Shown in pieces: positions 1 through 64,000 of a stretch of DNA of 64,000 nt. The position numbers and the translations under genes were made by a program. Numbering within the stretch: position 1 is the stretch's first letter; every line of letters starts with the position of its first letter. The notes beneath the pieces were generated by a model, which saw only the letters and a list, made by a program, of their open reading frames with translations, did not search any database and was not told the origin of the DNA. Origin of the DNA: Isoptericola halotolerans (lineage in GTDB: Bacteria; Actinomycetota; Actinomycetes; Actinomycetales; Cellulomonadaceae); the NCBI RefSeq assembly GCF_013149785.1, contig NZ_JABEZU010000003.1:1-64000 (forward strand), written 5' to 3'.

Positions 1-101
1 GCGTGGTGCTTGTCGTGGTGCAGCTCCATGATCTTGCCGCTGATGTGCGGCTCCAGGGCGCTGTAGTCGTAGGGCAGGTCAGGCAACGTGTAGACAGCCA
101 T
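1..101 (-). CDS. sodA: Superoxide dismutase (Mn/Fe), N-terminal fragment cut by the window edge
   Basis: Only about the first 33 residues are visible ([20 protein letters not shown], continuing through [14 protein letters not shown]). This is the typical N-terminus of Fe/Mn superoxide dismutase, including the HHDKHH stretch that carries the first metal-ligand His. The enzyme converts superoxide to hydrogen peroxide and oxygen in the cytoplasm. Two in-frame ATGs exist (107 and 101). The GGAAGG ribosome site lies 9 nt before the ATG at 101 but only 3 nt before the one at 107, so 101 was chosen. The metal preference cannot be judged from this fragment. Confidence 0.9.
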
Positions 102-182
102 GCTCATCTACCTTCCGTCGTCGGGCACCGCAGGGTGCCGGGGTGGTCAGCGCCGAGCAGGTGGGGGAACCACCCGCGCGGA

Positions 183-231
183 CAGAACAAGAAACCCGCG
201 CACCTCCCGTCGTGACGGGGGATGCGCGGGT
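183..231 (-). terminator. Rho-independent terminator after qcrB
   Basis: A stem with outer arms at 194-202 and 223-231 (ACCCGCGCA/TGCGCGGGT) and a second paired stretch inside. On the minus strand it is followed by TTTCTTGTT. It lies 27 bases past the qcrB stop, so it should end the ctaE-qcrCAB transcript before sodA. Confidence 0.75.
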
Positions 232-257
232 CTCTGTGACCTATCCGCTCAGGAGAC

Positions 258-1967
258 TCACTGCTCCCGATCGGCGTTCTCTGTCCCCGAGACGAGCTCG
301 GGGGAGCGGGGGGCGGCCTCGATCTCGTCGTGCTCGCCGTGCGCGTGCGCGGCAGCGAGCTCGGCCGGGGTGACCGGCTCGACACGATCCTCGAAGAAGA
401 ACCGGGACAGCTTCTGCCACTGCTTGTCCTTCTGGTACCCCGGACGCTTGACACCACGGGCGTCCGTCGCCGGCTCGATCTCGAGCGGTCGATGGGCGTC
501 GTAGTTGACGCGCAGCCAGCGCTCCTGGTCGTCGAGCGGGCGGTGCACCTCGATGTACTCACCGTTGGCGAACCGCACGATGCGGCCTGTCTCGTGGCCG
601 TGCAGGACGAGCTCACGATCCTTGCGCTGCAGACCGAGGCAGATGCGCTTGGTGACCCAGTAGGCGAACACGGGGCCTGCGAAGAACAGGATCCGGAACG
701 CCCAGGTGATCTGGTTGAGCGACATCCCGAAGTGCGTCGCGATGAGGTCGTTCGAGCCGGCGAGCGCGAGGATGATGAACGCCGTCAGGAACGCGACGCC
801 CAGACCCGTGCGTGCCGGGACGTTGCGCGGGCGGTCCAGCACGTGGTGCTCGCGCTTGTCGCCGGTCACCCGCGCCTCGATGAACGGATAGACGAAGAGG
901 AACGTGAACAGCAGACCGGGGATGACCACCGCAGGGATCAGCACGTTCAGCGACAGTGTGTAGCCGAAGATCACCCATTCGGTGGCATAGCCCGGCATGA
1001 GGCGCAGCGATCCCTCGAGGAACAGCATGTACCAGTCGGGCTGTGCACCGGCCCCGACCGGAGAGGGATCGTACGGACCGTAGTTCCACACGTTGTTGAT
1101 GCTCATCGTCGCGCCCATCAGGGCGAGGATGCCGAAGACGATGAAGAAGTTCCCGCCCATCTTCGCGATGTACACCGGGAAGAGCGGGTAGCCGACCACG
1201 TTCTTGTCCGTGCGGCCGCCGCCCGGGTACTGCGTGTGCTTGTGCAGCACCATGAGGAACAGGTGGACGCCGATGAGCACGAGGATCAGAGCCGGCACGA
1301 GCAGGATGTGCACGGTGAAGAGCCTCGGGATGATGTGCTCGCCCGGGAACTCGCCGCCGAAGAGGAAGTACGACGTGTACGAGCCGATCACCGGGATCGA
1401 CTTCACGACACCGTCGGTGATGCGCAGGCCGTTGCCGGACAGCACGTCGTCCGGCAACGAGTAGCCGGAGAACCCGGCGGCGAGGCCGAGGATCATCAGC
1501 ACGGTTCCGACGAGCCAGTTGATCTCACGCGGCTTGCGGAAGGCACCGGTGAAGAAGACGCGCATCATGTGCACGACGATGGAGGCCATGAAGACCAGCG
1601 CCGCCCAGTGATGGATCTGGCGCATCAGCAGGCCGCCGCGAACCTCGAACGACAGGTCCAACGTCGAGGCGAAGGCCACCGACATGAGCTGGCCCTGCAT
1701 CGATTCGGGGCCAGCCCCGTGGTACTCGATGAGCGCCATCGACGGGTCGAAGAACATCGTCAGGAAGACGCCCGTCAGGAGCAGCACGACGAAGGAGAAC
1801 AGTGCCATCTCGCCGAGCATGAAGGACCAGTGGTCCGGGAAGACCTTGCGCGCGAACTCCTTGACCGCGACGCCCACTCCGGTGCGCTGGTCGAGGTAGT
1901 CGGCTGCCTTGCCGGCCGGGGTCGTGGGGGGCTCGACGGTGGAGGAAGGGCTGGTGTCGGTACTCAC
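258..1967 (-). CDS. qcrB: Cytochrome bc1 complex cytochrome b subunit
   Basis: Membrane cytochrome b of the menaquinol:cytochrome c oxidoreductase (complex III), carrying the two b haems and the quinol sites. The 569-residue protein starts MSTDTSPSS, has a run of hydrophobic helices from about residue 50 to 400, and shows cytochrome-b features such as HHWAALVFMASIVVHM and the PDWYMLFLEGSLRLMP stretch (PEWY-like, Qo site). The hydrophilic C-terminal extension of about 130 residues is usual in Actinobacteria. Its start overlaps the qcrA stop by 4 bases, so translation is probably coupled. It is the last gene of the ctaE-qcrCAB set and is followed by a terminator. Confidence 0.96.
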   Translation of the reverse strand: MSTDTSPSSTVEPPTTPAGKAADYLDQRTGVGVAVKEFARKVFPDHWSFMLGEMALFSFVVLLLTGVFLTMFFDPSMALIEYHGAGPESMQGQLMSVAFASTLDLSFEVRGGLLMRQIHHWAALVFMASIVVHMMRVFFTGAFRKPREINWLVGTVLMILGLAAGFSGYSLPDDVLSGNGLRITDGVVKSIPVIGSYTSYFLFGGEFPGEHIIPRLFTVHILLVPALILVLIGVHLFLMVLHKHTQYPGGGRTDKNVVGYPLFPVYIAKMGGNFFIVFGILALMGATMSINNVWNYGPYDPSPVGAGAQPDWYMLFLEGSLRLMPGYATEWVIFGYTLSLNVLIPAVVIPGLLFTFLFVYPFIEARVTGDKREHHVLDRPRNVPARTGLGVAFLTAFIILALAGSNDLIATHFGMSLNQITWAFRILFFAGPVFAYWVTKRICLGLQRKDRELVLHGHETGRIVRFANGEYIEVHRPLDDQERWLRVNYDAHRPLEIEPATDARGVKRPGYQKDKQWQKLSRFFFEDRVEPVTPAELAAAHAHGEHDEIEAAPRSPELVSGTENADREQ

Positions 1968-3010
1968 TTCAGACGCTCCCAGTAGCTCGGGCCGACAGGC
2001 TCGGCGAAGTCGTCCTGCGCCATGAGGTAGCCCTCGTCGTCGACCGTGATCGGCAGCTGCGGCAGCGGCCGGTTCGCGGGGCCGAAGACGACCTTGGCGC
2101 CGTCAGCCATGTCGAACGTGGACTGGTGGCACGGGCACAACAGGTGGTGCGTCTGCTGCTCGTAGAGAGCCACCGGGCAACCCACATGGGTGCAGATCTT
2201 CGAGTAGGCGACGATCCCGTCGTAGGACCAGGTCTCACCCTCGGGGGACTGGTCGGAACGAAGGTCCTCGGGATTCAGCCTGACGAGGAGCACGACGGCC
2301 TTGGCCTTCTCCGTGATCCACTCGTGTGACCGCATCTCTTCCTGCGATGCCTCCGGGATGACGTGCGCGACCGAGCCGACCGTCAGGTCGGAGGCCTTGA
2401 TGAGACGCCCGGAGGGGTCGTAGGCGAGACGCCTGTTGCGCTCCCAGATCGTGTGACGGAACTTGGAGACGTCCCAGTCACCACCGACGCTGGAGATCAG
2501 CGGGACGGCGAACGTCAGGGGGAACAGGGCGAGAGCGGAGACAGCCGCTCCCTTGAGCACGCCTCGACGGGCGATGCCGGAGTCCTCGGCGCCGTCGGCG
2601 AGGTGCTGGACGGCGACCGCGCGCACCTCGGGCGGGCTGGCGAGCTCGTGGCGCTCGTCCACGTGCTCGTGGTCGCTCATGAGGGACTTCGCCCAGTGGA
2701 TCGCCCCGACACCGATGCCGAGCAGCGAGATCGCCATGGTGACGCCCAGCAGGGCGGTCGACAGGCGGGTGCCCTCGGTCGTACCGTCCGGACGCACCGC
2801 GAAGTACGCCACGAGGCTGGCGATCGCGCCGAGGCACGAGATGGCGAAGATGATCGTGACGATGCGTTCGTTGCGCCGTGCGGCCTGCGGGTCGGTGTCG
2901 GTCAACCGCGGCTTGTGCGCCGGGACGCCGGGGTCCTCGAAACGCTCCGGAGAGGTGGAGGACGTCGCCGTGACCTCCTGACCGGGGTGGGGGTTCTGGT
3001 TCGCGCTCAC
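1964..3010 (-). CDS. qcrA: Cytochrome bc1 complex Rieske iron-sulfur subunit
   Basis: Carries the [2Fe-2S] cluster that takes electrons from menaquinol in complex III. The ligand motifs CTHVGC and CPCHQS are near the C-terminus. About three hydrophobic segments precede them (IVTIIFAISCLGAIASLVAYFA, then TALLGVTMAISLLGIGVGAI, then ALALFPLTFAVPLIS), as in actinobacterial QcrA, where Rieske proteins elsewhere have one. The start was set at GTG 3010 (VSANQNPHPG), which overlaps the qcrC stop by 4 bases; the longer open frame upstream is only qcrC read in another frame. Length 348 residues. Confidence 0.95.
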   Translation of the reverse strand: MSANQNPHPGQEVTATSSTSPERFEDPGVPAHKPRLTDTDPQAARRNERIVTIIFAISCLGAIASLVAYFAVRPDGTTEGTRLSTALLGVTMAISLLGIGVGAIHWAKSLMSDHEHVDERHELASPPEVRAVAVQHLADGAEDSGIARRGVLKGAAVSALALFPLTFAVPLISSVGGDWDVSKFRHTIWERNRRLAYDPSGRLIKASDLTVGSVAHVIPEASQEEMRSHEWITEKAKAVVLLVRLNPEDLRSDQSPEGETWSYDGIVAYSKICTHVGCPVALYEQQTHHLLCPCHQSTFDMADGAKVVFGPANRPLPQLPITVDDEGYLMAQDDFAEPVGPSYWERLK

Positions 3011-3789
3011 GAGGACTTCGCTCCGATCCACACTGCTGCGCCGATCATCAGACCGAGCCCGACGACCCAGGCCCACAGACCCTCGCTGACGGGCCCGAGA
3101 GAGCCCAGCGAGAGGCCACCTGCGGATCCTTCGCGCTGCTCGACGAGATAGGTGATGATGTCGCGCTTCTCCTCGGGGTTGAGGTTGGCGTCGTTGAAGA
3201 CCGGCATCGACTGCGGGCCGGTCAGCATCGCCTGGTAGATGTTCCGCTCCGAGACGTCGTACAGGGGCGGGGCCCACTTGCCCTCGGAGAGCGCGCCACC
3301 GGCGCCGACGGCGTTGTGGCACATCGCGCAGTTGGTGCGGAACAGCAGCGCGCCGTTCGCGGAGTCACCGAGCGCGGCGTCCACCTGCTCGTCGGTCGGG
3401 ATGGCAGGACCGGCTCCGAGCGACGCGACGTAGGCCGCGAGCTGGGCAGTCTGCTCCGGGTCCATCTGCGGCGGCTTCTCGGCAGCCTGCGGCCCGGTCA
3501 TCTGCATGGGCATGCGGCCGGTCGAGACCTGGAAGTCGACCGACGCGGCTCCCACCCCGACCAGCGAGGGCGCCTCGGGGGAGCCCTCGGCGTTGGGGCC
3601 GTGGCACGTGGCGCAGTTGGCCTGGAAGAGACGCTTCCCTTCCTCCACGTCGGTCGCTGTGCTGGCGGTCTCGGCAGTGGCCGGACTGGGTGCCAGGACG
3701 GCGTACAAGCCGCCCGTGACCAGCAGCGCCAGCAGCAGCAGCACGACCGGGGCGGCCCGGTGGTGCCGGCGGGCGGCGAGTGCCTTCAC
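3007..3789 (-). CDS. qcrC: Two-haem cytochrome c subunit of the bc1 complex
   Basis: Two CxxCH haem-c sites are seen, CATCH at about residues 59-63 and CAMCH at about 154-158. QcrC replaces soluble cytochrome c by passing electrons directly to the aa3 oxidase. An N-terminal hydrophobic segment (VVLLLLALLVTGGLYAVL) ends in an ATAE-like cleavage area, and a C-terminal helix (GLWAWVVGLGLMIGAAVWIG) anchors the protein in the membrane. GTG 3789 (VKALAARRHH) was chosen because it starts just before the signal segment. Length 260 residues. It lies 68 bases after ctaE in the same direction. Confidence 0.95.
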   Translation of the reverse strand: MKALAARRHHRAAPVVLLLLALLVTGGLYAVLAPSPATAETASTATDVEEGKRLFQANCATCHGPNAEGSPEAPSLVGVGAASVDFQVSTGRMPMQMTGPQAAEKPPQMDPEQTAQLAAYVASLGAGPAIPTDEQVDAALGDSANGALLFRTNCAMCHNAVGAGGALSEGKWAPPLYDVSERNIYQAMLTGPQSMPVFNDANLNPEEKRDIITYLVEQREGSAGGLSLGSLGPVSEGLWAWVVGLGLMIGAAVWIGAKSS

Positions 3790-3857
3790 GAAAATGTCCT
3801 CGTCTCGCAGGTGGATGGTGCAGGGTCGGAGGGGTCGGCGACTGCGCCGGCCCCGGA

Positions 3858-4511
3858 CTACTTCAGGACGTAGATCACCAGGAACAGGGCGATCCACACG
3901 ACGTCGACGAAGTGCCAGTAGTAGGACACCACCAGTCCGGTGGTGACCTCGTGGTGCGTGAAGCGCTTGGCCCGGAAGGACCGGCCCAGCAGGAACAGGA
4001 AGGCGATGAGTCCGCCGGCCACGTGCAGACCGTGGAAGCCGGTCGCCAGGTAGAAGACCGAACCGTAGGCGCTGGAGGAGATCGTCAGACCGTGCTCGAC
4101 GAGCTCGGCGTACTCGAAGATCTGACCGGCGACGAAGATCGCCCCCATGAGATAGGTCAGCGTCATCCACTCCGTCATGCCCCAGCGGTTCACCTGGAGC
4201 AGGGAGCCGGTGCGCAGCGGCTGGAACCGCTCCGCGGCCAGGACGCCGGCCTGGCACGTGATCGACGAGGCGACCAGGATGCAGGTGTTGATCAGCGGGA
4301 AGATCAGGCTGACCTGTCCCGCCTCGGCCGCCCATTCCTCTTCGGGCATGACCGAACGGACGGTGAAGTACATGGCGAACAGGCCCGCGAAGAACATGAG
4401 CTCGCTGGCGAGCCACACGATCGTCCCGACCGAGACAGGGTTCGGTCTGTTGACGGTCACGTGCTGATGGGCGTGGGGGGCAGCAGCCGTTGCAGTCGAC
4501 ACATCAGCCAT
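3858..4511 (-). CDS. ctaE: Cytochrome c oxidase subunit III
   Basis: A helical membrane protein of 217 residues with typical subunit III segments ([18 protein letters not shown] near residue 30; [35 protein letters not shown] at the C-terminus). It belongs to the aa3 terminal oxidase that forms a supercomplex with QcrCAB. ATG 4511 gives [13 protein letters not shown]. No clear ribosome site precedes it. A CATAAT box at 4510-4515 overlaps this start, so a leaderless GTG at 4502 ([10 protein letters not shown]) is a possible alternative. First gene of the respiratory set. Confidence 0.94.
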
Positions 4512-4713
4512 TATGGCGGACGTGAGGCGGGTTCGAGGACCCGGGGGGTGCACTTCGTGGAGATCCGGCTCACCGAATCTGCAGAAACGTGCGGTCGAGC
4601 GAGGTGTTCGTGACGGATCGAGGAAGACTGCCACGAAAAGACCACGTCACGTCGGTGACCGAGGTGACGGACCTGTGCCACGATGCCATCAAAGATCTGC
4701 GAAGGGATGCTCG
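4512..4713. promoter_or_regulatory. Divergent control region of ctaE-qcrCAB and the receiver/trpD genes
   Basis: About 200 bases between divergent genes. It must hold the promoter of the respiratory operon and that of the receiver-like gene. The only -10-like element I can point to on the minus strand is CATAAT at 4510-4515, touching the ctaE start. No convincing -35 element or operator was recognised. The ribosome site GAAGGGA at 4701-4707 serves the plus-strand gene. Confidence 0.45.
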
Positions 4714-5103
4714 ATGACGACAGGCCCCCGTGTCCTGCTCTACAGCGACGACAGCACCGTGCGTGAACAGGTGCGCCTCGCTGTCGGCCCACGCCTGAGG
4801 GCGGGGTCGGCCGAGATCGCCTGGACGGAGGTAGCGACGGCGCAGCAGCTCGTCGCGACGGCCGAGAGCGGCCGGTTCGACCTGCTGGTCCTGGACGGAG
4901 AGGCTGACAAGGCGGGTGGCATGGGTCTGTGCCGTCAGCTGAAGAACGAGGTCTACTCCTGCCCGCCCGTCGTCGTGCTCACGGGACGGCCGCAGGACGC
5001 CTGGCTGGCATCATGGTCGCTCGCCGACGCCGTGGTGCCGCGGCCGCTCGACGCGCTGGTGGTGCAGCGAGCGGTGGCGGAGACCCTGTCGCCGGCAGCC
5101 TGA
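4714..5103 (+). CDS. Degenerate response-regulator receiver domain protein
   Basis: A 129-residue stand-alone receiver-like domain ([17 protein letters not shown] at the start). Acidic residues of the pocket are present (SDD near residue 10 and an Asp in [10 protein letters not shown]), as is the Thr of VVLTGR. The conserved Lys before the last proline appears to be Arg (VVPRPLD). It may therefore bind as a pseudo-receiver rather than work as a normal phosphorelay protein. No DNA-binding domain and no kinase neighbour are seen. GAAGGGA sits 6 nt before the ATG. It lies between the oxidase operon and trpD; a link to respiration is only inferred. Confidence 0.75.
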
Positions 5104-5155
5104 GCCACGGCGTCCGCCGTCTGCCCGTCCCGAACCCCTGCTGGAAGTGACTGCC

Positions 5156-6220
5156 GTGACCCCGAGTGCCCTGACCGACCACACCTGGCCCGGTGTGCTC
5201 ACCGAGCTCATCGCCGGCGGCGACCTGACGGCGGAGCAGACCTCCTGGGCGATGGATCAGGTGATGTCCGGCGAGGTGCCGGCGACGCGTCTGGCGGGCT
5301 TCCTCGTCGCGCTCCGCGCGAAGGGGGAGACGGCGGAGGAGCTGGCAGGGCTGGCTGACGCCATGCTCGCCCACGCGGTCCGCATCGAGGTGGCCGGCCC
5401 GACGGTCGACCTGGTCGGCACGGGCGGCGACCGGCACCACACGGTCAACGTCTCGACGATGGCGGCGGTCGTCGTGGCCGGCGCCGGGGTGCGGGTCGTC
5501 AAGCACGGCAACCGGGCGGCGTCGTCGTCGTCCGGCTCGGCCGACGTGCTGGAGGCGCTGGGGGTGCGGCTCGACCAGCCGGCCGAGCGGGTCGCCGAGA
5601 TCGCGCACGAGGTCGGTATCACGTTCTGCTTCGCGGGCCTGTTCCACCCGTCGATGCGGCACGCGGCCACGGCGCGTCGTGACCTCGGCGTCGCGACGGC
5701 GTTCAACTTCCTCGGCCCGCTGACCAACCCTGCTCAGCCCGGGGCGACGGCCGTCGGGTGCGCGGACGCCCGGATGGCGCCGCTCATGGCGGGCGTGCTC
5801 GCCTCGCGCGGGACGGATGCGCTCGTGTTCCGTGGCGACGACGGCCTGGACGAGCTGGCCGCCACCGGGAAGGCGACGGTGTGGGAGGTGCGCGGCGGGC
5901 GGGTCGTCGAGCAGCGTCTCGACGCGGCGGCGGACCTCGGTCTCGACAGCATCGGGATCGCGGACCTGCGTGGTGCTGACGCGGCGCACAACGCTCAGGT
6001 CGCCCGCGAGGTGTTCACCGGTTCCGACGAAGGCCCCGTCCGGCAGACGGTGCTGCTCAACGCCGCGGCTGCGCTCGTGGCGGACCGGTCGCTGCCGGGC
6101 ACGGCCGAGGGTTCGCTGCGCGACCGCCTGGCCGCAGGGCTGGACCACGCGGCGCGCAGCATCGACGACGGCGGCGCGGCGACGGTCGTCGAACAGTGGG
6201 TGGCGGCCACGCAGATCTGA
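5156..6220 (+). CDS. trpD: Anthranilate phosphoribosyltransferase
   Basis: Second step of tryptophan synthesis: joins anthranilate to PRPP to give phosphoribosyl-anthranilate. The family signature is clear: [17 protein letters not shown] (PRPP loop) followed by [21 protein letters not shown] (anthranilate/PRPP site). About 354 residues, the usual length. Two GTG starts are possible, 5147 and 5156; 5156 was chosen because GGAAG at 5143-5147 lies 8 nt before it. No other trp genes are nearby. Confidence 0.95.
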
Positions 6221-6267
6221 GACGCGGTCTCACCAGCGGGTGTTCCGGGCTTCCGGGTCCGAGCGGC

Positions 6268-6549
6268 TCAGTCGTCGAGCCCCAGGGCGAAAGCCTGCTC
6301 CAGATCGTGGTGGGAGTACGCCCGGAAGGCGATGAGCGTCTCGGTGCGCAGCACGCCGGGCACCTTGCTGATGCCGTCGGCGATCACCGACGACAGCTCG
6401 TCGTGCTCGCCGACCCGGACCATCGCCACGAGGTCGGCCTTGCCGGTGACGGAGTAGACCTCGCTCACCCCACGCAGGTTCGTGACCTGCGTGGCGACCT
6501 CGGGGATCCGGTCCGGCACGGTGTCGATGAGGACGATCGCGGTCAGCAT
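6268..6549 (-). CDS. Stand-alone Lrp/AsnC ligand-binding (RAM) domain protein
   Basis: A 93-residue protein (MLTAIVLIDTVPDRIPEVAT) with the alpha-beta RAM fold of Lrp/AsnC regulators and no helix-turn-helix part. Features include RGVSEVYSVTGKADLVAMVRV and a C-terminal TLIAFRAYSHHDLEQAF. Such proteins form ring-like oligomers and bind amino acids; the exact ligand is unknown. Its ATG overlaps the end of the upstream nuclease gene by 7 bases, so the two are probably translated from one message. It converges with trpD. Confidence 0.85.
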   Translation of the reverse strand: MLTAIVLIDTVPDRIPEVATQVTNLRGVSEVYSVTGKADLVAMVRVGEHDELSSVIADGISKVPGVLRTETLIAFRAYSHHDLEQAFALGLDD

Positions 6550-8303
6550 GCCGTCATCGTATCGGGGCCGCGCAGCGCGAGCGCGACCGAGGCCGACACG
6601 TCCTCGAGATCGGCGTGCGCGACGGCCGAGCGCACCGGGCAGGTCCACGGGTCCGAGGTGTGCACCAGGCGGACGCCCGGCTGATCGAGCCAGTCCAGCA
6701 CCAGCGCGGCCTCCTCCGGATGGCAGGCCGGCGCCGGAGGGGACGGGGGCTCGACCGCCTCCGCCGTCGCACGCAGCGCGTCCACCACCGGCAGGGGGTC
6801 TTCACCCGGGCCCGTCACCGCCGTCCCGGAGAACCGGGCATGACGCACGACGACCAGCTCCCAGCCGCCCGCGGCCGTCGGCCGGGCGGCCACGAGCTCG
6901 GCGCAACGGCTCAACGGGTCGAGGCGCTGCGCCCGGGCGGCGGCCGCGACGAAGGACCGGAGTCGATGGGTCACCTGTCCGGCCTCCTCGAACCGCTCCT
7001 GACCGGCCAGCCGGGCCACGCGCTCGGCGAGGAGACGGACCACGGCACCGGGGTCACCGGTCAGGGCGGTCCGTGCTTCCTCCACGACGGCCGCGTAGTC
7101 GTGGTCCGGTTCCGTCGTCGCGACGCACGGTGCCGAGCAGCGTCCCAGCCCGGCCAGCGCGCAGGGGCTGCGGCGGACCCGCGAGACCGGGGGCAGCCGT
7201 GGGGTGCACCGGCGCAGCGCGATCGCGTCGTGGAGCGCCTCGACGGCGGCGGTGGCGGCCCGTCGCGACGAGAAGGGACCGATGTGCGGGACGTCGCCGC
7301 GCACCTCCGGCACCACCGACAGCCGCGGGTACGCCTCGTCCGTCAGTCGGACCCACGTCTGACGCTCGGGGTGCTTGGACCGGCGGTTGTACCGCGGGGC
7401 GTGCTCCGTGATCAGGCGCAGCTCGCGGACCTGCGCCTCCAGCGGTGTCGCGCAGACGACCGGTGTGACCGCGTGCGCGATGCGGACCATCTCGGTGATC
7501 CGGCGCCGCTTCTCGGCCGCGGTGAAGTAGGACCGCACACGCCGCCGGATGTCCGTGGAGGTGCCGACGTAGAGCACCTCGCCGTCCGGTCCCCGGAACT
7601 GGTAGACGCCGGGGGCGCTGGGCAACCCGTCCGCCAGCGTCGCCTTGCACCGGACGTCGGCGGGGACCGGGTCGGCAGCGGTGGCGAGGTCCTCGAGGTG
7701 CGTGACGCCGAGCGGGGCGAGGCGCTCCAGCAGGGCGTGCAGGACGTCGACCGTGGCACGGGCGTCGGCGAGCGCTCGGTGGTCGGGCGACGTCCGGGCC
7801 CGGAAGAGCCGTGCCAGCGTGGCGAGCTTGTGGTTCGGTGCCTCGTCACGCAGCACGACGCGACGGGCCAGCGGCAGGGTGTCCACGACGGTGAAGCCGG
7901 GCCACGTGTAGTCCAGGTCGGCGCAGGCGGCGCGCAGGAAACCGACGTCGAACGGGGCGTTGTGGGCCACCAGCACGCAGCCGCGGGCGAACTCGAGGAA
8001 GCCCGGCAGCACGAGCGCCACGTCCGGTGCCGTCGCGACCATCGACGTGGTGATGCCCGTGAGCCTCGCGACGAAGGCCGGCACCGGCCGCCCCGGGTTC
8101 ACCAGGGACTGGAACTCGCCGAGGACCTCGCCGCCGCGGACCTTGACCGCACCGATCTCGGTGATGCCGGCGTCGCTCGCCCGGCTGCCGGTGGTCTCCA
8201 GGTCCACGACGACGAAGGTCACGTCCTGCAGCGGTGTCCCGATGTCCGCGAAGGACGGCTGGACCGCCGCCGTCGCGGCCTGCGGAGCTCGTGCGATCGA
8301 CAT
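6543..8303 (-). CDS. DEDDh exonuclease fused to a GIY-YIG (UvrC-like) nuclease domain
   Basis: About 586 residues. The N-terminal part is a DnaQ-like 3'-5' exonuclease: VVVDLETTG (DxE), AHNAPFDVGFL, and HRALADARAT (last His and Asp). The second part is GIY-YIG nuclease/UvrC-N-like: GVYQFRGPDGEVLYVGTSTDIRRRVRSYF, then Cys-containing stretches. The fusion matches a common actinobacterial family (Rv2191 type) thought to act in DNA repair. A start at ATG 8303 (MSIARAPQ) is preferred; GTG 8327 lies in frame but would place a 9-bp hairpin inside the coding sequence. No ribosome site is seen for either. Confidence 0.88.
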   Translation of the reverse strand: MSIARAPQAATAAVQPSFADIGTPLQDVTFVVVDLETTGSRASDAGITEIGAVKVRGGEVLGEFQSLVNPGRPVPAFVARLTGITTSMVATAPDVALVLPGFLEFARGCVLVAHNAPFDVGFLRAACADLDYTWPGFTVVDTLPLARRVVLRDEAPNHKLATLARLFRARTSPDHRALADARATVDVLHALLERLAPLGVTHLEDLATAADPVPADVRCKATLADGLPSAPGVYQFRGPDGEVLYVGTSTDIRRRVRSYFTAAEKRRRITEMVRIAHAVTPVVCATPLEAQVRELRLITEHAPRYNRRSKHPERQTWVRLTDEAYPRLSVVPEVRGDVPHIGPFSSRRAATAAVEALHDAIALRRCTPRLPPVSRVRRSPCALAGLGRCSAPCVATTEPDHDYAAVVEEARTALTGDPGAVVRLLAERVARLAGQERFEEAGQVTHRLRSFVAAAARAQRLDPLSRCAELVAARPTAAGGWELVVVRHARFSGTAVTGPGEDPLPVVDALRATAEAVEPPSPPAPACHPEEAALVLDWLDQPGVRLVHTSDPWTCPVRSAVAHADLEDVSASVALALRGPDTMTAC

Positions 8304-8325
8304 GGCGGGGACCGTAGTCCCCGCC
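8304..8325. terminator. Perfect hairpin between fadD and the nuclease gene
   Basis: Inverted repeat GGCGGGGAC/GTCCCCGCC with a 4-base loop, ending right at the ATG of the nuclease gene. There is no U-run. It could weaken read-through from fadD or hide the translation start of the next gene. Confidence 0.5.
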
Positions 8326-8337
8326 ACCGACAGCAGG

Positions 8338-10146
8338 TCAGTCCGGGGACTGCTCGCGGGTGTCGAGGTAGAGCGCCTCGACGTCGTCCGCGAAGTCCTT
8401 GAGCACGACCGAGCGCTTCACCTTGAGGGACGGCGTGAGGTAGTCGTTCTCGACGGTGAGGTCCTCGGCGAGGATCGAGAACTTGCGGATGGACTCCGCG
8501 CGCGAGACAGCCTTGTTGGCCCGGGCCACGGCCGCGTCCAGCGCGGCCAGGACATCGGTGTCCGTCCGGGCCTGCTCGACGGTCATCTCGGGCTTGTCGT
8601 GCATCTTCAGCCAGCCCGGAAGACCCTCCGGGTCGATGGTGATCAGGGCACCGATGAACGGCCGGTTGTCGCCGACGACGACGCACTGGCTCACCAGGGC
8701 GTGAGCCCTGATGCGGTCCTCCAGGGCGGCCGGGGCGACGTTCTTGCCACCGGCCGTCACGATGATCTCCTTCTTGCGGCCGGTGATCGACAGGAAGCCC
8801 TCGTCGTCCAGCGTGCCGAGGTCGCCCGTGCGGAACCACTCGCCGTCGAACGACTCGGCCGTGGCCTCGGCGTTGTTGTGGTATCCCCGGAAGACGTGCA
8901 CGCCCTTGAGCAGGATCTCGCCGTCCGCGGCGATCTTGACCCCGCAGCCGGGCAGCTGGGTGCCGACCGAGCCGATGCGGTTCGCCGCCGGACGGTTGAC
9001 GCTCGTGGGGGCGGTGGTCTCGGTGAGGCCGTACCCCTCCAGGATCGTCAGGCCGATCCCGCGGAAGAAGTGGCCGAGACGCTCTCCCAGCGGTCCTCCG
9101 CCGGAGACGGCGTAGCGGGCCTGCCCGCCCAGGGCGGCCAGCAGCTTGCCGTAGACCAGCCTGCCCGCGACCTTGTGCTGGACGTTCAACCAGAACGACG
9201 GACCACCGGTGTCCTGGGCACGGGACCACGCGATCGCGGTCGCCGTGGCCCACTGGAAGATCTTCAGCTTGCCGCCGGCCGCAGCCTTCTGCTCGGCCGA
9301 GTTGTAGACCTTCTCGAACACTCGCGGCACGGCGAGGACGAAGGTCGGCTTGAACGTGCCCAGGCCCTGGGTGACCGTCTTGACGTCCGCCCAGTGCCCC
9401 AGCACGCTGCCACCGGCGATGGCGAGCACCTCGATGAACCGTGCGAACACGTGGGCCAGGGGCAGGAAGAGCAGCGTGCGGCCCCCGGAGGCGAAGACCT
9501 CCGGCACCGCGGCGACGGCGTTGGTGGCGAGCGAGGCGAAGTTGCCGTGGGTCAGCTCGGCGCCCTTGGGCCGACCCGTCGTGCCCGACGTGTAGATGAT
9601 GGTCGCGACGTCGTCCAGACCGGCGAGGGCTCGGCGGCGGACGATCTCGGCGTCGTCGACGTCGGCGCCCGCCGCGACGAGGTCGGCGATCGCGCCGTCG
9701 TCGATGGACAGCACCTCGCGCAGCGTCGGTGCGTCGTCGGCGACCTGTCCGACGACGGCGGCGAGCTCGGCGTCCTCCACCACCAGGACGGTGACACCGG
9801 CGTCGGTGACGATCCACTCGACCTGCTCGGGCGACGACGTCTCGTAGACCGGGACCGGCACCGCTCCGGCCGCCCACGCGGCGAAGTCGAGCAGGGTCCA
9901 CTCGTAGCGCGTGTGCGACATGATCCCGACGGGGTCGCCGGGCTGGACGCCCTTGGCGACGAGCCCCTTGGCCACGGCCACGACCTCGGCGTCGAAGGCG
10001 GCGTTGCTCAGGCTCTCCCAGCCGTCACCGGCCGGTCGTTCGATGATGGGCGCGTCGGGATCCTTCGTGACGCGATCGGTGAGCAGGTCGTTGAGGTTCG
10101 ACGTCGGGGGCAGCTCCACGAGCTGCGGTGTGGTGATCTCGTCCAT
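8338..10146 (-). CDS. Long-chain fatty-acid--CoA ligase (AMP-forming)
   Basis: Adenylate-forming enzyme that activates fatty acids to acyl-CoA through an acyl-AMP intermediate. The P-loop-like motif IIYTSGTTGRPKGAELTH is near residue 180. Others are ILEGYGLTETTAPTSVN, WFRTGDLGTLDDEGFLSITGRKKEIIVTAGGKNVAP, and a C-terminal region with KRSVVLKDF. The 602-residue length matches FadD15/ACSL-type ligases. ATG 10146. Probably transcribed with the downstream nuclease. The chain-length preference cannot be read from the sequence. Confidence 0.93.
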   Translation of the reverse strand: MDEITTPQLVELPPTSNLNDLLTDRVTKDPDAPIIERPAGDGWESLSNAAFDAEVVAVAKGLVAKGVQPGDPVGIMSHTRYEWTLLDFAAWAAGAVPVPVYETSSPEQVEWIVTDAGVTVLVVEDAELAAVVGQVADDAPTLREVLSIDDGAIADLVAAGADVDDAEIVRRRALAGLDDVATIIYTSGTTGRPKGAELTHGNFASLATNAVAAVPEVFASGGRTLLFLPLAHVFARFIEVLAIAGGSVLGHWADVKTVTQGLGTFKPTFVLAVPRVFEKVYNSAEQKAAAGGKLKIFQWATATAIAWSRAQDTGGPSFWLNVQHKVAGRLVYGKLLAALGGQARYAVSGGGPLGERLGHFFRGIGLTILEGYGLTETTAPTSVNRPAANRIGSVGTQLPGCGVKIAADGEILLKGVHVFRGYHNNAEATAESFDGEWFRTGDLGTLDDEGFLSITGRKKEIIVTAGGKNVAPAALEDRIRAHALVSQCVVVGDNRPFIGALITIDPEGLPGWLKMHDKPEMTVEQARTDTDVLAALDAAVARANKAVSRAESIRKFSILAEDLTVENDYLTPSLKVKRSVVLKDFADDVEALYLDTREQSPD

Positions 10147-10275
10147 GCTGACTCCAGTGGCAGGGCTCGTCCGTGGCGGTCACGATACCGGGTCGCACGG
10201 GCGCCGCGGTCACGGGCTCGCATCAACTGGTGGACGGTGCGTCCGCGGTGGTCGCGGGTCGGTAGTCTGGTGCAC

Positions 10276-10295
10276 CGGCGCGCCCGGGCGCGCCG
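10276..10295. promoter_or_regulatory. 20-bp perfect palindrome between divergent fadD and glucokinase
   Basis: CGGCGCGCCCGGGCGCGCCG reads the same on both strands. It lies 130 bases before fadD and 64 bases before the glucokinase start, where a dimeric regulator could control both genes. In such GC-rich DNA a chance palindrome or a cruciform is also possible. Confidence 0.4.
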
Positions 10296-10358
10296 ACGTG
10301 TCGGTGCGACTGCCCCGTCGGCCCGACGTCCCCGAGATCGAACGTGAGGACTTGACGC

Positions 10359-11303
10359 ATGCACGCCATCGGAGTCGACATCGGCGGAACGAAGATCGCC
10401 GTCGGCGTCGTGGACGAGGCCGGTCGCATCCTGGCCAAGGTCCGGCGGGACACCGCCGCCGACGACGTCGCGAGCATCGACCGCGCGATCGCGGACGCCT
10501 GCGTCGAGCTGGCCAAGGAGCACGAGGTCGGTGCCATCGGCCTGGCCGCGGCGGGCTTCGTCAGCCCGGACCGCACCTCCGTGCTGTTCGCGCCCAACAT
10601 CGCCTGGCGCGAGTACCCGCTCGCGCAGAAGGTCCGCGACCTGGTGGGCCTGGACGTGCCGGTCGTCGTCGAGAACGACGCGAACGCCGCCGGGTGGGCG
10701 GAGTTCCGGTTCGGTGCCGCGCGCTCGGCGACCGACATGCTGCTGCTGACCATCGGCACCGGGCTGGGCGGCGCCGTCGTGGTCGACCGTGAGCTCGTGC
10801 GGGGCAAGTGGGGGGTGGCGGCCGAGGTCGGGCACATGCGCGTGGTGCCGGGCGGGCACTACTGCGGGTGCGGTCACGAGGGCTGCTGGGAGCAGTACGC
10901 CTCAGGCACCGCGCTGGTGCGCGACGCCCGCCAGGCGGCGACGGCCTACCCGGACCGAGCCCGCCGACTCGTGGAGCTCGCGGGCGGCGACGCGGCCGAC
11001 ATCACCGGACCGCAGATCACGCAGGCCGCGCAGGCCGGCGACGCGCTGTCGATCGAGCTGCTCGCCACCCTCGGCCGGTGGATCGGCGAGGGCGCGGCCT
11101 CGGTCGCGGCCCTGCTGGACCCCGAGCTCATCGTCCTCGGGGGAGGGGTCGGGGCGGCGGGCGACCTGCTGCTGACGCCGGTGCGCAAGGCGTACGAGTC
11201 CGAGCTCTCCGCCCTGGGCCACCGTCCCGTCGCGCAGATCGAGCTGGCGCAGCAGGGCAACGAGGCCGGCATCATCGGCGCCGCCGACCTGGCGCGCCGC
11301 TGA
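10359..11303 (+). CDS. ROK-family glucokinase
   Basis: Phosphorylates glucose to glucose-6-phosphate with ATP (or another phosphoryl donor). The 314-residue protein opens with the ATP motif MHAIGVDIGGTKIAVGVVD, has VENDANAAGWAEFRFGAA (catalytic Asp region), LLTIGTGLGGAVV, and the ROK zinc motif CGCGHEGCWEQYASG. A weak GAGGA site lies before the ATG. It stands alone, divergent from fadD, with a 20-bp palindrome in the shared control region. Glucose is the best substrate guess. Confidence 0.92.
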   Translation: MHAIGVDIGGTKIAVGVVDEAGRILAKVRRDTAADDVASIDRAIADACVELAKEHEVGAIGLAAAGFVSPDRTSVLFAPNIAWREYPLAQKVRDLVGLDVPVVVENDANAAGWAEFRFGAARSATDMLLLTIGTGLGGAVVVDRELVRGKWGVAAEVGHMRVVPGGHYCGCGHEGCWEQYASGTALVRDARQAATAYPDRARRLVELAGGDAADITGPQITQAAQAGDALSIELLATLGRWIGEGAASVAALLDPELIVLGGGVGAAGDLLLTPVRKAYESELSALGHRPVAQIELAQQGNEAGIIGAADLARR

Positions 11304-11316
11304 CTCCGCCACCGCC

Positions 11317-11850
11317 TCAGACGACGGCACCGGGGTCGTGGTCCTCCGGGTCACGCCGGTGGGGCATCCGCCAGACGAGGACCGCGATCGCGGCGAGGAA
11401 CGACCCGCCACCGGCCGGTCCGACCCACCCCGGCACCTCGAGCTCCGGCAGCATGGCCCGCAGGATCACCGCCACGACCGTGAGCACCGGGACGGCCACG
11501 GCGACCGTCCAGGCGAGAGCGAGCAAGGGTTCGCGGTGCGCGACGAGGTCGGGGTCCGGGGGGACGAAGTGGTCCTCGGCCTCCTCGAGCGCCTCGACCT
11601 CGGGCGTCGTCGCCCAGTCGCGGGGGCCGGCAGGCTGCACGGGTGCGGGCGTCTCGCCGGGTGGCCGGGAGGCGTCGGCGGGTTCTGCGGGTTCCGGGCG
11701 CCCGGTGGGTTCGGTGGTCGTCCCGGCGTCCTCGACGACGAACCGGGACTGCTCCACGTCACCCAGACGTGCGACGATGTCGGACCAACGGGCGTCGACG
11801 TCGGCGTCCGGAAGGTCGTCCGGTTCCGCGTCCCGGTTCGGTGAGGCCAT
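11317..11850 (-). CDS. Putative membrane protein with acidic, proline-rich N-terminus
   Basis: Unknown function. The 177 residues split into a hydrophilic, Asp/Glu/Pro-rich stretch (1-110; MASPNRDAEPDDLPDADVDA) and two hydrophobic helices (LLALAWTVAVAVPVLTVVAVIL and GPAGGGSFLAAIAVLVW), with a short charged tail. It is probably anchored with the long N-terminus in the cytoplasm. It is leaderless: TAGAGT at 11857-11862 lies 6 nt before the ATG. Convergent with glucokinase (13 bases apart). Confidence 0.75.
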   Translation of the reverse strand: MASPNRDAEPDDLPDADVDARWSDIVARLGDVEQSRFVVEDAGTTTEPTGRPEPAEPADASRPPGETPAPVQPAGPRDWATTPEVEALEEAEDHFVPPDPDLVAHREPLLALAWTVAVAVPVLTVVAVILRAMLPELEVPGWVGPAGGGSFLAAIAVLVWRMPHRRDPEDHDPGAVV

Positions 11851-11892
11851 GGGACCACTCTATTGTCGTCGGCGAGGCCGCGAGGAGGACCG

Positions 11893-12663
11893 TTGTTCTA
11901 CTGGATCATGAAGCACGTGCTGGTCGGGCCGTGGCTCCGGCTCGCCTTCCGTCCCTGGACCAGGGGCGTCGAGCACGTGCCGGACTCCGGTGGTGCGATC
12001 CTGGCGAGCAACCACCTGGCCGTGATCGACTCGTTCGTGCTGCCCATCGTGCTGGAACGTCAGGTGAAGTTCCTCGGCAAGTCCGACTACTTCACCGGCC
12101 GTGGGCTCAAGGGCAGGCTCGTGGCCGGCTTCATGCGTGGTGTCGGCACGATCCCGGTGGACCGCTCCGGCGGCAAGGCCAGCGAGGCCGCGCTGCGTAC
12201 CGGGATGCGCGTGCTGGACGAGGGCGACCTCTTCGGCATCTACCCGGAGGGGACGCGGAGTCCCGACGGGCGCCTGTACCGGGGCAAGACGGGAGTCGCC
12301 CGTCTGGCGCTGGAGTCCGGCGCGCCGGTGGTCCCCGTGGCGATGGTGGGCACCGACGTCGCGCAGCCGCTGGGACGGGTGATCCCCAAGCCTCGGCCGA
12401 TCGGTGTCGTCTTCGGTGAGCCCCTGGACTTCAGCCGCTACCGGGGGATGGAGACCGACCGGTTCGTGCTGCGAGCCGTCGCCGACGAGATCATGTACGC
12501 CGTCCTGCGGCTCAGCGAGCAGGAGTACGTCGACGTGTACGCCGCCACCGCGAAGGTGCGGCTCGCGCAGGGACTGCCGGTGGACGCCCCGCCCGGCGCG
12601 GCGCGGCCGGCGGCGCCGGAGCCCCCGGCCGCGGAGCCCCCCGCGCAGGACCCCGCCGGCTGA
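11893..12663 (+). CDS. 1-acyl-sn-glycerol-3-phosphate acyltransferase (PlsC type)
   Basis: Phospholipid synthesis: adds the second acyl chain to lysophosphatidate at the membrane. HX4D motif is seen as NHLAVIDSF, then GVGTIPVDRSGG, and the acyl-acceptor motif YPEGTRSPDG. The Pro/Ala-rich tail (PPGAARPAAPEPPAAEPP) is probably disordered. The start is taken as TTG 11893 (LFYWIMKHVLVGP), as the family usually begins MFYW; GAGGAGG lies 4 nt before it. ATG 11908 is the alternative. Length 256 residues. Confidence 0.9.
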   Translation: MFYWIMKHVLVGPWLRLAFRPWTRGVEHVPDSGGAILASNHLAVIDSFVLPIVLERQVKFLGKSDYFTGRGLKGRLVAGFMRGVGTIPVDRSGGKASEAALRTGMRVLDEGDLFGIYPEGTRSPDGRLYRGKTGVARLALESGAPVVPVAMVGTDVAQPLGRVIPKPRPIGVVFGEPLDFSRYRGMETDRFVLRAVADEIMYAVLRLSEQEYVDVYAATAKVRLAQGLPVDAPPGAARPAAPEPPAAEPPAQDPAG

Positions 12664-12738
12664 GACGAGGTCACGCGCACGCGCGGGACCTCACTAGGAT
12701 GGGCACCGCTGTCCATCCCCAACGAGAGGTAGCCCCTC

Positions 12739-13965
12739 ATGTCGGTCCGTCGTGTCGCCCTGCTGACCGCCGGTGGTTTCGCACCGTGCCTGTCCTCCGC
12801 CGTCGGAGGTCTCATCGAGCGGTACACCGAGCTCGACCCGTCGATCGAGATCATCGCCTACCAGTACGGCTACCACGGCCTGCTGACCGGCACGAAGATC
12901 GAGATCGACGAGGAGGGCCGCCGTCAGGCGGGCGTCCTGCACCGGTTCGGCGGCTCGCCCATCGGCAACTCGCGCGTCAAGCTCACCAACGCCGCCGACT
13001 GCGTCAGGCGTGGGCTCGTCCGCGAGGGGCAGGACCCCCTGCACGTCGCCGCGGAGCAGCTCAAGGCCGACGGCGTGGACGTGCTGCACACCATCGGCGG
13101 CGACGACACGAACACCACCGCGGCGGACCTCGCGGCCTACCTCGCGGAGAACGACTACGACCTCACCGTGGTCGGCCTGCCGAAGACCATCGACAACGAC
13201 GTGGTGCCGATCCGCCAGTCGCTCGGGGCGTGGACCGCCGCCGAGGAGGCCGCCGGGTTCGCGGCGAACGTCATCGGCGAGCACCGCTCGGGCCCGCGCA
13301 TGCTGATCGTGCACGAGGTCATGGGCCGGCACTGCGGCTGGCTGACGGCGGCCGCCGCCGCGGAGTACCGCAAGTGGCTCGACGCCCAGGAGTTCGCCCC
13401 GGCGCTCGGCCTCACCCGTGAGCGCTGGGACGTGCACGCGGTGTTCCTGCCGGAGCTCGCGCTCGACATCGATGCCGAGGCCGAGCGTCTCAAGGCGATC
13501 ATGGACACCGAGGGCAACGTCAACATCTTCCTGTCCGAGGGTGCGGGCATGCACGAGATCGTCGCGCAGCTCGAGGCCGCGGGCGAGGAGGTCCAGCGCG
13601 ACCCGTTCGGGCACGTCAAGCTCGACACGATCAACCCGGGCCAGTGGTTCGCGAAGCAGTTCGCCGAGAAGCTGGGCGCCGAGAAGGTCATGGTCCAGAA
13701 GTCCGGCTACTACTCGCGCGCCGCGGCCGCGAACGCCGAGGACCTGCGCCTCATCAAGTCGATGACCGACCTCGCCGTCGAGTGCGCCCTGCGCGGCGAG
13801 GCCGGCGTGATCGGCCACGACGAGGAGGACGGTGACCGTCTCAAGGCGATCGCGTTCCCGCGCATCGCCGGTGGCAAGGCGTTCGACGTGCACACCGAGT
13901 GGTTCGGCGAGCTGCTGGCCGGCATCGGCCAGTCCCTCGTCCCGGCGCAGCCGGCCGAGCACTGA
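12739..13965 (+). CDS. pfp: Pyrophosphate-dependent 6-phosphofructokinase
   Basis: Phosphorylates fructose-6-phosphate using pyrophosphate, reversibly, in glycolysis. The PPi type is indicated by GGDDTNTTA (Asp where ATP enzymes have Gly) followed by the usual PKTIDNDV and MGRHCGWLTAAAA. Length 408 residues. The start MSVRRVALLTAGGFAPCLS has a GAGAGG site 10 nt upstream. It is followed 14 bases later by the DAHP synthase gene, so the two may be co-transcribed. Confidence 0.93.
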   Translation: MSVRRVALLTAGGFAPCLSSAVGGLIERYTELDPSIEIIAYQYGYHGLLTGTKIEIDEEGRRQAGVLHRFGGSPIGNSRVKLTNAADCVRRGLVREGQDPLHVAAEQLKADGVDVLHTIGGDDTNTTAADLAAYLAENDYDLTVVGLPKTIDNDVVPIRQSLGAWTAAEEAAGFAANVIGEHRSGPRMLIVHEVMGRHCGWLTAAAAAEYRKWLDAQEFAPALGLTRERWDVHAVFLPELALDIDAEAERLKAIMDTEGNVNIFLSEGAGMHEIVAQLEAAGEEVQRDPFGHVKLDTINPGQWFAKQFAEKLGAEKVMVQKSGYYSRAAAANAEDLRLIKSMTDLAVECALRGEAGVIGHDEEDGDRLKAIAFPRIAGGKAFDVHTEWFGELLAGIGQSLVPAQPAEH

Positions 13966-13979
13966 GGCGGACGGGCACC

Positions 13980-15344
13980 ATGAGCAGCGCCGTCGACTCC
14001 GTCGCGCCGGGGACCGACCCGGACGGCCTGGACCGGTTCCGCGGCCTCGAGGCGCGGCAGCAGCCGGTCTGGCCCGACGCCGACAGCCTCGCCGCGGTCG
14101 TGGCGAGGCTGTCGGTCGCGGCGCCGCTCGTGGTGCCCGCCGAGGCCGACACCCTCACCGACCGCCTCGCGGCGGCAGGCCGGGGCGAGGCCTTCCTGCT
14201 GCAGGGCGGCGACTGCGCGGAGACCTTCGCCGACGCGAACGCCACCCGCATCCGCAACAAGGTCCGCACCATCCTGCAGATGGCCGTCGTGCTGACCCAC
14301 GGTGCCAGCACGCCCGTGGTCAAGATGGGCCGGCTCGCCGGGCAGTACGCCAAGCCACGGTCGTCCGACGAGGAGACCCGTGACGGGGTGACGTTGCCGT
14401 GCTATCGCGGCGACATGGTCAACGGGCACGCGTTCACGTCCGGCTCGCGTACCCCGGACCCGGCACGGCTGGAGCAGGCCTACCGGATCTCGACGGCCAC
14501 GGCGAACGTCGTGCGCGCCTTCACCCAGGGCGGCTACGCCGACCTGCGGCGGGTGCACGAGTGGAACCGGGGGTTCATGGAGAATCCTGCCTACGCCCGC
14601 TACGAGCGCACCGCGACGGAGATCGACCGCGCGATCCGCTTCATGGACGCCTGCGGGGCCGACTTCGACGCGCTGCGCACCGTCGAGTTCTTCCTCAGCC
14701 ACGAGGCGCTCATCCTCGACTACGAGCGCGCGCTGACCCGCATCGACGCCCGCACGGGCAAGCCCTACGCGTCCAGCGCGCACTTCCTGTGGATCGGGGA
14801 GCGGACGCGGCAGCTCGACGGCGCCCACGTCGAGTTCCTCTCGCACGTGGCCAACCCGATCGGCGTCAAGCTGGGACCGACGACGAGCCCCGGTGACGCG
14901 ATCGCGCTGGCGCGGCGCCTGAACCCCGAGAACCGCGAGGGGCGGCTGACCTTCATCACCCGCATGGGTGCCGGCCGCGTGCGCGACGTGCTCCCGGACG
15001 TCGTGGAGAAGGTGACGGCGGCGGGCGTCGCGGTCACCTGGGTCACCGACCCGATGCACGGCAACACCATCACCTCCGAGTCCGGCTACAAGACGCGCAG
15101 GTTCACGGACGTCCTGGACGAGGTCACCGGCTTCTTCGAGGTGCACCGCGCCCTGGGCACCGTGCCGGGCGGCCTGCACATGGAGCTGACCGGCGACGAC
15201 GTCACCGAGGTGCTGGGCGGCAGCGAGGAGATCTCCGACGCCGGCCTGGCCGAGCGCTACGAGACGCTCGTGGACCCGCGCCTCAACCACCAGCAGTCGC
15301 TGGAGACTGCGTTCCAGGTCGCGGAGATGCTCACCAGACGGTGA
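13980..15344 (+). CDS. aroG: Class II 3-deoxy-D-arabino-heptulosonate 7-phosphate synthase
   Basis: First step of aromatic amino acid synthesis: condenses phosphoenolpyruvate and erythrose-4-phosphate. The plant-type (class II) family is recognised by [25 protein letters not shown], the metal-ligand area CYRGDMVNG, and [19 protein letters not shown] near residue 300. Length 454 residues. GAGGCGG precedes the ATG. Its last 14 bases overlap the end of the convergent kinase gene. The same order (aroG next to pknL) is known in mycobacteria. Confidence 0.94.
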
Positions 15345-17325
15345 GGGTCACGGTCGTGCCGACCGCTGCCGTGCCGTCCACGTCCTGGAACCGCACCGTG
15401 TCGAGCAGCCCGCCCAGGTAGCGGTTGACGTCGACGTCGAACCCGGCGTCCTCCAGCGCGCCGACGGCCTCCTCGCTCGACATGCCGACGACGTCCGGCA
15501 CCTCGGCGTCGGGCGGGCCGGCGGAGAGGGTCAGGGTGACGGTGTCGGTGCGGCGAGCCGTGGCGCCCTGCTCCGGGTCCTGGCTGAGCACTCGCCCCTC
15601 GTCGACGTCGGTGGAGTGCTCCGGGTCGGAGTACTCCACCGCCAGTCCGGCGTCCGACAGGTCGCTCTCGGCGCCGTCCTTGCCGAGGCCGACCACCTGG
15701 GGCACGCGGACCGGTGCCGGCCCGTCCGAGACGGTGAGCCGGACGGCCGTGTCGTGCGGCTGCTCGGAACCCTCCGGGACCGAGACCTCGAGCACCTCGC
15801 CGGCCGGGGCGTCGTCGTCGTAGGCCGTGCGGGCCTCGTCGACGGCGAAGCCGGCCTCGCGCAGCGCCGCGCTCGCCGCGTCCTGCTCGGCACCGACCAG
15901 GCCGTCGGGGACCGTCAGCATGAGCACGCCGAGCGAGACGCTCAGGGTGACGGTCCCGTCGACGCGCACGGGGTCGCCGGGCACGGGGTCGGTGGTCACG
16001 ACGTGCCCGGCGGGGACGTCGTCGTCGTGGGCCTCGACGGTGTCGGCCTCGAGGCCTTCGGCGGTGAGCGCCGCCAGCGCGTCGTCCTGCGTCGCGCCGG
16101 CGAGCTCGGCCGGGACGGTCGTCCACGCCCCGGGTCCGTCGGCGAACCACCACCAGGTGCCGTACGCCCCCGCCCCGAGGAGCACCGTCAGGACGGTGAG
16201 CCACACCACGAGCCGGCGTCGACCGCGAGGACGGCCGGGGGAGTCGGCGGCGTCGGCGCTGTCGTGCTCCAGCGTCCGGGCCGGGGAGGTGACGAGATGC
16301 TCGGTGTCGTGGGCCCGGACCGAGACCTCGGCGAAGAACCCGGCCGGGATCTCGTCGACGGCGGCGTCCTGCGCAGGCTCGACGGTCTCGATCCCCTCGG
16401 GCGACGAGTCGGTGGCCTCCGGCGCCGGGGCCGGGGGCTCCGGTGGGTCGGCGGCACGGGCGAGGACCGCGTCGTCGAGCACGGCGCGCAGCCCGACGAC
16501 GGCGGCCAGCGCGGCACCCGCGTGCGCCGGGCGGCGGCTCGCGTCCCGCGCGGTGAAGGCGGAGACGAGCTCGTCCACGTCGGCGCCGAGCCAGTCCACC
16601 CGCTGGGACGGCGGCGGGAAGTCCTCGTGGACGTGGTGGAAGGCCACCTGGATCGGCGGCTCGCCCGGGTACGGCAGCGAGCCGGTGAGCATCTCGTGCA
16701 GCAGCACCCCGACGGCGTAGACGTCGGTGGCGGGGGTGCAGCCCCCGGACGTGATGACCTCCGGGGCCAGGTACGCGACGGTGCCGAGGATGGTGCCGGT
16801 GGCGGTCGAGGTCACCTCGGTGACGGCGCGGGCGAGCCCGAAGTCGGCCACCTTGACCTGGCCGTCGTCGTCGATGAGGACGTTCTCCGGCTTGACGTCC
16901 CGGTGGACCAGCCCGACCCGGTGCGCCGCCGACAGGGCGGCGAGCACCTGCTCGGCCACGTCCAGCGCGCGGTCCACGGTCAGCGGGCCGGCCTGCAGCT
17001 CGCCGCGCAGGTTGGTGCCCGGCACGTACTCCATGGTCAGGTAGCTGGTGGCTCCGTCGACCCCCTGGTCGTACACGGCGACGACGCCGGGGTGGGACAG
17101 CCGGGCCGAGGCGCGGGCCTCGCGACGGAACCGGGAGACGAAGCTCGCTCCCTCGACGCCCTCGGCGAGGTGGGGGTGCATCACCTTGACGGCGACCTCG
17201 CGCCCCAGGCGGCGGTCCTGCGCCCGGTAGACGGTCGCCATCCCTCCGCGGGCCACGCGCGCGACGATCTCGTACCGCCCGTCGACCAGGCGGCCGAGGA
17301 GAGGATCGGTCGTCGTGATGGCCAC
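15331..17325 (-). CDS. pknL: PASTA-domain Ser/Thr protein kinase (PknL-like)
   Basis: Membrane sensor kinase of 664 residues. Kinase domain about 1-275: [20 protein letters not shown] (ATP loop), [16 protein letters not shown] (catalytic Asp), DFGLA. A linker leads to one membrane helix ([22 protein letters not shown], about 385-405) and about four PASTA repeats outside the cell (for example [23 protein letters not shown] and [23 protein letters not shown]), which in related kinases bind peptidoglycan or muropeptides. GTG 17325 ([11 protein letters not shown]) is leaderless behind TACACT; longer forms are not supported. Divergent from its likely substrate gene. Confidence 0.93.
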
Positions 17326-17332
17326 GTCAGCG

Positions 17333-17382
17333 AGTGTAGGAGCAGCGGCGCGGCACGGCCTGCAGGCGCGGCGGCATAGGCT
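17333..17382. promoter_or_regulatory. Back-to-back leaderless promoters of pknL and its partner
   Basis: TACACT (minus strand, 17338-17333) stands 7 nt before GTG 17325, and TAGGCT (plus strand, 17377-17382) stands 6 nt before GTG 17389. Both genes should therefore start transcription at or beside the start codon from one 63-base gap. Confidence 0.65.
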
Positions 17383-17388
17383 GGGGCC

Positions 17389-17781
17389 GTGAACGACGCA
17401 CCGCAGGACCTGCCCCTGGACGACCTCGACGATCTCGTCGGTGAATGGCTGACGCTGCCCGATCTCGCCGACGCCCTCGGTGTGGCACCGGGCCGGGCCC
17501 GGGGTCTGGTGGCCTCCCGCCACGTCATCGGGGTCAAGCGCGGCGAGCGCAACACCCTGCAGGTCCCGGCGGCGTTCGTCGTCACCGGCCCGCACGGCGA
17601 CCCGGAGGTGCTCGAGACGCTGCGTGGCACCATCATCCTGCTCTCGGACCTCGGGGTGTCCGACGTCGAGGCGCTGCGGTGGCTGTTCACGCCGGAGGAG
17701 ACGCTGGGGGCCACGCCGATCGAGGCGTTGCGCTCCGGCCGACGCGCCCCGGTCCGCCGGGCCGCTCAGTCCCTGGCCTGA
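17389..17781 (+). CDS. Rv2175c-family DNA-binding protein
   Basis: A 130-residue protein with a winged-helix-like region near residue 20-60 ([39 protein letters not shown]) and a helical C-terminus. In M. tuberculosis the homologue Rv2175c binds DNA and is phosphorylated by PknL, whose gene is next to it; the same pairing is seen here. The regulatory targets are unknown. GTG 17389 is leaderless. Confidence 0.87.
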
Positions 17782-17802
17782 CGGCCGAGGCCTCCCTGGC
17801 CC

Positions 17803-18909
17803 TCAGGCGGCCCGGACGACGGCGGCACGGGCGAGGCCCTGGAGGACCTCCCGCCCCCGCGGGTCGAGATCGGCGGCGGCGAGGGCGGACATCCCGGCCG
17901 CCGCGAGGTCGTCGATGAGGGTCTCCACACCGGCCACGGCTCCCGACGCGACGATCGCGGCACGGAGCGTGGCGACGTCGTCGTCGGTCAGCCGCGGGTC
18001 GCCCAGGTGCTTGGTGACGAGGCGGCGTGCGTCGTCGTCGCCGTGGGCGAGCGTCCGGGCGATGAGCACCGTGCGCTTGCCCTCGCGCAGGTCGTCGCCG
18101 GCGGGCTTGCCGGTGACCGCCGGGTCGCCGAAGACGCCGAGCAGGTCGTCGCGGAGCTGGAAGGCCTCGCCGAGCGGCAGCCCGGCCGCGCCGATCGCGT
18201 CGACGCGGTCCGACGTCGCCCCGGCCAGGACCGCTCCCAGCATGAGCGGCCGCTCGACGGAGTAGCGGGCGGACTTGGCCCGCAGCACGAGCCGAGCGCG
18301 CTCCTCGTCGGCGGCGGGGTCCTCGCCCCACGGCTCCGCCTGGACGAGCATGTCGAGGTACTGCCCGACGACGACCTCGCTGGTCATCGCGTCGAAGAGG
18401 TCCCGCGCGGCGCGGGAGACGGGGGCGTCCAGGGCGTCGAGGGCCGAGGCCGCCTCCCGGTGGCAGGCGACCAGGCACAGGTCGCCGAGCAGGATCGCCG
18501 CGGCCGTGCCGAACCGCTCGGCCTCGCCCGTCCAGCGCTGCGCCACGTGCCGTGCCTCGAACACCCGGTGCGCCGTCGGCCGGCCGCGGCGGGTGTCCGA
18601 GGCGTCCATGACGTCGTCGTGCAGCAGGGCGGCGGCCTGGAACAGCTCGAGCGCGGCACCGACCCGGACGACGGCGTCGCGGGCGGCCCCGTGGGACGCT
18701 CCGCCGTGCGCGCGGAAGGACCAGTAGCAGAACGCGGCGCGCAGGCGCTTCCCACCCTCCAGGAGGCTCGAGACCTGGTCGGTCATCGCCGTCGTGCCGG
18801 GGCCGGTGGCTGCGACCTCGTCGACCAGGCCGGCCAGGTGCCGCTCCAGGGCGGCGTCGACGTCGTGGCGCAGGTTCTCGGTCTCGACCAGGTCGGAGGC
18901 GGCAGACAT
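17803..18909 (-). CDS. Polyprenyl (geranylgeranyl-type) diphosphate synthase
   Basis: Chain-elongating trans-prenyltransferase that condenses isopentenyl diphosphate with an allylic diphosphate. First Asp-rich motif: LLHDDVMDASDTRRGRPTAHR. Second: LRDDLLGVFGDPAVTGKPAGDDLREGKRT. Length 368 residues, with GGKRLRAAFCYWSF (substrate site) near residue 55. The order resembles idsA2 (Rv2173) beside pknL. The product length cannot be settled from the motif alone. ATG 18909 is leaderless behind TAGGCT (18917-18922). Convergent with the Rv2175c-like gene. Confidence 0.9.
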   Translation of the reverse strand: MSAASDLVETENLRHDVDAALERHLAGLVDEVAATGPGTTAMTDQVSSLLEGGKRLRAAFCYWSFRAHGGASHGAARDAVVRVGAALELFQAAALLHDDVMDASDTRRGRPTAHRVFEARHVAQRWTGEAERFGTAAAILLGDLCLVACHREAASALDALDAPVSRAARDLFDAMTSEVVVGQYLDMLVQAEPWGEDPAADEERARLVLRAKSARYSVERPLMLGAVLAGATSDRVDAIGAAGLPLGEAFQLRDDLLGVFGDPAVTGKPAGDDLREGKRTVLIARTLAHGDDDARRLVTKHLGDPRLTDDDVATLRAAIVASGAVAGVETLIDDLAAAGMSALAAADLDPRGREVLQGLARAAVVRAA

Positions 18910-18949
18910 GGTCCACAGCCTAGTGGGGCGGGGAGCTGTGCAGCTCGGT

Positions 18950-19495
18950 CTACCCGGCCTCGGCGGTGACGTCGAGGACGCTGCCGGACAACGACACGAG
19001 GCGGCGGTCCCCGTCGTCGAGCACTCCCAGCAGGACGGTCTCCACCCGCGGCTTCTTCTTGCCCTTGGTGCGGGTGTACGCCGTCTGGACGGTCAGGGCG
19101 GACGCGTCGACCGTCTCGGACTCCTCGAACCCCGCCTCGTCGAGGCGCTCGGCGTACCGGTCGACGACCTCCTGCGTGCTCAGCCCGGTGGACAGGTTCA
19201 AGGAGATCTCGAGCAGGTCGTCCTGCGCGGGGACGGCGGAGCTGGCCAGGACGGCCGAGTCCTCCGGTGCGCCGAGGAGGTCGGTCGGGAAGTCCGGGGC
19301 GTACCCGCCGACCGCCGTCGCGGGGTCGAACGACGGCAGGGCGGTCGGGGAGGGCGCCTCGAGCTCGGCACCGGGGCCGGGCGGGGGAGTGTCGTCCACG
19401 GGCTGCGCGTGGCAGCCGCTCGTCGCCGCCAGGCCGAGCGCCAGGGAGGCGCACAGGGCGCCACGCGTGGCGCGACGGCGAGAGGTCGGGGGCAC
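18950..19495 (-). CDS. Predicted lipoprotein of unknown function
   Basis: 181 residues. N-terminal RRRATRGALCASLALGLAA followed by TSGC gives a plausible though not ideal lipobox, so lipid attachment and export are likely. The rest has a Pro-rich linker (DDTPPPGPGAELEAPSPTALP) and an alpha/beta-looking domain with LLEISLNLSTGLSTQEVVDRYAERLDEAGF. GTG 19495 (VPPTSRRRA) is leaderless behind TACCGT (19502-19507). No family recognised. It starts upstream of, and points toward, the prenyl synthase gene. Confidence 0.75.
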   Translation of the reverse strand: MPPTSRRRATRGALCASLALGLAATSGCHAQPVDDTPPPGPGAELEAPSPTALPSFDPATAVGGYAPDFPTDLLGAPEDSAVLASSAVPAQDDLLEISLNLSTGLSTQEVVDRYAERLDEAGFEESETVDASALTVQTAYTRTKGKKKPRVETVLLGVLDDGDRRLVSLSGSVLDVTAEAG

Positions 19496-19593
19496 GGCCT
19501 CACGGTAGCGGGTCCCCACCCCCAGCGGACACCGTCCCCAACAAGGTTCCCGGCCGTGTCCGGGCCGATGGTGGCTGCGCTCTGATCAGAGGC

Positions 19594-20787
19594 ATGACCA
19601 CCAGCCTGGACCTTCCCGACCCGACGACCATCCCGCTGCGGTCTCCGCACGACGTGCTCGCCGCCGTGCCCTACCGCCTCGGCTTCCGGCCGACCGAGAG
19701 CATCGTGCTCGCCTGCACGACCGCGCAGGACGAGCCCGGTCTCGTCGCCCGGGTGGGGCTCGAGGACCTGCGGTCACCAGGAGCCGACGCCGGGCTGGCG
19801 GCGCTCGCCCGCGCCGTCGCCGGCACACGCCCCGAGCGTTGTCTGCTCGCGCTGTACACCTCCCACGACGTCAGCGCCGCGGCCGACGCGCTCGAGGCCG
19901 TCCTGGACGCCGTCGAAGCGGTCGTCCCCGTGGACCCCTGGCTCGTCACGCCCGACGGCTACCGGGGGCTCGGCTGCGAGGACCCCACCTGCTGTCCCGA
20001 GCCGGGGCACCCGCTCGGAGCGCTCGACAGCAGCGAGATCGGTGCCGCGTACGTCCTCGCGGGGCACGTGGCGGCGGACTCCGCGCAGGCGGCGTTCGCG
20101 ATCGCCCGGGCGTCCGACGCCGCCCGCAACCTCGCCGGTCGCGCCGCGCGGCGCAGCGAGATCGCCCGTGGGCGCACCGCGGGCGACGATGCCGGACGCC
20201 TCCGTTGGCGCGGGGATGCCCTGGATGCGTGGCGTGAGGCGCTGCGCACCGTCGAGGTCGGGCAGGGTCCGGACGGCGGTGACGGTGGCCTGGGTCCCGC
20301 TCTGCTCGGCAGGGTCGCGGCCGGCCTCGCGGACCGTGCCGTCCGGGACGCGGTGCTGCTGACCCTGCTGCCCGGCGGGGAGGAGGCGGCGCGCGCCACG
20401 ACGGGCGCCGGCGACCGTGCGACCGTCGACGAGGAGACCGGCCAGGCGTTGGGCCGGGTGGTCGACCCGGCGCGAGGCGTCGCACCCGACGTCGAGGTCA
20501 TCGCGCGGGCGCGTGCCGTCCTGGAGCAGGTGGACGCGCACGTGCCGCAGAGGCTGCGTGCTGCCGGGCTCACGTTGCTCGCCTTCCTGGCGTGGTGGGC
20601 CGGTGACGGCCCCCGGGCGTCCTACCGGGTGGCCGAGGCGCTCGACGTCGACGAGTCGTACCGTCTCGCGCGACTGGTGCACTGCGTCGTGTCCTCGGCC
20701 CTGCCGCCCGGCTGGATCCGCGCACGAGCCGGCAGGGCGAGACACCCGGCCCCGAGCAGGACGCGGCCCACGGGCGACGTCCGGTAG
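19594..20787 (+). CDS. DUF4192 family protein
   Basis: 397 residues, cytoplasmic, no membrane segment. It has the family's typical opening LRSPHDVLAAVPYRLGFRPTESIVLACT and the stretch WLVTPDGYRGLGCEDPTCCPEPGHPLGALDSSEIGAAYVLAG with several Cys. Function is unknown. The C-terminal RVAEALDVDESYRLARLVHC is followed by a basic tail. The ATG was chosen because it precedes the conserved opening; AGAGG lies only 2 nt away, so translation initiation may be weak or leaderless (TCTGAT 7 nt upstream). Confidence 0.82.
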   Translation: MTTSLDLPDPTTIPLRSPHDVLAAVPYRLGFRPTESIVLACTTAQDEPGLVARVGLEDLRSPGADAGLAALARAVAGTRPERCLLALYTSHDVSAAADALEAVLDAVEAVVPVDPWLVTPDGYRGLGCEDPTCCPEPGHPLGALDSSEIGAAYVLAGHVAADSAQAAFAIARASDAARNLAGRAARRSEIARGRTAGDDAGRLRWRGDALDAWREALRTVEVGQGPDGGDGGLGPALLGRVAAGLADRAVRDAVLLTLLPGGEEAARATTGAGDRATVDEETGQALGRVVDPARGVAPDVEVIARARAVLEQVDAHVPQRLRAAGLTLLAFLAWWAGDGPRASYRVAEALDVDESYRLARLVHCVVSSALPPGWIRARAGRARHPAPSRTRPTGDVR

Positions 20788-20797
20788 CGTGCCACCC

Positions 20798-21157
20798 ATG
20801 GCGATCGTCGTGGGACATCTGGGAACGCCCGAGGGCAGGGAAGCGCTCGTGGCCGCGGTCTCCGAGGCGCGGCAACGTGAGAAGGCTCTCCTCGTGGTGA
20901 GCTCGGGGTCGAACCCGGCCCCCGAGGAGCTCGAGGCCCTCGCCGGCCGTCTCGCCGACGCCGGCGTCGAGCATCGCGTCGTCCCGGGCACCGGTGACCT
21001 CGCCGACGACCTGGTCCGGACCGCCTCCGACGAGCACGGCGAGCTCATCGTCATCGGCCTGCGACGACGCAGCCCGGTGGGCAAGCTCATCCTCGGGTCC
21101 GGCGCCCAGCGCATCCTGCTCGAGGCGCCCTGCCCCGTCCTCGCCGTCAAGCCCTGA
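20798..21157 (+). CDS. Universal stress protein (UspA fold)
   Basis: 119 residues with the nucleotide-binding pattern of Usp proteins near the C-terminus (VIGLRRRSPVGKLILGSGAQRILLEAPCPVLAVKP, matching GX2GX9GS). Such proteins bind ATP or AMP and help survival under stress; the trigger is not known. The N-terminus is MAIVVGHLGTPEGREAL. Leaderless: TAGCGT at 20785-20790 is 7 nt before the ATG. The gene follows the DUF4192 gene by 10 bases but has its own promoter. Confidence 0.88.
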   Translation: MAIVVGHLGTPEGREALVAAVSEARQREKALLVVSSGSNPAPEELEALAGRLADAGVEHRVVPGTGDLADDLVRTASDEHGELIVIGLRRRSPVGKLILGSGAQRILLEAPCPVLAVKP

Positions 21158-21392
21158 CCGCCCCCGGATGCCGTCGCCGTCCAGGGAATAGGGGGCTGGC
21201 AACCCGGTGTTCACCTCGATATCACACGCGTCCCCACCCGGGATCGTGGTCCAGGACACGGTGCGGACGCCGTGTGCTCCACCGGCTGGTAGATGTCGCC
21301 GGTACAATAGAGGTATCCGCTCGAGCCGAGAGGTCCCCGTCCCCGGCTGACACGGCGGTTCACCGCCCCCTCGAATGCCGAAAGGTCGGTTT
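21158..21392 (+). promoter_or_regulatory. Control region of the primary sigma factor gene
   Basis: TACAAT at 21303-21308 is a strong -10 box. No good -35 was found 16-18 bases before it. This would give a leader of about 80 bases before the GTG at 21393, with AAAGG as ribosome site. Nothing else was recognised in the stretch. Confidence 0.6.
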
Positions 21393-22994
21393 GTGGCGTC
21401 CACTGCGCAGAACCCCCCGCTGCCCCGCGAGTTCGACAACTCTGCCCTCTCCGAGCTGCTCGCTCGGGGGACCGCCGACGGTCGCGTCGACGCGGAGAGC
21501 TTCCGCACCGCGTGCGAGACCGCCGCGGTGGGTGACCCCAAGCGCCTGAAGGCGGTGCTGCGCGCGTTCGCCACGGCAGGCGTCGAGATCGGTGTGCCGG
21601 TCGCCACCAAGGTGGCCGCGGCGTCGACCAGCAGCGCCGCGACGAAGACGGAGGCGCGGGCCAAGGCTCCCGCCGCGAAGAAGGCTGCGACGTCGTCGGC
21701 GAAGAAGTCGACGAGCTCACGGTCCACCACGGAGACGTCCGCCTCCTCGGCGCAGGACGCTCCGGAGGACTCCGCCGCGGAGAAGAAGGCCCCGGCCAAG
21801 AAGGCTCCCGCGAAGGCTGCCGCCAAGAAGGCGGCTCCTGCGGTGAAGACCACGCGCAAGGCCGCAGCCAAGGCGCACAAGCCGGCGCCCGAGCCGGACG
21901 GCGTGCCCGTGGAGGACGACGACGAGCCGGAGCAGGTGCCCGAGCGGATCACCGCCCTGCCGCGCAACGGCCGCAAGAAGGAGGACGAGCGCGGCGGCTT
22001 CGTCGTCTCCGACACCGACGACGACGACCAGCCGGCCCAGCAGGTCGTCACCGCCGGCGCCACGGCCGACCCGGTCAAGGACTACCTGAAGCAGATCGGC
22101 AAGGTCGCGCTGCTGAACGCCGAGCAGGAGGTCGACCTCGCCAAGCGGATCGAGGCCGGTCTCTTCGCCGAGGAGCGCCTGAACAACGACTTCCCGGACT
22201 TCGACCGCACCAAGGCCAACGCCGAGGAACGGCGCATGTGGCGAGACCTGAAGTGGATCGCCCACGACGGCCGCCGGGCCAAGAACCACCTGCTCGAGGC
22301 CAACCTGCGCCTCGTGGTCTCCCTGGCCAAGCGCTACACGGGCCGCGGCATGCTGTTCCTGGACCTCATCCAGGAGGGCAACCTCGGTCTGATCCGTGCG
22401 GTGGAGAAGTTCGACTACACCAAGGGCTACAAGTTCTCGACGTACGCCACGTGGTGGATCCGCCAGGCGATCACGCGGGCGATGGCCGACCAGGCCCGCA
22501 CGATCCGTATCCCCGTGCACATGGTCGAGGTCATCAACAAGCTCGCTCGTGTGCAGCGCCAGATGCTCCAGGACCTGGGCCGCGAGCCCCTGCCGGAGGA
22601 GCTGGCCAAGGAGCTCGACATGACCCCCGAGAAGGTCGTCGAGGTCCAGAAGTACGGTCGTGAGCCCATCTCCCTGCACACCCCCCTCGGCGAGGACGGC
22701 GACAGCGAGTTCGGTGACCTCATCGAGGACTCCGAGGCCGTGGTCCCCTCCGACGCGGTGTCGTTCACGCTCCTGCAGGAGCAGCTGCACCAGGTGCTGG
22801 ACACGCTGTCCGAGCGGGAGGCCGGCGTGGTCTCGATGCGGTTCGGTCTCCAGGACGGGCAGCCCAAGACGCTCGACGAGATCGGCAAGGTCTACGGCGT
22901 GACGCGTGAGCGGATCCGCCAGATCGAGTCCAAGACGATGTCGAAGCTGCGGCACCCGTCGCGCTCGCAGGTGCTGCGCGACTACCTCGACTGA
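21393..22994 (+). CDS. sigA: Primary RNA polymerase sigma factor (SigA/HrdB type)
   Basis: Directs RNA polymerase to housekeeping promoters. 533 residues. The N-terminal third is Lys/Ala/Glu-rich and low-complexity ([19 protein letters not shown]), as in actinobacterial HrdB. Region 1.2 begins [21 protein letters not shown]. Region 2 holds [20 protein letters not shown] and [20 protein letters not shown]. Region 4 ends [13 protein letters not shown] with the [26 protein letters not shown] 21393 ([10 protein letters not shown]) was chosen because AAAGG lies 7 nt before it; an ATG 18 bases earlier has no ribosome site. Followed by a strong terminator. Confidence 0.96.
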
Positions 22995-23020
22995 GCCGGA
23001 AGCGACCGAGCTCGTCACGC

Positions 23021-23056
23021 ACGAAGGCCCCGCACCCATGGGTGCGGGGCCTTCGT
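23021..23056. terminator. 36-bp perfect palindrome: bidirectional terminator
   Basis: The 18-base half ACGAAGGCCCCGCACCCA is followed by its exact reverse complement. It lies 27 bases after the sigA stop and 38 bases from the end of the convergent zinc-ribbon gene, so it should stop transcription from both sides. There is no long U-run (TCGTCGTG). Confidence 0.85.
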
Positions 23057-23093
23057 CGTGCTCGGGGCGTCTCTCGACCGTGGACGCGTGGTG

Positions 23094-23309
23094 TCAGCGC
23101 GCGCCGTGCTCGGCGTGCAGACGGTCGGTCTCGTCCTGGACGTGCTGGGCGACGGACTGGTAGGCGTCGGCGTGCGCCCGTGCGTGGTGCCCGCAGAAGA
23201 GGAGCTCTCCGACGGGCAGCACGACGCGCACGTAGGCCTGGGCGCCGCAGCGGTCGCAGCGGTCGGCGGCGGTCAGCGGCTCGGTCGTCTCTTCGGTCGT
23301 TGTGCTCAC
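23094..23309 (-). CDS. Small zinc-ribbon protein (DUF7455-like)
   Basis: 71 residues, GTG start at 23309 (VSTTTEETTEPLTAADRC). The pattern CDRCGAQAYVRVVLPVGELLFCGHHARAH gives CxxC...CxxH, likely a single zinc site. Small proteins like this are often found between sigA and the gyrB-like gene in Actinobacteria. Function unknown. Length is typical of the family. It converges on sigA. Confidence 0.85.
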   Translation of the reverse strand: MSTTTEETTEPLTAADRCDRCGAQAYVRVVLPVGELLFCGHHARAHADAYQSVAQHVQDETDRLHAEHGAR

Positions 23310-23454
23310 GACACCATCAAACCATCTGGCGGTGCCGTTGTTCCCGCCCGGGGGGTCTGGTTCGCTGCGGGCGATCACGGCGTGGGTCACACCCGGGCCG
23401 CGAGGGCGGAGCGCCTGCCCCGGTCGCGGCGGGAACTCGACTACCCTCGGGGGC

Positions 23455-25581
23455 GTGACAGCCACCTCCGAGTCCGGTTACACCGCGCGCCACCTCTCCG
23501 TCCTCGAGGGTCTCGAGGCCGTCCGCAAGCGACCCGGCATGTACATCGGGTCGACCGACTCCCGCGGCCTCATGCACTGCCTGTGGGAGATCATCGACAA
23601 CTCCGTGGACGAGGCGCTCGGTGGCCACGCCACGAAGATCCGCGTGGTGCTGCACGCCGACTCCTCGGTGACCGTCGAGGACGACGGCCGCGGCATCCCG
23701 GTGGACCGAGAGAGCAAGACCGGGCTGTCCGGCGTCGAGGTGGTGTTCACCAAGCTGCACGCCGGTGGGAAGTTCGGCGGCGGCTCGTACACGGCCTCGG
23801 GTGGTCTGCACGGCGTGGGAGCGTCGGTCGTCAACGCGCTCTCGGCCCGTCTCGACGTCGAGGTGGACCGTTCCGGCAAGACGTACCGCATGACGTTCCA
23901 CCGCGGCGAGCCCGGCCTGTTCGACGACCCGGCCACGGGGCCGACGCCGGACGCCCCCTTCGAGCCGTTCGTCGACCACAGCGAGCTGCCCGTCGTCGGC
24001 AAGGCGCCGCGCAAGGTGACCGGGACCCGGGTGCGCTACTGGGCGGACCGCCAGATCTTCCCGAAGTCGGCCGTGTTCGCCTACGACGAGCTCGTGACCC
24101 GCGCCCGCCAGACGACCTTCCTGGTGCCCGGCCTGGAGATCACGGTGCGCGACGAGCGCGGGCTGCCCGGCACGCCCGGGGAGAACGGTCCGCACGAGGA
24201 GGTCTTCCAGCACTCCGGCGGTGCGGTGGACTTCGTGGAGTTCCTCGCCCCGGACACTCCCGTCACCGCGACCTGGCAGCTCCAGGGCTCGGGGACCTTC
24301 ACCGAGACGGTGCCGGTGCTGGACGCCAAGGGCCACATGTCGCCCCAGGAGGTGCGGCGCGACTGCGAGGTCGACATCGCGCTGCGGTGGGGTTCCGGGT
24401 ACGAGACCGAGCTGCGCACGTTCGTCAACATCATTGCCACGCCCAAGGGCGGGTCGCACCGCACCGGGTTCGAGCAGGGCCTGCTCAAGACCGTGCGCAA
24501 GCAGGTCGAGGCGAACGCGCGCCGGCTGAAGGTCTCGACGCGGGACACCTCGGAGCGGATCGAGAAGGACGACGTGCTCGCCGGCCTCACCGCCGTGGTG
24601 ACCGTGCGGCTCGCCGAGCCGCAGTTCGAGGGCCAGACCAAGGAGGTCCTCGGCACCGCGCCGGTGCGCCAGATCGTCTCCCGGGTGGTGGAGAACGAGC
24701 TCAAGGCGCTGATGACCTCCACCAAGCGCGACGAGAAGGCCCAGTCGTCGCTGCTGATGGAGAAGGTCGTCGCCGAGATGCGAGCGCGCATCACCGCCCG
24801 CAAGCAGAAGGAGATCTCTCGGCGCAAGAACGCCCTGGAGTCCTCCTCGCTGCCCGCCAAGCTCGCCGACTGCCGCAGCGACGACGTCCAGCGGTCCGAG
24901 CTGTTCATCGTCGAGGGTGACAGCGCCCTCGGGACGGCCAAGCTGGCGCGGTCGAGCGACTTCCAGGCGCTGCTGCCCATCCGCGGCAAGATCCTCAACG
25001 TCCAGAAGGCGTCGATCAGCGACATGCTGCGCAACGTCGAGTGCGCGGCGATCATCCAGGTGATCGGTGCCGGCTCGGGACGGTCCTTCGACCTGGACGC
25101 CGCGCGCTACGGCAAGATCGTGCTCATGACCGACGCCGACGTCGACGGCGCCCACATCCGCACCCTGCTGCTGACGCTGTTCTACCGGTACATGCGTCCG
25201 CTGCTGGCCGACGGGCGCGTCTTCGCCGCCGTCCCGCCGCTGCACCGCATCGAGGTGGTGGGCTCCGGACGGCGCAAGGGGGAGTACCTGTACACGTACT
25301 CCGAGGCCGAGCTCAACGCCACCCTGCGCAAGCTCGACAAGGCGGGGCGCCGCTACAAGGACGACATCCAGCGGTACAAGGGCCTGGGGGAGATGGACGC
25401 CGACCAGCTCGCCGAGACCACGATGGACCCTCGTCACCGCACGTTGCGCCGGGTGACGGTGGAGCACGCCGAGGCCGCCGAGCGTGTCTTCGAGCTGCTC
25501 ATGGGCTCCGACGTCGCCCCGCGCAAGGAGTTCATCGTCGCGGGGGCGCACGCGCTGGACCGGTCGCAGATCGACGCCTGA
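23455..25581 (+). CDS. parE: Type IIA topoisomerase subunit B (ParE-like)
   Basis: ATPase subunit of a type IIA topoisomerase. GHKL ATPase: EIIDNSVDEALGG, DDGRGIPV, GGLHGVGASVVNALS. The TOPRIM part has FIVEGDSALGTAK and MTDADVDGAHIRTLLLTLF. Length 708 residues. GTG 23455 is leaderless behind TACCCT (23442-23447). Assigned to ParE rather than GyrB because it sits beside sigA, as the second subunit-B copy does in many Actinobacteria, and because its A-subunit partner is at 59.7 kb; a duplicate GyrB is not excluded. Confidence 0.9.
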   Translation: MTATSESGYTARHLSVLEGLEAVRKRPGMYIGSTDSRGLMHCLWEIIDNSVDEALGGHATKIRVVLHADSSVTVEDDGRGIPVDRESKTGLSGVEVVFTKLHAGGKFGGGSYTASGGLHGVGASVVNALSARLDVEVDRSGKTYRMTFHRGEPGLFDDPATGPTPDAPFEPFVDHSELPVVGKAPRKVTGTRVRYWADRQIFPKSAVFAYDELVTRARQTTFLVPGLEITVRDERGLPGTPGENGPHEEVFQHSGGAVDFVEFLAPDTPVTATWQLQGSGTFTETVPVLDAKGHMSPQEVRRDCEVDIALRWGSGYETELRTFVNIIATPKGGSHRTGFEQGLLKTVRKQVEANARRLKVSTRDTSERIEKDDVLAGLTAVVTVRLAEPQFEGQTKEVLGTAPVRQIVSRVVENELKALMTSTKRDEKAQSSLLMEKVVAEMRARITARKQKEISRRKNALESSSLPAKLADCRSDDVQRSELFIVEGDSALGTAKLARSSDFQALLPIRGKILNVQKASISDMLRNVECAAIIQVIGAGSGRSFDLDAARYGKIVLMTDADVDGAHIRTLLLTLFYRYMRPLLADGRVFAAVPPLHRIEVVGSGRRKGEYLYTYSEAELNATLRKLDKAGRRYKDDIQRYKGLGEMDADQLAETTMDPRHRTLRRVTVEHAEAAERVFELLMGSDVAPRKEFIVAGAHALDRSQIDA

Positions 25582-25666
25582 CGGCCGGGGGAGCGTGGAG
25601 CCGGAGCAGCGTCCGCATGGCGGCGCTGGACCTCAACGGTTCTCGTCGGCGGCTAGGCTCGTCCCC

Positions 25667-26089
25667 GTGAAGACCATGATGCGCAAGACGTCGTCCCGCC
25701 TGCTGACCGCGACCGCGGCCGGAGTGCTCAGCATCGGCCTGCTGGCCGGCTGCACCGGCGAGGACGACCCGGCCCCGGAGGCGAGCGTCGAGGCCTCGAC
25801 GGAGGCTGACGCCGGGGACGAGGCGCCGGCGCAGGACGTCACCGAGCTGTCCTACGCGGGCGAGGACGGACAGACCGCCCTCGATCTGCTGCTCGTGCAC
25901 GACCCCGAGGCCGAGGTGAGCGGCGAGGGCGAGATGGCCTTCGTCACCGCGATCAAGGGCCACGCTGCCGAGGACGGTGCGGAGTTCTGGGCCTTCTACG
26001 TCGACGGTGAGATGGCGCAGGTCGGCGCCGGCTCGTTCGAGACCGAGGACGGCCAGCAGATCCAGTGGAAGCTCGAGGAGATCGAGTGA
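25667..26089 (+). CDS. DUF4430-type lipoprotein
   Basis: 140 residues. The signal peptide ends in the lipobox LLAGC (SIGLLAGCTGEDD), followed by an acidic linker (PEASVEASTEADAGDEAPAQ). The domain (QTALDLLLVHDP... EFWAFYVDGEMAQVGAGSFETEDGQQIQWKLEEIE) resembles DUF4430, related to the C-terminal domain of transcobalamin. A surface-anchored ligand-binding role is likely; the ligand is unknown. GTG 25667 is leaderless behind TAGGCT (25654-25659). It overlaps the next gene at GTGA. Confidence 0.8.
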   Translation: MKTMMRKTSSRLLTATAAGVLSIGLLAGCTGEDDPAPEASVEASTEADAGDEAPAQDVTELSYAGEDGQTALDLLLVHDPEAEVSGEGEMAFVTAIKGHAAEDGAEFWAFYVDGEMAQVGAGSFETEDGQQIQWKLEEIE

Positions 26090-26697
26090 GCCCCGCCGCC
26101 ACGCCCGAGCGGCTGCCCGACCTGAGCGCGCGCGACCTGGCGGAGCGCTGGTGGCGCCCTGCCGTCGCCGTCCTGCTCGTCGTGGCGGCGGTCGTGTGGC
26201 GGCTCGTCAAGGACGACCTCGGCGCCCCGCCGAACCTCGAGCTGTCGACGTTCGCCGCCTTCGCCGCGGCGGGCCTCCTGCGGCACCGGCTCGCGATGCT
26301 CGCCCCGCTGGTGGTCGTGGCCGTCAGCGACGTCTTCCTCACCAACTCGGCGATCCTGCTGTTCACGTGGTCGGCCTGGGCCGCGATCGGTGTCGTGGCG
26401 TGGTGGACCCGTGGTGCCTCCGGTGGACGGCGCTTCCTGGCCGCGGTGATGTTCGGCGCCGGGAGCTCGATCGGCTTCTACCTCTGGACCAACTTCGGCG
26501 TCTGGCTGCAGGGCCGTGGCACGTTCTACCCGGCCGGCTTCGACGGCCTGCTGGCCAGCTATGTGGCCGGCCTGCCGTTCCTGCGTCCGATGCTGCTGGG
26601 CAACCTGGTGCTGCTGCCGGTCGCGGCCGCCGTCGTCGCGCTGGTCGAGCGGCTCGAGCACGCGCACGTGCTCGGGACCGCGCCCGGCCGCGCGTGA
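26086..26697 (+). CDS. DUF6580-type membrane protein, ECF S-component-like
   Basis: 203 residues with about five hydrophobic helices (for example VAVLLVVAAVVWRLVK near residue 30; SAILLFTWSAWAAIGVVAWW; FLAAVMFGAGSSIGFYLWTNFGVWL). It looks like DUF6580 proteins, which resemble substrate-binding S components of ECF transporters. GTG 26086 shares GTGA with the stop of the lipoprotein gene, so the two are translated together. No A or T component genes are nearby; the energy module would have to be shared. The substrate is unknown. Confidence 0.78.
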   Translation: MSPAATPERLPDLSARDLAERWWRPAVAVLLVVAAVVWRLVKDDLGAPPNLELSTFAAFAAAGLLRHRLAMLAPLVVVAVSDVFLTNSAILLFTWSAWAAIGVVAWWTRGASGGRRFLAAVMFGAGSSIGFYLWTNFGVWLQGRGTFYPAGFDGLLASYVAGLPFLRPMLLGNLVLLPVAAAVVALVERLEHAHVLGTAPGRA

Positions 26698-26729
26698 CGC
26701 CCACCGAGGGCGGATAGCCGCGTCCCTGC

Positions 26730-27362
26730 TCAACGGCGCTCCGGAGCGGTCAGGTCTCCGGTCCCCGGGGTGCCGTCGACCAGTCCGTAGTGCAGGTGCA
26801 CGACGCCGCGGGGGCTCGCCGTCGGCGGGTCCAGCAGCGTGAGGTTGGCGGGGATCTCGCCGCCGTCGAACACCTTCTTGCCGCCGCCGAGCACGACGGG
26901 ATAGAGCCACAGGTCGAGCCGGTCGAACAAGCGCTCGTGCAGCAGCGTCTGGACGAGGTCGAGACTCCCGATGACCTTGACGTCCTCGTGCCGGTCGCGG
27001 ACCTCGTCGATGGCCCGGGGCAGGTCGGGGCCGAGCTGGGTGGAACCGGCCCATGCCAGCTCCGGCGCCCCGCGGGAGGCGACGTACTTGGGGATGCGGT
27101 TGAACAGCGTGGCGATGTCGTCGTCCGGGCCGCCACCTTGATGGGGCCAGTGAGCAGCGAAGATGTCATAGGTGCGCCGCCCGAGCAGCAGGGCGTCCGT
27201 GCCCTCCAGGGCGGCAGAGACCTGGTCTCCGGTGACGTCGTCGAACAGCGGCGCCTGCCAGCCGCCGAACCTGAATCCGCCCTCGGTGTCCTCGTCGGGC
27301 CCGCCGGGGGCCTGGCCGACGAGGTCCAGCGTGGCGAAGAGCTCGATCCCGAGAGTTCCCAT
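26730..27362 (-). CDS. Dihydrofolate-reductase-fold protein (RibD C-terminal family)
   Basis: 210 residues resembling RibD C-terminal / DHFR-like reductases: LGIELFATLDLVGQAPGG at the start, LLLGRRTYDIFAAHWP in the middle, and VKVIGSLDLVQTLLHERLFDRLDLWLYPVVLGGGKKVF at the end. These bind NADPH; the true substrate is unknown. GGAGG lies 5 nt before the ATG. It is divergent from LacI-1 and may share its control region. Such genes are often isolated and their function is unproven. Confidence 0.85.
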   Translation of the reverse strand: MGTLGIELFATLDLVGQAPGGPDEDTEGGFRFGGWQAPLFDDVTGDQVSAALEGTDALLLGRRTYDIFAAHWPHQGGGPDDDIATLFNRIPKYVASRGAPELAWAGSTQLGPDLPRAIDEVRDRHEDVKVIGSLDLVQTLLHERLFDRLDLWLYPVVLGGGKKVFDGGEIPANLTLLDPPTASPRGVVHLHYGLVDGTPGTGDLTAPERR

Positions 27363-27452
27363 GGTGTCCTCCAGCGGTGCGGGTGGTCGAGGATCAGACC
27401 GGTACCCGGCGCAGGAATCATCGGCGGTGCGCAGGGACCGCGCGGCGAGATC

Positions 27453-27467
27453 GCGAAACTTTGCGCT
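27453..27467. promoter_or_regulatory. Operator-like site of LacI-1 (autoregulation)
   Basis: GCGAAACTTTGCGCT is found here and, inverted and identical over all 15 bases, at 33600-33614 in the xylosidase/dehydratase control region. The core CGAAACTTT (27454-27462) starts where the -35 would be, 17 bases before the -10 TACGCT (27477-27482), so binding should block this promoter. Confidence 0.7.
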
Positions 27468-27488
27468 GCGACTCGCTACGCTGGGGCC

Positions 27489-28514
27489 ATGCCGAACCTC
27501 CGTGCCGACGGCGTCCCGCGCCCTACGCTCGCCCGCGTGGCCGCGGAGACCGACGTGTCCGTCTCGACGGTCTCGAAGGTGCTCAACGGCCGGGCCGGTG
27601 TGTCGTCGGCGACGCGTGAGCGAGTGGAGAAGGCGCTCCGGGAGCACGGCTACAGCCGGCGCAACCAGGTGCAGCCGTCGGCCCGGTTCATCGAGCTGGT
27701 CTTCAGTCGCATCGACAACAGCTGGGCTCTGGAGATGATCATCGGTGCCGAGAAGGTGGCCCGCGAGTCCGGCATGAGCGTCCTGCTGACCGAGTCCGGT
27801 GACCGGCACTCGCCGGGCCCGGAGTGGGTGTCGGGGGTGCTGGCCCGTCAGCCCGCGGGGGTGATCCTGATGTTCTCGGACCTGTCCCGCGAGGACCGCC
27901 GGATGCTGCGCACGCGAGACATCCCGTTCGTCGTCATCGATCCGGCCGGCGACCCACCGCCCGACGTGGCGTCGGTCGGCACCGCGAACTGGTCGGGCGG
28001 GTTCATGGCCACCCGGCACCTCATCGAGCTCGGGCACACCGAGATCGCCATCATCACGGGTCCCGACGACATGCTGTGCTCGACGGCTCGGCTGTCGGGC
28101 TACCGGGCTGCGATGGACGCCGCCGGGCTGAGCGTCCCTGCCGGGTTCGTCGTCTCGGGGGACTTCCATCATGAGGACGGTCTGGAGCGGGGAGGCGAGC
28201 TGCTCGACAGGGCACGGCGCCCCACGGCGATCTTCGCCGGCAGCGACCTGCAGGCGCTCGGCGTCTACGAGGCGGCCAGGGAGCGCGGTGTCGGGATCCC
28301 GGACGAGCTGTCCGTCGTCGGGTTCGACGACATCCGCCCCGCCGCGTGGGCGGGGCCTCCGCTGACGACGGTGCGTGCCCAGCTCACGGAGATGGCCGAG
28401 ACCGCGGCACGACTCGTCCTGCGGATGCGCCGGGAGGCCACGCCCGAGCGGATCGAGCTGGCCACCCGCATGGTCGTGCGGTCCAGCACCGCCGCTCCGC
28501 CGGCGGGGGGCTGA
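27489..28514 (+). CDS. LacI-family transcriptional regulator, likely regulator of the pentose cluster
   Basis: 341 residues. N-terminal HTH TLARVAAETDVSVSTVSKVLNGRAGVSSATRERVEKALREHGY with the LacI hinge region after it, then a periplasmic-binding-like sensor domain ending in ELSVVGFDDIRPAAWAGPPLTTVRAQL. Leaderless ATG behind TACGCT. The next gene (SMP-30 lactonase) begins 2 bases after the stop, so they form one unit. The identical 15-bp operator at its own promoter and at the xylosidase/dehydratase control region suggests it senses a pentose or pentonate and controls both. Confidence 0.93.
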   Translation: MPNLRADGVPRPTLARVAAETDVSVSTVSKVLNGRAGVSSATRERVEKALREHGYSRRNQVQPSARFIELVFSRIDNSWALEMIIGAEKVARESGMSVLLTESGDRHSPGPEWVSGVLARQPAGVILMFSDLSREDRRMLRTRDIPFVVIDPAGDPPPDVASVGTANWSGGFMATRHLIELGHTEIAIITGPDDMLCSTARLSGYRAAMDAAGLSVPAGFVVSGDFHHEDGLERGGELLDRARRPTAIFAGSDLQALGVYEAARERGVGIPDELSVVGFDDIRPAAWAGPPLTTVRAQLTEMAETAARLVLRMRREATPERIELATRMVVRSSTAAPPAGG

Positions 28515-28516
28515 CG

Positions 28517-29368
28517 ATGCGGGCAGAGCCGATCGGTGCGCCGTGCACCTTCCACGGTGAGGGTCCCTTCTGGGACGGCGTCAGGGACGAGCTGCTCGTC
28601 GTCGACATGCTCGCGGGGGACGTCGTCCGGTTCGACGGCGCGGGCGTTCCGACCCGCCGCCATGTCGGGGACGTGGCGGCGGTCGTGCGTGCGCGCCGCG
28701 GCGGCGGGTACGTCCTCGCCCTCGAGCGTGGGTTCGCGCTGGCCGACGCCGAGCTGTCGGTCACGGAAGAGATCGCCGTGCTCGAGGGTTCGGCGGTGCG
28801 GATGAACGACGGCGGCTGCGACCCCCAGGGGCGGTTCTACTGCGGCACCATGGCGTACGACGTGACCCCGGGTGCCGGTCGCCTGTACCGCTTGGACACC
28901 GACCGGACGGTCACCACCGTCCTGGACGGCGTGACGATCTCGAACGGGTTGCAGTGGAGCGTCGACGGCTCCCTGGCCTACTACAACGACACACCGACCG
29001 GGCGGGTCGACGTGTTCGACGTCGACCCCGACACCGGCGAGTTCTCCGGCCGTCGGCCGTTCGCCGTCGTCCCCGACGACGCCGGGAAGCCGGACGGCAT
29101 GGCCGTCGATGCCGAGGGCGGCGTCTGGATCGCCCTGTGGGAGGGCGGCCGGGTGCACCGGTACGACGCCGGGGGCATCCTGACCGAGGTCGTCGAGGTG
29201 GCGGCGAGCCGGACGACGGCGTGCACGTTCGGCGGGCCGGACGGGCGGACGCTGTTCGTCACGACGTCCCGCCTGGGCGTCGACGACGCCGCAGAGCCCT
29301 TGGCAGGTGCGGTCTTCGCCGTCGACACCGGCGTCGTGGGCGCGACGCAGCACGCGTACGCCGGCTGA
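28517..29368 (+). CDS. SMP-30/gluconolactonase-family lactonase, probable sugar lactonase
   Basis: 283 residues of a six-bladed beta-propeller lactonase. Features: CTFHGEGPFWDGVRDELLVVDMLAGDVVRF (metal Glu), RMNDGGCDPQGRFYCGTMAYD (metal Asn area), TISNGLQWSVDGSLAYYNDTPTGRV, and KPDGMAVDAEGGVWIALWEGGRV (metal Asp). These enzymes open sugar lactones with a divalent metal. In this cluster the expected substrate is a pentonolactone (xylonolactone or arabinonolactone). ATG 28517, two bases after the LacI-1 stop. Converges with the dehydrogenase gene. Confidence 0.9.
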   Translation: MRAEPIGAPCTFHGEGPFWDGVRDELLVVDMLAGDVVRFDGAGVPTRRHVGDVAAVVRARRGGGYVLALERGFALADAELSVTEEIAVLEGSAVRMNDGGCDPQGRFYCGTMAYDVTPGAGRLYRLDTDRTVTTVLDGVTISNGLQWSVDGSLAYYNDTPTGRVDVFDVDPDTGEFSGRRPFAVVPDDAGKPDGMAVDAEGGVWIALWEGGRVHRYDAGGILTEVVEVAASRTTACTFGGPDGRTLFVTTSRLGVDDAAEPLAGAVFAVDTGVVGATQHAYAG

Positions 29369-29381
29369 CGGCGACCGTGCC

Positions 29382-30851
29382 TCAGGAATGCTCCAGGATG
29401 CCGTCCACGCGTCGCGGAACATCCCACGGGTTCGCTTCCCGCAGCGGAGGAGGCAGCAGCCCGTCGGGCACCGACTGAAAGCTGACCGGCCGCAGGAACC
29501 GTTCGACGGCGGCTGTCCCGACGGACGTCGTCGACGCGGCCGTGGTCGCCGGGTAGGGGCCGCCGTGCTCCATCGCGTGGGTCACCGAGACTCCTGTCGG
29601 CCAGCCGTTCCACAGCACACGCCCCGCCCGGTCGGCGAGGACGTCGAGCAGCGAACCGACGAGACCGGTCTCCGTCTCCGTCCCCTGGACGGTCGCCGTG
29701 AGCTGGCCGTCGATCGCCGCCGCGGCCTCGACGAGCTGGCCGGGGTCGTCGTAGGAGACGATCAGCGCGGCCGGGCCGAAGCACTCCACCTCGAGCTGTT
29801 CGCGTGCCCGGGCGTGCTGGTCGTAGGTCGTCGCGAAGAGCGTGAGGGCGGGTTCGGCCGCCACGTCGGGGCTGCCCGCGAGCACCGCGACCTCGGGCCG
29901 TGCGGCGAGCTCGCCGACGGCGGTGGCGAAACCCTCATGGGTGCGTTCGTTCAGCATGGGCGCGCCCGGCAGCCCGGTCGCGGCCTCGGCGAGGCGCTCG
30001 GTGAGCCCTGACCCGGAGGGGACGAAGACGAGTCCCGGTTTGGTGCAGAACTGCCCTACGCCGAGCGTCGCGGACCCGACGAACCCGTCGGCGATCTCCC
30101 GGGCACGGTGCTCGGCGGCGCCGGGGGTCACGAAGACGGGGTTCACGCTGCCGAGCTCGCCGAAGAACGGGATCGGGTCGGGGCGGGCGGCCGCGAGGTC
30201 GAACAGGGCGCGGCCACCGGCCAGCGACCCGGTGAAGGCGCCTGCCTTGATCCGAGGGTCCGAGACGAGCCGACGGCCGTTCTCGGTCCCGACGACGAGG
30301 CCGAACAGTCCGTCGGGCGCCCCGGCCGCACGCAGGGCGTCGGTCACGACCTGCGACGTGAGACGCGAGAGCCGGAGGTGACCCGGGTGCGCCTTGACGA
30401 CGACGGGGCACCCGGCAGCCAGCGCCGACGCGGTGTCTCCGCCGGCCACCGAGAACGCGAACGGGAAGTTGCCGGCGGACCAGACGGCGACCGGGCCGAG
30501 CGGGCGCAGCATGCGCCGCAGGTCGGGCCGCGGTCCCATGCCCCATTCCGGGTCGGCGTGGTCGATCCGGACGCCGAGGTAGGAGCCCTCGCGCAGGACG
30601 TCCGCGAACAACCCGAGCTGGAACGTCGTGCGCACCAGCTCGCCGCGCAGCCGCGGTTCGGGAAGGTGGGTCTCCTCCTGCGCGACCTGGACGAGCGCGT
30701 CGGCGGCGGTCGTGAGCGCCTCGGCGACGGAAGCGAGCCACCCGGCCCGGGCGGCCGGTGTGGCGGTAGCCGCCTGCTCGGCGGCAGCCGCGGCAGCGGC
30801 GACGGTCTGCTCGAGCTCGGCGTCGGACGTCGGTACGGTCGGCTCGTTCAT
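29382..30851 (-). CDS. 2-oxoglutarate-semialdehyde (2,5-dioxovalerate) dehydrogenase
   Basis: 489-residue NAD(P)-dependent aldehyde dehydrogenase that would make 2-oxoglutarate from its semialdehyde, the last step of the non-phosphorylative pentose pathway. The subfamily is suggested by [36 protein letters not shown] near residue 135, [18 protein letters not shown], the catalytic Glu in [12 protein letters not shown], and the Cys in [16 protein letters not shown] 30851 overlaps the previous gene's stop by 4 bases (ATGA). The substrate is inferred from subfamily and neighbours. Confidence 0.88.
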
Positions 30852-31756
30852 CGTGTCTCCTGCGTCTCGGGGCGTCGTCCGACCACGACGACGCGGTTGG
30901 TCAAGGATCCGATCCCGTCGACCTCGATCCGCACGACGTCGCCCGCGGCGAGGGTGAAGTCCGCACCGGGGACGATGCCGGTCCCGGTGAGCAGCACGGC
31001 GCCGGCCGGGAGGTCGAGCGCGAGCACGAGCCACCCGGCGAGGGCGTCGAGGTCGCGGGCGAGCTCGGCCGTCGTCGTGGATCCGGTGAACACCTCCTCG
31101 TCGTCGCGCTCGACGGTGAGCCGGACGGCCCAGGGGCCCTCCGGCGCCGCCCAGACCGGGACGATCTGCGTCCCGAGCGCGCACGAGCGGGTGTAGACCT
31201 TGGCCTGCGGGAGGTACAGCGGGTTGTCGCCCTCGATGGATCGGCTGCTCATGTCGTTGCCGACGACGTAGCCGAACACGGCCCCGGCCCGGTTCACGAC
31301 GAGACCCAGCTCGGGTTCCGGGACGTCCCAGCCGGAGTCGGCCCGGATGCCGACGTCCTCGCCGTCGGTGACCACCCGGGCGGCCGTCGACTTGAAGAAC
31401 AGCTCGGGCCGCTCCGCGGTGTAGACGCGGTCGTAGATCGAGGGCTCGGTCGACTCCTCGGTGCGGCCGTCCCGGCTGCGTCGGTAGGTCACCCCGGCGG
31501 CCCAGACCTCCTGCTCGTCGACGGGTGGCAGCAGGCCGGCGCCGGGGTCGATCACGGAGCCTTCGGCCCGTGCGGTGTCCACCGCCCGGCGGGCCGCGTC
31601 GAGCGGCAGGGCGAGCAGCGCGCCGAGCGTCGTGCCCAGGCTCCGCATCCCGCCGTCGTCGGCCCGGACGGCCCACCGGGGCCCGTCGGGGGACTGGACC
31701 CGGACGATGGCCCCCGGGGTCCCGGCCTGCATCGATGACTGCTCAGTGTGACTCAC
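30848..31756 (-). CDS. FAH-fold 2-keto-3-deoxy-pentonate dehydratase
   Basis: 302 residues of the fumarylacetoacetate hydrolase family. Motifs: [87 protein letters not shown] (metal-binding Glu/Asp). The subfamily matches Caulobacter XylX-like 2-keto-3-deoxy-xylonate/arabinonate dehydratases, which make 2-oxoglutarate semialdehyde. GTG 31756, with GGAGG 6 nt upstream, overlaps the dehydratase gene by 14 bases. The pentose isomer is not decided by sequence. Confidence 0.86.
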
Positions 31757-33458
31757 GTGCTACCTCCGCACCGCTCGAGCCGACGAGGAAGTCGAGGTCC
31801 GCGCCGGTGTTCGCCTGCTGCACGTGGTCCACGTACAGCTTCTCCCATCCGCGATCAGGTGCCGCGAACCCGTCGGCCGTCGCCGCCGGGACGCGGCGTG
31901 AGCTCAGCTCGTCCTCGGGCACGAGGAGCTTGAGCCGCCGTGCCGGGACGTCGAGGAGGATCTCGTCACCGTCCCGGACGAGTGCGAGGGTCCCTCCGGC
32001 CGCGGCCTCCGGGGCGACGTGCAGGACCACGGTGCCGTACGCGGTCCCGCTCATCCGACCGTCGCAGATGCGCACCATGTCGCGGACGCCCTGGGCGAGG
32101 ATCTTCGGGGGCAGCGGGAGGTTGGCCACCTCGGGCATCCCCGGGTAGCCCTTCGGCCCGCATCCGCGCAGCACCAGGACGGACGTCGCGTCGACGTCGA
32201 GGTCCGGGTCGTCGATGCGTGCGGCGAAGTCCTCGACCGAGTCGAACACGACCGCGCGGCCGCGGTGGACGAGCAGCTCCGGGCTGGCGGCGGCGGGCTT
32301 GATGACGGCGCCGTCCCTGGCCAGGTTGCCGTGCAGGACGGCGATGCCCGCGTCGGGGGCGAGGGGTCGGGACCGCGGCGCGATGACGTCCTCGTCCCAC
32401 ACGGGGTTGGTCCCGAGGTAGGACGCCAGCGGGCGACCGGTGACGGTGATCGGGTCGTCGTCGAGCAGGTCGGCCACCTGGTCGAGGACGGCGAGCAGGC
32501 CGCCGGCGCGGAACAGGTCCTCCATGAGGTGCGCGCCCGCGGGCTGCAGGTTCACCAGGAGGGGCACGTCGGCACCGATCCGGTCGAAGTCCTCGAGCGT
32601 GAGCTCGATGCCGAGCCGACCGGCGATCGCCAGGAGGTGCACGACGGCGTTGGTCGAGCCGCCGACGGCGGCCAGGGCCACGATCGCGTTGGTGAACGAG
32701 CCGCGCGTGACGACCTGGCTGATCGTGCGTCCGGCCGCCACCTGCTCGACGGCGAGACGGCCGGAGGCGTGCGCCGCCTCCAGCAGGCGGCTGTCCGCGG
32801 CGGGTGTGCCGGCCAGCCCGGGGATCGTCGTGCCCAGGGCCTCGGCCATCACAGCCATCGTGGAGGCGGTGCCCATGGTGTTGCAGTGCCCGCGGCTGCG
32901 GATCATCGAGGACTCGGAGCGCAGGAACGTGGCCTGGTCGAGGCGGCCCGCCCGGACCTCCTCGCTCAGCTTCCACACCCCGGTCCCGCACCCGAGGGGC
33001 GAGCCGCGGAAGGTGCCGTTGAGCATGGGCCCGCCCGGAACGACGACGGCGGGCAGGTCCACCGAGGCGGCGGCCATGAGCAGCGCGGGGATGGTCTTGT
33101 CGCACCCGCCCAGCAGCACGAGGCCGTCGACGGGGTTGGCTCGGAACATCTCCTCCATGGACATGGCGGCCAGGTTGCGCCAGAGCATGGCCGTGGGTCG
33201 CACGAGGGTCTCGCCGAGGGACATGACGGGAAGGTCCAGGGGGATGCCGCCGGCCTCGTAGACACCGTTCTTCACGGACTGCGCGACCTCGTCGAGGTGT
33301 GCGTTGCAGGGCGTGAGGTCGGAGGCGGTGTTGGCGATGGCGATCTGCGGCCGGCCCTCGAACGCGCTGGAGGGTACGCCGCGGCGCATCCAGGCACGGT
33401 GCAGGTAGGCGTTGCGGTCGTCGCCCCCGTACCACTCGCTGCTGCGGAGCGTGGTCAA
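31743..33458 (-). CDS. IlvD/Edd-family sugar-acid dehydratase (probable pentonate dehydratase)
   Basis: 571 residues. Iron-sulfur ligands are likely the Cys of [23 protein letters not shown] and [13 protein letters not shown]; further IlvD/Edd signatures are [16 protein letters not shown] and [16 protein letters not shown]. The closest match is to pentonate dehydratases (xylonate, L-arabinonate) rather than dihydroxyacid dehydratase of valine synthesis, because it opens with [24 protein letters not shown] 33458 was chosen because GAAGGAG lies 8 nt upstream and the family begins near TTLRS. First gene of a three-gene operon. Substrate inferred. Confidence 0.88.
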
Positions 33459-33481
33459 GTCTTGGACTCCTTCGTCGAAGA

Positions 33482-33490
33482 AATGTTTCG
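33482..33490. promoter_or_regulatory. LacI-1 operator core O1
   Basis: CGAAACATT on the minus strand. It lies about 20-30 bases downstream of the predicted dehydratase transcription start, a usual position for a repressor. The wider stretch, read as GTCTCGCAACCGAAAC, nearly repeats GTCGCAAGCCGAAAC at O2. Confidence 0.6.
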
Positions 33491-33518
33491 GTTGCGAGAC
33501 CGAAGATTTTCTGGTGGC

Positions 33519-33547
33519 AGCGTAGGAATCGGAGGAGGCCCTGTCAA
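33519..33547 (-). promoter_or_regulatory. Promoter of the pentonate dehydratase operon
   Basis: On the minus strand, TTGACA (33547-33542) is the exact -35 consensus. A 17-bp spacer follows, then -10 TACGCT (33524-33519). Start near 33512, leader about 55 bases, with operator O1 inside the leader. Confidence 0.75.
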
Positions 33548-33550
33548 GGG

Positions 33551-33580
33551 TTGCCGCGGCCAGCCTCGGATGTCTAGCCT
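33551..33580 (+). promoter_or_regulatory. Promoter of the GH120 xylosidase gene
   Basis: TTGCCG (33551-33556), 18-bp spacer, TAGCCT (33575-33580). Start near 33587, inside operator pair O2/O3. The leader is about 70 bases and ends with AGGGGAG before the ATG. Confidence 0.6.
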
Positions 33581-33589
33581 GTCGCAAGC

Positions 33590-33613
33590 CGAAACGTTGA
33601 GCGCAAAGTTTCG
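33590..33613. promoter_or_regulatory. LacI-1 operator pair O2/O3
   Basis: CGAAACGTT (33590-33598) and, facing it, AAAGTTTCG (33605-33613, the reverse of CGAAACTTT). Together they form an inverted repeat with arms CGAAAC/GTTTCG 12 bases apart, just downstream of the xylosidase -10. The 15 bases from 33600 are identical to the LacI-1 own operator, inverted. Confidence 0.7.
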
Positions 33614-33658
33614 CTCTCGTCATCCGACCTCTGGCGTCGTCGCCTGAAGGGGAGCCCC

Positions 33659-35623
33659 ATGACTGTCTTGCATGTCGCCATCACCGGATCGGACTCCGCG
33701 GCGGGGAGCGCGACCGCTCCGCTGCGCACCGTCAACCGCGCGGCCGCGCTGGCTCGACCGGGAGACACCGTCCGTGTGCACGCCGGTGAGTACCGCGAGT
33801 GGGTCAAGCCCGCTCGCGGCGGGCTCAGCGACTCCCGTCGCATCACCTACGAGGCTGCCGAGGGCGAGCACGTGGTGATCAAGGGCTCGGAGCCGGTCAC
33901 GGACTGGAGCCGGGAGGACGGCGACGTCTGGCGTGCCGAGATCCCGAACGCGGTCTTCGGCGACTTCAACCCGTTCGACCAGGCGGTGGAGGGCGACTGG
34001 TTCGTACCACCGGCCGGCGGTGGGGTGCCGCACCTCGGTGAGGTGTACCTCGACGGGCGCAGCCTCTACGAGGTGCACGAGCTCGCCGCGGTGGCCGACC
34101 CGCCGCTGCGGACCGAGGACGTCGACGACTGGACCGGAGCTCCCCAGGCCATCGACGACCCGGAGCGGACGCGGTACGTCTGGTACGCGGAGGTCGGTCC
34201 GGAGGTGACCACCCTGTGGGCGAACTTCCAGGGAGCCGACCCTCGCGCACGCCTGGTCGAGGTCAACGTGCGCCGGTCGGTGTTCTACCCGACCGAGCAT
34301 CACCTCGACTTCATCACCGTACGGGGGTTCGAGCTGGCCCAGGCGGCGACGCCGTGGGCGCCGCCGACCGCCGACCAGCCAGGGCTGATCGGACCCAACT
34401 GGGCCAAGGGCTGGATCATCGAGGACAACGTCATCCACGACGCCAAGTGCTCGGCGATCTCGCTGGGCAAGGAGGCCTCGACCGGGCACAACTTCTCGTT
34501 CCACCGCGGTGACAAGCCGGGCTACCAGTACCAGCTCGAGTCCGTCTTCTCCGCTCGCCGGATCGGGTGGGACCGTGAGCACATCGGCTCCCACCTGGTA
34601 CGCCGGAACACGATCTTCGACTGTGGGCAGAACGGCGTCGTCGGTCACCTCGGTGCGGTGTTCTCGCGGATCGAGGACAACCACATCCACCACATCGGGA
34701 CCAAGCGGGAGTTCTACGGGTACGAGATCGGCGGCATCAAGCTGCACGCCGCGATCGACGTGCAGATCGTCCACAACCGCATCCATGACTGCACCATGGG
34801 CACCTGGCTCGACTGGCAGACCCAGGGGGCGCGCGTGTCCCGCAACGTCTTCTCCGCGAACACGCGCGACCTGTTCGTGGAGGTCAGCCACGGCCCCTAC
34901 GTGGTGGACAACAACATCCTGGCGTCGGGCATCGCCCTGGAGGTCTTCAGCCAGGGTGGCGCGTTCGTCAACAACCTCGTCGCCGGTGCCGTGCGACTCG
35001 AGGCCGTCCTCGACCGCGCCACGCCGTACCACCGGCCGCACAGCACCCAGGTCGCCGGGTTCGCCGTCGTCGACGGCGGGGACGATCGCTACCTCGGCAA
35101 CATCTTCGTCGGTGGTGATGCGCGGCCGGCCTACCTGCCGGGGAGCCCTGGCTACGGTCCGAGCTCACACGGCACGGCGGGGTACGACGGCTGCCCGCCC
35201 GACTTCGAGGCCTACCTGGCCAGGGTGAACGAGACGGTGGGCGACCACCGGCGGTTCTATGGCGTCCGCCAGGCCGCGTACATCCAGCACAACGTGTATG
35301 CCAACGGTGCTCGCTCCTACGAGGCGGAGAGGGGCGCCGTCGTCCTCGATGTCCCGGTGACCTTCGCCGTCGTCGACGAGGGGGAGGCGGTCTACCTCGA
35401 GTGCGATCTCCCCGAGCCGGTGGCCACCGGCTGGAGCGGGCCGGTGACGAGCTCCGACCTGCCGCGGGCGAGGATCGTCGACGCCGACTTCGAGGAGCCT
35501 GACGGATCGCCGCTCGTCATCGACGCGGACCTCCTCGGCGTCGCCCGGCAGCCCGGGCAGGCGTACCCGGCGGGACCGCTGGCGGAGATGCCCACCGGCG
35601 CCCGCCGGACACGGGTGTGGTGA
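33659..35623 (+). CDS. GH120 beta-xylosidase (parallel beta-helix), cytoplasmic
   Basis: 654 residues with no signal peptide, so it acts inside the cell on xylo-oligosaccharides. The sequence follows GH120 (XylC of Thermoanaerobacterium) closely: YREWVKPARGGLSD near the start, AATPWAPPTADQPGLIGPNW, LRTEDVDDWTG. By comparison with XylC (Asp382, Glu405), the nucleophile should be Asp385 (WLDW) and the acid/base Glu408 (FVEVSHGP). Right-handed beta-helix rungs fill the middle (NTIFDCGQNGVVGHLGAVFSRIEDNHIHH). Divergent from the pentonate dehydratase operon with operators O1-O3 between them. GH120 is a small family. Confidence 0.92.
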   Translation: MTVLHVAITGSDSAAGSATAPLRTVNRAAALARPGDTVRVHAGEYREWVKPARGGLSDSRRITYEAAEGEHVVIKGSEPVTDWSREDGDVWRAEIPNAVFGDFNPFDQAVEGDWFVPPAGGGVPHLGEVYLDGRSLYEVHELAAVADPPLRTEDVDDWTGAPQAIDDPERTRYVWYAEVGPEVTTLWANFQGADPRARLVEVNVRRSVFYPTEHHLDFITVRGFELAQAATPWAPPTADQPGLIGPNWAKGWIIEDNVIHDAKCSAISLGKEASTGHNFSFHRGDKPGYQYQLESVFSARRIGWDREHIGSHLVRRNTIFDCGQNGVVGHLGAVFSRIEDNHIHHIGTKREFYGYEIGGIKLHAAIDVQIVHNRIHDCTMGTWLDWQTQGARVSRNVFSANTRDLFVEVSHGPYVVDNNILASGIALEVFSQGGAFVNNLVAGAVRLEAVLDRATPYHRPHSTQVAGFAVVDGGDDRYLGNIFVGGDARPAYLPGSPGYGPSSHGTAGYDGCPPDFEAYLARVNETVGDHRRFYGVRQAAYIQHNVYANGARSYEAERGAVVLDVPVTFAVVDEGEAVYLECDLPEPVATGWSGPVTSSDLPRARIVDADFEEPDGSPLVIDADLLGVARQPGQAYPAGPLAEMPTGARRTRVW

Positions 35624-35665
35624 GCCCGGGGAATTCCTACGTTGTCATGACGACCGCGCCACCTG

Positions 35666-35723
35666 TTGACACGCCTGGGGCAGGACACCATTCTGGGTAG
35701 TGCAGGGGTTACGACGTTGTAAC
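35666..35723 (+). promoter_or_regulatory. Promoter and LacI-type operator of the tandem esterase gene
   Basis: TTGACA (35666-35671), 17-bp spacer, CATTCT (35689-35694). Downstream at 35708-35723 lies GTTACGACGTTGTAAC, a 16-bp palindrome with one mismatched pair and a central CG, as LacI-type operators usually have. The core ACGTTGT also occurs at 35638-35644. It is probably read by LacI-2 (38-39 kb). Confidence 0.6.
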
Positions 35724-35809
35724 AGATGGTCCCGTCGTGGTCCCTCGGCCGGGCACCGACATCGGTCCTCGTGCTCGACGGAATCGAACTGCGAACGAGA
35801 GGCACGTCG

Positions 35810-38059
35810 ATGGTGATGGAATCTCAGGCGAGGGTCGCGGCCCCGCCGAAGCGGCGAGGGCGAAGAGTCCTGGCGATCGTGGCTGCCGCCGGCGTCGGTG
35901 CGTCGGCGCTGGTCGCCGCGCAACCAGCGTCTGCGGACCCCGTGAGCCAGGACCCCTGGGTCGGTGAGGTACCGGACAACCCGGTCTCCGACGTCTACCG
36001 GTTCACGGTGCCGTCGGAGGCCGTGACCGAGACGACCGGGATCCAGGACGGGCTCGTCGCCGTGCAGGGGAACTTCGGCCCGGGCAAGGCGTGGACCGAC
36101 CTCAACATGGGGACCAGCGGATCGAACCTGACCGCCACGTACGGGCCGCTCGAGCCCGGCCTGTACTACTACCAGTACGTCGTGCGTCCCGCGGCGGACC
36201 AGGACGCGGTCGCCTTCCGCAACCCTGACGCCCCGCAGGAGGTGACGTCGGAGCCCACGTACAGCACGCTGTTCGTCCCCGGACCAGGAGCGGAGTGGCT
36301 CGCGGACGTCGCCGACGGCGGTGAGCTCACGCCGCTCGACTACGGAAAGGGTCCGAAGCGGTCCGGCGAGGCCCTGGTGTGGACGCCGCCGGGCTATGAC
36401 GAGGACCGCGCCGATCCCTACCCGGTGCTGTACCTGCTCGCCGACGAGGCGCAGAGCCACCGCGAATGGGTCGAGCTCGGCCGCCTGGGCCAGATCATGG
36501 ACAACCTCACGCTCGCCGGCGACGCCGAGCCGATGGTCGTCGTCATGGGGGACGCAGACTCCGTCGGGCCCGGCGGTGCGGGCCGGGAGCTGTTCCACGC
36601 GGCGGAGCGCGGCCTCAACGTCTCGAAGGACGGGGAGGCACGCGCGATCGCCGGAGTCGGCCGTGGTGCGCAGCGGGCGCTGGAGGCGCTCGTCCACAAG
36701 CCGCGCGACTTCGCCCACGTCGGCTCGTTCTCGGGCGGCCTCGACAAGCGGATTCCCCGGGGCAAGGTCAAGCAGATCAACGAGTCGACCGACATGGTCC
36801 GCCTCTACGCGGGCAACGTCACCGACCCCGGGTACGACGCCACGGTAGCCCTGGCCGAGACCCTGACGGGTGCGGGAGTCGACTTCCAGTCCGACGGGTC
36901 GGACCCAGCGACCGGTGGCACGTGGGACACGGGACAGAAGAACCTGCGCGACTTCGCCCAGCGCCTCTTCCGGGACGTCGCGGACGAGGGCCCGAGCGAG
37001 GGTCACCTACCGTTCGTCCAGCACGAGCTGCCGGCACCGGGGACGACGCCGACACCGTGGATCGACACCAACGGCGTCGTCACCTTCGAGGTGGGGCCCG
37101 AGTTCGCCGACGCGAACAACGTCACCGTCTGGGGCAACTTCGGGCGGTCCGGGAGCTGGCCGCGCACCCCCATGGAGCGACAGGACGACGGGTCCTGGCG
37201 CCTGTCGTTGGCCCTCGAGGGCGGCTCGTACTACTACAAGTTCGTGGTCGACGGGGTCGACCACAAGGACGGGGGCAACCCGACGAGCGTGTTCTCCGAG
37301 CCGGCGTGGAGCACCTTCGCCGTCGAGGGCGACACCCTGCGCGGCCGGTACACGGCCGAGGTCCCGGCCGAGGCGCGCGGTGAGGTCGACGTCATGAGCT
37401 ACCCGAGCACCGCAGGTGGTGGCCAGGAGCGTTCGGCGTACGTCTGGACGCCCCCGGGCCACGACCCCGCCCGCGCCGAGCCCTGGCCGGTGCTCTACCT
37501 GCAGCACGGCGGCGGACAGACCTGGACCGACTGGCTCGAGGTGGGCTACATCGATCGCATCCTCGACAACCACCACCGGCAGGGCACCATCGAGCCGATG
37601 GTGGTCGTCATGGCCAACGGCAACGGTGTGGACTTCCCCACGGAGATCACGACGCGGATCGCGCCGGCCGCCGAGGAGCAGTACAACGTCAGCCCCGAGG
37701 GCGACAGGCGTGCGCTCGCGGGACTGTCGATGGGCTCGGGCCACACGCTCAGCACCCTGTGGGCGCACCCGGGCGAGTTCGGCTACATCGGGGCCATGTC
37801 GGCGTTCGGCGGCCCGCCCGCCGGCGCGGACGTCGAGGCCATCAACGAGGGGACGAAGCTGCTGCGGGTGTACACCGGTGACGTCCAGGACTTCACCTAT
37901 GGTGCGACGCTGCAGCTCGTGTCCGCGATGGAGAACCGTGGTGTGAACCACGAGTTCGCCCCCGTCATCCCCGGGCCGCACAGCTGGGACGTCTGGCAGA
38001 AGTCGGTCATCGACCTCTTGCCGCGCCTGTTCACGGAGGACGTGGACGCGCAGGACTGA
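35810..38059 (+). CDS. Secreted protein with two CE1-like esterase domains, the first degenerate
   Basis: 749 residues. Signal peptide: KRRGRRVLAIVAAAGVGASALVAA with ASA cleavage near residue 42. Two similar halves follow, each a small beta domain then an alpha/beta esterase domain (acetylxylan or feruloyl esterase-like). The second has the nucleophile Ser640 in GLSMGSG, a candidate Asp in YTGDVQD, and the His of GPHSWDVW, so it should be active. In the first half the matching places are Gly284 (GVGRGAQ), Asn (YAGNVTD) and no His (GGTWDTG), so it is probably a non-catalytic binding or regulatory part. GAGAGG lies 7 nt before the ATG. Confidence 0.88.
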   Translation: MVMESQARVAAPPKRRGRRVLAIVAAAGVGASALVAAQPASADPVSQDPWVGEVPDNPVSDVYRFTVPSEAVTETTGIQDGLVAVQGNFGPGKAWTDLNMGTSGSNLTATYGPLEPGLYYYQYVVRPAADQDAVAFRNPDAPQEVTSEPTYSTLFVPGPGAEWLADVADGGELTPLDYGKGPKRSGEALVWTPPGYDEDRADPYPVLYLLADEAQSHREWVELGRLGQIMDNLTLAGDAEPMVVVMGDADSVGPGGAGRELFHAAERGLNVSKDGEARAIAGVGRGAQRALEALVHKPRDFAHVGSFSGGLDKRIPRGKVKQINESTDMVRLYAGNVTDPGYDATVALAETLTGAGVDFQSDGSDPATGGTWDTGQKNLRDFAQRLFRDVADEGPSEGHLPFVQHELPAPGTTPTPWIDTNGVVTFEVGPEFADANNVTVWGNFGRSGSWPRTPMERQDDGSWRLSLALEGGSYYYKFVVDGVDHKDGGNPTSVFSEPAWSTFAVEGDTLRGRYTAEVPAEARGEVDVMSYPSTAGGGQERSAYVWTPPGHDPARAEPWPVLYLQHGGGQTWTDWLEVGYIDRILDNHHRQGTIEPMVVVMANGNGVDFPTEITTRIAPAAEEQYNVSPEGDRRALAGLSMGSGHTLSTLWAHPGEFGYIGAMSAFGGPPAGADVEAINEGTKLLRVYTGDVQDFTYGATLQLVSAMENRGVNHEFAPVIPGPHSWDVWQKSVIDLLPRLFTEDVDAQD

Positions 38060-38069
38060 CGGCACACGG

Positions 38070-38108
38070 ACGGTGCGGCCGGTGGGAGTCTCCCGCCGGC
38101 CGCACCGT
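38070..38108. terminator. Bidirectional terminator between esterase and LacI-2
   Basis: Stem ACGGTGCGGCCGG (38070-38082) with its complement at 38096-38108 and an inner GGGA/TCCC pair. It starts 10 bases after the esterase stop and ends 15 bases before the LacI-2 stop, on the convergent gene. No U-run is present. Confidence 0.8.
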
Positions 38109-38123
38109 GCGTGGTGGCAGGGG

Positions 38124-39161
38124 TCAGGCCGGCGCCGAGAACCCCGTGGACTCCCGGCGGACGACCCGGAACTCGGGCTTGACCGTTCGCGGTGGCGCGG
38201 TGCTCCGGTTCGGGCCGATGCGCTCGAGGAGAAGCGCGACCGCCTGGTCCGCGATCTGTTCCCGTCCGGCGTCGACCGTCGTCATCGACGGCGTGGAGTA
38301 CTGCGACTCCTCGATGTTGTCGAAGCCGATCACGGCGACGTCCTGCGGTATGGACACCCCGGACGCGCTGAGCGTGCGGATGGCCCCGAGGCCGAGCGTG
38401 TCGTTCAGGGCGAAGACGGCGTCGAACGCGATGCGCTCGTCGAGGAGCGCCCTCGTGGCGGCCGCGCCCGCCGCCCGGCTCCAGTGCTCCGCCGGTCGGA
38501 TCAGCTGCGGGTCGACGGACAGGCCGGCGTTCTTCAACGCTTCGCGGTAACCACGGGTGCGCAGGGTCGCAGAGCTGAGGTCGCCGGCTCGCTCGGCCTC
38601 AGGATCGGCTCCGACGACGGCGATCCGGCGCCGCCCGCTGTCGATGAGGTGGTCCACGGCTGCGCGAGCCGAGCTGACGTTGTGCATCGTGACGTGATCC
38701 GTCGGCCCGCCGAAGATGCGTTCGCCGAGCAGCACCACGGGGATGTTCGCGTCGAGCGCGGCCGCGTCCGACTGCCCGAGGCTGATCGGGTTGAACAGCA
38801 GCCCGTCGATGAAGTGTGGCCTGGACGTGCCTGCGACGGCGAGCAGCTCTGCCTCGCGCTCGCCGCCGGTCTGCTCGACGAGGACGCTGACGCCGCGCGC
38901 TGCGGCTGCTCGGATCACCGCGTCGGCGAGCTCGGCGAAGTAGTTCTCGCGCAGGGCCGGCACGGCAAGACCGATCACTCCTGTGCGTCCGGAACGCAGC
39001 CCTCGTGCTGAGAGGTTCGGGCGGTACCCGACCTCCTCGATCGCCTGCAGCACGCGCTCTCGCGTGGCGGGGCGCACGTGCGGGTGGTCGTGCAGCACGT
39101 TGGAGACCGTCTTGAGCGAGACTCCAGCGGCGCTCGCGACGTCGCGGATCGTCGAACCCAC
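38124..39161 (-). CDS. LacI-family transcriptional regulator (second copy)
   Basis: 345 residues. HTH: STIRDVASAAGVSLKTVSNVLHDHPHVRPATRERVLQAIEEVGYRPN, then a sensor domain with VPALRENYFAELADAVIRAAAARGVSVLVEQTGG and VAVIGFDNIEESQYSTPSMTTVDAGREQ. GTG 39161 (VGSTIRD) was chosen: GGGAGG lies 6 nt upstream. TACAGT at 39194-39189 may be its -10. It is probably the regulator of the convergent esterase through the palindrome at 35708. No matching palindrome was seen at its own start. Confidence 0.93.
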   Translation of the reverse strand: MGSTIRDVASAAGVSLKTVSNVLHDHPHVRPATRERVLQAIEEVGYRPNLSARGLRSGRTGVIGLAVPALRENYFAELADAVIRAAAARGVSVLVEQTGGEREAELLAVAGTSRPHFIDGLLFNPISLGQSDAAALDANIPVVLLGERIFGGPTDHVTMHNVSSARAAVDHLIDSGRRRIAVVGADPEAERAGDLSSATLRTRGYREALKNAGLSVDPQLIRPAEHWSRAAGAAATRALLDERIAFDAVFALNDTLGLGAIRTLSASGVSIPQDVAVIGFDNIEESQYSTPSMTTVDAGREQIADQAVALLLERIGPNRSTAPPRTVKPEFRVVRRESTGFSAPA

Positions 39162-39246
39162 CGCTGACCTCCCCCTCCTGGTCTGCGTACTGTAGCCCGT
39201 CACTCGTCGCACGGAATGATCTGTCGACACAGGAGTTGTACCGACC

Positions 39247-39903
39247 GTGACTTCTCTCGACACCCGCCTCCAGATCGAGGTCTGGTCCGATGTCCTGTGC
39301 CCCTGGTGCTACATCGGCGACGCACGCCTCGAGGCCGCCATCAAGGACTCCCCGCAGGCCGACCGCATCGACATCCGGATCCGCACCTTCCAGCTGGACC
39401 CCGAGTTCCCCGCCGTGCCGACGCCCGTCGTCGACTACCTCGCAGCCAAGAAGGGCCTGCCGGTCGAGCAGGCCGAGCAGATGGAGGCCCAGGTCGCCGA
39501 GCTCGCCAGGGCCGAGGGGCTCGCGTACGAGCCGAACCACCTCGTCCAGAACACGCTGGACATGCTGCGCCTGGTGCACCTCGGCAACGACCACGGGGTG
39601 GGCTGGCAGTACATGACGGCGATGCAGACGGCCCTGTTCAGCGGGGACCCCGAGGCTTTCGTCCCCGAGACCCTGGTCCGCCTCGGTGCGGACCTGGGCA
39701 TCCCCGAGGCCGAGGTGCGCGACGTCCTCGCGAGCGACCGCTACGCCGACGCCGTCCGCGCCGAGCACGAGGAGGCGATCGCGCTGGGCGCTCGCGGCGT
39801 GCCGTTCACGGTGCTCGGAAGGCGGCTCGGGATCCCTGGCGCCGTCCCGGTCGAGAGCTACCGCCAGGCGATCGACCAGGCCTGGGAGCACGTCGATGCC
39901 TGA
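39247..39903 (+). CDS. DsbA-family FrnE-like oxidoreductase
   Basis: 218 residues, thioredoxin fold with the active site CPWC (SDVLCPWCYIG) near residue 19 and the family helix HLVQNTLDMLRLVHLG. No signal peptide, so cytoplasmic, as FrnE proteins (disulfide oxidoreductase/isomerase) usually are. ALGARGVPFTVLGRRLGIPGA near the C-terminus holds the cis-Pro loop (GVPF). GTG 39247 has GGAG 12 nt upstream, a poor distance. It overlaps a short reading frame by 8 bases. Confidence 0.9.
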   Translation: MTSLDTRLQIEVWSDVLCPWCYIGDARLEAAIKDSPQADRIDIRIRTFQLDPEFPAVPTPVVDYLAAKKGLPVEQAEQMEAQVAELARAEGLAYEPNHLVQNTLDMLRLVHLGNDHGVGWQYMTAMQTALFSGDPEAFVPETLVRLGADLGIPEAEVRDVLASDRYADAVRAEHEEAIALGARGVPFTVLGRRLGIPGAVPVESYRQAIDQAWEHVDA

Positions 39904-40024
39904 GGCCCTGCCGTTGACGTTCCTCGCGGTCGACGACGCCGCGGCGTGCGACCCGGTCACGGGCGTGTGCGCGGTCCCGGATGCCGAAGAGCCGGCGCGC
40001 AGGGACGACGACGTCGCTCGTTGA
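39896..40024 (+). CDS. Small ORF overlapping the FrnE-like gene end, 42 residues
   Basis: ATG 39896 overlaps the last 8 bases of the oxidoreductase gene. The protein starts MPEALPLTFLAVDDAAACDP and contains CDPVTGVC, a spaced cysteine pair. This could be a small redox or metal-binding partner, but the short length and lack of homologue recognition make it uncertain. Start overlap is the main argument. It ends 3 bases before the end of the convergent arfB gene. Confidence 0.5.
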   Translation: MPEALPLTFLAVDDAAACDPVTGVCAVPDAEEPARRDDDVAR

Positions 40025-40027
40025 CGG

Positions 40028-40474
40028 TCAGTCGTCCCGGGACGGCCGCGACGAACGCAACCGCTTCGTCGTCGACCGCTGCTTCTTGGTGGTCAGCCGC
40101 CGCTCCTGGGACCCGCGCGTGCGCCGGGTGGCGCGGCGCGCGGGCCCGGGAGGAGCGACGGCCTCGGCGACCAGTGCCGCCAGGCGGTGCGCAGCGGCCT
40201 CCCGGTTCCGCCGCTGCTCGCGGTGCTCGGAGGCCGCGACCGTGAGGACGCCGTCGACCAGGCGATGACCCAGTCCGGCGAGGAGACGGTCCCGCTGGAC
40301 GTCGCTGAGCACCGCCGAGCCTCCGACGTCCCAGGACAGCTCCACTCGGGAGTCGGTGGTGTTCACTCCCTGCCCGCCCGGCCCGGAGGACCGTGAGAAC
40401 CGCTCGGTCAGCTCCGCCCGGGGGATCGTCAGCGCAGGGCTGACGACGAGTCCGGAGCGGATCGGCGAGGGCAT
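40028..40474 (-). CDS. arfB: Alternative ribosome-rescue factor / peptidyl-tRNA hydrolase
   Basis: 148 residues. The release-factor motif GGQ is seen in SRSSGPGGQGVNTTDSRVEL near residue 35, and the C-terminus is highly basic (RRATRRTRGSQERRLTTKKQ), which in ArfB reaches into the mRNA channel. It frees stalled ribosomes by hydrolysing peptidyl-tRNA. No recognised stop-codon-reading domain, so not a normal release factor. ATG 40474. Confidence 0.93.
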   Translation of the reverse strand: MPSPIRSGLVVSPALTIPRAELTERFSRSSGPGGQGVNTTDSRVELSWDVGGSAVLSDVQRDRLLAGLGHRLVDGVLTVAASEHREQRRNREAAAHRLAALVAEAVAPPGPARRATRRTRGSQERRLTTKKQRSTTKRLRSSRPSRDD

Positions 40475-40505
40475 GTCCCCATGGTGCCGTGCTCCGAGCC
40501 CGCGG

Positions 40506-41384
40506 TCACCCGGTATGTTCGATGCCGTCCAGCTCGGCCACGTCCTCGGCAGAGAGGACCATGCCTGCGCCGGCGAGGTTCTCGCGCAGGTGCGTCGCCG
40601 ACGACGTGCCCGGGATGAGCAGGATGTTCGGCGACCGCTGCAGCAACCACGCCAGGGCGACGGCCTTCGGCGTGGTCGTCCGGCGAGCGGCGACCGCCGA
40701 GAGCGCCGAGGACTGCAACGGGGTGAAGCCGCCGAGAGGGAAGAACGGCACGTACGCGACGCCGTCGGCGTCGAGCTTGTCGATGAGCCCGTCGTCGTGG
40801 CGGTGGGCGAGGTTGTACATGTTCTGCACGCACACGATCGGCGCGATGGTCTGCGCCTCGGTGATCTGCTGCTCGGTCGCGTTGCTGACCCCGAGGTGGC
40901 GGATCAGACCCTCCTGCTGGAGCTCGGCGAGCGTCTCGAACGCCTCGGCGAGCGAGCCGGGCCGGGGGCCTTCCGCGTCCCCGAGCCGGAGGTTGACCAG
41001 GTCGAGGGTGTCGAGCCCCAGGGACGTGAGGTTGTCGTCGACCTGGCGGCGGATGTCGTCGGGTCGCCGGGCGGGGGGCCAGCCGCCCTGGTCGTCGCGC
41101 GTCGCACCCACCTTGGTCGCGATGCGCAGCGGCCCGGGATAGGGGTGCAGCGCCTCGCGGATCAGCTCGTTGGTCACGCGCGGCCCGTACGCGTCGCTGG
41201 TGTCGAGGTGGGTGATGCCCAGGTCGACCGCGGTCCGCAGCACGTCGAGTGCTGCCTCGCGATCGGCAGGCGGTCCCATGACCCACGGGCCGGTCAGCTG
41301 CATGGCGCCGTAGCCGAACCGGGTGACGGTCAGGTCGCCCAGCGTCCAGGTGCCGCCGGGGAGTGTCAGGGAGGTGGTGCTCAT
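40506..41384 (-). CDS. Aldo/keto reductase
   Basis: 292 residues, TIM-barrel NADPH-dependent reductase: FGYGAMQLTG, DLGITHLDTSDAYGPRVTNELI (catalytic Asp and Tyr), IATKVGATRDD (Lys), then LDTLDLVNLRLGD, where the usual catalytic His is Asn. C-terminal LAWLLQRSPNILLIPGTSS marks NADPH binding. GAGAGG lies 8 nt before the ATG. Divergent from an HxlR regulator with a 19-bp palindrome between, so probably controlled by it. Substrate not known; the His-to-Asn change suggests a distinct subfamily. Confidence 0.92.
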   Translation of the reverse strand: MSTTSLTLPGGTWTLGDLTVTRFGYGAMQLTGPWVMGPPADREAALDVLRTAVDLGITHLDTSDAYGPRVTNELIREALHPYPGPLRIATKVGATRDDQGGWPPARRPDDIRRQVDDNLTSLGLDTLDLVNLRLGDAEGPRPGSLAEAFETLAELQQEGLIRHLGVSNATEQQITEAQTIAPIVCVQNMYNLAHRHDDGLIDKLDADGVAYVPFFPLGGFTPLQSSALSAVAARRTTTPKAVALAWLLQRSPNILLIPGTSSATHLRENLAGAGMVLSAEDVAELDGIEHTG

Positions 41385-41445
41385 CGTGTCGCCTCTCGTG
41401 TGCTCGGGTGGTGTCTGTCGCTTGCCTGCCCCAGCATGGGAGAGT

Positions 41446-41464
41446 TACTTCCTGTCAGGAAGTA
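41446..41464. promoter_or_regulatory. 19-bp perfect palindrome, likely HxlR operator
   Basis: TACTTCCTGTCAGGAAGTA, arms TACTTCCTG/CAGGAAGTA about a single T. It lies 47 bases before the HxlR start and 62 bases before the reductase start. TACT/AGTA ends are a known feature of HxlR-type operators. Confidence 0.75.
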
Positions 41465-41510
41465 GGCACTTGAGAGTGCGTAACCCACCCATCGGTGAGA
41501 GGTGCGACCC

Positions 41511-41921
41511 ATGACGAAGACGGCGGCCCAGAAGCGGGCTCAGGCCAAGGTGGAGTACGACGCGTTCCTGGCGGGCTGCCCGAGCCGGCAGCTGCTCGAC
41601 CGCATCTCCGACAAGTGGGTCGTGCTGGTCCTGTGCGCACTGGGCGACGACGGCGCTCCGACGGCGATGCGCTACTCGGAGATCGCCCGTCGCCTGGCCG
41701 GGGTCAGCCAGAAGATGCTGACCCAGACGCTCCGGTCGCTGGAGCGCGACGGCCTGATCACCCGGACCGTGACGCCGACCGTCCCGGTGACCGTCTCCTA
41801 CGAGCTGACCGACCTCGGCCTCTCGCTCCGCGAGATGACGCGCGGGCTCAGGAGCTGGGCGCAGACGCACATGGACGAGGTCCTCGCCCAGCGCCAGGAC
41901 TACGACGCGCGCAGCTCCTGA
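41511..41921 (+). CDS. HxlR-family transcriptional regulator
   Basis: 136 residues with the winged-helix pattern of HxlR proteins: CPSRQLLDRISDKWVVLVLCALGDDG, then FSEIARRL-like YSEIARRLAGVSQKMLTQTLRSLERDGLITR and VSYELTDLGLSL. The Cys just before the HTH (CPSRQLL) could sense oxidants or aldehydes, as in related regulators. GAGAGG is 8 nt before the ATG. Divergent from the aldo/keto reductase, its likely target. Confidence 0.93.
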   Translation: MTKTAAQKRAQAKVEYDAFLAGCPSRQLLDRISDKWVVLVLCALGDDGAPTAMRYSEIARRLAGVSQKMLTQTLRSLERDGLITRTVTPTVPVTVSYELTDLGLSLREMTRGLRSWAQTHMDEVLAQRQDYDARSS

Positions 41922-42027
41922 CGGTCCGCGCCACGGTGGTTCGGACGTGAGTACGATCGGCCGTGAGGCGGTCAGCCGGTCGCTGGGTGGGTGAGGCACC
42001 AGCGCGTCACCGAGAGAGGAATCTCGC

Positions 42028-42525
42028 ATGCATCGTCTCCTGGTCGGTCAGAAGCTCTGGTCGATGCGTGGACGCTTCGACGTCAGCAACGAGGACGACG
42101 GTGTCGTCTACACCGTCGAGGGCAGCTTGTTCCAGATCCCCAAACAGTTCACGATCGCCGACCCCTCCGGACGTGAGCGCGCGCGGGTCTGGAAGAAGCC
42201 GGTGTCGTGGCAGCCGCGATTCTTCGTCGAGGTCGACGGCGTGGAGGTGGCGACCATCGAGAAGCAGTTCACGTTCTTTCGGCCCCGGTATGAGATCCAC
42301 GGCCCGGGTCTGACGGTGAGCGGTGACTTCTGGGACATGAGCTTCGAGATCCAGAAGGACGGCGTCGTGGTGGGCCGCGTCGACAAGAAGTGGGCCTTCC
42401 GCGACAAGTACGTCATCGAGGTCGAGCGTCCCGAGGACGAGCTGCTCACCGTCGGCATCGTGCTCGCGATCGACTACGTCAAGCAGAGCGAGCAGTCTGC
42501 CGCGGCAAGTGCGGGCTCGGGCTGA
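42028..42525 (+). CDS. LURP-one-related / Tubby-C-like protein
   Basis: 165 residues of beta-strand-rich, scramblase-like fold (LURP-one-related). Features: KLWSMRGRFDVSNEDDGVVYTVEG, KKPVSWQPRFFVEVDGVEVATIEKQFTFFRPRYEIHGPGL and DKKWAFRDKYVIEV. Function in bacteria unknown; the fold can bind phospholipids. TACGAT (41953-41958) fits a -10 with a leader of about 65 bases. CGAGA and TCTCG flank GAGGAA before the ATG, so the ribosome site may be partly folded. Confidence 0.87.
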   Translation: MHRLLVGQKLWSMRGRFDVSNEDDGVVYTVEGSLFQIPKQFTIADPSGRERARVWKKPVSWQPRFFVEVDGVEVATIEKQFTFFRPRYEIHGPGLTVSGDFWDMSFEIQKDGVVVGRVDKKWAFRDKYVIEVERPEDELLTVGIVLAIDYVKQSEQSAAASAGSG

Positions 42526-42561
42526 GCAGACGTTCGCGAACTCAGCCAGGCGCGGAGGCCC

Positions 42562-43422
42562 CTACTCCTGGATCGTCGAACCGAGCTCGTGCAGCACGGC
42601 CGCCCGGGCGTCGCGCCCGCGGTCGCCGCGCCGGGTGACGAGCGCCTCGACGAGCGCTTCCGTCACCAGCATCAGCGCGGCGCGGGACGTGTGGATCAGC
42701 TCGTCCTGGAACGACTCGTTGACCGGCGGGACGACCAGCACGGTGTCGGCGCTCTGCGCCACGGGGGACTGCGCGAACGAGGTGATCGCCAGGACCGGGG
42801 TGCCGCCGTCGTGCGCGGCGCGCATCACCGCGAGCGTCGCGTCGTTCGTGCCGGACCCCGAGACGACGAGACAGACGGCGTCAGGTCCGAGCTGACGGGC
42901 GGCGATCCGTTGCGCGAGCGCGTCCTGGAGCAGCTCGGCGGGCCGGCCGGCCGACGTCAGGCGCAGCACGAGGTCGAGCCCGAGGGGCGAGGAGAGTCCG
43001 TTGGCGACGACGAGCACGCGCCCGGCGTCGTCGAGGCGCTGGACGAACTCCTGCAGGACCTCCTCCGTGAGGCCCGAGATCGTGTGGCCGAGGCGCGCGG
43101 CGAACCGCGCGACGGACTCGCGCAGCCCGCCCAGCATCGTGCCGTCGGCGGGGTTGTCCGCCGTGGTGCGCAGCGCGAGCTCGCGGGCGGCGGCGACACG
43201 CAGCTGCGGGTAGCCCTCGTACCCGAGGGTCTGCGCGGCGCGCACGACGGTCGCCCGGCCCACGCCGACGTCGTCGGCGACCTGCTGGGCGGAGCGTTCG
43301 ACGGCGGCACCGAGGTCGGCGGCGAGGGCCTCGGCGACGCGGCGCTCGCCGGGGTGCATCGAGGGCAGGAGGGTGACGATGCGCGCCGTCGGGGGCGCCT
43401 CGACGGATCCGGACCAGGCCAT
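42562..43422 (-). CDS. MurR/RpiR-family regulator with SIS domain
   Basis: 286 residues. HTH near residue 40-60: QVADDVGVGRATVVRAAQTLGYEGYPQLR. SIS sugar-phosphate-binding domain: RVLVVANGLSSPLGLDLVLRL and VCLVVSGSGTNDATLAVMRAA. It begins one base after the last phnE stop, so it is the last gene of the phn operon and probably its regulator, sensing a phosphorylated small molecule. Converges with the LURP-one-like gene. Confidence 0.9.
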   Translation of the reverse strand: MAWSGSVEAPPTARIVTLLPSMHPGERRVAEALAADLGAAVERSAQQVADDVGVGRATVVRAAQTLGYEGYPQLRVAAARELALRTTADNPADGTMLGGLRESVARFAARLGHTISGLTEEVLQEFVQRLDDAGRVLVVANGLSSPLGLDLVLRLTSAGRPAELLQDALAQRIAARQLGPDAVCLVVSGSGTNDATLAVMRAAHDGGTPVLAITSFAQSPVAQSADTVLVVPPVNESFQDELIHTSRAALMLVTEALVEALVTRRGDRGRDARAAVLHELGSTIQE

Positions 43423-43423
43423 G

Positions 43424-44257
43424 TCAGGTCCCTTCCATGATGCGGCGGCGCAGTGCGCCCGAGACGGCGTCGACCGCCATCGTGGTGGCGACGACCACGA
43501 TCAGCAGCATGCCGACCGTGTCCCACGCACGATAGTTCGTGTAGTTCGCCAGCATGCTCCCGATCCCGCCGGCGCCGACGAGGCCGAGCACGGCGGACAT
43601 GCGGATGTTGATCTCGAAGCGGTAGAGAGCGAAGGACAGCAGCGTCGGCAGGGCCGCCGGCCACAGCGCCCAGCGGATGACGGCGGTCCGGCCTCCGCCG
43701 GCGGCTCGCACGGCGTCCGCGGCACCGTCGCGCAGCGTCTCGATCGTCTCGTAGGTCCACTTGCCCTGTGTGCCGATCCCGGCGATCCCCAGCGCGAGCG
43801 CGCCCGTGAAGGGCGTCAGCCCGGTGACGGTGAGCAGGACGAGCGCGATGATGACCTCGGGCACGGCCCGGATGACGGCGAAGAGGCCGCGCAGCGCGAG
43901 GCGCAGCCAGGCCGGCCCGACGCCGTGGGCGGCGAGCATCCCGAGCGGGATCGACACGACCACGCAGAGCATCGCGCCGAGCCAGGCCATGGAGATCGAG
44001 CGCCACATCTCGAACAGGGCGCGCGGCAGGCGCGACCAGTCGGGGTCGGCGAACATCAGGGTCCCGTAGTCCCGGACGGCGGCGGGCAGGTCGCGCAGGT
44101 CGGCCCACTCGACGTCCAGGGTGGCGGTGGCGACGAGGAGCACGACGCCGACGACGGCGGTGGCGGCGGTCTGTCCGCGGCGCGACGGGCGCGGGGGCAG
44201 GGCGACGCCGGGGCGGGTGGCGGTGGTTCGTGTCCGGGCTTCCACGGTGCTGCTCAC
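43424..44257 (-). CDS. phnE: Phosphonate-type ABC transporter permease
   Basis: 277 residues with about six membrane helices, N-terminal ATAVVGVVLLVATATLDVEW. The permease EAA-like loop is seen as DGAADAVRAAGGGRTAVIRWALWPAALPTL, and the C-terminus has the PhnE pattern YRFEINIRMSAVLGLVGAGGIGSMLANYTN. GTG 44257 shares four bases with the end of the other permease gene. Works with PhnC and PhnD. Two different permeases suggest a heterodimer. Confidence 0.93.
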   Translation of the reverse strand: MSSTVEARTRTTATRPGVALPPRPSRRGQTAATAVVGVVLLVATATLDVEWADLRDLPAAVRDYGTLMFADPDWSRLPRALFEMWRSISMAWLGAMLCVVVSIPLGMLAAHGVGPAWLRLALRGLFAVIRAVPEVIIALVLLTVTGLTPFTGALALGIAGIGTQGKWTYETIETLRDGAADAVRAAGGGRTAVIRWALWPAALPTLLSFALYRFEINIRMSAVLGLVGAGGIGSMLANYTNYRAWDTVGMLLIVVVATTMAVDAVSGALRRRIMEGT

Positions 44258-45075
44258 GCGAGCCTCCGGCGCAGGATGTTCGAGGCGGCCTCGATGACGA
44301 GCACCACGACGAGGATCTCGAGGATGATGACCGAGACGTCGCCGTAGGCGAAGAACCCGAACCGCTCGTCGAGGAGCCGACCGATGCCGCCCGCGCCGAC
44401 GATGCCGAGGATGGCGGAGATGCGGACGTTCAGCTCCAGGGCGTAGAGCCACTGGTTGAGGAACAGCGGGAGGTTCTGCGGCAGGGCGAGGGTGCGGTTG
44501 ATCTGATGCTGGGTGGCGCCGCCGGCGCGGGCCGCCTCGAGGTACGGGTGCTCGGCGGAGTCGATCGCCTCGGAGACCAGCTTGACGACGATCCCGACGT
44601 TGAACAGCACGAGGGCGAGCAGGCCGGGCAGCGCTCCGACGCCCACCATGGCGACGAGGATGGTCGCCCAGACGAGGTCGGGGACCGCGCGGAACACGTT
44701 GACCACCGCCCGCACGGCGGAACGGGTCAGGATGTTCGGGTTGGTGGGGCGTGCCGCCCAGAGGGTGAGCGGCACCGACAGCGCGGCGGCGATCGCGGCG
44801 CCGACGAACGCCATCTGCAGCGTCTCCAGCATCGGCTGGACGGTGCGCGGGAAGAACGCCCAGTTCGGCTGCAGCAGCGCGGACAGGTTGGCGGCGCCGT
44901 GGCGCCAGTTGCGAGCGATCGCGCCGAGGTCGATCTCGACGCCGCCGATCGCGGGCAGGCAGGTCGCCACGGTGAACGCCGCGAGGGCGGAGACGATCAG
45001 CGCGCGGCGCGGCCAGGTGCGCGGCCGGGGTGGGACCTCGAAGCGCGCGGCGGGCTCCGCCGTCGTGCCGCTCAT
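44254..45075 (-). CDS. phnE: Phosphonate-type ABC transporter permease (first)
   Basis: 273 residues, membrane helices and the loop [31 protein letters not shown]. The end [25 protein letters not shown] matches the PhnE family. ATG 45075 overlaps the PhnC stop (ATGA), and its stop overlaps the next permease, so the three are translationally coupled. Pairs with the other permease to form the channel. Substrate not decided. Confidence 0.93.
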
Positions 45076-45893
45076 GTGCGGTCCCCGAGGCGGTCCTGCG
45101 GGCGGATGCGACGGCCGTAGATCTGCTCGAAGTCGGCCTCGGTGGCCTCGGCCGCCGGGCCGTCGTAGACGACCTCGCCGGCGCGCAGCCCGATCATGCG
45201 CCGCGTGTACTGCCGGGCGAGGTCCATGAGGTGCAGGTTGACCAGCACCGTGAGGTAGCGCTCGGTGTTGATGCGTTCCAGCTCGGACATGACCGCGTGC
45301 GCGGTGGGTGGGTCGAGGCTGGCGACGGGCTCGTCGGCGAGCATGATGCTCGGCTCCTGCGACAGCGCCCGGGCGATGGCGACGCGCTGCTGCTGGCCAC
45401 CGGAGAGGGAGCCCGCCCGCGTCCAGACCTTGTCGAGCATGCCGACGGTGTGCAGGGCCGACAGGGCGACCTCGCGGTCGTGGGCGGTCGGGACGCCGAG
45501 GAGCCCGCGCAGCGCACCGGCCTGCGCGAAGCGCCCGACCAGCGTGTTGCGGTAGACGTCGATGCGCGTGGCGAGGTTGAAGCCCTGGAAGATCATGCCG
45601 ATGTGCCCGCGCACCTGCCGCAGGCGGCGTCCGCTCAGACCGGAGACCGTGTACGGGCCGACGGTCACGGTGCCGCTCGTGACGGGCACGAGGCCGTTGA
45701 CGGCGCGGATCAGGGTCGACTTGCCGGAGCCGGACAGGCCGACGACTGACACCATCTCGCCGGCGTCGATGGTCAGGGAGACGTCGCGCAGGGCTGCGGT
45801 GCCGTTGGGGTAGGTGACCGAGACGCCGTCGAGGCGGATCGGCCACGCGGAGGCCGGGGCGGCCCCGGCCTCCGCACGGGTGTCGAGAGTCAT
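45072..45893 (-). CDS. phnC: Phosphonate-type ABC transporter ATP-binding protein
   Basis: 273 residues. Walker [18 protein letters not shown], signature [16 protein letters not shown], Walker [15 protein letters not shown], then H-loop [19 protein letters not shown]. Powers import through the two PhnE permeases. The phnD gene precedes it 18 bases upstream. ATG 45893. The phosphonate name follows family similarity; phosphite or organophosphate is also possible. Confidence 0.94.
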
Positions 45894-45911
45894 GGAAGAG
45901 GGTGCTCCTGG

Positions 45912-46922
45912 TCAGCCGGCGAACTGCTCGAGGACCTCGCCGTAGCGGGCGATCTCGTCGTCGGCGGTCTCGGCCGTCCAGTCGGACAGACCGACCAGCT
46001 CGAACATGACGTCGGCGGCCTCGGGGGAGGAGTCCGCGTAGTCGTCCATGAGCTGGGTGAGCTCGGCGACGAGGTCGTCGGGCAGGGTGTCGGTGACGGC
46101 GACGCCACCGTTGGGGATCATCTCGGTGTAGGCGAAGGCCACGGCCTTGTCGGCGATGTCGGGGACCTCCTCGACCACGGTGGTCCGGGCGTCCCAGTAG
46201 GCGAAGCCGACCTCAGCGTCACCGTTCGCGACGGCGAGCACGGCGTTGTTGTTGCCCTCGACCGGCACCTGGGTGATGTCGGCGTCGGTGTCCAGGCCGG
46301 CCTCCCGCATGAGGACCACGGGGTACTGGTAGCCCGCGGGGGAGGTGGCGGCCTGCAGCGCGACGTTCGCACCGGCCAGGTCGCCGAAGACCTCGGCGGC
46401 GGCCGGGCCCTGACCGGTCGCCGCGGCGCCGGCCTCCTCGATGCCGTTGCAGTAGGAGAGCTCGATGTCGCTCGCCTCGTAGGTGGCGAGCACGGGCTCG
46501 TCCTCGCAGTAGGTGTCGGGGTCGTTCGTGTAGGCCACCGAGGCGTAGGACGTCGCCCCGAACCGGACGTCGCGCAGGATCAGCTCCGCGCCGTAGCGCT
46601 CGGTCGCCTGGTAGAGCGACCCGGCGTCGGTGATGATGACCTGCGACTGGTCGGCGCCGAGCGCCTCGACCGTGGCGGTGTAGTTGTTCGCGACGACACC
46701 CTCCACCTCGATGCCGAGGCCGTCCGAGAGGTACGTGGTCAGCGGGTCGAGCGCCTCGGCGAGGTTCTCACCCTCGACCGACGGCACCAGCGACATGGTG
46801 ATGGACTCGGGCCACTCGGTGCCGCCGTCGTCGGCACTGCCGGCGGCATCGGTACCGGCGCAACCGGCGAGCGCGAGGACGAGCGCCGCGGCGGCGCCGG
46901 GAGCGAGCAGGGACTTGCGCAT
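45912..46922 (-). CDS. phnD: Phosphonate-type substrate-binding lipoprotein
   Basis: 336 residues. Signal peptide with lipobox LALAGC (VLALAGCAGTDAAGS), so anchored on the outside of the membrane. PhnD features: ITMSLVPSVEGENLAEALDPLTTYLSDGLGIEVEGVVANNY, GATSYASVAYTND, LQAATSPAGYQYPVVLMREAGLD and VAVANGDAEVGFAYWDA. It captures the substrate for PhnCEE. Second gene of the operon; the HAD gene lies 7 bases upstream. Confidence 0.93.
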   Translation of the reverse strand: MRKSLLAPGAAAALVLALAGCAGTDAAGSADDGGTEWPESITMSLVPSVEGENLAEALDPLTTYLSDGLGIEVEGVVANNYTATVEALGADQSQVIITDAGSLYQATERYGAELILRDVRFGATSYASVAYTNDPDTYCEDEPVLATYEASDIELSYCNGIEEAGAAATGQGPAAAEVFGDLAGANVALQAATSPAGYQYPVVLMREAGLDTDADITQVPVEGNNNAVLAVANGDAEVGFAYWDARTTVVEEVPDIADKAVAFAYTEMIPNGGVAVTDTLPDDLVAELTQLMDDYADSSPEAADVMFELVGLSDWTAETADDEIARYGEVLEQFAG

Positions 46923-46929
46923 GGGAGGG

Positions 46930-47673
46930 CTACCTTTCGAGGGAGTCGGCCGTGCCGGACGGCACGGGTTCCGGGGGGAGGGCTGTGGTCGCTGCGGTGG
47001 CGGCAGCGTGGGCCCACGCCGTGATGCCGGCGGCGAGGGCGTCGAGCGTCCGCGCGTGCATGGTCACGTCGGCGGGCGGCGTGGCCGCGGCAGCCGCGGC
47101 AGCCGCGGCAGGGCCGACGAGCGCCGTGGCGGCACCGAGCGCCGCGGCGGGCGCCAGGTCGTTCTCCACGATGTCCCCGACGGCGAGCACCGGTCCTTCT
47201 GTGAGCGCGGCCTCGACGATGGGGGTCAGGCCGGTGGGCTTGCCGACCTCGTAGTGCAGGTCGGTGAAGCGCTCGCGGACGCCCCACACCGTCAGTAGGC
47301 GTTCGACGCCGACGCCGGGGGCGTTCGTGGCGAGGACGACGGTGGTTGTCTGGGGGAGTGCGGCGAGGAGCTGCGCGAGGCCAGGGGCCGCGTCGACGGG
47401 TGCCTCGGGGGTGCCGAGGAGGTCACGGCTGGCGAGGTAGGCCTGCTGCAGGGCGGCAGGGTCGACGCCGTCCTGGCGGGCCAGCGTGCCGACGACGTCG
47501 TACCCGTCGCGGAACTGTGTGGCCGTGCCGGCGTCGTGGTCGCGCAACGTGGCCATGACCCGCTCGAAGTACCCGGGACCGGCATGCTCGGCGACCTGCC
47601 GGGCGAACGCGAGCACGGGGCCGTCACCGACGGCGAGGGTGCCGTCGAAGTCGAACAGGATGGTCGGGGTCAC
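46930..47673 (-). CDS. HAD-superfamily hydrolase, first gene of the phn operon
   Basis: 247 residues. Motif I ILFDFDGTLAVGDGPVL, motif II VLATNAPGVGV, motif III/IV VGKPTGLTPIVEAAL and VLAVGDIVENDLAPAAALG. A run of Ala near residue 190 and an Ala-rich tail are unusual. It probably removes phosphate from the imported compound, or it is a phosphonatase relative; no PhnX-specific motif was seen. GTG 47673 with GAGGAG 6 nt upstream. First gene of the phn operon. Confidence 0.85.
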   Translation of the reverse strand: MTPTILFDFDGTLAVGDGPVLAFARQVAEHAGPGYFERVMATLRDHDAGTATQFRDGYDVVGTLARQDGVDPAALQQAYLASRDLLGTPEAPVDAAPGLAQLLAALPQTTTVVLATNAPGVGVERLLTVWGVRERFTDLHYEVGKPTGLTPIVEAALTEGPVLAVGDIVENDLAPAAALGAATALVGPAAAAAAAAATPPADVTMHARTLDALAAGITAWAHAAATAATTALPPEPVPSGTADSLER

Positions 47674-47700
47674 GCGGGCTCCTCATGTCATGGACGATGC

Positions 47701-47749
47701 GTTCACCGTAGGGAGCCCGCGTGAACGGAAAAGTCATGAGGAGGTGAAC
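47701..47749 (-). promoter_or_regulatory. GTTCAC repeats upstream of the phn operon (PHO-box-like)
   Basis: On the minus strand GTTCACC (47749-47743) and GTTCACG (47726-47720) stand 23 bases apart, and GTTCACC occurs again on the plus strand at 47701-47707. PhoP boxes of Streptomyces are built from GTTCACC-like 11-base repeats. The spacing here is not a clean multiple of 11, so this is tentative. Confidence 0.45.
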
Positions 47750-47797
47750 GGTGGATGTCAGCCGCGGGAACCTGGCGTCCGCCGGTGGGACATCAAC

Positions 47798-47834
47798 TGT
47801 GCAAGAGGTAGTCCAGAGAGTGTGCAAACGGTAG
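47798..47834 (+). repeat. Direct repeat TGTGCAANNGGTAG before the ATPase gene
   Basis: Copies at 47798-47811 and 47821-47834, 23 bases apart. The second ends 20 bases before the -10 box TAGCGT (47855-47860), where the -35 would be, so a regulator of the ATPase gene could bind here. Confidence 0.55.
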
Positions 47835-47866
47835 CGTAGCGACCGGGAATGCGGTAGCGTGCGTGG

Positions 47867-49117
47867 ATGGCGGAGTATCAGCGACGGATCATCGACGACC
47901 GTCTCGACGAGCTGCAGCCCCAGCTCCGTGCGATCTCGATCCACGGCCCCAAGGGGGTGGGGAAGACCGCGACGGCTTCCCAGCGCGCGGCGACGATCAT
48001 CTCCCTCGACCGCGATGCGACGCGGACCCGCTTCGCCGCCGCGCCCGACCGGATGCTGGCGGAGGCCGACGGACCGATCCTCATCGACGAGTGGCAGCGC
48101 TGGCCGGAATCGTGGGATGTCGTGCGCCACGCGGTCGACGAGGGCGTGCCACGCGGGCGCCTGATCCTGGCGGGAAGCTCGGCGCCGCGTGGCGCGACCG
48201 TGCACTCGGGTGCTGGGCGCATCGTGCCGTTCCGGCTGCGCCCCCTCAGCCTTGCTGAACGATCACTCGAGGTGCCGACGGTCAGCGTCGCGAATCTGCT
48301 CCGTGGCGTGGTGGACGTCTCGGGCTCGACGGACCTGGCGTTGCCCGACTATGTCGAGGAGATCGTCGCCAGCGGGTTCCCCGGCATCCGTGACGAGCCC
48401 GAGGACGTGCGCGAGGAACTGCTCGACGCCTACGTTGACAACATCATCCAGCGAGAGTTCCCCGAGCAGGGCTATCCGGTCCGCAGACCGGAGACCCTCA
48501 AGGCGTGGCTGGCCGCCTATGCCGCCGCGACCTCCACGACGACCGCGTACAACGCCATCCTCGCCGCAGCCACTCCCGGACAAAGTGACAAGCCGGCGAA
48601 GACGACGACGATCACCTACCGAGATGCCCTGTCGGGGCTCTGGCTCCTTGACCCGGTCGAACCGTGGACGCTGGGCAACAACAACTTTCAGCGGCTCGCG
48701 ATGGCGCCGAAACACCAGCTGGCCGATCCGGCACTGGCGGCCAGGCTGCTCGGTGCGACGAAGGAGTCGCTGCTCCAGGGCAGCGATGCGCAGCTGCTCG
48801 GTCTGCTGTTCGAGCACCTGGTGACGATGAGCATCCGGACCTACGCGGAGGCGGCACGCGCCAAGGTCTTCCATCTGCGGACGCGAGACGCTCGTCGTGA
48901 GGTGGACCTCGTCGTCGAGCGTCGAGACGGTGCGGTCCTCGCGATCGAGATCAAGCTCGCAACCCACCCGACCGACCGCGACGTCCGCCATCTGAACTGG
49001 TTCCGGGACCAGCTCGGGGAGAGGTGTCTCGGGGGAGTCGTCGTGACCGCAGGGAGCGACGCCTACATGCGTCGGGACGGCATCGCCGTCGTCTCTGCGG
49101 CCCTACTCGGACCGTGA
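47867..49117 (+). CDS. DUF4143-type ATPase
   Basis: 416 residues. P-loop AISIHGPKGVGKTATASQ (Walker A), Walker B-like GPILIDEWQRWPESWDVVRH, SSAPRGATVHSGAGRIVPFRLRPLSLAE. The DUF4143 part covers the C-terminal half, ending in a PD-(D/E)XK-like stretch (DARREVDLVVERRDGAVLAIEIKLA; the ExK is EIK). The family is common in genomic islands; its role is unknown. Leaderless: TAGCGT 6 nt before the ATG, with a direct repeat upstream. Confidence 0.88.
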   Translation: MAEYQRRIIDDRLDELQPQLRAISIHGPKGVGKTATASQRAATIISLDRDATRTRFAAAPDRMLAEADGPILIDEWQRWPESWDVVRHAVDEGVPRGRLILAGSSAPRGATVHSGAGRIVPFRLRPLSLAERSLEVPTVSVANLLRGVVDVSGSTDLALPDYVEEIVASGFPGIRDEPEDVREELLDAYVDNIIQREFPEQGYPVRRPETLKAWLAAYAAATSTTTAYNAILAAATPGQSDKPAKTTTITYRDALSGLWLLDPVEPWTLGNNNFQRLAMAPKHQLADPALAARLLGATKESLLQGSDAQLLGLLFEHLVTMSIRTYAEAARAKVFHLRTRDARREVDLVVERRDGAVLAIEIKLATHPTDRDVRHLNWFRDQLGERCLGGVVVTAGSDAYMRRDGIAVVSAALLGP

Positions 49118-49161
49118 GGCTGCGGCCTCGGAACCGGGACCTTAAAAGACCAGAGCCTCCA

Positions 49162-50493
49162 TCAGACCCAGGACGATTCACCGTAGTCGCACTTGCGCTG
49201 GTGGCCGAGGGCATTGACGCGGTACCCGCAACCCTGGCAGCGCTGGTCTGCCAGCCACGCCGCAATCTCCGCGACCACCGGGACGAGGCTCGCGCCCCAC
49301 TCGTGGTGGAATTGCAGGAGGTTCGGGTGCTCGACGTCAACAAACGGGAGGTGGAGCCTGCCGCTTTGCTCCCGCACGCGCACGACAAGCCATCCCGCGT
49401 CGAGCATGGCGTGCGTTTGCCGAACATCCCTCCGGACCTGTTTCGGCCCGCTCGGGCCCCACTCGCCGTGGAACCATGCACCGTCATACTCGACGGCGAC
49501 GCGGCGATCGTCGTCAGGAATCGTACCGAATGCGTCAACCTGGATTCCCGGTCGGGCGTTCTTCGGCGCGATGTAGCCGGGCACGTCCACGCGGATGGTG
49601 TGGTCTGAGTTCACGCCGTCGAGTACGGCTCGCAGCAGTTCGCGAAGGGCCTGCTCCGGTTTGGATGTCGGGACACTGTTGCAGAGCGGACACCCCTGGC
49701 CGCTTAGGTGCTTGTTCGGGGTCATTGGGAAGTCGCCATGGACGTAGCACGTGATGAGCACATGGCGGTTCGCGCGGCTATAGTCGACGTGCGCGTAGCC
49801 GTAGGTGATTCCGTGGATGGCTTGCGCCTTGGCGGCGAAGCCCGCAGCGGCAGCTGCGATCACGTCCAGTCCTCGAGCGCGCCTGTCGTCATTTGCGCAC
49901 TCTGGGCACCCGTGGCCCTGTAGGTGGTTGTTTGCCTCCGCCTTCCACATTCCATGCTCAGGGCAGATGGCAGTGACCTTTGAATGCGCGTTCTGGTACT
50001 CGCGATCGATGTGGGGGAACTCGTAGACGGTGCTGCGCTTGGCGTGAACGCGCGACACGAACAGCTCGGCGGCCTCGGCAGCCTGGGTGCGGCCACGGGT
50101 GCGGGCCTTGTCGGTGCGGCACTCCCTGCAACCTTTGCCAGACAGGTGCGTGCCGGCGCGCTGCGTGAACCAGCCGTGCTCTGAGCATCCGAGGGTCACC
50201 TCGCCGTCCCAGCGGGTGTAGTTGGCGCGGGAGTAGTCCCAGCGATCACCGTGCTTAGCGAGCGACTTCTCAATGAAGTCCGCCGTCGTGAGCTGAACGT
50301 TTCCAGCGCAACGGGGGCATCCCTGACCCTGGCTCAGGTGTGCGTCCGGCGTCTGCGCGAAAGCGCCGTGCTCCGGGCAGCCTATGGTGAGCTTGGTCTT
50401 GGCATTGACGTACTCGGTCAAGCCGTAGTCCCACCGTCCGTTGTGGAGGGCGGTGGCCTCGGCGATAAACTCTGCCGTGGTCTTTCTGCGCAT
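49162..50493 (-). CDS. Nuclease-like protein with four DUF723-type Cys/His repeats
   Basis: 443 residues. Four repeats of about 60 residues each end CPEHGxFxxxPxxHLxGxGCPxC, at about 5-64, 69-127, 140-200 and 213-270 (for example CPEHGAFAQTPDAHLSQGQG). The third and fourth repeats keep the CxxHG part. A PD-(D/E)XK-like domain follows: VDAFGTIPDDDRRVAVEYDGAWFHG then LDAGWLVVRVRE. The C-terminus adds CQGCGYRVNALGHQRKC (zinc finger). Such repeats occur in phage and homing endonucleases. ATG 50493 with GGAGGGCGG upstream. Nuclease function is inferred. Confidence 0.85.
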   Translation of the reverse strand: MRRKTTAEFIAEATALHNGRWDYGLTEYVNAKTKLTIGCPEHGAFAQTPDAHLSQGQGCPRCAGNVQLTTADFIEKSLAKHGDRWDYSRANYTRWDGEVTLGCSEHGWFTQRAGTHLSGKGCRECRTDKARTRGRTQAAEAAELFVSRVHAKRSTVYEFPHIDREYQNAHSKVTAICPEHGMWKAEANNHLQGHGCPECANDDRRARGLDVIAAAAAGFAAKAQAIHGITYGYAHVDYSRANRHVLITCYVHGDFPMTPNKHLSGQGCPLCNSVPTSKPEQALRELLRAVLDGVNSDHTIRVDVPGYIAPKNARPGIQVDAFGTIPDDDRRVAVEYDGAWFHGEWGPSGPKQVRRDVRQTHAMLDAGWLVVRVREQSGRLHLPFVDVEHPNLLQFHHEWGASLVPVVAEIAAWLADQRCQGCGYRVNALGHQRKCDYGESSWV

Positions 50494-50514
50494 TGCCTTC
50501 CGCCCTCCCTTCGT

Positions 50515-50543
50515 ACGCTGATGTGCTGGCGACGGTGTGTCAA
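50515..50543 (-). promoter_or_regulatory. Promoter of the Cys/His-repeat nuclease gene
   Basis: TTGACA (50543-50538), 17-bp spacer, CAGCGT (50520-50515). Start near 50508, leader about 15 bases that contains the GGAGGG ribosome site. Confidence 0.6.
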
Positions 50544-50762
50544 CCATATGCGGCGCCGCCGACAGCAAGCACGTCCTCGGTTAGGCTCCGACCGCGCCCA
50601 CATCGCACGAGCGCGGATCGATCAGCTTCAAGACGGGCCCGCGGCCGTCACTCACCGATTGGGTCATACGAGCGGACGACGCGGACCCTTACATCAACAA
50701 CGTCACGCGTGCAGGGTGTGCAAAAAAGGGCTGGCGGGGCGACCTGCTGCACTGCATTCGGC
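50544..50762. other. Intergenic stretch in the accessory region
   Basis: About 220 bases without a supportable gene. A run of six A's (TGCAAAAAAGGG, about 50719-50730) is the only feature seen. No terminator, tRNA or repeat was recognised. Confidence 0.4.
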
Positions 50763-51179
50763 CTAGGAGACACCCTGGCCGGGGACGTACAGCGGACCGT
50801 GCTGGCACGCGGTTTCGTGCAGGGCCATGCCGGCGATCCGGGCTTCGGCTTTGGTGAGGCCGTTGAAGTCCACTGACGCATGGTCGTGTGGGTTTTCGGC
50901 CGCTGCGCCATCATCCACGCATGCCAGTCCGTGCTCATTCGCATCGCCCACCTTGACGCCCCAGGTACCGACGGAACTGCGACCGTGGTCTTCGGTGTGG
51001 CGGCGATGAGCCTCTTGAGGGGCGACCCGACCGCGCAGTGTGGACATCAGGCCCTTGTCTGCACTCTGCGATCGGAAGGCGGTCCACATGGGCTGGCCTG
51101 CGGCAGTGTCGTAGAGGCCTGGGGGGACCTGCCGATTGAGCACCTCGTCGATGTCACCGATCATGCTTCCCTCGTTCAT
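50763..51179 (-). CDS. Unknown protein, second gene of a coupled accessory pair
   Basis: 138 residues, no recognised family. ATG 51179 overlaps the stop of the 406-residue gene (ATGA), the main evidence that it is real. His and Asp are common: DHGRSSVGTWGVKVGDANEHGLACVDDGAAAENPHDHASVD, then FNGLTKAEARIAGMALHETACQHGPLYVP. The His/Cys near the C-terminus could bind metal. Charge and length would fit a small partner protein (for example an immunity or antitoxin-like part); that is speculation. Confidence 0.7.
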   Translation of the reverse strand: MNEGSMIGDIDEVLNRQVPPGLYDTAAGQPMWTAFRSQSADKGLMSTLRGRVAPQEAHRRHTEDHGRSSVGTWGVKVGDANEHGLACVDDGAAAENPHDHASVDFNGLTKAEARIAGMALHETACQHGPLYVPGQGVS

Positions 51180-52396
51180 GCCAGCATCCCCGTTTCCACG
51201 AACCTAATCACGATGTCGGCATCGAATGGTCCTTCTAGTTCCTGGTGAGCGCCGGTTTCCTTAAAGACGGCGAGCAAGTACATGTCGCCGTCAGCGAGGA
51301 GTTCGGCCGTGCAGGCGGTCCACTCAAGCAGCCATTCAAGGACGATCGAGCCGTCACCGTCGGCACCGATCGCGACGTGATGCTTAGCGAGCGCTAGACG
51401 TGTCACCAGCTCTTCGGCGTGGCGCAGGGCGGCACCCCCGGGCGCGCGCGTACTCGGACCCCACCAGCCGGGCTGGAGGTTGCCCAGCTCGCTCAGCCGA
51501 GCCATGAGTGCCTTCTCTGTCGCGGTTCGGACGATGGTCACCTGGTTGACGTCGTGGAGGCTCCTGACCTCGCCTCGGGAGTTGAACACTGCCGTGCCGC
51601 CCACCGTAACGTCAGGTGCGGTCACACCGTCGGCTGCAAGCACATCCTTGACGGTCTCGGCGACATTGCGCTCCTGGGCGCCAAGGTGGCAGGTGAGGCT
51701 GCCGCCTGCGGTCAGGTCCAGGCGGAAGGTGCCCTTCGACCCGTCGAACTCGGATATGACGCCTTCAGCCACGTGCCAGTCTGGCTCCGCCAGGACCTCG
51801 TCGATGAGCGCAACCGTGGCGCGAACGGTGGCCGTGAGCACCGCGTCCGTCTCTGGCTCATAGAGTTCCGCGTCCGAGCGTGGCTTGGCGAAGGCAATAG
51901 ATTCGTTCGGCTGAAGAGTCTTGCCCACCCTTTGAAGCTGGGGCAGAGCGGCGCGCGGGAACAACGCTGGCAGCCTGCGGTCGACCGCGACTGCGGCGAT
52001 CGTCTCGTTGACTATGTCGCGTGCGCGGACGAACAGTGGCCCTGGGTCCTCCTGGTCATCGTCGCGGTCGGCTGGGCGGGTGACCAGCTGCAAGACCGGC
52101 CGGGCGCTGCCTTCCTTGATGCCGATCAGCCGGAGGTCGAACGCGTCCCTTAGCCCACGGACGTAGCGCCGTTCAGGGTGCTCCTTAAGCCACTCTAGGC
52201 GTGCTACCTCGTAGAGGAGTTCGCTGTAGCGTTGAAGCTCCGCGGCAGCGGCCGTGGGCATGCCCAGCCCCGTGTCGAACCGTCCACCAGCCATGCGGAA
52301 GTAGACGAATCCGTCCCGGCTGGCCGCAGCCCTCTCTAGGCCGCGTCGAGCGTCGTCACGATCACTGCCGGTGACCTGGTCCTCATCGCTGGGCAT
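51176..52396 (-). CDS. Unknown 406-residue protein, first gene of a coupled accessory pair
   Basis: No membrane segment or catalytic motif recognised. The N-terminal part has DGFVYFRMAGGRFDTGLGMPTAAAAELQRYSELLYEVARLEWLKEHPERRYVRGLRDAFDLRL; the middle forms a small beta-rich stretch (DWHVAEGVISEFDGSKGTFRLDL). Near the C-terminus comes GWWGPSTRAPGGAALRHAEELVTRL... GSIVLEWLLEWTACTAELLADGDMY, a pattern I have seen in island proteins of unknown function. Leaderless: TAATCT lies 6 nt before the ATG. Base use is less GC-biased than in core genes. Confidence 0.8.
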   Translation of the reverse strand: MPSDEDQVTGSDRDDARRGLERAAASRDGFVYFRMAGGRFDTGLGMPTAAAAELQRYSELLYEVARLEWLKEHPERRYVRGLRDAFDLRLIGIKEGSARPVLQLVTRPADRDDDQEDPGPLFVRARDIVNETIAAVAVDRRLPALFPRAALPQLQRVGKTLQPNESIAFAKPRSDAELYEPETDAVLTATVRATVALIDEVLAEPDWHVAEGVISEFDGSKGTFRLDLTAGGSLTCHLGAQERNVAETVKDVLAADGVTAPDVTVGGTAVFNSRGEVRSLHDVNQVTIVRTATEKALMARLSELGNLQPGWWGPSTRAPGGAALRHAEELVTRLALAKHHVAIGADGDGSIVLEWLLEWTACTAELLADGDMYLLAVFKETGAHQELEGPFDADIVIRFVETGMLA

Positions 52397-52765
52397 CTGC
52401 GTAGATTAGCGAGTGAATGTCAGGGGTGAGACCCAGAGCCGCTGCCCAACGAGTCTCGGAGACAGAATTCACCCAGCAGGGTCATCTCTCGGCCGTCGAG
52501 GCGATCGGTAGGGCGTACAGGAGCGCGAGGTCCTGTCGTCGCTGGCTCTCCCGCAGGCGGAGGTTCACGCCCCGGGCCGGCTCGCGGGCGCCCCCGATCC
52601 TCTTCACTGGTTGGGGCGTAGAAGCCGCCGAGGCATCTGCAGCGACTCGCTTTGCGCACGAACTAGGTACGCTGACACGCTTCCAGAGATGGCTGGATTC
52701 GTGCCCCTTCCGGATGTCGCGCCAGTCACGGTGATCTCGACGACGCCGGCCAGGTCGCCTGTACT
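52397..52765. other. 369-base intergenic stretch between the accessory pair and metH
   Basis: It holds the TAATCT promoter of the accessory pair at its left end (52403-52408). The rest has no supportable gene, tRNA, terminator or repeat. It may be a degraded remnant at the edge of the accessory region. Confidence 0.5.
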
Positions 52766-55700
52766 TCACACGGAGAAGTACTTGCACTCAGGATGATGCA
52801 GCACGAACGCGTCCGTCGACTGCTCCGGGTGCAGCTGCAGCTCGTCGCTCAGCGTCACACCGACACGTTCGGGCCTGAGCAGCTCGACGACCTTCCGGCG
52901 GTCCTCCATGTCGGGGCACGCGGGGTACCCGAGCGACATCCGCGCACCGCGGTACTCCAGCTTGAACATGCCCTCGACGTTCTCCGGGTCCTCGTCGGCG
53001 AACCCGAGCTCGGAGCGCACGCGCGCATGCCAGAACTCGGCCAGCGCCTCGGTGAGCTGCACGGACAGCCCGTGCAGCTCCATGTACTCGCGGTACTTGT
53101 TCGCCTCGAACAGCTTCGCCGTGTACGCGGACACCGGCTCACCCACAGTGGCGAGCTGGATGGGCAGCACGTCGAACTGCCCTGTCTCCTCGACCCACGG
53201 CTTCGGCCGGATGAAGTCGGCCAGGCACAGGTGCCGGTCGCGCTTCTGGCGGGGGAAGGTGAAGCGCAGCCGCTCCGTCCCCGGCTGACCGCCGGAGCCG
53301 CCGTCGGGCGCCCCGATCTCGCCGGACGGCCCCGTCATGCCGGGCCCGTGGTGCGCGACGACGATGTCGTCACCTTCTGACCACACGGGGAAGTACCCGT
53401 ACACCACGGTCGGGTCCATGACCTGGTCCCGGCGGATCGTCGCCAGCCACTCGGCCAGACGTGGACGCCCCTCGGTCTCCACCAGCTCCTCGTACGAGGC
53501 GCCGTCGTCCCCGCGCCCCGGCTTGAGGCCCCACTGGCCCATGAAGGTCGCGCGCTCGTCGAGGAATGCCGCGTAGTCGGCAAGCTGGATGCCCTTGACC
53601 ACGCGGGTGCCCCAGAACGGGGGAGCGGGGACGGGGTTGTCGGCGGCGACGTCGGAGCGCGTCGGCAGGTCCTCCGGCGCGGTCTCGGTGACCTTGACGA
53701 CGTTGTGCCGGCGCTTGCGCAGCGCGGGCAGCCCGACGTCGTCGGGTGAGGCGCCGCGCGCCACCGCGACCAGCGGCTCCATGAGCCGCAGACCCTCGAA
53801 CGCGTCGCGGGCGTAGCGCACGACGCCGGGGAACTGCGACGCGAGGTCGTCCTCGACGAACGTCCGCGTCAGCGCCGCGCCGCCGAGCAGGATCGGCCAC
53901 TTCTTCGCGAGCCCCCGCGACTCCAGCTCCGCGAGGTTCTCCTTCATCACCACGGTCGACTTCACCAGCAGCCCGGACATGCCGATGACGTCGGCGTCGT
54001 GCTCCTCGGCGGCCTCGATCATCGCGGAGATCGGCTGCTTGATGCCGATGTTGATCACGGTGTAGCCGTTGTTGGTCAGGATGATGTCCACGAGGTTCTT
54101 GCCGATGTCGTGCACGTCGCCGCGCACGGTGGCGAGCACGATGACGCCCTTGGACTGCTCCTCGGCCCCTTCGACCTTCTCCATGTGCGGTTCGAGGATC
54201 GCGACGGCAGCCTTCATCACCTCGGCGGACTGCAGCACGAACGGCAGCTGCATCTGCCCGGAACCGAACAGCTCGCCGACCACCTTCATGCCGCCCAGCA
54301 GGTGGGTGTTGACGATGTCGAGCGCCTTCATCCCGTCGGCCAGCGCCGTCTCGAGGTCGCCCTCCAGACCCTTGCGGGCGCCGTCGATGATGCGGCGCTC
54401 CAGCCGCTCGCCCACGGGCAGCGCCTCGAGCTCGGCGGCGCGCTGGTCGCGCAGCGCCGCGGAGTCCACGCCGGAGAACGTCTCCAGCAGGTGGGACAGC
54501 GGGTCGTGCGTGAGGTTGCCCTCGTCGTCGTAGACGCGCCGGTCCCACACGAGGTTGTCCGCGGCCTCCCACTGCTCGTCCGGGATGGCGGTGCGGGGCA
54601 GGATCTTCGCGGCGTGCACGATGGCGGAGTCCAGCCCGGCCTGCACGCAGTGGTGCAGGAACACCGAGTTGAGCACGGTGCGGGCCGCCGGGTTGAGCCC
54701 GAACGACACGTTCGAGACGCCCAGCGTGGTGTGCACCTCGGGGTAGCGGCGGGTGAGCTCGCGGATCGCCTCGATCGTCTCGATGGCGTCGCGGCGCGTC
54801 TCCTCCTGGCCGGTCGCGATGGGGAACGTGAGGGTGTCGACGATGATGTCGTCCACCCGCATGCCCCAGTCGTCCACCAGCGTGTCGATGAGTCGCGAGG
54901 CGATGGCCACCTTGGTCTCGGCGGTGCGGGCCTGGCCCTCCTCGTCGATGGTCAGGGCGATGACGGCGGCCCCGTGCTCCTTGACCGCGGGCATGATCCG
55001 CTGGAACCGGGAGCCCGGCCCGTCGCCGTCCTCGAAGTTCACCGAGTTCACCACCGCGCGCCCACCCACGAGCTCCAGCCCGGCGCGGATCACTTCCGGC
55101 TCCGTGGAGTCGATCACCAGCGGCAGGGTCGACGCCGAGGCCAGCCGGGAGACGACCTCACGGACGTCCTGGACGCCGTCGCGCCCCACGTAGTCGACGC
55201 AGACGTCCAGCAGGTGCGCGCCGTCGCGGGTCTGGGCGCGGGCGATGTCGACGACGTCGTCCCAACGGGACTCCAGCATCGCCTCGCGGAACGCCTTGGA
55301 CCCGTTGGCGTTGGTGCGCTCGCCGATCGCCAGGTACGAGGCGTCCTGGCTCAGGTCGGTGTGCGAGTACAGGGAGGCGACGCCGTTCTCACGCTCCACC
55401 TCGCGCGGGGGCAGCTCGCGCCCGCGCACGGCCTCGACCACCTGGCGCAGGTGCTCCGGCGTCGTGCCGCAGCAGCCGCCCACCATGCCGAGGGAGAACT
55501 CGCTGACGAACTGCGTGTGCGCCGCGGCCAGCTCCTCGGGCGAGAGGGGGTAGACGGCGCCGTCCGGGCCGAGCTCCGGCAGCCCGGCGTTCGGCATGCA
55601 CGTCACCGGCACCTCGGAGTGCCGGGCCAGGTGGCGCAGGTGCTCGCTCATCTGGTCGGGTCCGGTGGCACAGTTCAGGCCGATCGCGTCCACGCCCACG

Positions 55701-56389
55701 GCCTGCAGGGTGGTCAGGGCCGCGCCGATCTCGGAGCCCATGAGCATGGTGCCGGTGGTCTCGACCGTCACCGAGGCGATGACGGGCACCGAGCGGCCGA
55801 CGCCGCCCTCGGCGACCGGACGCATCGCGTCGTGGCACGCCGTGACCGCCGCCTTGGTCTGCAGCAGGTCCTGGCTCGTCTCGACCAGCAGGGCGTCCGC
55901 GCCGCCCTCCAGGAGCCCGGCGGCCTGCTCGGCGAACGTCTCGCGCAGGTTCGCGTACGTGGTGTGACCCAGCGACGGCAGCTTGGTGCCCGGACCCATC
56001 GAGCCCAGCACCCAGCGCGGGTAGTCGGGCGTGGCGAAGGCGTCGGCGCGCTCGCGGGCGATCGCTGCACCGGCGCGGGCCAGCTCGCGGATGCGGTGGT
56101 CGATGCCGTAGTCCGACAGGTTGGACCAGTTCGCACCGAAGGTGTTGCTCTCGATCGCGTCGACGCCGACGGCGAGGAACTCGTCGTGCAGGCTGCCGAT
56201 GAGGTCGGGCCGGGTGACGTTGAGGACCTCGTTGCAGCCCTCGTGCTGCTCGTAGTCGTCCATCGAGGGGTCGGCCGCCTGGATCATCGTGCCCATCGCG
56301 CCGTCGGCCACCACCACGCGGGTGTGCAGCGCCTCCCGCAGGGCGGCGGAGCGGGCGTCGGCAGCGGAGAGATCGAGCGTCGAGGTCAC
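52766..56389 (-). CDS. metH: Cobalamin-dependent methionine synthase
   Basis: 1207 residues. Transfers a methyl group from methyltetrahydrofolate to homocysteine through cobalamin. Order: homocysteine domain (VADGAMGTMIQ; zinc Cys in GLNCATGP and GGCCGTTPEHL), pterin domain (YLAIGERTNANGSKAF... LLDVCVDYVGRDG), cobalamin domain with DVHDIGKNLVDIILTNNGY (His ligand) and, at the end, the SAM-binding activation domain (MSLGYPACPDMEDRRKVVELL). GTG 56389 (VTSTLDLSA) is leaderless behind TACTCT (56401-56396). No cobalamin riboswitch fits upstream. An extended open frame on the opposite strand is not a gene. Confidence 0.96.
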   Translation of the reverse strand: MTSTLDLSAADARSAALREALHTRVVVADGAMGTMIQAADPSMDDYEQHEGCNEVLNVTRPDLIGSLHDEFLAVGVDAIESNTFGANWSNLSDYGIDHRIRELARAGAAIARERADAFATPDYPRWVLGSMGPGTKLPSLGHTTYANLRETFAEQAAGLLEGGADALLVETSQDLLQTKAAVTACHDAMRPVAEGGVGRSVPVIASVTVETTGTMLMGSEIGAALTTLQAVGVDAIGLNCATGPDQMSEHLRHLARHSEVPVTCMPNAGLPELGPDGAVYPLSPEELAAAHTQFVSEFSLGMVGGCCGTTPEHLRQVVEAVRGRELPPREVERENGVASLYSHTDLSQDASYLAIGERTNANGSKAFREAMLESRWDDVVDIARAQTRDGAHLLDVCVDYVGRDGVQDVREVVSRLASASTLPLVIDSTEPEVIRAGLELVGGRAVVNSVNFEDGDGPGSRFQRIMPAVKEHGAAVIALTIDEEGQARTAETKVAIASRLIDTLVDDWGMRVDDIIVDTLTFPIATGQEETRRDAIETIEAIRELTRRYPEVHTTLGVSNVSFGLNPAARTVLNSVFLHHCVQAGLDSAIVHAAKILPRTAIPDEQWEAADNLVWDRRVYDDEGNLTHDPLSHLLETFSGVDSAALRDQRAAELEALPVGERLERRIIDGARKGLEGDLETALADGMKALDIVNTHLLGGMKVVGELFGSGQMQLPFVLQSAEVMKAAVAILEPHMEKVEGAEEQSKGVIVLATVRGDVHDIGKNLVDIILTNNGYTVINIGIKQPISAMIEAAEEHDADVIGMSGLLVKSTVVMKENLAELESRGLAKKWPILLGGAALTRTFVEDDLASQFPGVVRYARDAFEGLRLMEPLVAVARGASPDDVGLPALRKRRHNVVKVTETAPEDLPTRSDVAADNPVPAPPFWGTRVVKGIQLADYAAFLDERATFMGQWGLKPGRGDDGASYEELVETEGRPRLAEWLATIRRDQVMDPTVVYGYFPVWSEGDDIVVAHHGPGMTGPSGEIGAPDGGSGGQPGTERLRFTFPRQKRDRHLCLADFIRPKPWVEETGQFDVLPIQLATVGEPVSAYTAKLFEANKYREYMELHGLSVQLTEALAEFWHARVRSELGFADEDPENVEGMFKLEYRGARMSLGYPACPDMEDRRKVVELLRPERVGVTLSDELQLHPEQSTDAFVLHHPECKYFSV

Positions 56390-56458
56390 CGGCCCAGAGT
56401 AGTCGCGACGCCACATATCCCGATGCGGTGACTGCCTCATGAGACCTACCCTCGGGGC

Positions 56459-57583
56459 ATGGCCGCCACGCAGACCTCGACCCATCTCGCCCCGATCGCC
56501 GAACGGGCGGACGCCCCGGCGTCCCTTCCCTCGATCACCGCGGGGGACCTGACCTGGCGGCCCGCGGTCGCCGACGACGCGCCGGCGCTGCTCGACCTGC
56601 GCAACACCATCGCCGAGGCCGACGCCGAGCCGTACCGCGAGACGCTCGAGGAGATCACCGACCTGTTCGACGCCCCGTGGCGCCGCTTCGACACCGACTC
56701 CCTGCTGGGCGTCGACGCCGAGGGCACCCTGCGGGCCTACGGGTTCGTGGAGACCATGCCGGGGGACACCCGCACGGTCCGCGCCTTCCTCTTCGGCGGC
56801 GTGCACCCGGACCGCCGGGGCGAGGGCATCGGCCGTGAGCTGTTCGCGTGGCAGCTCGCCCGCGGACGGCAGGTGCTGGCGGCCTCCGGCAAGGACCTGC
56901 CCGCCCGCCTCGGCGTCTTCGCCGAGGACGACGGCCCGGTCGCCAAGCTGCACCTCTACGAGCGCGCGGGGCTCGCGCCCCGCCGCTTCTACACCGAGAT
57001 GCGACGCGACCTGCGCGACCTGGCGGGCGCCCCGCTGCCCGAGGTCGAGCTCGCGGGCTCGCTGCGCCTCGTGCCGTTCAGCGACGAGTACGACGACGCC
57101 GCGCGCCTGGCGCACAACGACGCGTTCCGCGACCACTGGGGCAGCGAGCCGCAGACCCCCGAGCAGTGGAGCCGAGGACGCACGGCCTTCGTGCCGCAGT
57201 GGTCCTACCTCGTCGTGGACGACGCCCCCGACGTCGAGGCGCTCGTCGCCGACCCGGACACCGACGCCGAGACCGCCGCCGCGCTGCGCGCCGGAGAGCC
57301 GCTGGTCGTGGCCTACGAGATGGCCGCCCGGTTCGACGAGGACTTCGAGGTCAAGGGATACACCTTCGGGTACACCGAGCTGCTCGGGACGCGCCGCGCC
57401 TACCGGGGCCGCAAGGCGGGCCTGGCGGCGCTCGCGGCCGGCATGCGTGCCTTCGCCGCCGACGGCATGGAGTACGCGGGCCTGGACGTCGACACCGCCA
57501 ACCCCTCGGGCGCGCACGGCATGTACGCGGCCCTCGGCTTCGAGGTCACGCACTCCTCGCGGATGCTCTCGATCGAGCTGTAG
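56459..57583 (+). CDS. Tandem GNAT-family acetyltransferase
   Basis: 374 residues with two GNAT domains. The first (about 28-185) has FLFGGVHPDRRGEGIGRELFAWQL (acetyl-CoA loop); the second (about 195-374) has YTELLGTRRAYRGRKAGLAALAAGMRAF and DVDTANPSGAHGMYAALGFE. Acceptor unknown. Leaderless ATG behind TACCCT (56447-56452), back-to-back with metH and sharing its 69-base gap. Confidence 0.9.
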   Translation: MAATQTSTHLAPIAERADAPASLPSITAGDLTWRPAVADDAPALLDLRNTIAEADAEPYRETLEEITDLFDAPWRRFDTDSLLGVDAEGTLRAYGFVETMPGDTRTVRAFLFGGVHPDRRGEGIGRELFAWQLARGRQVLAASGKDLPARLGVFAEDDGPVAKLHLYERAGLAPRRFYTEMRRDLRDLAGAPLPEVELAGSLRLVPFSDEYDDAARLAHNDAFRDHWGSEPQTPEQWSRGRTAFVPQWSYLVVDDAPDVEALVADPDTDAETAAALRAGEPLVVAYEMAARFDEDFEVKGYTFGYTELLGTRRAYRGRKAGLAALAAGMRAFAADGMEYAGLDVDTANPSGAHGMYAALGFEVTHSSRMLSIEL

Positions 57584-57600
57584 GCGCTACGCTCCCACGG

Positions 57601-58287
57601 GTGACTGCCGCCCCTGCCGACCGCCCGTTGCTGAGCTCGCGCGCCGCCCGCGTCGCGGCCGGCGTCCTCGCCGCGCTCGCCGTCGTGCACCTGGTGGCGC
57701 AGCTCCTCGACCTCACTCCGGTGGCCGATGCCACCCAGTGGTTCCTCATGCCGGCGCTCGCGGCCACCCTCTGGTGCACGACGACGTCGCCCCGGTCGCG
57801 CCTGGTGCGCCTGACCCTCGTCGCGCTCGGCTTCTCCTGGGTGGGCGACACCCTGCCCGACGGGTTCTCCGGCGACGCGGCCTACCTGGCGATGGTCGGT
57901 GCGTTCCTCTGCGCCCAGGTGATGTACGTGGTGGCGTTCTGGCCCCACCGGCGCGAGTCGGTGCTGGTGCGTCACCCGGCGGCCTCCGCGGTGTACGTGT
58001 TCCTGGCCGTCATGCTGGTGGCCACGTCGCTGCCGGGCGCGCCCGGCGTGCTGGGGGTCGCCGTCGTCGTCTACGCGGTGTGCCTGACCTCCATGGCGGT
58101 GCTGGCCACGGGCGTGCACGGGCTCGCCGCGATCGGCGGCCTGCTGTTCCTCTTCTCCGACGCGATGATCGCGCTCGGCCTGTTCGCCGACGCCGTGCCG
58201 CCCCTGTCCGAGTTCTGGATCATGGCGTCCTACGTGCTGGGTCAGGTGTTGATCGTCGCCGGGGTGGTGGCGCGTCAGCGCGGCTGA
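57601..58287 (+). CDS. YhhN-family membrane protein (lysoplasmalogenase-like)
   Basis: 228 residues with about eight membrane helices. YhhN features: FSWVGDTLPDGF (Asp of the motif), GAFLCAQVMYVVAFWP, and GGLLFLFSDAMIALGLFA (second Asp). Family members hydrolyse lysoplasmalogens; the bacterial substrate is not clear. GTG 57601 is leaderless behind TACGCT (57588-57593), 17 bases after the GNAT stop. Its end overlaps the convergent GNAT gene by 13 bases. Confidence 0.87.
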   Translation: MTAAPADRPLLSSRAARVAAGVLAALAVVHLVAQLLDLTPVADATQWFLMPALAATLWCTTTSPRSRLVRLTLVALGFSWVGDTLPDGFSGDAAYLAMVGAFLCAQVMYVVAFWPHRRESVLVRHPAASAVYVFLAVMLVATSLPGAPGVLGVAVVVYAVCLTSMAVLATGVHGLAAIGGLLFLFSDAMIALGLFADAVPPLSEFWIMASYVLGQVLIVAGVVARQRG

Positions 58288-58694
58288 GACGTGCGCTGGA
58301 GCCACGCCTCCGGTTCGTCCAGGCCGGTGAACCCGGCGCGCAGGTACACTCCGCGGGCCTCGGGGGCGGCCTTGAGCAGGACCCTCTTGAGGCCGAGGGT
58401 GTCCAGGTCGGCCAGCGCGCCGTCCACGAGCCGCGTGCCGAGCCCTCGCCCACGGTGCGCCGGGTCGACGATCACGTCCGCCAACCAGGCGAAGGTGACG
58501 CCGTCGGTCACCGCGCGGGCGTAGGCGATCTGCTCGCCGGTGGCCGTGTAGATCCCGTAGTTGCGCGAGGCGGCGATCGCGGCGTCCTGGGTGGCTCGGG
58601 TGCGGCCGGCGGCCCAGTAGGCGTGCTCGCTCAGCAGCTGGTGCACGCGGGCGTGGTCGAGGCGGGCCGGGTCGGCAGAGAACTCGTCGGTCAC
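58275..58694 (-). CDS. GNAT-family N-acetyltransferase
   Basis: 139 residues. The acetyl-CoA loop is VIVDPAHRGRGLGTRLVDGAL, followed by GLKRVLLKAAPEARGVYLRAGFTGL. GTG 58694 (VTDEFSADPARL) is chosen; TTGGAT lies 6 nt before it, so it may be leaderless. Acceptor unknown. Small enough to be a single GNAT domain. A candidate 31-residue gene lies just upstream on the same strand. Confidence 0.88.
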   Translation of the reverse strand: MTDEFSADPARLDHARVHQLLSEHAYWAAGRTRATQDAAIAASRNYGIYTATGEQIAYARAVTDGVTFAWLADVIVDPAHRGRGLGTRLVDGALADLDTLGLKRVLLKAAPEARGVYLRAGFTGLDEPEAWLQRTSQPR

Positions 58695-58737
58695 GGGGCG
58701 ATCCAAGCATGCGGGCGCCGGGTGGGGCGCACGGCTC

Positions 58738-58833
58738 TCACGATGCGACGGTCTCCTCGCGGCGGAGGAGCGCGGCGTCCAGGTAGTCGGCGCCGAAGGT
58801 GCTCTTGCGCTGGTCCAGCGTGCCCGGGCGCAT
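58738..58833 (-). CDS. Candidate leaderless small gene, 31 residues
   Basis: ATG 58833 lies 6 nt after TAGCGT (58845-58840), the leaderless pattern common here. The product begins MRPGTLDQRKSTFGADYLDA and ends ALLRREETVAS. It is charged, with no membrane segment. Its stop is 43 bases before the GNAT start. It could be a small protein or a leader peptide that affects GNAT expression. Support rests on the promoter spacing, so translation is unproven. Confidence 0.45.
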   Translation of the reverse strand: MRPGTLDQRKSTFGADYLDAALLRREETVAS

Positions 58834-58883
58834 CTGCTCACGCTACCGGCGTGAGTGTCGGTGGTCACACCTACGCTCGGGGC

Positions 58884-59603
58884 ATGGACATCATCCTGGT
58901 ACCCGGATTCTGGTTGAGCGCGTCTGCCTGGGACGCCGTCACCCCGCCGCTCGTGGCCGCGGGCCACACCGTCCACCCGTTCACGCTGCCGGGGATGGGC
59001 TCGGTCGACGACGACCGGTCCGGCATCACCCTGGAGGACCACGTCGGTGCCGTGGTGGCGGCGGTCGACGCGCTGGACGACGCGCAGGTGGTCCTGGTGG
59101 GACATTCCGGTGGCGCGGCGGTCATCCACATGGTCGCGGATCGCCGTCCCGGGCGGGTCGTCCGCAACGTCTACGTCGACTCGGTGCCGATGGGGCACGG
59201 CAGCGTCATCAACGACGAGCTGCCCGTCGTGGGCGACGAGATCCCGCTGCCCGACTGGTCGGTCTTCGACGAGCCCGACCTGGTGGGCCTCGACGACGAC
59301 CTGCGGGCGCGGTTCCGCGCGGCCGCGGTCCCGACGCCGGCCCGCGTGGCGTCCGATCCCGTCGTCCTGAGCGACGAGCGGCGCTACGAGGTGCCGACCA
59401 CGGTCATCGCCTGCGAGGCGTTCGAGGGCTTCGACAGCCCGAGCTCGATGTACCGGCACTTCATGGGTGCGGGCTCGCCGTACACGGCGGAGCTGGCAGC
59501 GATGCACGACTACGAGATCGTCGACCTGCCCACGGGCCACTGGCCGATGTTCACCCGTCCGGTCGAGCTGGGGGAGGCGATCGCCGCCGCCGTCTCGCGC
59601 TGA
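58884..59603 (+). CDS. Alpha/beta hydrolase
   Basis: 239 residues. IILVPGFWLSASAWDAV (oxyanion region), nucleophile motif VVLVGHSGGAAVIHMV (GHSGG, Ser near residue 75), and the final His in LPTGHWPMFTRP. Substrate unknown; esterase or small-molecule hydrolase. ATG 58884 is leaderless behind TACGCT (58872-58877), back-to-back with the 31-residue candidate. Confidence 0.92.
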   Translation: MDIILVPGFWLSASAWDAVTPPLVAAGHTVHPFTLPGMGSVDDDRSGITLEDHVGAVVAAVDALDDAQVVLVGHSGGAAVIHMVADRRPGRVVRNVYVDSVPMGHGSVINDELPVVGDEIPLPDWSVFDEPDLVGLDDDLRARFRAAAVPTPARVASDPVVLSDERRYEVPTTVIACEAFEGFDSPSSMYRHFMGAGSPYTAELAAMHDYEIVDLPTGHWPMFTRPVELGEAIAAAVSR

Positions 59604-59696
59604 CGGGCGGCTGGCGCCCGCGGACCGATGTGCGGTGGCCAAGGACTCCGAGACTCGCGCCCTGTCTGACCCTCGCCATGTCGAGCCTCGGCGTGG

Positions 59697-62183
59697 TCAG
59701 CCGATCGCCGCCACGGGCCCGGCCAGCGGCGTCCCCGAGCCGTCGCGGCGCGGGCTCTCCTCCGGCAGCTCGGCGGGCTGACCGCCCGAGCCGACGGCCC
59801 GCGCCGGCCCCTCGCCGACCCAGGCCAGGACGAGGGAGTCCTCGCCCTTGAGGAAGCGGTGCGCCCGCACGCCGCCCGTGGCCCGGCCCTTGCCGGGGTA
59901 CAGCTCGTAAAGCGTCACCTTGGCCGACGCCGCGCCGGTGCCCGGCAAGGCCCCGGACGCGCCGGCGATCGTCACCACGGTGTACAGGTCACGCGTCGCT
60001 GCTCGCACGACGCCGAAGAACACCACGCGCTGGTCCGCACCGAGGCGGATGCCCGCCATGCCGGCCGCGGACCGACCCTGCGGTCGCACGGCCGAGGCGT
60101 CGAAGTGCAGCAGGTTCGCGTCAGAGGACATGAAGACGAGCTCGTCGTCGTCGGCCGCCGGTGCGGCCCCCACGACGGCGTCGCCGTCCTTGAGCGAGAT
60201 GACGTCCCACACGTCCCCGTTGCGCGGGGCATCGCCCGCGGCGAGTCGCTTGACGACGCCGTTGCGTGTCCCGAGGGCGAGCGTCGGCGCGTCCTCGGCC
60301 AGCGAGACCACGGCCAGCGCTTCCTCGCCCGGGTCCAGCGTCACCATCTCGCGCACCGGCACCCCGCCGGACAGCGACGGCGGGCCGTCCGTGGACGGCA
60401 TGGACGGCAGCTCGAGCACGGAGATCTTGTGCAGCCGACCGGTGGTGGTGACCAGACCGATCTCGGCGCGCGTCGTCGCCGCGACGTCGCTGCGCAGCGC
60501 GTCATGAGCGTGTCGTCGCCCGGCCCGCTCGACCGGGGCGTCCGCGCCCTCTCCCGAGGTGCGCGCGAGCAGACCTGTCGCGGACAGCAGCACCCGGGTG
60601 GGGGCGTCCTTGATCTCCAGGTCGATCGCGGGAGCCTTGCGGCCGCGCGCTGGGGCGGCCGCAGCCGACGACGCCGTCCCCCCGGCGGAGTCCAGCAGCA
60701 CGGTCCGGCGCGGGGTGCCGTAGGTGGCGGCGACCTCGCCCATCTCGTCCGAGACGACGGCGTGCAGCTTCGCCTCGTCGCCGAGGATCTCCTCCAGGGC
60801 CGCGATCTCCTTCTCCAGCTCCGACTTCTCGGTCTCGAGCTCGATGCGGGAGAACTTGGTGAGCCGGCGCAGCTGCAGGTCGAGGATGTACGTGGCCTGC
60901 GGCTCGGACAGGTCGAAGACCGACTGCAGCCGTTCGCGAGCGGTGGCGGCGTCGTCGGAGGTCCGGATGACCTGGATGACCTCGTCGATGTCGAGGATCG
61001 CGACGAGCAGACCCTCTACCAGGTGCAGGCGGTCCTTGCGCTTGGCGAGACGGAAGGTCGAGCGGCGGCGGACCACGTCCACACGGTGGTCGACCCACAC
61101 GCGCAGCAGGTCCAGGAGGCCGAGGGTGCGCGGCTGGCCGTCCACGAGGGAGACGTTGTTGATGCCGAACGAGTCCTCGAGCGGCGTCGTCCGGTAGAGC
61201 TGCTCCAGCACGGCCTCCGGGTCGAACCCGGTCTTGACCTCGATGACCAGCCGCATCCCGTGCGAGCGGTCGGTGAGGTCCTGGACGTTCGTGACGCCCT
61301 GGATCTTCTTGTTCTTCACCCCGTCGGCGATCTTCTCGATCACCTTCTCCGGGCCCACCGTGTACGGCAGCTCGGTGACGACGATGCCCTTGCGGCGCGG
61401 CGTCACGTTCTCGATGCGGGCGGTGGCGCGGGTGCGGAAGGAGCCGCGGCCGGTGCGGTAGGCGTCGCGCACGCCGTCGAGCCCGACGATCTTGCCGCCG
61501 GTGGGCAGGTCCGGGCCGGGGACGTAGCGCATGACGTCCTCGAGGGTGGCGCCGGGGTTCTTCAGCAGGTGCTGACCGGCGGCGACCACCTCGACGAGGT
61601 TGTGCGGCGGCATGTTCGTCGCCATGCCCACCGCGATGCCGGAGGCGCCGTTGACCAGCAGGTTCGGCACGGCCGAGGGCAGCACCTCGGGCTGGGTGAG
61701 CTTGTTGTCGTAGTTCGGGACGAAGTCGACGACGTCCTCGTCCAGGCCGGCGGTCATCGCCATCGACGGGGCCGCGAGGCGGGCCTCGGTGTACCGCGGG
61801 GCGGCCGGGCCGTCGTCGAGCGAGCCGAAGTTGCCGTGGCCGTCCACCAGCGGCAACCGCAGCGAGAAGCTCTGCGCCAGGCGTACGAGCGCGTCGTAGA
61901 TGGCGGTGTCACCGTGCGGGTGCAGCTTGCCCATGACCTCGCCCACCACGCGCGAGGACTTGACGTACGCGCGGTCGGGGCGCAGCCCCATGTCCGACAT
62001 CATGTACAGGATCCGGCGCTGCACGGGCTTGAGCCCGTCGCGCGCGTCGGGGAGCGCCCGCGAGTAGATGACGGAGTACGCGTACTCGAGGAACGACGTC
62101 TCCATCTCCGCGGCGACGTCGATGTCGACGATCTTCTCGTCGAACGGCTCGTCGGCGACGGCTGCGGCCTTCTTGCGCGCCAT
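59697..62183 (-). CDS. parC: Type IIA topoisomerase subunit A (ParC-like)
   Basis: 828 residues. Breaks and rejoins DNA; pairs with ParE (23.4-25.6 kb). Features: [45 protein letters not shown] (QRDR-like), catalytic Tyr131 in [11 protein letters not shown], and [23 protein letters not shown]. The C-terminal beta-pinwheel includes [17 protein letters not shown] and VVFFGVV repeats. ATG 62183 with AGGGAG 9 nt upstream. It is called ParC, not GyrA, because its likely partner is the sigA-linked parE. Confidence 0.9.
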
Positions 62184-62388
62184 GCGGTGCGGCTCCCTGG
62201 ATCGTTCTCGGCTGCGAGGTGGTGCCCGACGGCGGCATATCGGCCCCGTACGGACGTTCGAGGGAAGCGTAGCGCCAGTGCGCGGCAGGGCGGTGCAGAC
62301 GGGCCGATGCGTGCTCGACAGGGCGCCGTCTCGAAGATGGTTCACTTGTTCGAGGAGCATCGCGGCGAGATTGCGGAGGGTAATCCTG

Positions 62389-63150
62389 ATGGCCAACGTT
62401 CTGGTGACGGGTGCGTCCCGGGGGATCGGTCGTGCGATCGCGGTGGCTCTTGCCGGCCGTGGTGACCGGGTCGCTGTCCACTACGGCTCCGACCGGGAGG
62501 CGGCCGAGGAGACGCTCGGACTGCTGGCCGGCGCGGGGCACACGGTGGTGGGCGGGGACCTGGGCCGGCCGGAGGGCGCCGAGAGCATCGTCACGGCGGC
62601 GACAGGGGCGCTCGGGGGAGTCGACGTCCTCGTCAACAACGCGGCGATCGCGCCCAGCGCACGCCGTCATCATCCGATCGAGACCGTGGACTACGCGGAC
62701 TGGCAGCGGATCTGGCGGGAGATGATCGACGTCGACCTCATCGCTGCGGCGAACATGACGTATCTCGTCGCGCGGCAGATCATCGCCCGCGGTACCGGTG
62801 GGACCATCGTGAACATCGGCTCCCGGGGAGCGTTTCGCGGTGAGCCGGAGTTTCCCGCGTACGGAGCGGCCAAGGCCGCGCTGCACGCCTTCGGGCAGTC
62901 GATGGCCGTCGCCCTCGCCCCGCACGACATCGCGGTCGCGTCGGTCGCTCCGGGGTTCGTCAGCTCCGAGAGGCAGGCGGCCAAGCTGGCGAGCCCGACG
63001 GGCGACGCCGTGCGGTCGGAGAGCCCGTTCGGGCGGGTAGGGACGCCGGAAGAGGTCGCGCACGCGGTGCTGTACCTGACCTCCCCGGGGGCGGTCTGGG
63101 CCTCAGGCGCGATTCTCGACCTCAACGGCGCCTCCCACCTGCGCACCTGA
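62389..63150 (+). CDS. Short-chain dehydrogenase/reductase (FabG-like)
   Basis: 253 residues. Nucleotide motif [25 protein letters not shown], active site with Ser in IGSRGAF and [11 protein letters not shown] (YxxxK), C-terminal [15 protein letters not shown]. An NAD(P)-dependent oxidoreductase of unknown substrate. GGAGGG lies 8 nt before the ATG. Divergent from parC. It could in principle supply the missing pentose dehydrogenase step, but nothing here supports that. Confidence 0.9.
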
Positions 63151-63244
63151 GCTCTGGCGCGACGGTTCGACCCGGTGCACCGGCCGATGAGCACCACCTC
63201 GCCGCCCTGGTTTCTGCTCGGGCGACGTCGCTGACACCCCGAGG

Positions 63245-63595
63245 TCAGTCCAGGTCGAGGTGCAGCCTCAGCGCGTCCTCGACGGCCGCGAGTTGTTCAC
63301 GTGTCAGGCGGCCCGCACGTTCGACCAGTCGTGAGACGTCCAACGCCCGAACCTGCTCTGCCTGCGCCTTGGAGTCGCGTGGCAGTCCGGAGGACTCCTG
63401 GTCGATCAGCACCTGGAACGTCAGCACCCGGCGAGTGCTGCTCGTCAGTGGCACGACCGTGAGGACGCCGCGTCCGAGGCGTCGCGCCACCCTGTTGTGC
63501 GCGTCGTGGGACACGATGACGACCGGCCGGACCTTGTCGGACTTGGAACCTCGCGAGGGGTCGAGGTCCGCGAGCCAGATCTCACCGCGGTGCAT
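63245..63595 (-). CDS. mazF: MazF/PemK-family toxin
   Basis: 116 residues. Typical MazF start MHRGEIWLADLDPSRGSKSDKVRPVVIVSHD and a C-terminal helix. MazF toxins are RNA endonucleases. ATG 63595 overlaps the antitoxin gene by 14 bases, as usual for toxin-antitoxin pairs. The RPVVIVSHD and VVPLTSS stretches are family features. RNA target unknown. Confidence 0.92.
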   Translation of the reverse strand: MHRGEIWLADLDPSRGSKSDKVRPVVIVSHDAHNRVARRLGRGVLTVVPLTSSTRRVLTFQVLIDQESSGLPRDSKAQAEQVRALDVSRLVERAGRLTREQLAAVEDALRLHLDLD

Positions 63596-63815
63596 CGGCG
63601 TCCAGTCCGTCGCCGACGGTCGCATCCCAGGCGTCGGCATCGTCCGAGTCCGCCCACTCCTCGATCGCCTCGGCGTACTCGGCCTCCAGGTCACGGGCCT
63701 GCAACGCCTTGATCGCGGCATGGATCGTCGCCGAGCGTGAGGACAGTCCCACGCGCTCGGCGTAGGCATCCAGGTAGCGCAGATCTTGCTCCCGCAGGCT
63801 CACACTGACTTTCAT
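63582..63815 (-). CDS. Ribbon-helix-helix antitoxin of the MazF pair
   Basis: 77 residues. MKVSVSLREQDLRYLDAYAERVGLSSRSATIHAAIKALQA is a ribbon-helix-helix DNA-binding domain; the acidic C-terminal half (AEYAEAIEEWADSDDADAW) would bind MazF. ATG 63815 is leaderless behind TAGCAT (63828-63823), and its product should repress its own promoter. The upstream longer frame has no separate support. Confidence 0.88.
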   Translation of the reverse strand: MKVSVSLREQDLRYLDAYAERVGLSSRSATIHAAIKALQARDLEAEYAEAIEEWADSDDADAWDATVGDGLDADAPR

Positions 63816-63907
63816 ACCCTTGATGCTACTCCGGTAGTCCGCTCCCATGCCCGGGACTCGGAGGGGACACCCGAGTGCCCGGTGCGCGCAGCGGATAGCC
63901 TGCTCGG

Positions 63908-64000
63908 ATGGAGGATCTGCGCCCCGCCCCCTACCCGGTCGAGTGGGAGGCCGACGTCGTGCTGCGCGACGGCACCACGATGCACGTGCGCCCGATCCGG
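63908..64000 (+). CDS. Start of an acyl-CoA synthetase/acetyltransferase-like protein, cut by the window edge
   Basis: Only 31 residues are visible: MEDLRPAPYPVEWEADVVLR, then DGTTMHVRPIR. This N-terminus resembles actinobacterial proteins with an ADP-forming acyl-CoA synthetase-like part and a GNAT domain (Pat-type). Leaderless: TAGCCT (63896-63901) is 6 nt before the ATG. Identification is provisional because the rest is missing. Confidence 0.6.
   Translation, partial: MEDLRPAPYPVEWEADVVLRDGTTMHVRPIR

Follow-up and report, generated by a model that had tools for sequence, protein, structure and literature searches.

The window, which is the whole 64,000-nucleotide stretch of DNA that was analysed, carries at positions 27453-35623 genes for a LacI-family repressor, an SMP-30 lactonase, an IlvD/Edd dehydratase, a KdaD-type FAH dehydratase, an aldehyde dehydrogenase (ALDH) and a GH120 glycosidase, as judged by Pfam and PDB matches (Table 1). 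An earlier note, made from the sequence alone, had named these six genes at this place, and all six are present, the GH120 protein being recognised also by its alignment with 3VST. The lactonase gene follows lacI after a gap of 2 nt, and the minus-strand trio overlaps by 14 nt (ilvD-FAH) and 4 nt (FAH-ALDH), as in coupled operons. Comparison with L038 and L039 suggests that ilvD probably starts at a TTG codon. A secreted-looking esterase, whose true start is probably near 35810, and a second LacI-family regulator (LacI2) also belong to the conserved block, the esterase being kept as a neighbour in genomes G011, G019 and G010. In G011, a second Isoptericola genome, the whole block is present in identical gene order with proteins 81-93% identical, so the cluster is not a chance neighbourhood.

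Table 1. Genes and operator-like sites of the cluster, with positions in the window
Feature	Position	Strand	Evidence
LacI1 operator-like palindrome GCGAAACTTTGCGC	27453-27466		22 nt upstream of lacI start codon; exact match to GCGMAAMKTTKCGC
LacI1, LacI-family repressor	27489-28514	+	Pfam LacI 1.8e-13, Peripla_BP_3
SMP-30/gluconolactonase-type (pentono)lactonase	28517-29368	+	Pfam SGL 1.3e-71; best PDB regucalcin 3g4e
Aldehyde dehydrogenase, proposed 2-oxoglutarate semialdehyde dehydrogenase	29382-30851	-	Pfam Aldedh 1.2e-35
FAH-fold 2-keto-3-deoxypentonate dehydratase (KdaD type)	30848-31756	-	Pfam FAA_hydrolase 1.6e-20
IlvD/Edd sugar-acid dehydratase (proposed pentonate dehydratase)	31743 to about 33452	-	Pfam ILVD_EDD_N 1.3e-100
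Second, weaker operator-like site CCGAAACGTTGAGC	33589-33602		2 mismatches to pattern
LacI1 operator-like site GCGCAAAGTTTCGC	33601-33614		Exact reverse complement of first site; between divergent ilvD and GH120
GH120 beta-xylosidase (predicted)	33659-35623	+	Pfam GH120 insertion domain PF21258, 1.4e-41, 142 bits (cut-off 27)
Secreted-looking two-domain CE1/feruloyl-esterase-like protein, CBM-like part	35726-38059	+	Pfam Esterase, AMPK1_CBM; ferulic acid esterase 8bbp
LacI2, second LacI-family regulator	38124-39263	-	Pfam LacI; 93% identity in G011

Of a Weimberg-type route to 2-oxoglutarate, the cluster probably encodes the four closing steps, and this reading, already put forward in the earlier note, survives the tests made. 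Judged by sequence, the SGL domain makes the SMP-30 protein a putative pentonolactonase, and the IlvD/Edd protein belongs to the sugar-acid branch expected of a pentonate dehydratase. Its best PDB match is 8ej0 (720 bits), probably PuDHT of P. ureilyticus; 5j83 (679 bits) and 9evv rank after it, and 5oyn, presumably the Caulobacter enzyme, reaches 403 bits. The NCBIfam model PRK06131 scores 819 bits (cut-off 539), and the L-arabinonate dehydratase model 745, below its cut-off of 882. Similarity alone does not assign the sugar, since IlvD lies near 8ej0 and also near an enzyme whose name refers to L-arabinonate. Among four D-pentonates, D-xylonate is described as the sole substrate of PuDHT (PMC9314677, available text).

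The FAH protein, which fits a 2-keto-3-deoxypentonate (KDP) dehydratase by its sequence, has the KdaD structure 2q18 as its best PDB match (E 1.2e-47), the next match being at 1.5e-16. According to the available text of PMC7374468, the D-KDP dehydratases studied there are annotated to the FAH family and the L-KDP dehydratases to the DHDPS family, each being described as specific, although initial assays in that work pointed to some turnover of the opposite stereoisomer. The block contains no DHDPS-family L-KDP dehydratase of the AraA-E type L-arabinose pathway; it has the FAH enzyme instead. For the ALDH, the best PDB matches are 1eyy (385 bits) and 3v4c (379 bits), the latter named as an NADP+ aldehyde dehydrogenase, and the KGSADH-type models of NCBIfam match weakly, far below cut-off. 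Neither the ALDH nor the FAH protein is named by an NCBIfam model above cut-off.

Residues 4-654 of the GH120 protein align with XylC of T. saccharolyticum (3VST; 823 bits, E 1.9e-246), the fold with its insertion domain is recognised, and the Asp and Glu aligned to 3VST are kept, at positions that we take to be D382 and E405. In this family the Asp is the nucleophile and the Glu the acid/base, and the characterised members are xylosidases, as far as the available text of PMC6887791 goes. No signal peptide was seen by eye at the N-terminus, so the enzyme looks intracellular. The earlier note had proposed imported xylo-oligosaccharides, cut inside the cell, as the likely fuel; the cluster itself does not encode import, though a second GH120 locus of the host genome (G000) comes with a separate LacI gene and one for an ABC solute-binding protein.

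The pattern GCGMAAMKTTKCGC was derived from both exact cluster sites and from the site GCGCAACGTTTCGC, which precedes the lacI ortholog of G011. In the 3.97-Mb host genome it has exact matches at two places only, both within the cluster, and it has none across 60 simulated windows of equal dinucleotide content. Since the cluster holds the genome's only exact matches, a single LacI (LacI1) probably controls all three transcription units; the earlier claim of control by one LacI survives this search, in which a pattern derived from these very sites recurs exactly at the promoter of lacI and at that of ilvD/GH120. When at most one mismatch is allowed, the pattern and its reversed control give 9 and 3 matches in G000, 5 and 3 in G011, and 5 and 6 in G019. 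At the two-mismatch threshold the window contains 4 matches where 2.56 would be expected, and 24 of 100 shuffles reach 4, so the weaker site CCGAAACGTTGAGC may be due to chance. The pattern was not found with two or fewer mismatches in the related loci L039, L043, L044, L047 and L048; sites with 11 of the 14 positions of a fuller palindrome precede the GH3 gene in L044 and L047. LacI1 orthologs are found in G011 (89% identity) and, beside xylA, in the Microbacteriaceae MAG locus L043 (66%).

The pentose argument draws on six FAH relatives that have a close IlvD (70-93% identity), on L129 (IlvD 57%) and on L040; in the remaining FAH relatives (80 were kept) the IlvD match is 31-35% or none is in view. 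Matches to the LacI2, AKR, RIBD and DSBA queries below 50% identity were suppressed in this comparison, and the simple gene caller missed several genes at the relatives' loci and may have missed more elsewhere. In L043 the cassette and the LacI1 ortholog lie beside xylA (480 bits, cut-off 447) and xylB (398 bits, cut-off 380), together with GguA/GguB importer genes above cut-off and a ChvE-like binding protein below it; the best-scoring model for this importer is a multiple-monosaccharide one, not a xylose-specific one. The GH3 protein of L044 scores 1156 bits with the xylosidase/arabinosidase model NF052329 (cut-off 1050). A short-chain dehydrogenase (SDR) gene lies directly 3' of the SMP-30 gene in L044 and L047, the best models being unnamed SDRs below cut-off, and L048 shows the C-terminal 37 residues of a XylB-like SDR, 76% identical to that of L129, with the SMP-30 gene beginning where they end. 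The L129 SDR scores best with the NCBIfam model for XylB D-xylose 1-dehydrogenase (329 bits, below the cut-off of 400). The neighbourhood of G006 (L041), whose FAH match is 37% identical, was without the cassette and was set aside.

As the earlier note had remarked, the first enzyme of the route is missing: neither a pentose dehydrogenase nor a sugar transporter was recognised in the block. Neither of the two Isoptericola loci shows the SDR that adjoins the lactonase gene in L044, L047 and L048, nor does Antribacter (L039), and an inspection of the genes around the cassette, made partly by eye, revealed no sugar dehydrogenase in any of the three. The search that had been recommended for such an enzyme, made over Gfo/Idh/MocA genes and some of the SDR genes of the genome, yielded one candidate. 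Among the 14 Gfo/Idh/MocA places in G000, none of the 10 scanned passes the xylose-dehydrogenase cut-off. The gene at G000:C1:545685-546752 has the dimeric dihydrodiol dehydrogenase 2o48 as its best PDB match and xylose dehydrogenase Gfo6 as its best NCBIfam model (114 bits, cut-off 350); it is present in all 18 genomes examined and so is not cluster-specific, which leaves this core gene as a candidate only. Five SDR places in G000 match the L129 SDR at 33-39%, and the SDR stretches compared from G000, G011 and G019 reach at best 38-42% with the SDRs of L044, L047, L122 and L129, with no clear ortholog. The genome-wide operator search picked out no further gene, dehydrogenase or importer. A remote gene can serve, as in C. 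glutamicum, where IolG, encoded elsewhere, performs the dehydrogenase step (PMC6475665, available text). The host has both xylA and araA, so the cluster would be an accessory route; xylA, found in 17 of 17 genomes examined, means that xylose can be used without it.

We consider it likely, with a probability of about 0.7, that the cluster encodes an accessory pentose pathway of the oxidative, Weimberg type, under LacI control and linked to the breakdown of xylo-oligosaccharides, its substrates being those suggested by the enzyme families. The following order of reactions is proposed from the directly observed gene families, gene order, conservation, operator-like sites and relatives' neighbourhoods. 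LacI1 would occupy the operator that precedes lacI and the one that separates ilvD from GH120 until it is released by an inducer, which is probably xylose, a xylo-oligosaccharide or an intermediate of the pathway. Inside the cell, GH120 would cleave xylo-oligosaccharides brought in by an importer from another locus, and part of the xylose would be oxidised to xylonolactone by a dehydrogenase encoded elsewhere. SMP-30 would open the lactone, IlvD/Edd would form 2-keto-3-deoxy-D-xylonate, the FAH enzyme would convert this to 2-oxoglutarate semialdehyde, and the ALDH would oxidise the semialdehyde to 2-oxoglutarate. D-xylose is the best supported sugar, given the D-specific FAH class (PMC7374468) and the relatives with xylA/xylB, GH3 or the end of a XylB-like SDR beside the cassette.

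The earlier caution about L-arabinose was nevertheless justified, and it is possible, if unlikely, that the pathway serves mainly L-arabinose from arabinoxylan, or both pentoses through promiscuous enzymes, with GH120 trimming the remaining arabinoxylo-oligosaccharides. Two related clusters have a GH51 arabinofuranosidase in place of GH120: in G010 (L040) it lies directly upstream of the orthologous ilvD (GH51 86%, IlvD 84% identity), and in Antribacter the GH51 (PF06964) is also upstream of ilvD, with a GH5 gene (PF00150) between them, which points to arabinose or arabinoxylan. IlvD scores 679 bits against the L-arabinonate dehydratase of R. leguminosarum, near its score with 8ej0, the L044 GH3 is of a type that includes arabinosidases, a ferulic-acid-esterase-like protein belongs to the block, and the pentonolactonase and pentonate dehydratase of Haloferax are described as promiscuous in D-xylose and L-arabinose breakdown (PMC8551123, available text). 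Against this stand the stereospecificity described for FAH-type KDP dehydratases, the xylosidase activity of characterised GH120 enzymes, and the xylA/xylB and XylB-like neighbours in L043 and L048. A general sugar-acid pathway for D-gluconate, D-galactonate, D-fuconate or other aldonates, beside GH120 by chance, is very improbable: IlvD-class enzymes also accept D-gluconate, on which PuDHT is faster than on D-xylonate (PMC9314677, available text), but the succession of FAH dehydratase and semialdehyde dehydrogenase suits C5 acids, the operator-like sites tie GH120, ilvD and lacI together, and the pentose context recurs in relatives.

The absent dehydrogenase also raises the question of the pathway's true entry molecule. 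Xylonolactone or xylonate might come from oxidised xylo-oligosaccharide ends that are made extracellularly by oxidative enzymes and freed by GH120, with no dehydrogenase step at all. The units with the LacI1 pattern do hold a lactonase and no dehydrogenase, none was recognised beside the cassette in Isoptericola or Antribacter, and G003 links a lactonase to GH120 without the remaining pathway in the stretch read. The lactonase-adjoining SDRs of L044, L047 and L048, which strengthen the D-xylose reading, weaken this one, as do the XylB-like SDR of L129 and the IolG precedent, and we regard it as improbable. We regard as equally improbable its more specific form, that the Isoptericola/Antribacter cluster has turned into a route for C1-oxidised xylo-oligosaccharides. 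In this form GH120 would trim oligomers with a xylonate or xylonolactone end, the lactonase and dehydratases would carry that end on to 2-oxoglutarate, and XylA would handle ordinary xylose. If true, it would account for a lactonase being kept where the dehydrogenase of the Microbacteriaceae relatives is absent, and for the recurrent lactonase beside GH120 (4 of the 9 GH120 loci examined).

Among 58 related genomes, 3 carry an FAH protein more than 75% identical, and among 393 genomes of the class just 4 carry GH120, the host being included in both counts, which bears out the description of the pairing as uncommon. FAH (E <= 1e-35) occurs in 51 of the 393 and together with GH120 in two, G000 and G095; in the latter the genes lie on different contigs, so no statistical link between GH120 and FAH is drawn. 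FAH and ALDH adjoin GH120 in 3 of the 9 loci. No report of GH120 paired with a Weimberg route was found in the literature covered, largely outside the subscription journals. The cluster is real, was well interpreted and is probably a variant of a known pathway, unusual in its combination with GH120 under one repressor and without the usual first enzyme. With it, a small xylosidase family that has received little study becomes linked, in actinobacteria, to the carbon-efficient oxidation of pentoses, with one conserved oxidative cassette surrounded by differing glycosidases (GH120, GH51, GH3). It also offers components that can be put to the test, namely LacI as a sensor together with its two defined operator-like sites, and dehydratases leading from xylan sugars to 2-oxoglutarate.

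Several known systems resemble the cluster in part. The Weimberg D-xylose pathway of Caulobacter crescentus (xylXABCD) likewise combines lactonase, IlvD/Edd and FAH on the way to 2-oxoglutarate, and its KGSA dehydrogenase has a proposed counterpart in the ALDH; the Isoptericola cluster lacks its xylose dehydrogenase, adds LacI control and GH120, has an IlvD closer to 8ej0 and 5j83 than to 5oyn, and has an FAH protein whose nearest solved structure is the archaeal KdaD. The archaeal oxidative pentose pathways (KdaD of Sulfolobus; Haloferax) share the KdaD-type FAH and a possible promiscuity for several pentoses, whereas the present cluster is bacterial, with an IlvD/Edd dehydratase, GH120 and LacI. 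The pen operon of R. jostii RHA1 is also actinobacterial and xylose-associated, with an FAH-family protein and an aldehyde dehydrogenase; unlike the Isoptericola cluster it contains an SDR and an ABC importer, and GH120 goes unmentioned in the available text of PMC11998424. T. saccharolyticum XylC is homologous to the Isoptericola GH120 over its full length with catalytic Asp and Glu aligned, the Isoptericola enzyme differing in its linkage to a LacI-type operator and to the genes of a proposed oxidative pentose route. A plasmid of Streptomyces sp. NBC_00841 (L122) joins GH120, SMP-30, ALDH and FAH too, with importer genes seen by eye, but it has a GntR-like regulator (by eye), an enolase-superfamily protein replacing IlvD, and a GH120 that carries an apparent Tat signal (by eye) and is 38% identical to that of Isoptericola.

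All six genes that the earlier note placed at 27453-35623 of the window, namely a LacI gene (lacI1), an SMP-30 lactonase, IlvD/Edd and FAH-fold dehydratases, an aldehyde dehydrogenase (ALDH) and a GH120 xylosidase, are present by ORF listing and profile searches. The ORF listing arranges them as three units, of which lacI1-SMP30 and ilvD-FAH-ALDH are convergent with 13 nt between them. Next in the block come an esterase of two domains that looks secreted and another LacI gene (LacI2); the block is flanked on one side by a RibD_C-domain gene and, farther out, a gyrase/topoisomerase B-type gene (the latter by eye), and on the opposite side by a DsbA-like gene (by eye).

Features of the cluster and of related loci
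Feature	Location	Coordinates	Strand	Remarks
lacI1-SMP30 (unit 1)	window		plus	2 nt between genes
ilvD-FAH-ALDH (unit 2)	window		minus	gene ends overlap
GH120 (unit 3)	window		plus	divergent from ilvD
Palindrome GTTACGACGTTGTAAC	window	35708-35723		upstream of esterase
Esterase	window	35726-38059		secreted-looking, two-domain, CE1-like
Aldo/keto reductase (PF00248)	window	40506-41921		with divergent HxlR-like regulator (by eye); closest oxidoreductase seen near block, arranged separately
SDR-like protein	window	62401-63129		29-35% identical to L129/L044/L047 SDRs; far from cluster
Second GH120 of same genome	L037 (G000:C4:465997-467964)	8980-10968		about 70% identical
Enolase-superfamily protein, FAH, ALDH, SMP-30, GH120, SDR	L122, Streptomyces sp. 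NBC_00841 plasmid	4482-15563		one run
GH120 with LacI, importer genes, SMP-30 lactonase	L190 (G003)	3892-11136
SDR	L044	8764-10313		immediately after SMP-30
SDR	L047	3353-4899		immediately after SMP-30
XylB-like SDR, final 37 residues	L048	6265-7230		just before SMP-30, at contig edge
GH51	L040 (G010, same genus)	9099-13649		stretch with GH51 directly before ortholog of window IlvD; a longer, distant FAH protein (35% identical) adjoins ilvD in convergent orientation

In comparisons with the PDB, the lactonase is SMP-30-like, the FAH protein is related to KdaD and the ALDH groups with 1eyy and 3v4c, while the IlvD/Edd protein best matches 8ej0 (720 bits), which we take to be PuDHT, followed by 5j83 (679 bits) and 9evv (676 bits, carrying the name L-arabinonate dehydratase), with 5oyn far behind these three at 403 bits. 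The GH120 protein aligns over its full length with XylC (3VST) and retains the aligned Asp and Glu. The nucleophile of this family is described as Asp and the acid/base as Glu (PMC6887791).

FAH-family dehydratases are reported to act on D-2-keto-3-deoxypentonate and DHDPS-family ones on the L-isomer; both are termed specific, with some other-isomer activity hinted at in initial measurements (PMC7374468). D-xylonate was the sole substrate of PuDHT among D-ribonate, D-arabinonate, D-xylonate and D-lyxonate and is used by RlArDHT as well, L-arabinonate not being among the entries of that substrate table (PMC9314677). The choice between D-xylose and L-arabinose is not firm, because promiscuous enzymes are described in the breakdown of both by Haloferax (PMC8551123). 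The earlier note had kept L-arabinose in consideration, and genomic context bears this out: in Antribacter gilvus (L042, read as L039) a GH51 and a GH5 gene, together with LacI and ABC permease genes, accompany the orthologous ilvD, which they (the two hydrolase genes) precede, and GH120 is absent from the stretch. The L040 GH51 is 86% identical to that of L039, and the L040 IlvD is 84% identical to that of the window; the esterase is also present, and over the 37 kb read nothing matches the KdaD-type FAH, ALDH or SMP-30.

When genomes were scanned with three aligned FAH proteins, 80 loci out of 82 relatives were retained; window proteins were compared with all 80, and neighbours were read more closely in nine. 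A close IlvD (70-93%) occurs in six: L042, L116 from an uncultured Isoptericola, where the entire block is present, GH120 included, and the Microbacteriaceae loci L043, L044, L047 and L048. L044 has a GH3 matching a xylosidase/arabinosidase model, apparently the same as in L047 (by eye); in L043, whose start is cut off, an ortholog of LacI1 is accompanied by xylA, xylB and an importer of the multiple-monosaccharide type. Outside the six, L129 (G095) has IlvD, FAH and SMP-30 at 57%, 62% and 47%, and an SDR whose best model is XylB xylose dehydrogenase, with a score under the cut-off.

The first enzyme is indeed missing, as had been noted: no pentose dehydrogenase was recognised in the block. 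An SDR adjoins SMP-30 in the Microbacteriaceae relatives, where a dehydrogenase thus seems to be the first gene of the cassette; the neighbour of SMP-30 in Isoptericola is instead lacI1. The SDR beside SMP-30 in L044, L047 and L048 is likely the pentose dehydrogenase absent from the window, and none of the SDR stretches fetched from the organism's own genome (G000) exceeds 42% identity to the relatives' SDRs. A bolder alternative, which we consider unlikely, is that the pathway here starts from oxidised xylo-oligosaccharides. For a pentose dehydrogenase encoded elsewhere, it is reported that the endogenous dehydrogenase IolG of C. glutamicum can oxidise xylose (PMC6475665) and that dimeric dihydrodiol dehydrogenase of pig liver is xylose dehydrogenase (PMC2228372). 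Dimeric dihydrodiol dehydrogenase is the best solved relative of a core Gfo/Idh/MocA protein of G000, which is, from its sequence, no more than a candidate for this step.

A 14-bp site before lacI1 recurs inverted between ilvD and GH120. The pattern GCGMAAMKTTKCGC was derived from both window sites and one from a second Isoptericola genome (G011), so their matching to it is not independent evidence; exact matches fall in only two places in G000, both in this cluster, and in none of 60 windows simulated with matching dinucleotide composition. At up to one mismatch, matches versus the reversed control numbered 9 and 3 in G000, 5 and 3 in G011, and 5 and 6 in Antribacter (G019), in whose L039 the pattern does not occur even when two mismatches are allowed. 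Better evidence is the recurrence of these 14 bases, in opposite orientation, at two promoters within a single block, together with the sites of G011, where a closely similar one precedes the lacI ortholog and related ones precede ilvD. Control by one LacI, as first proposed, would fit sites at both the lacI1 and ilvD/GH120 promoters. The palindrome GTTACGACGTTGTAAC, with GTTACAACGTCGTAAT (other-strand reading) before the esterase copy of L038 (G011), is a possible LacI2 operator. In the three esterase orthologs compared, domain 1 lacks the catalytic Ser, with GVG/GIG where GxSxG is expected, and domain 2 retains GLS[ML]G; the protein thus joins a conserved pseudo-enzyme domain to a domain that looks active.

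Nine GH120 loci were examined (the window, its own paralog L037, L038, L122, L124, L125, L126, L190 and L191). FAH and ALDH adjoin GH120 in three (window, L038, L122), and SMP-30 does so in these and L190 (4/9). A LacI gene is found in all but L122 (8/9). ABC importer genes, mostly judged by eye, occur in seven and in neither the window nor the L038 block. Beside the L037 GH120 lie a separate LacI gene and the gene of an ABC solute-binding protein (confirmed by PF01547); since importer genes are seen there and not in the window block, import may be supplied from L037. The L122 run, which is unannotated in the collection's record, also has importer genes (by eye), and its GH120 is apparently Tat-secreted. 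Dehydratases are absent from the stretch of L190 read, leaving a lactonase without its pathway.

FAH at >75% identity occurs in 3/58 genomes, and GH120 in 4/393 genomes of the class and 5/18 of a chosen set, the own genome counted each time; xylA and araA both occur in 17/17 (16 of 18 genus genomes plus Antribacter; G007 and G015 were omitted as less complete). The cluster is therefore patchy and accessory to the isomerase routes. The earlier observation was right and its interpretation largely so. No published account of GH120 with a Weimberg-type route under one LacI was found in the literature searched; the route and each enzyme family are already known, and it is this combination that is rare.
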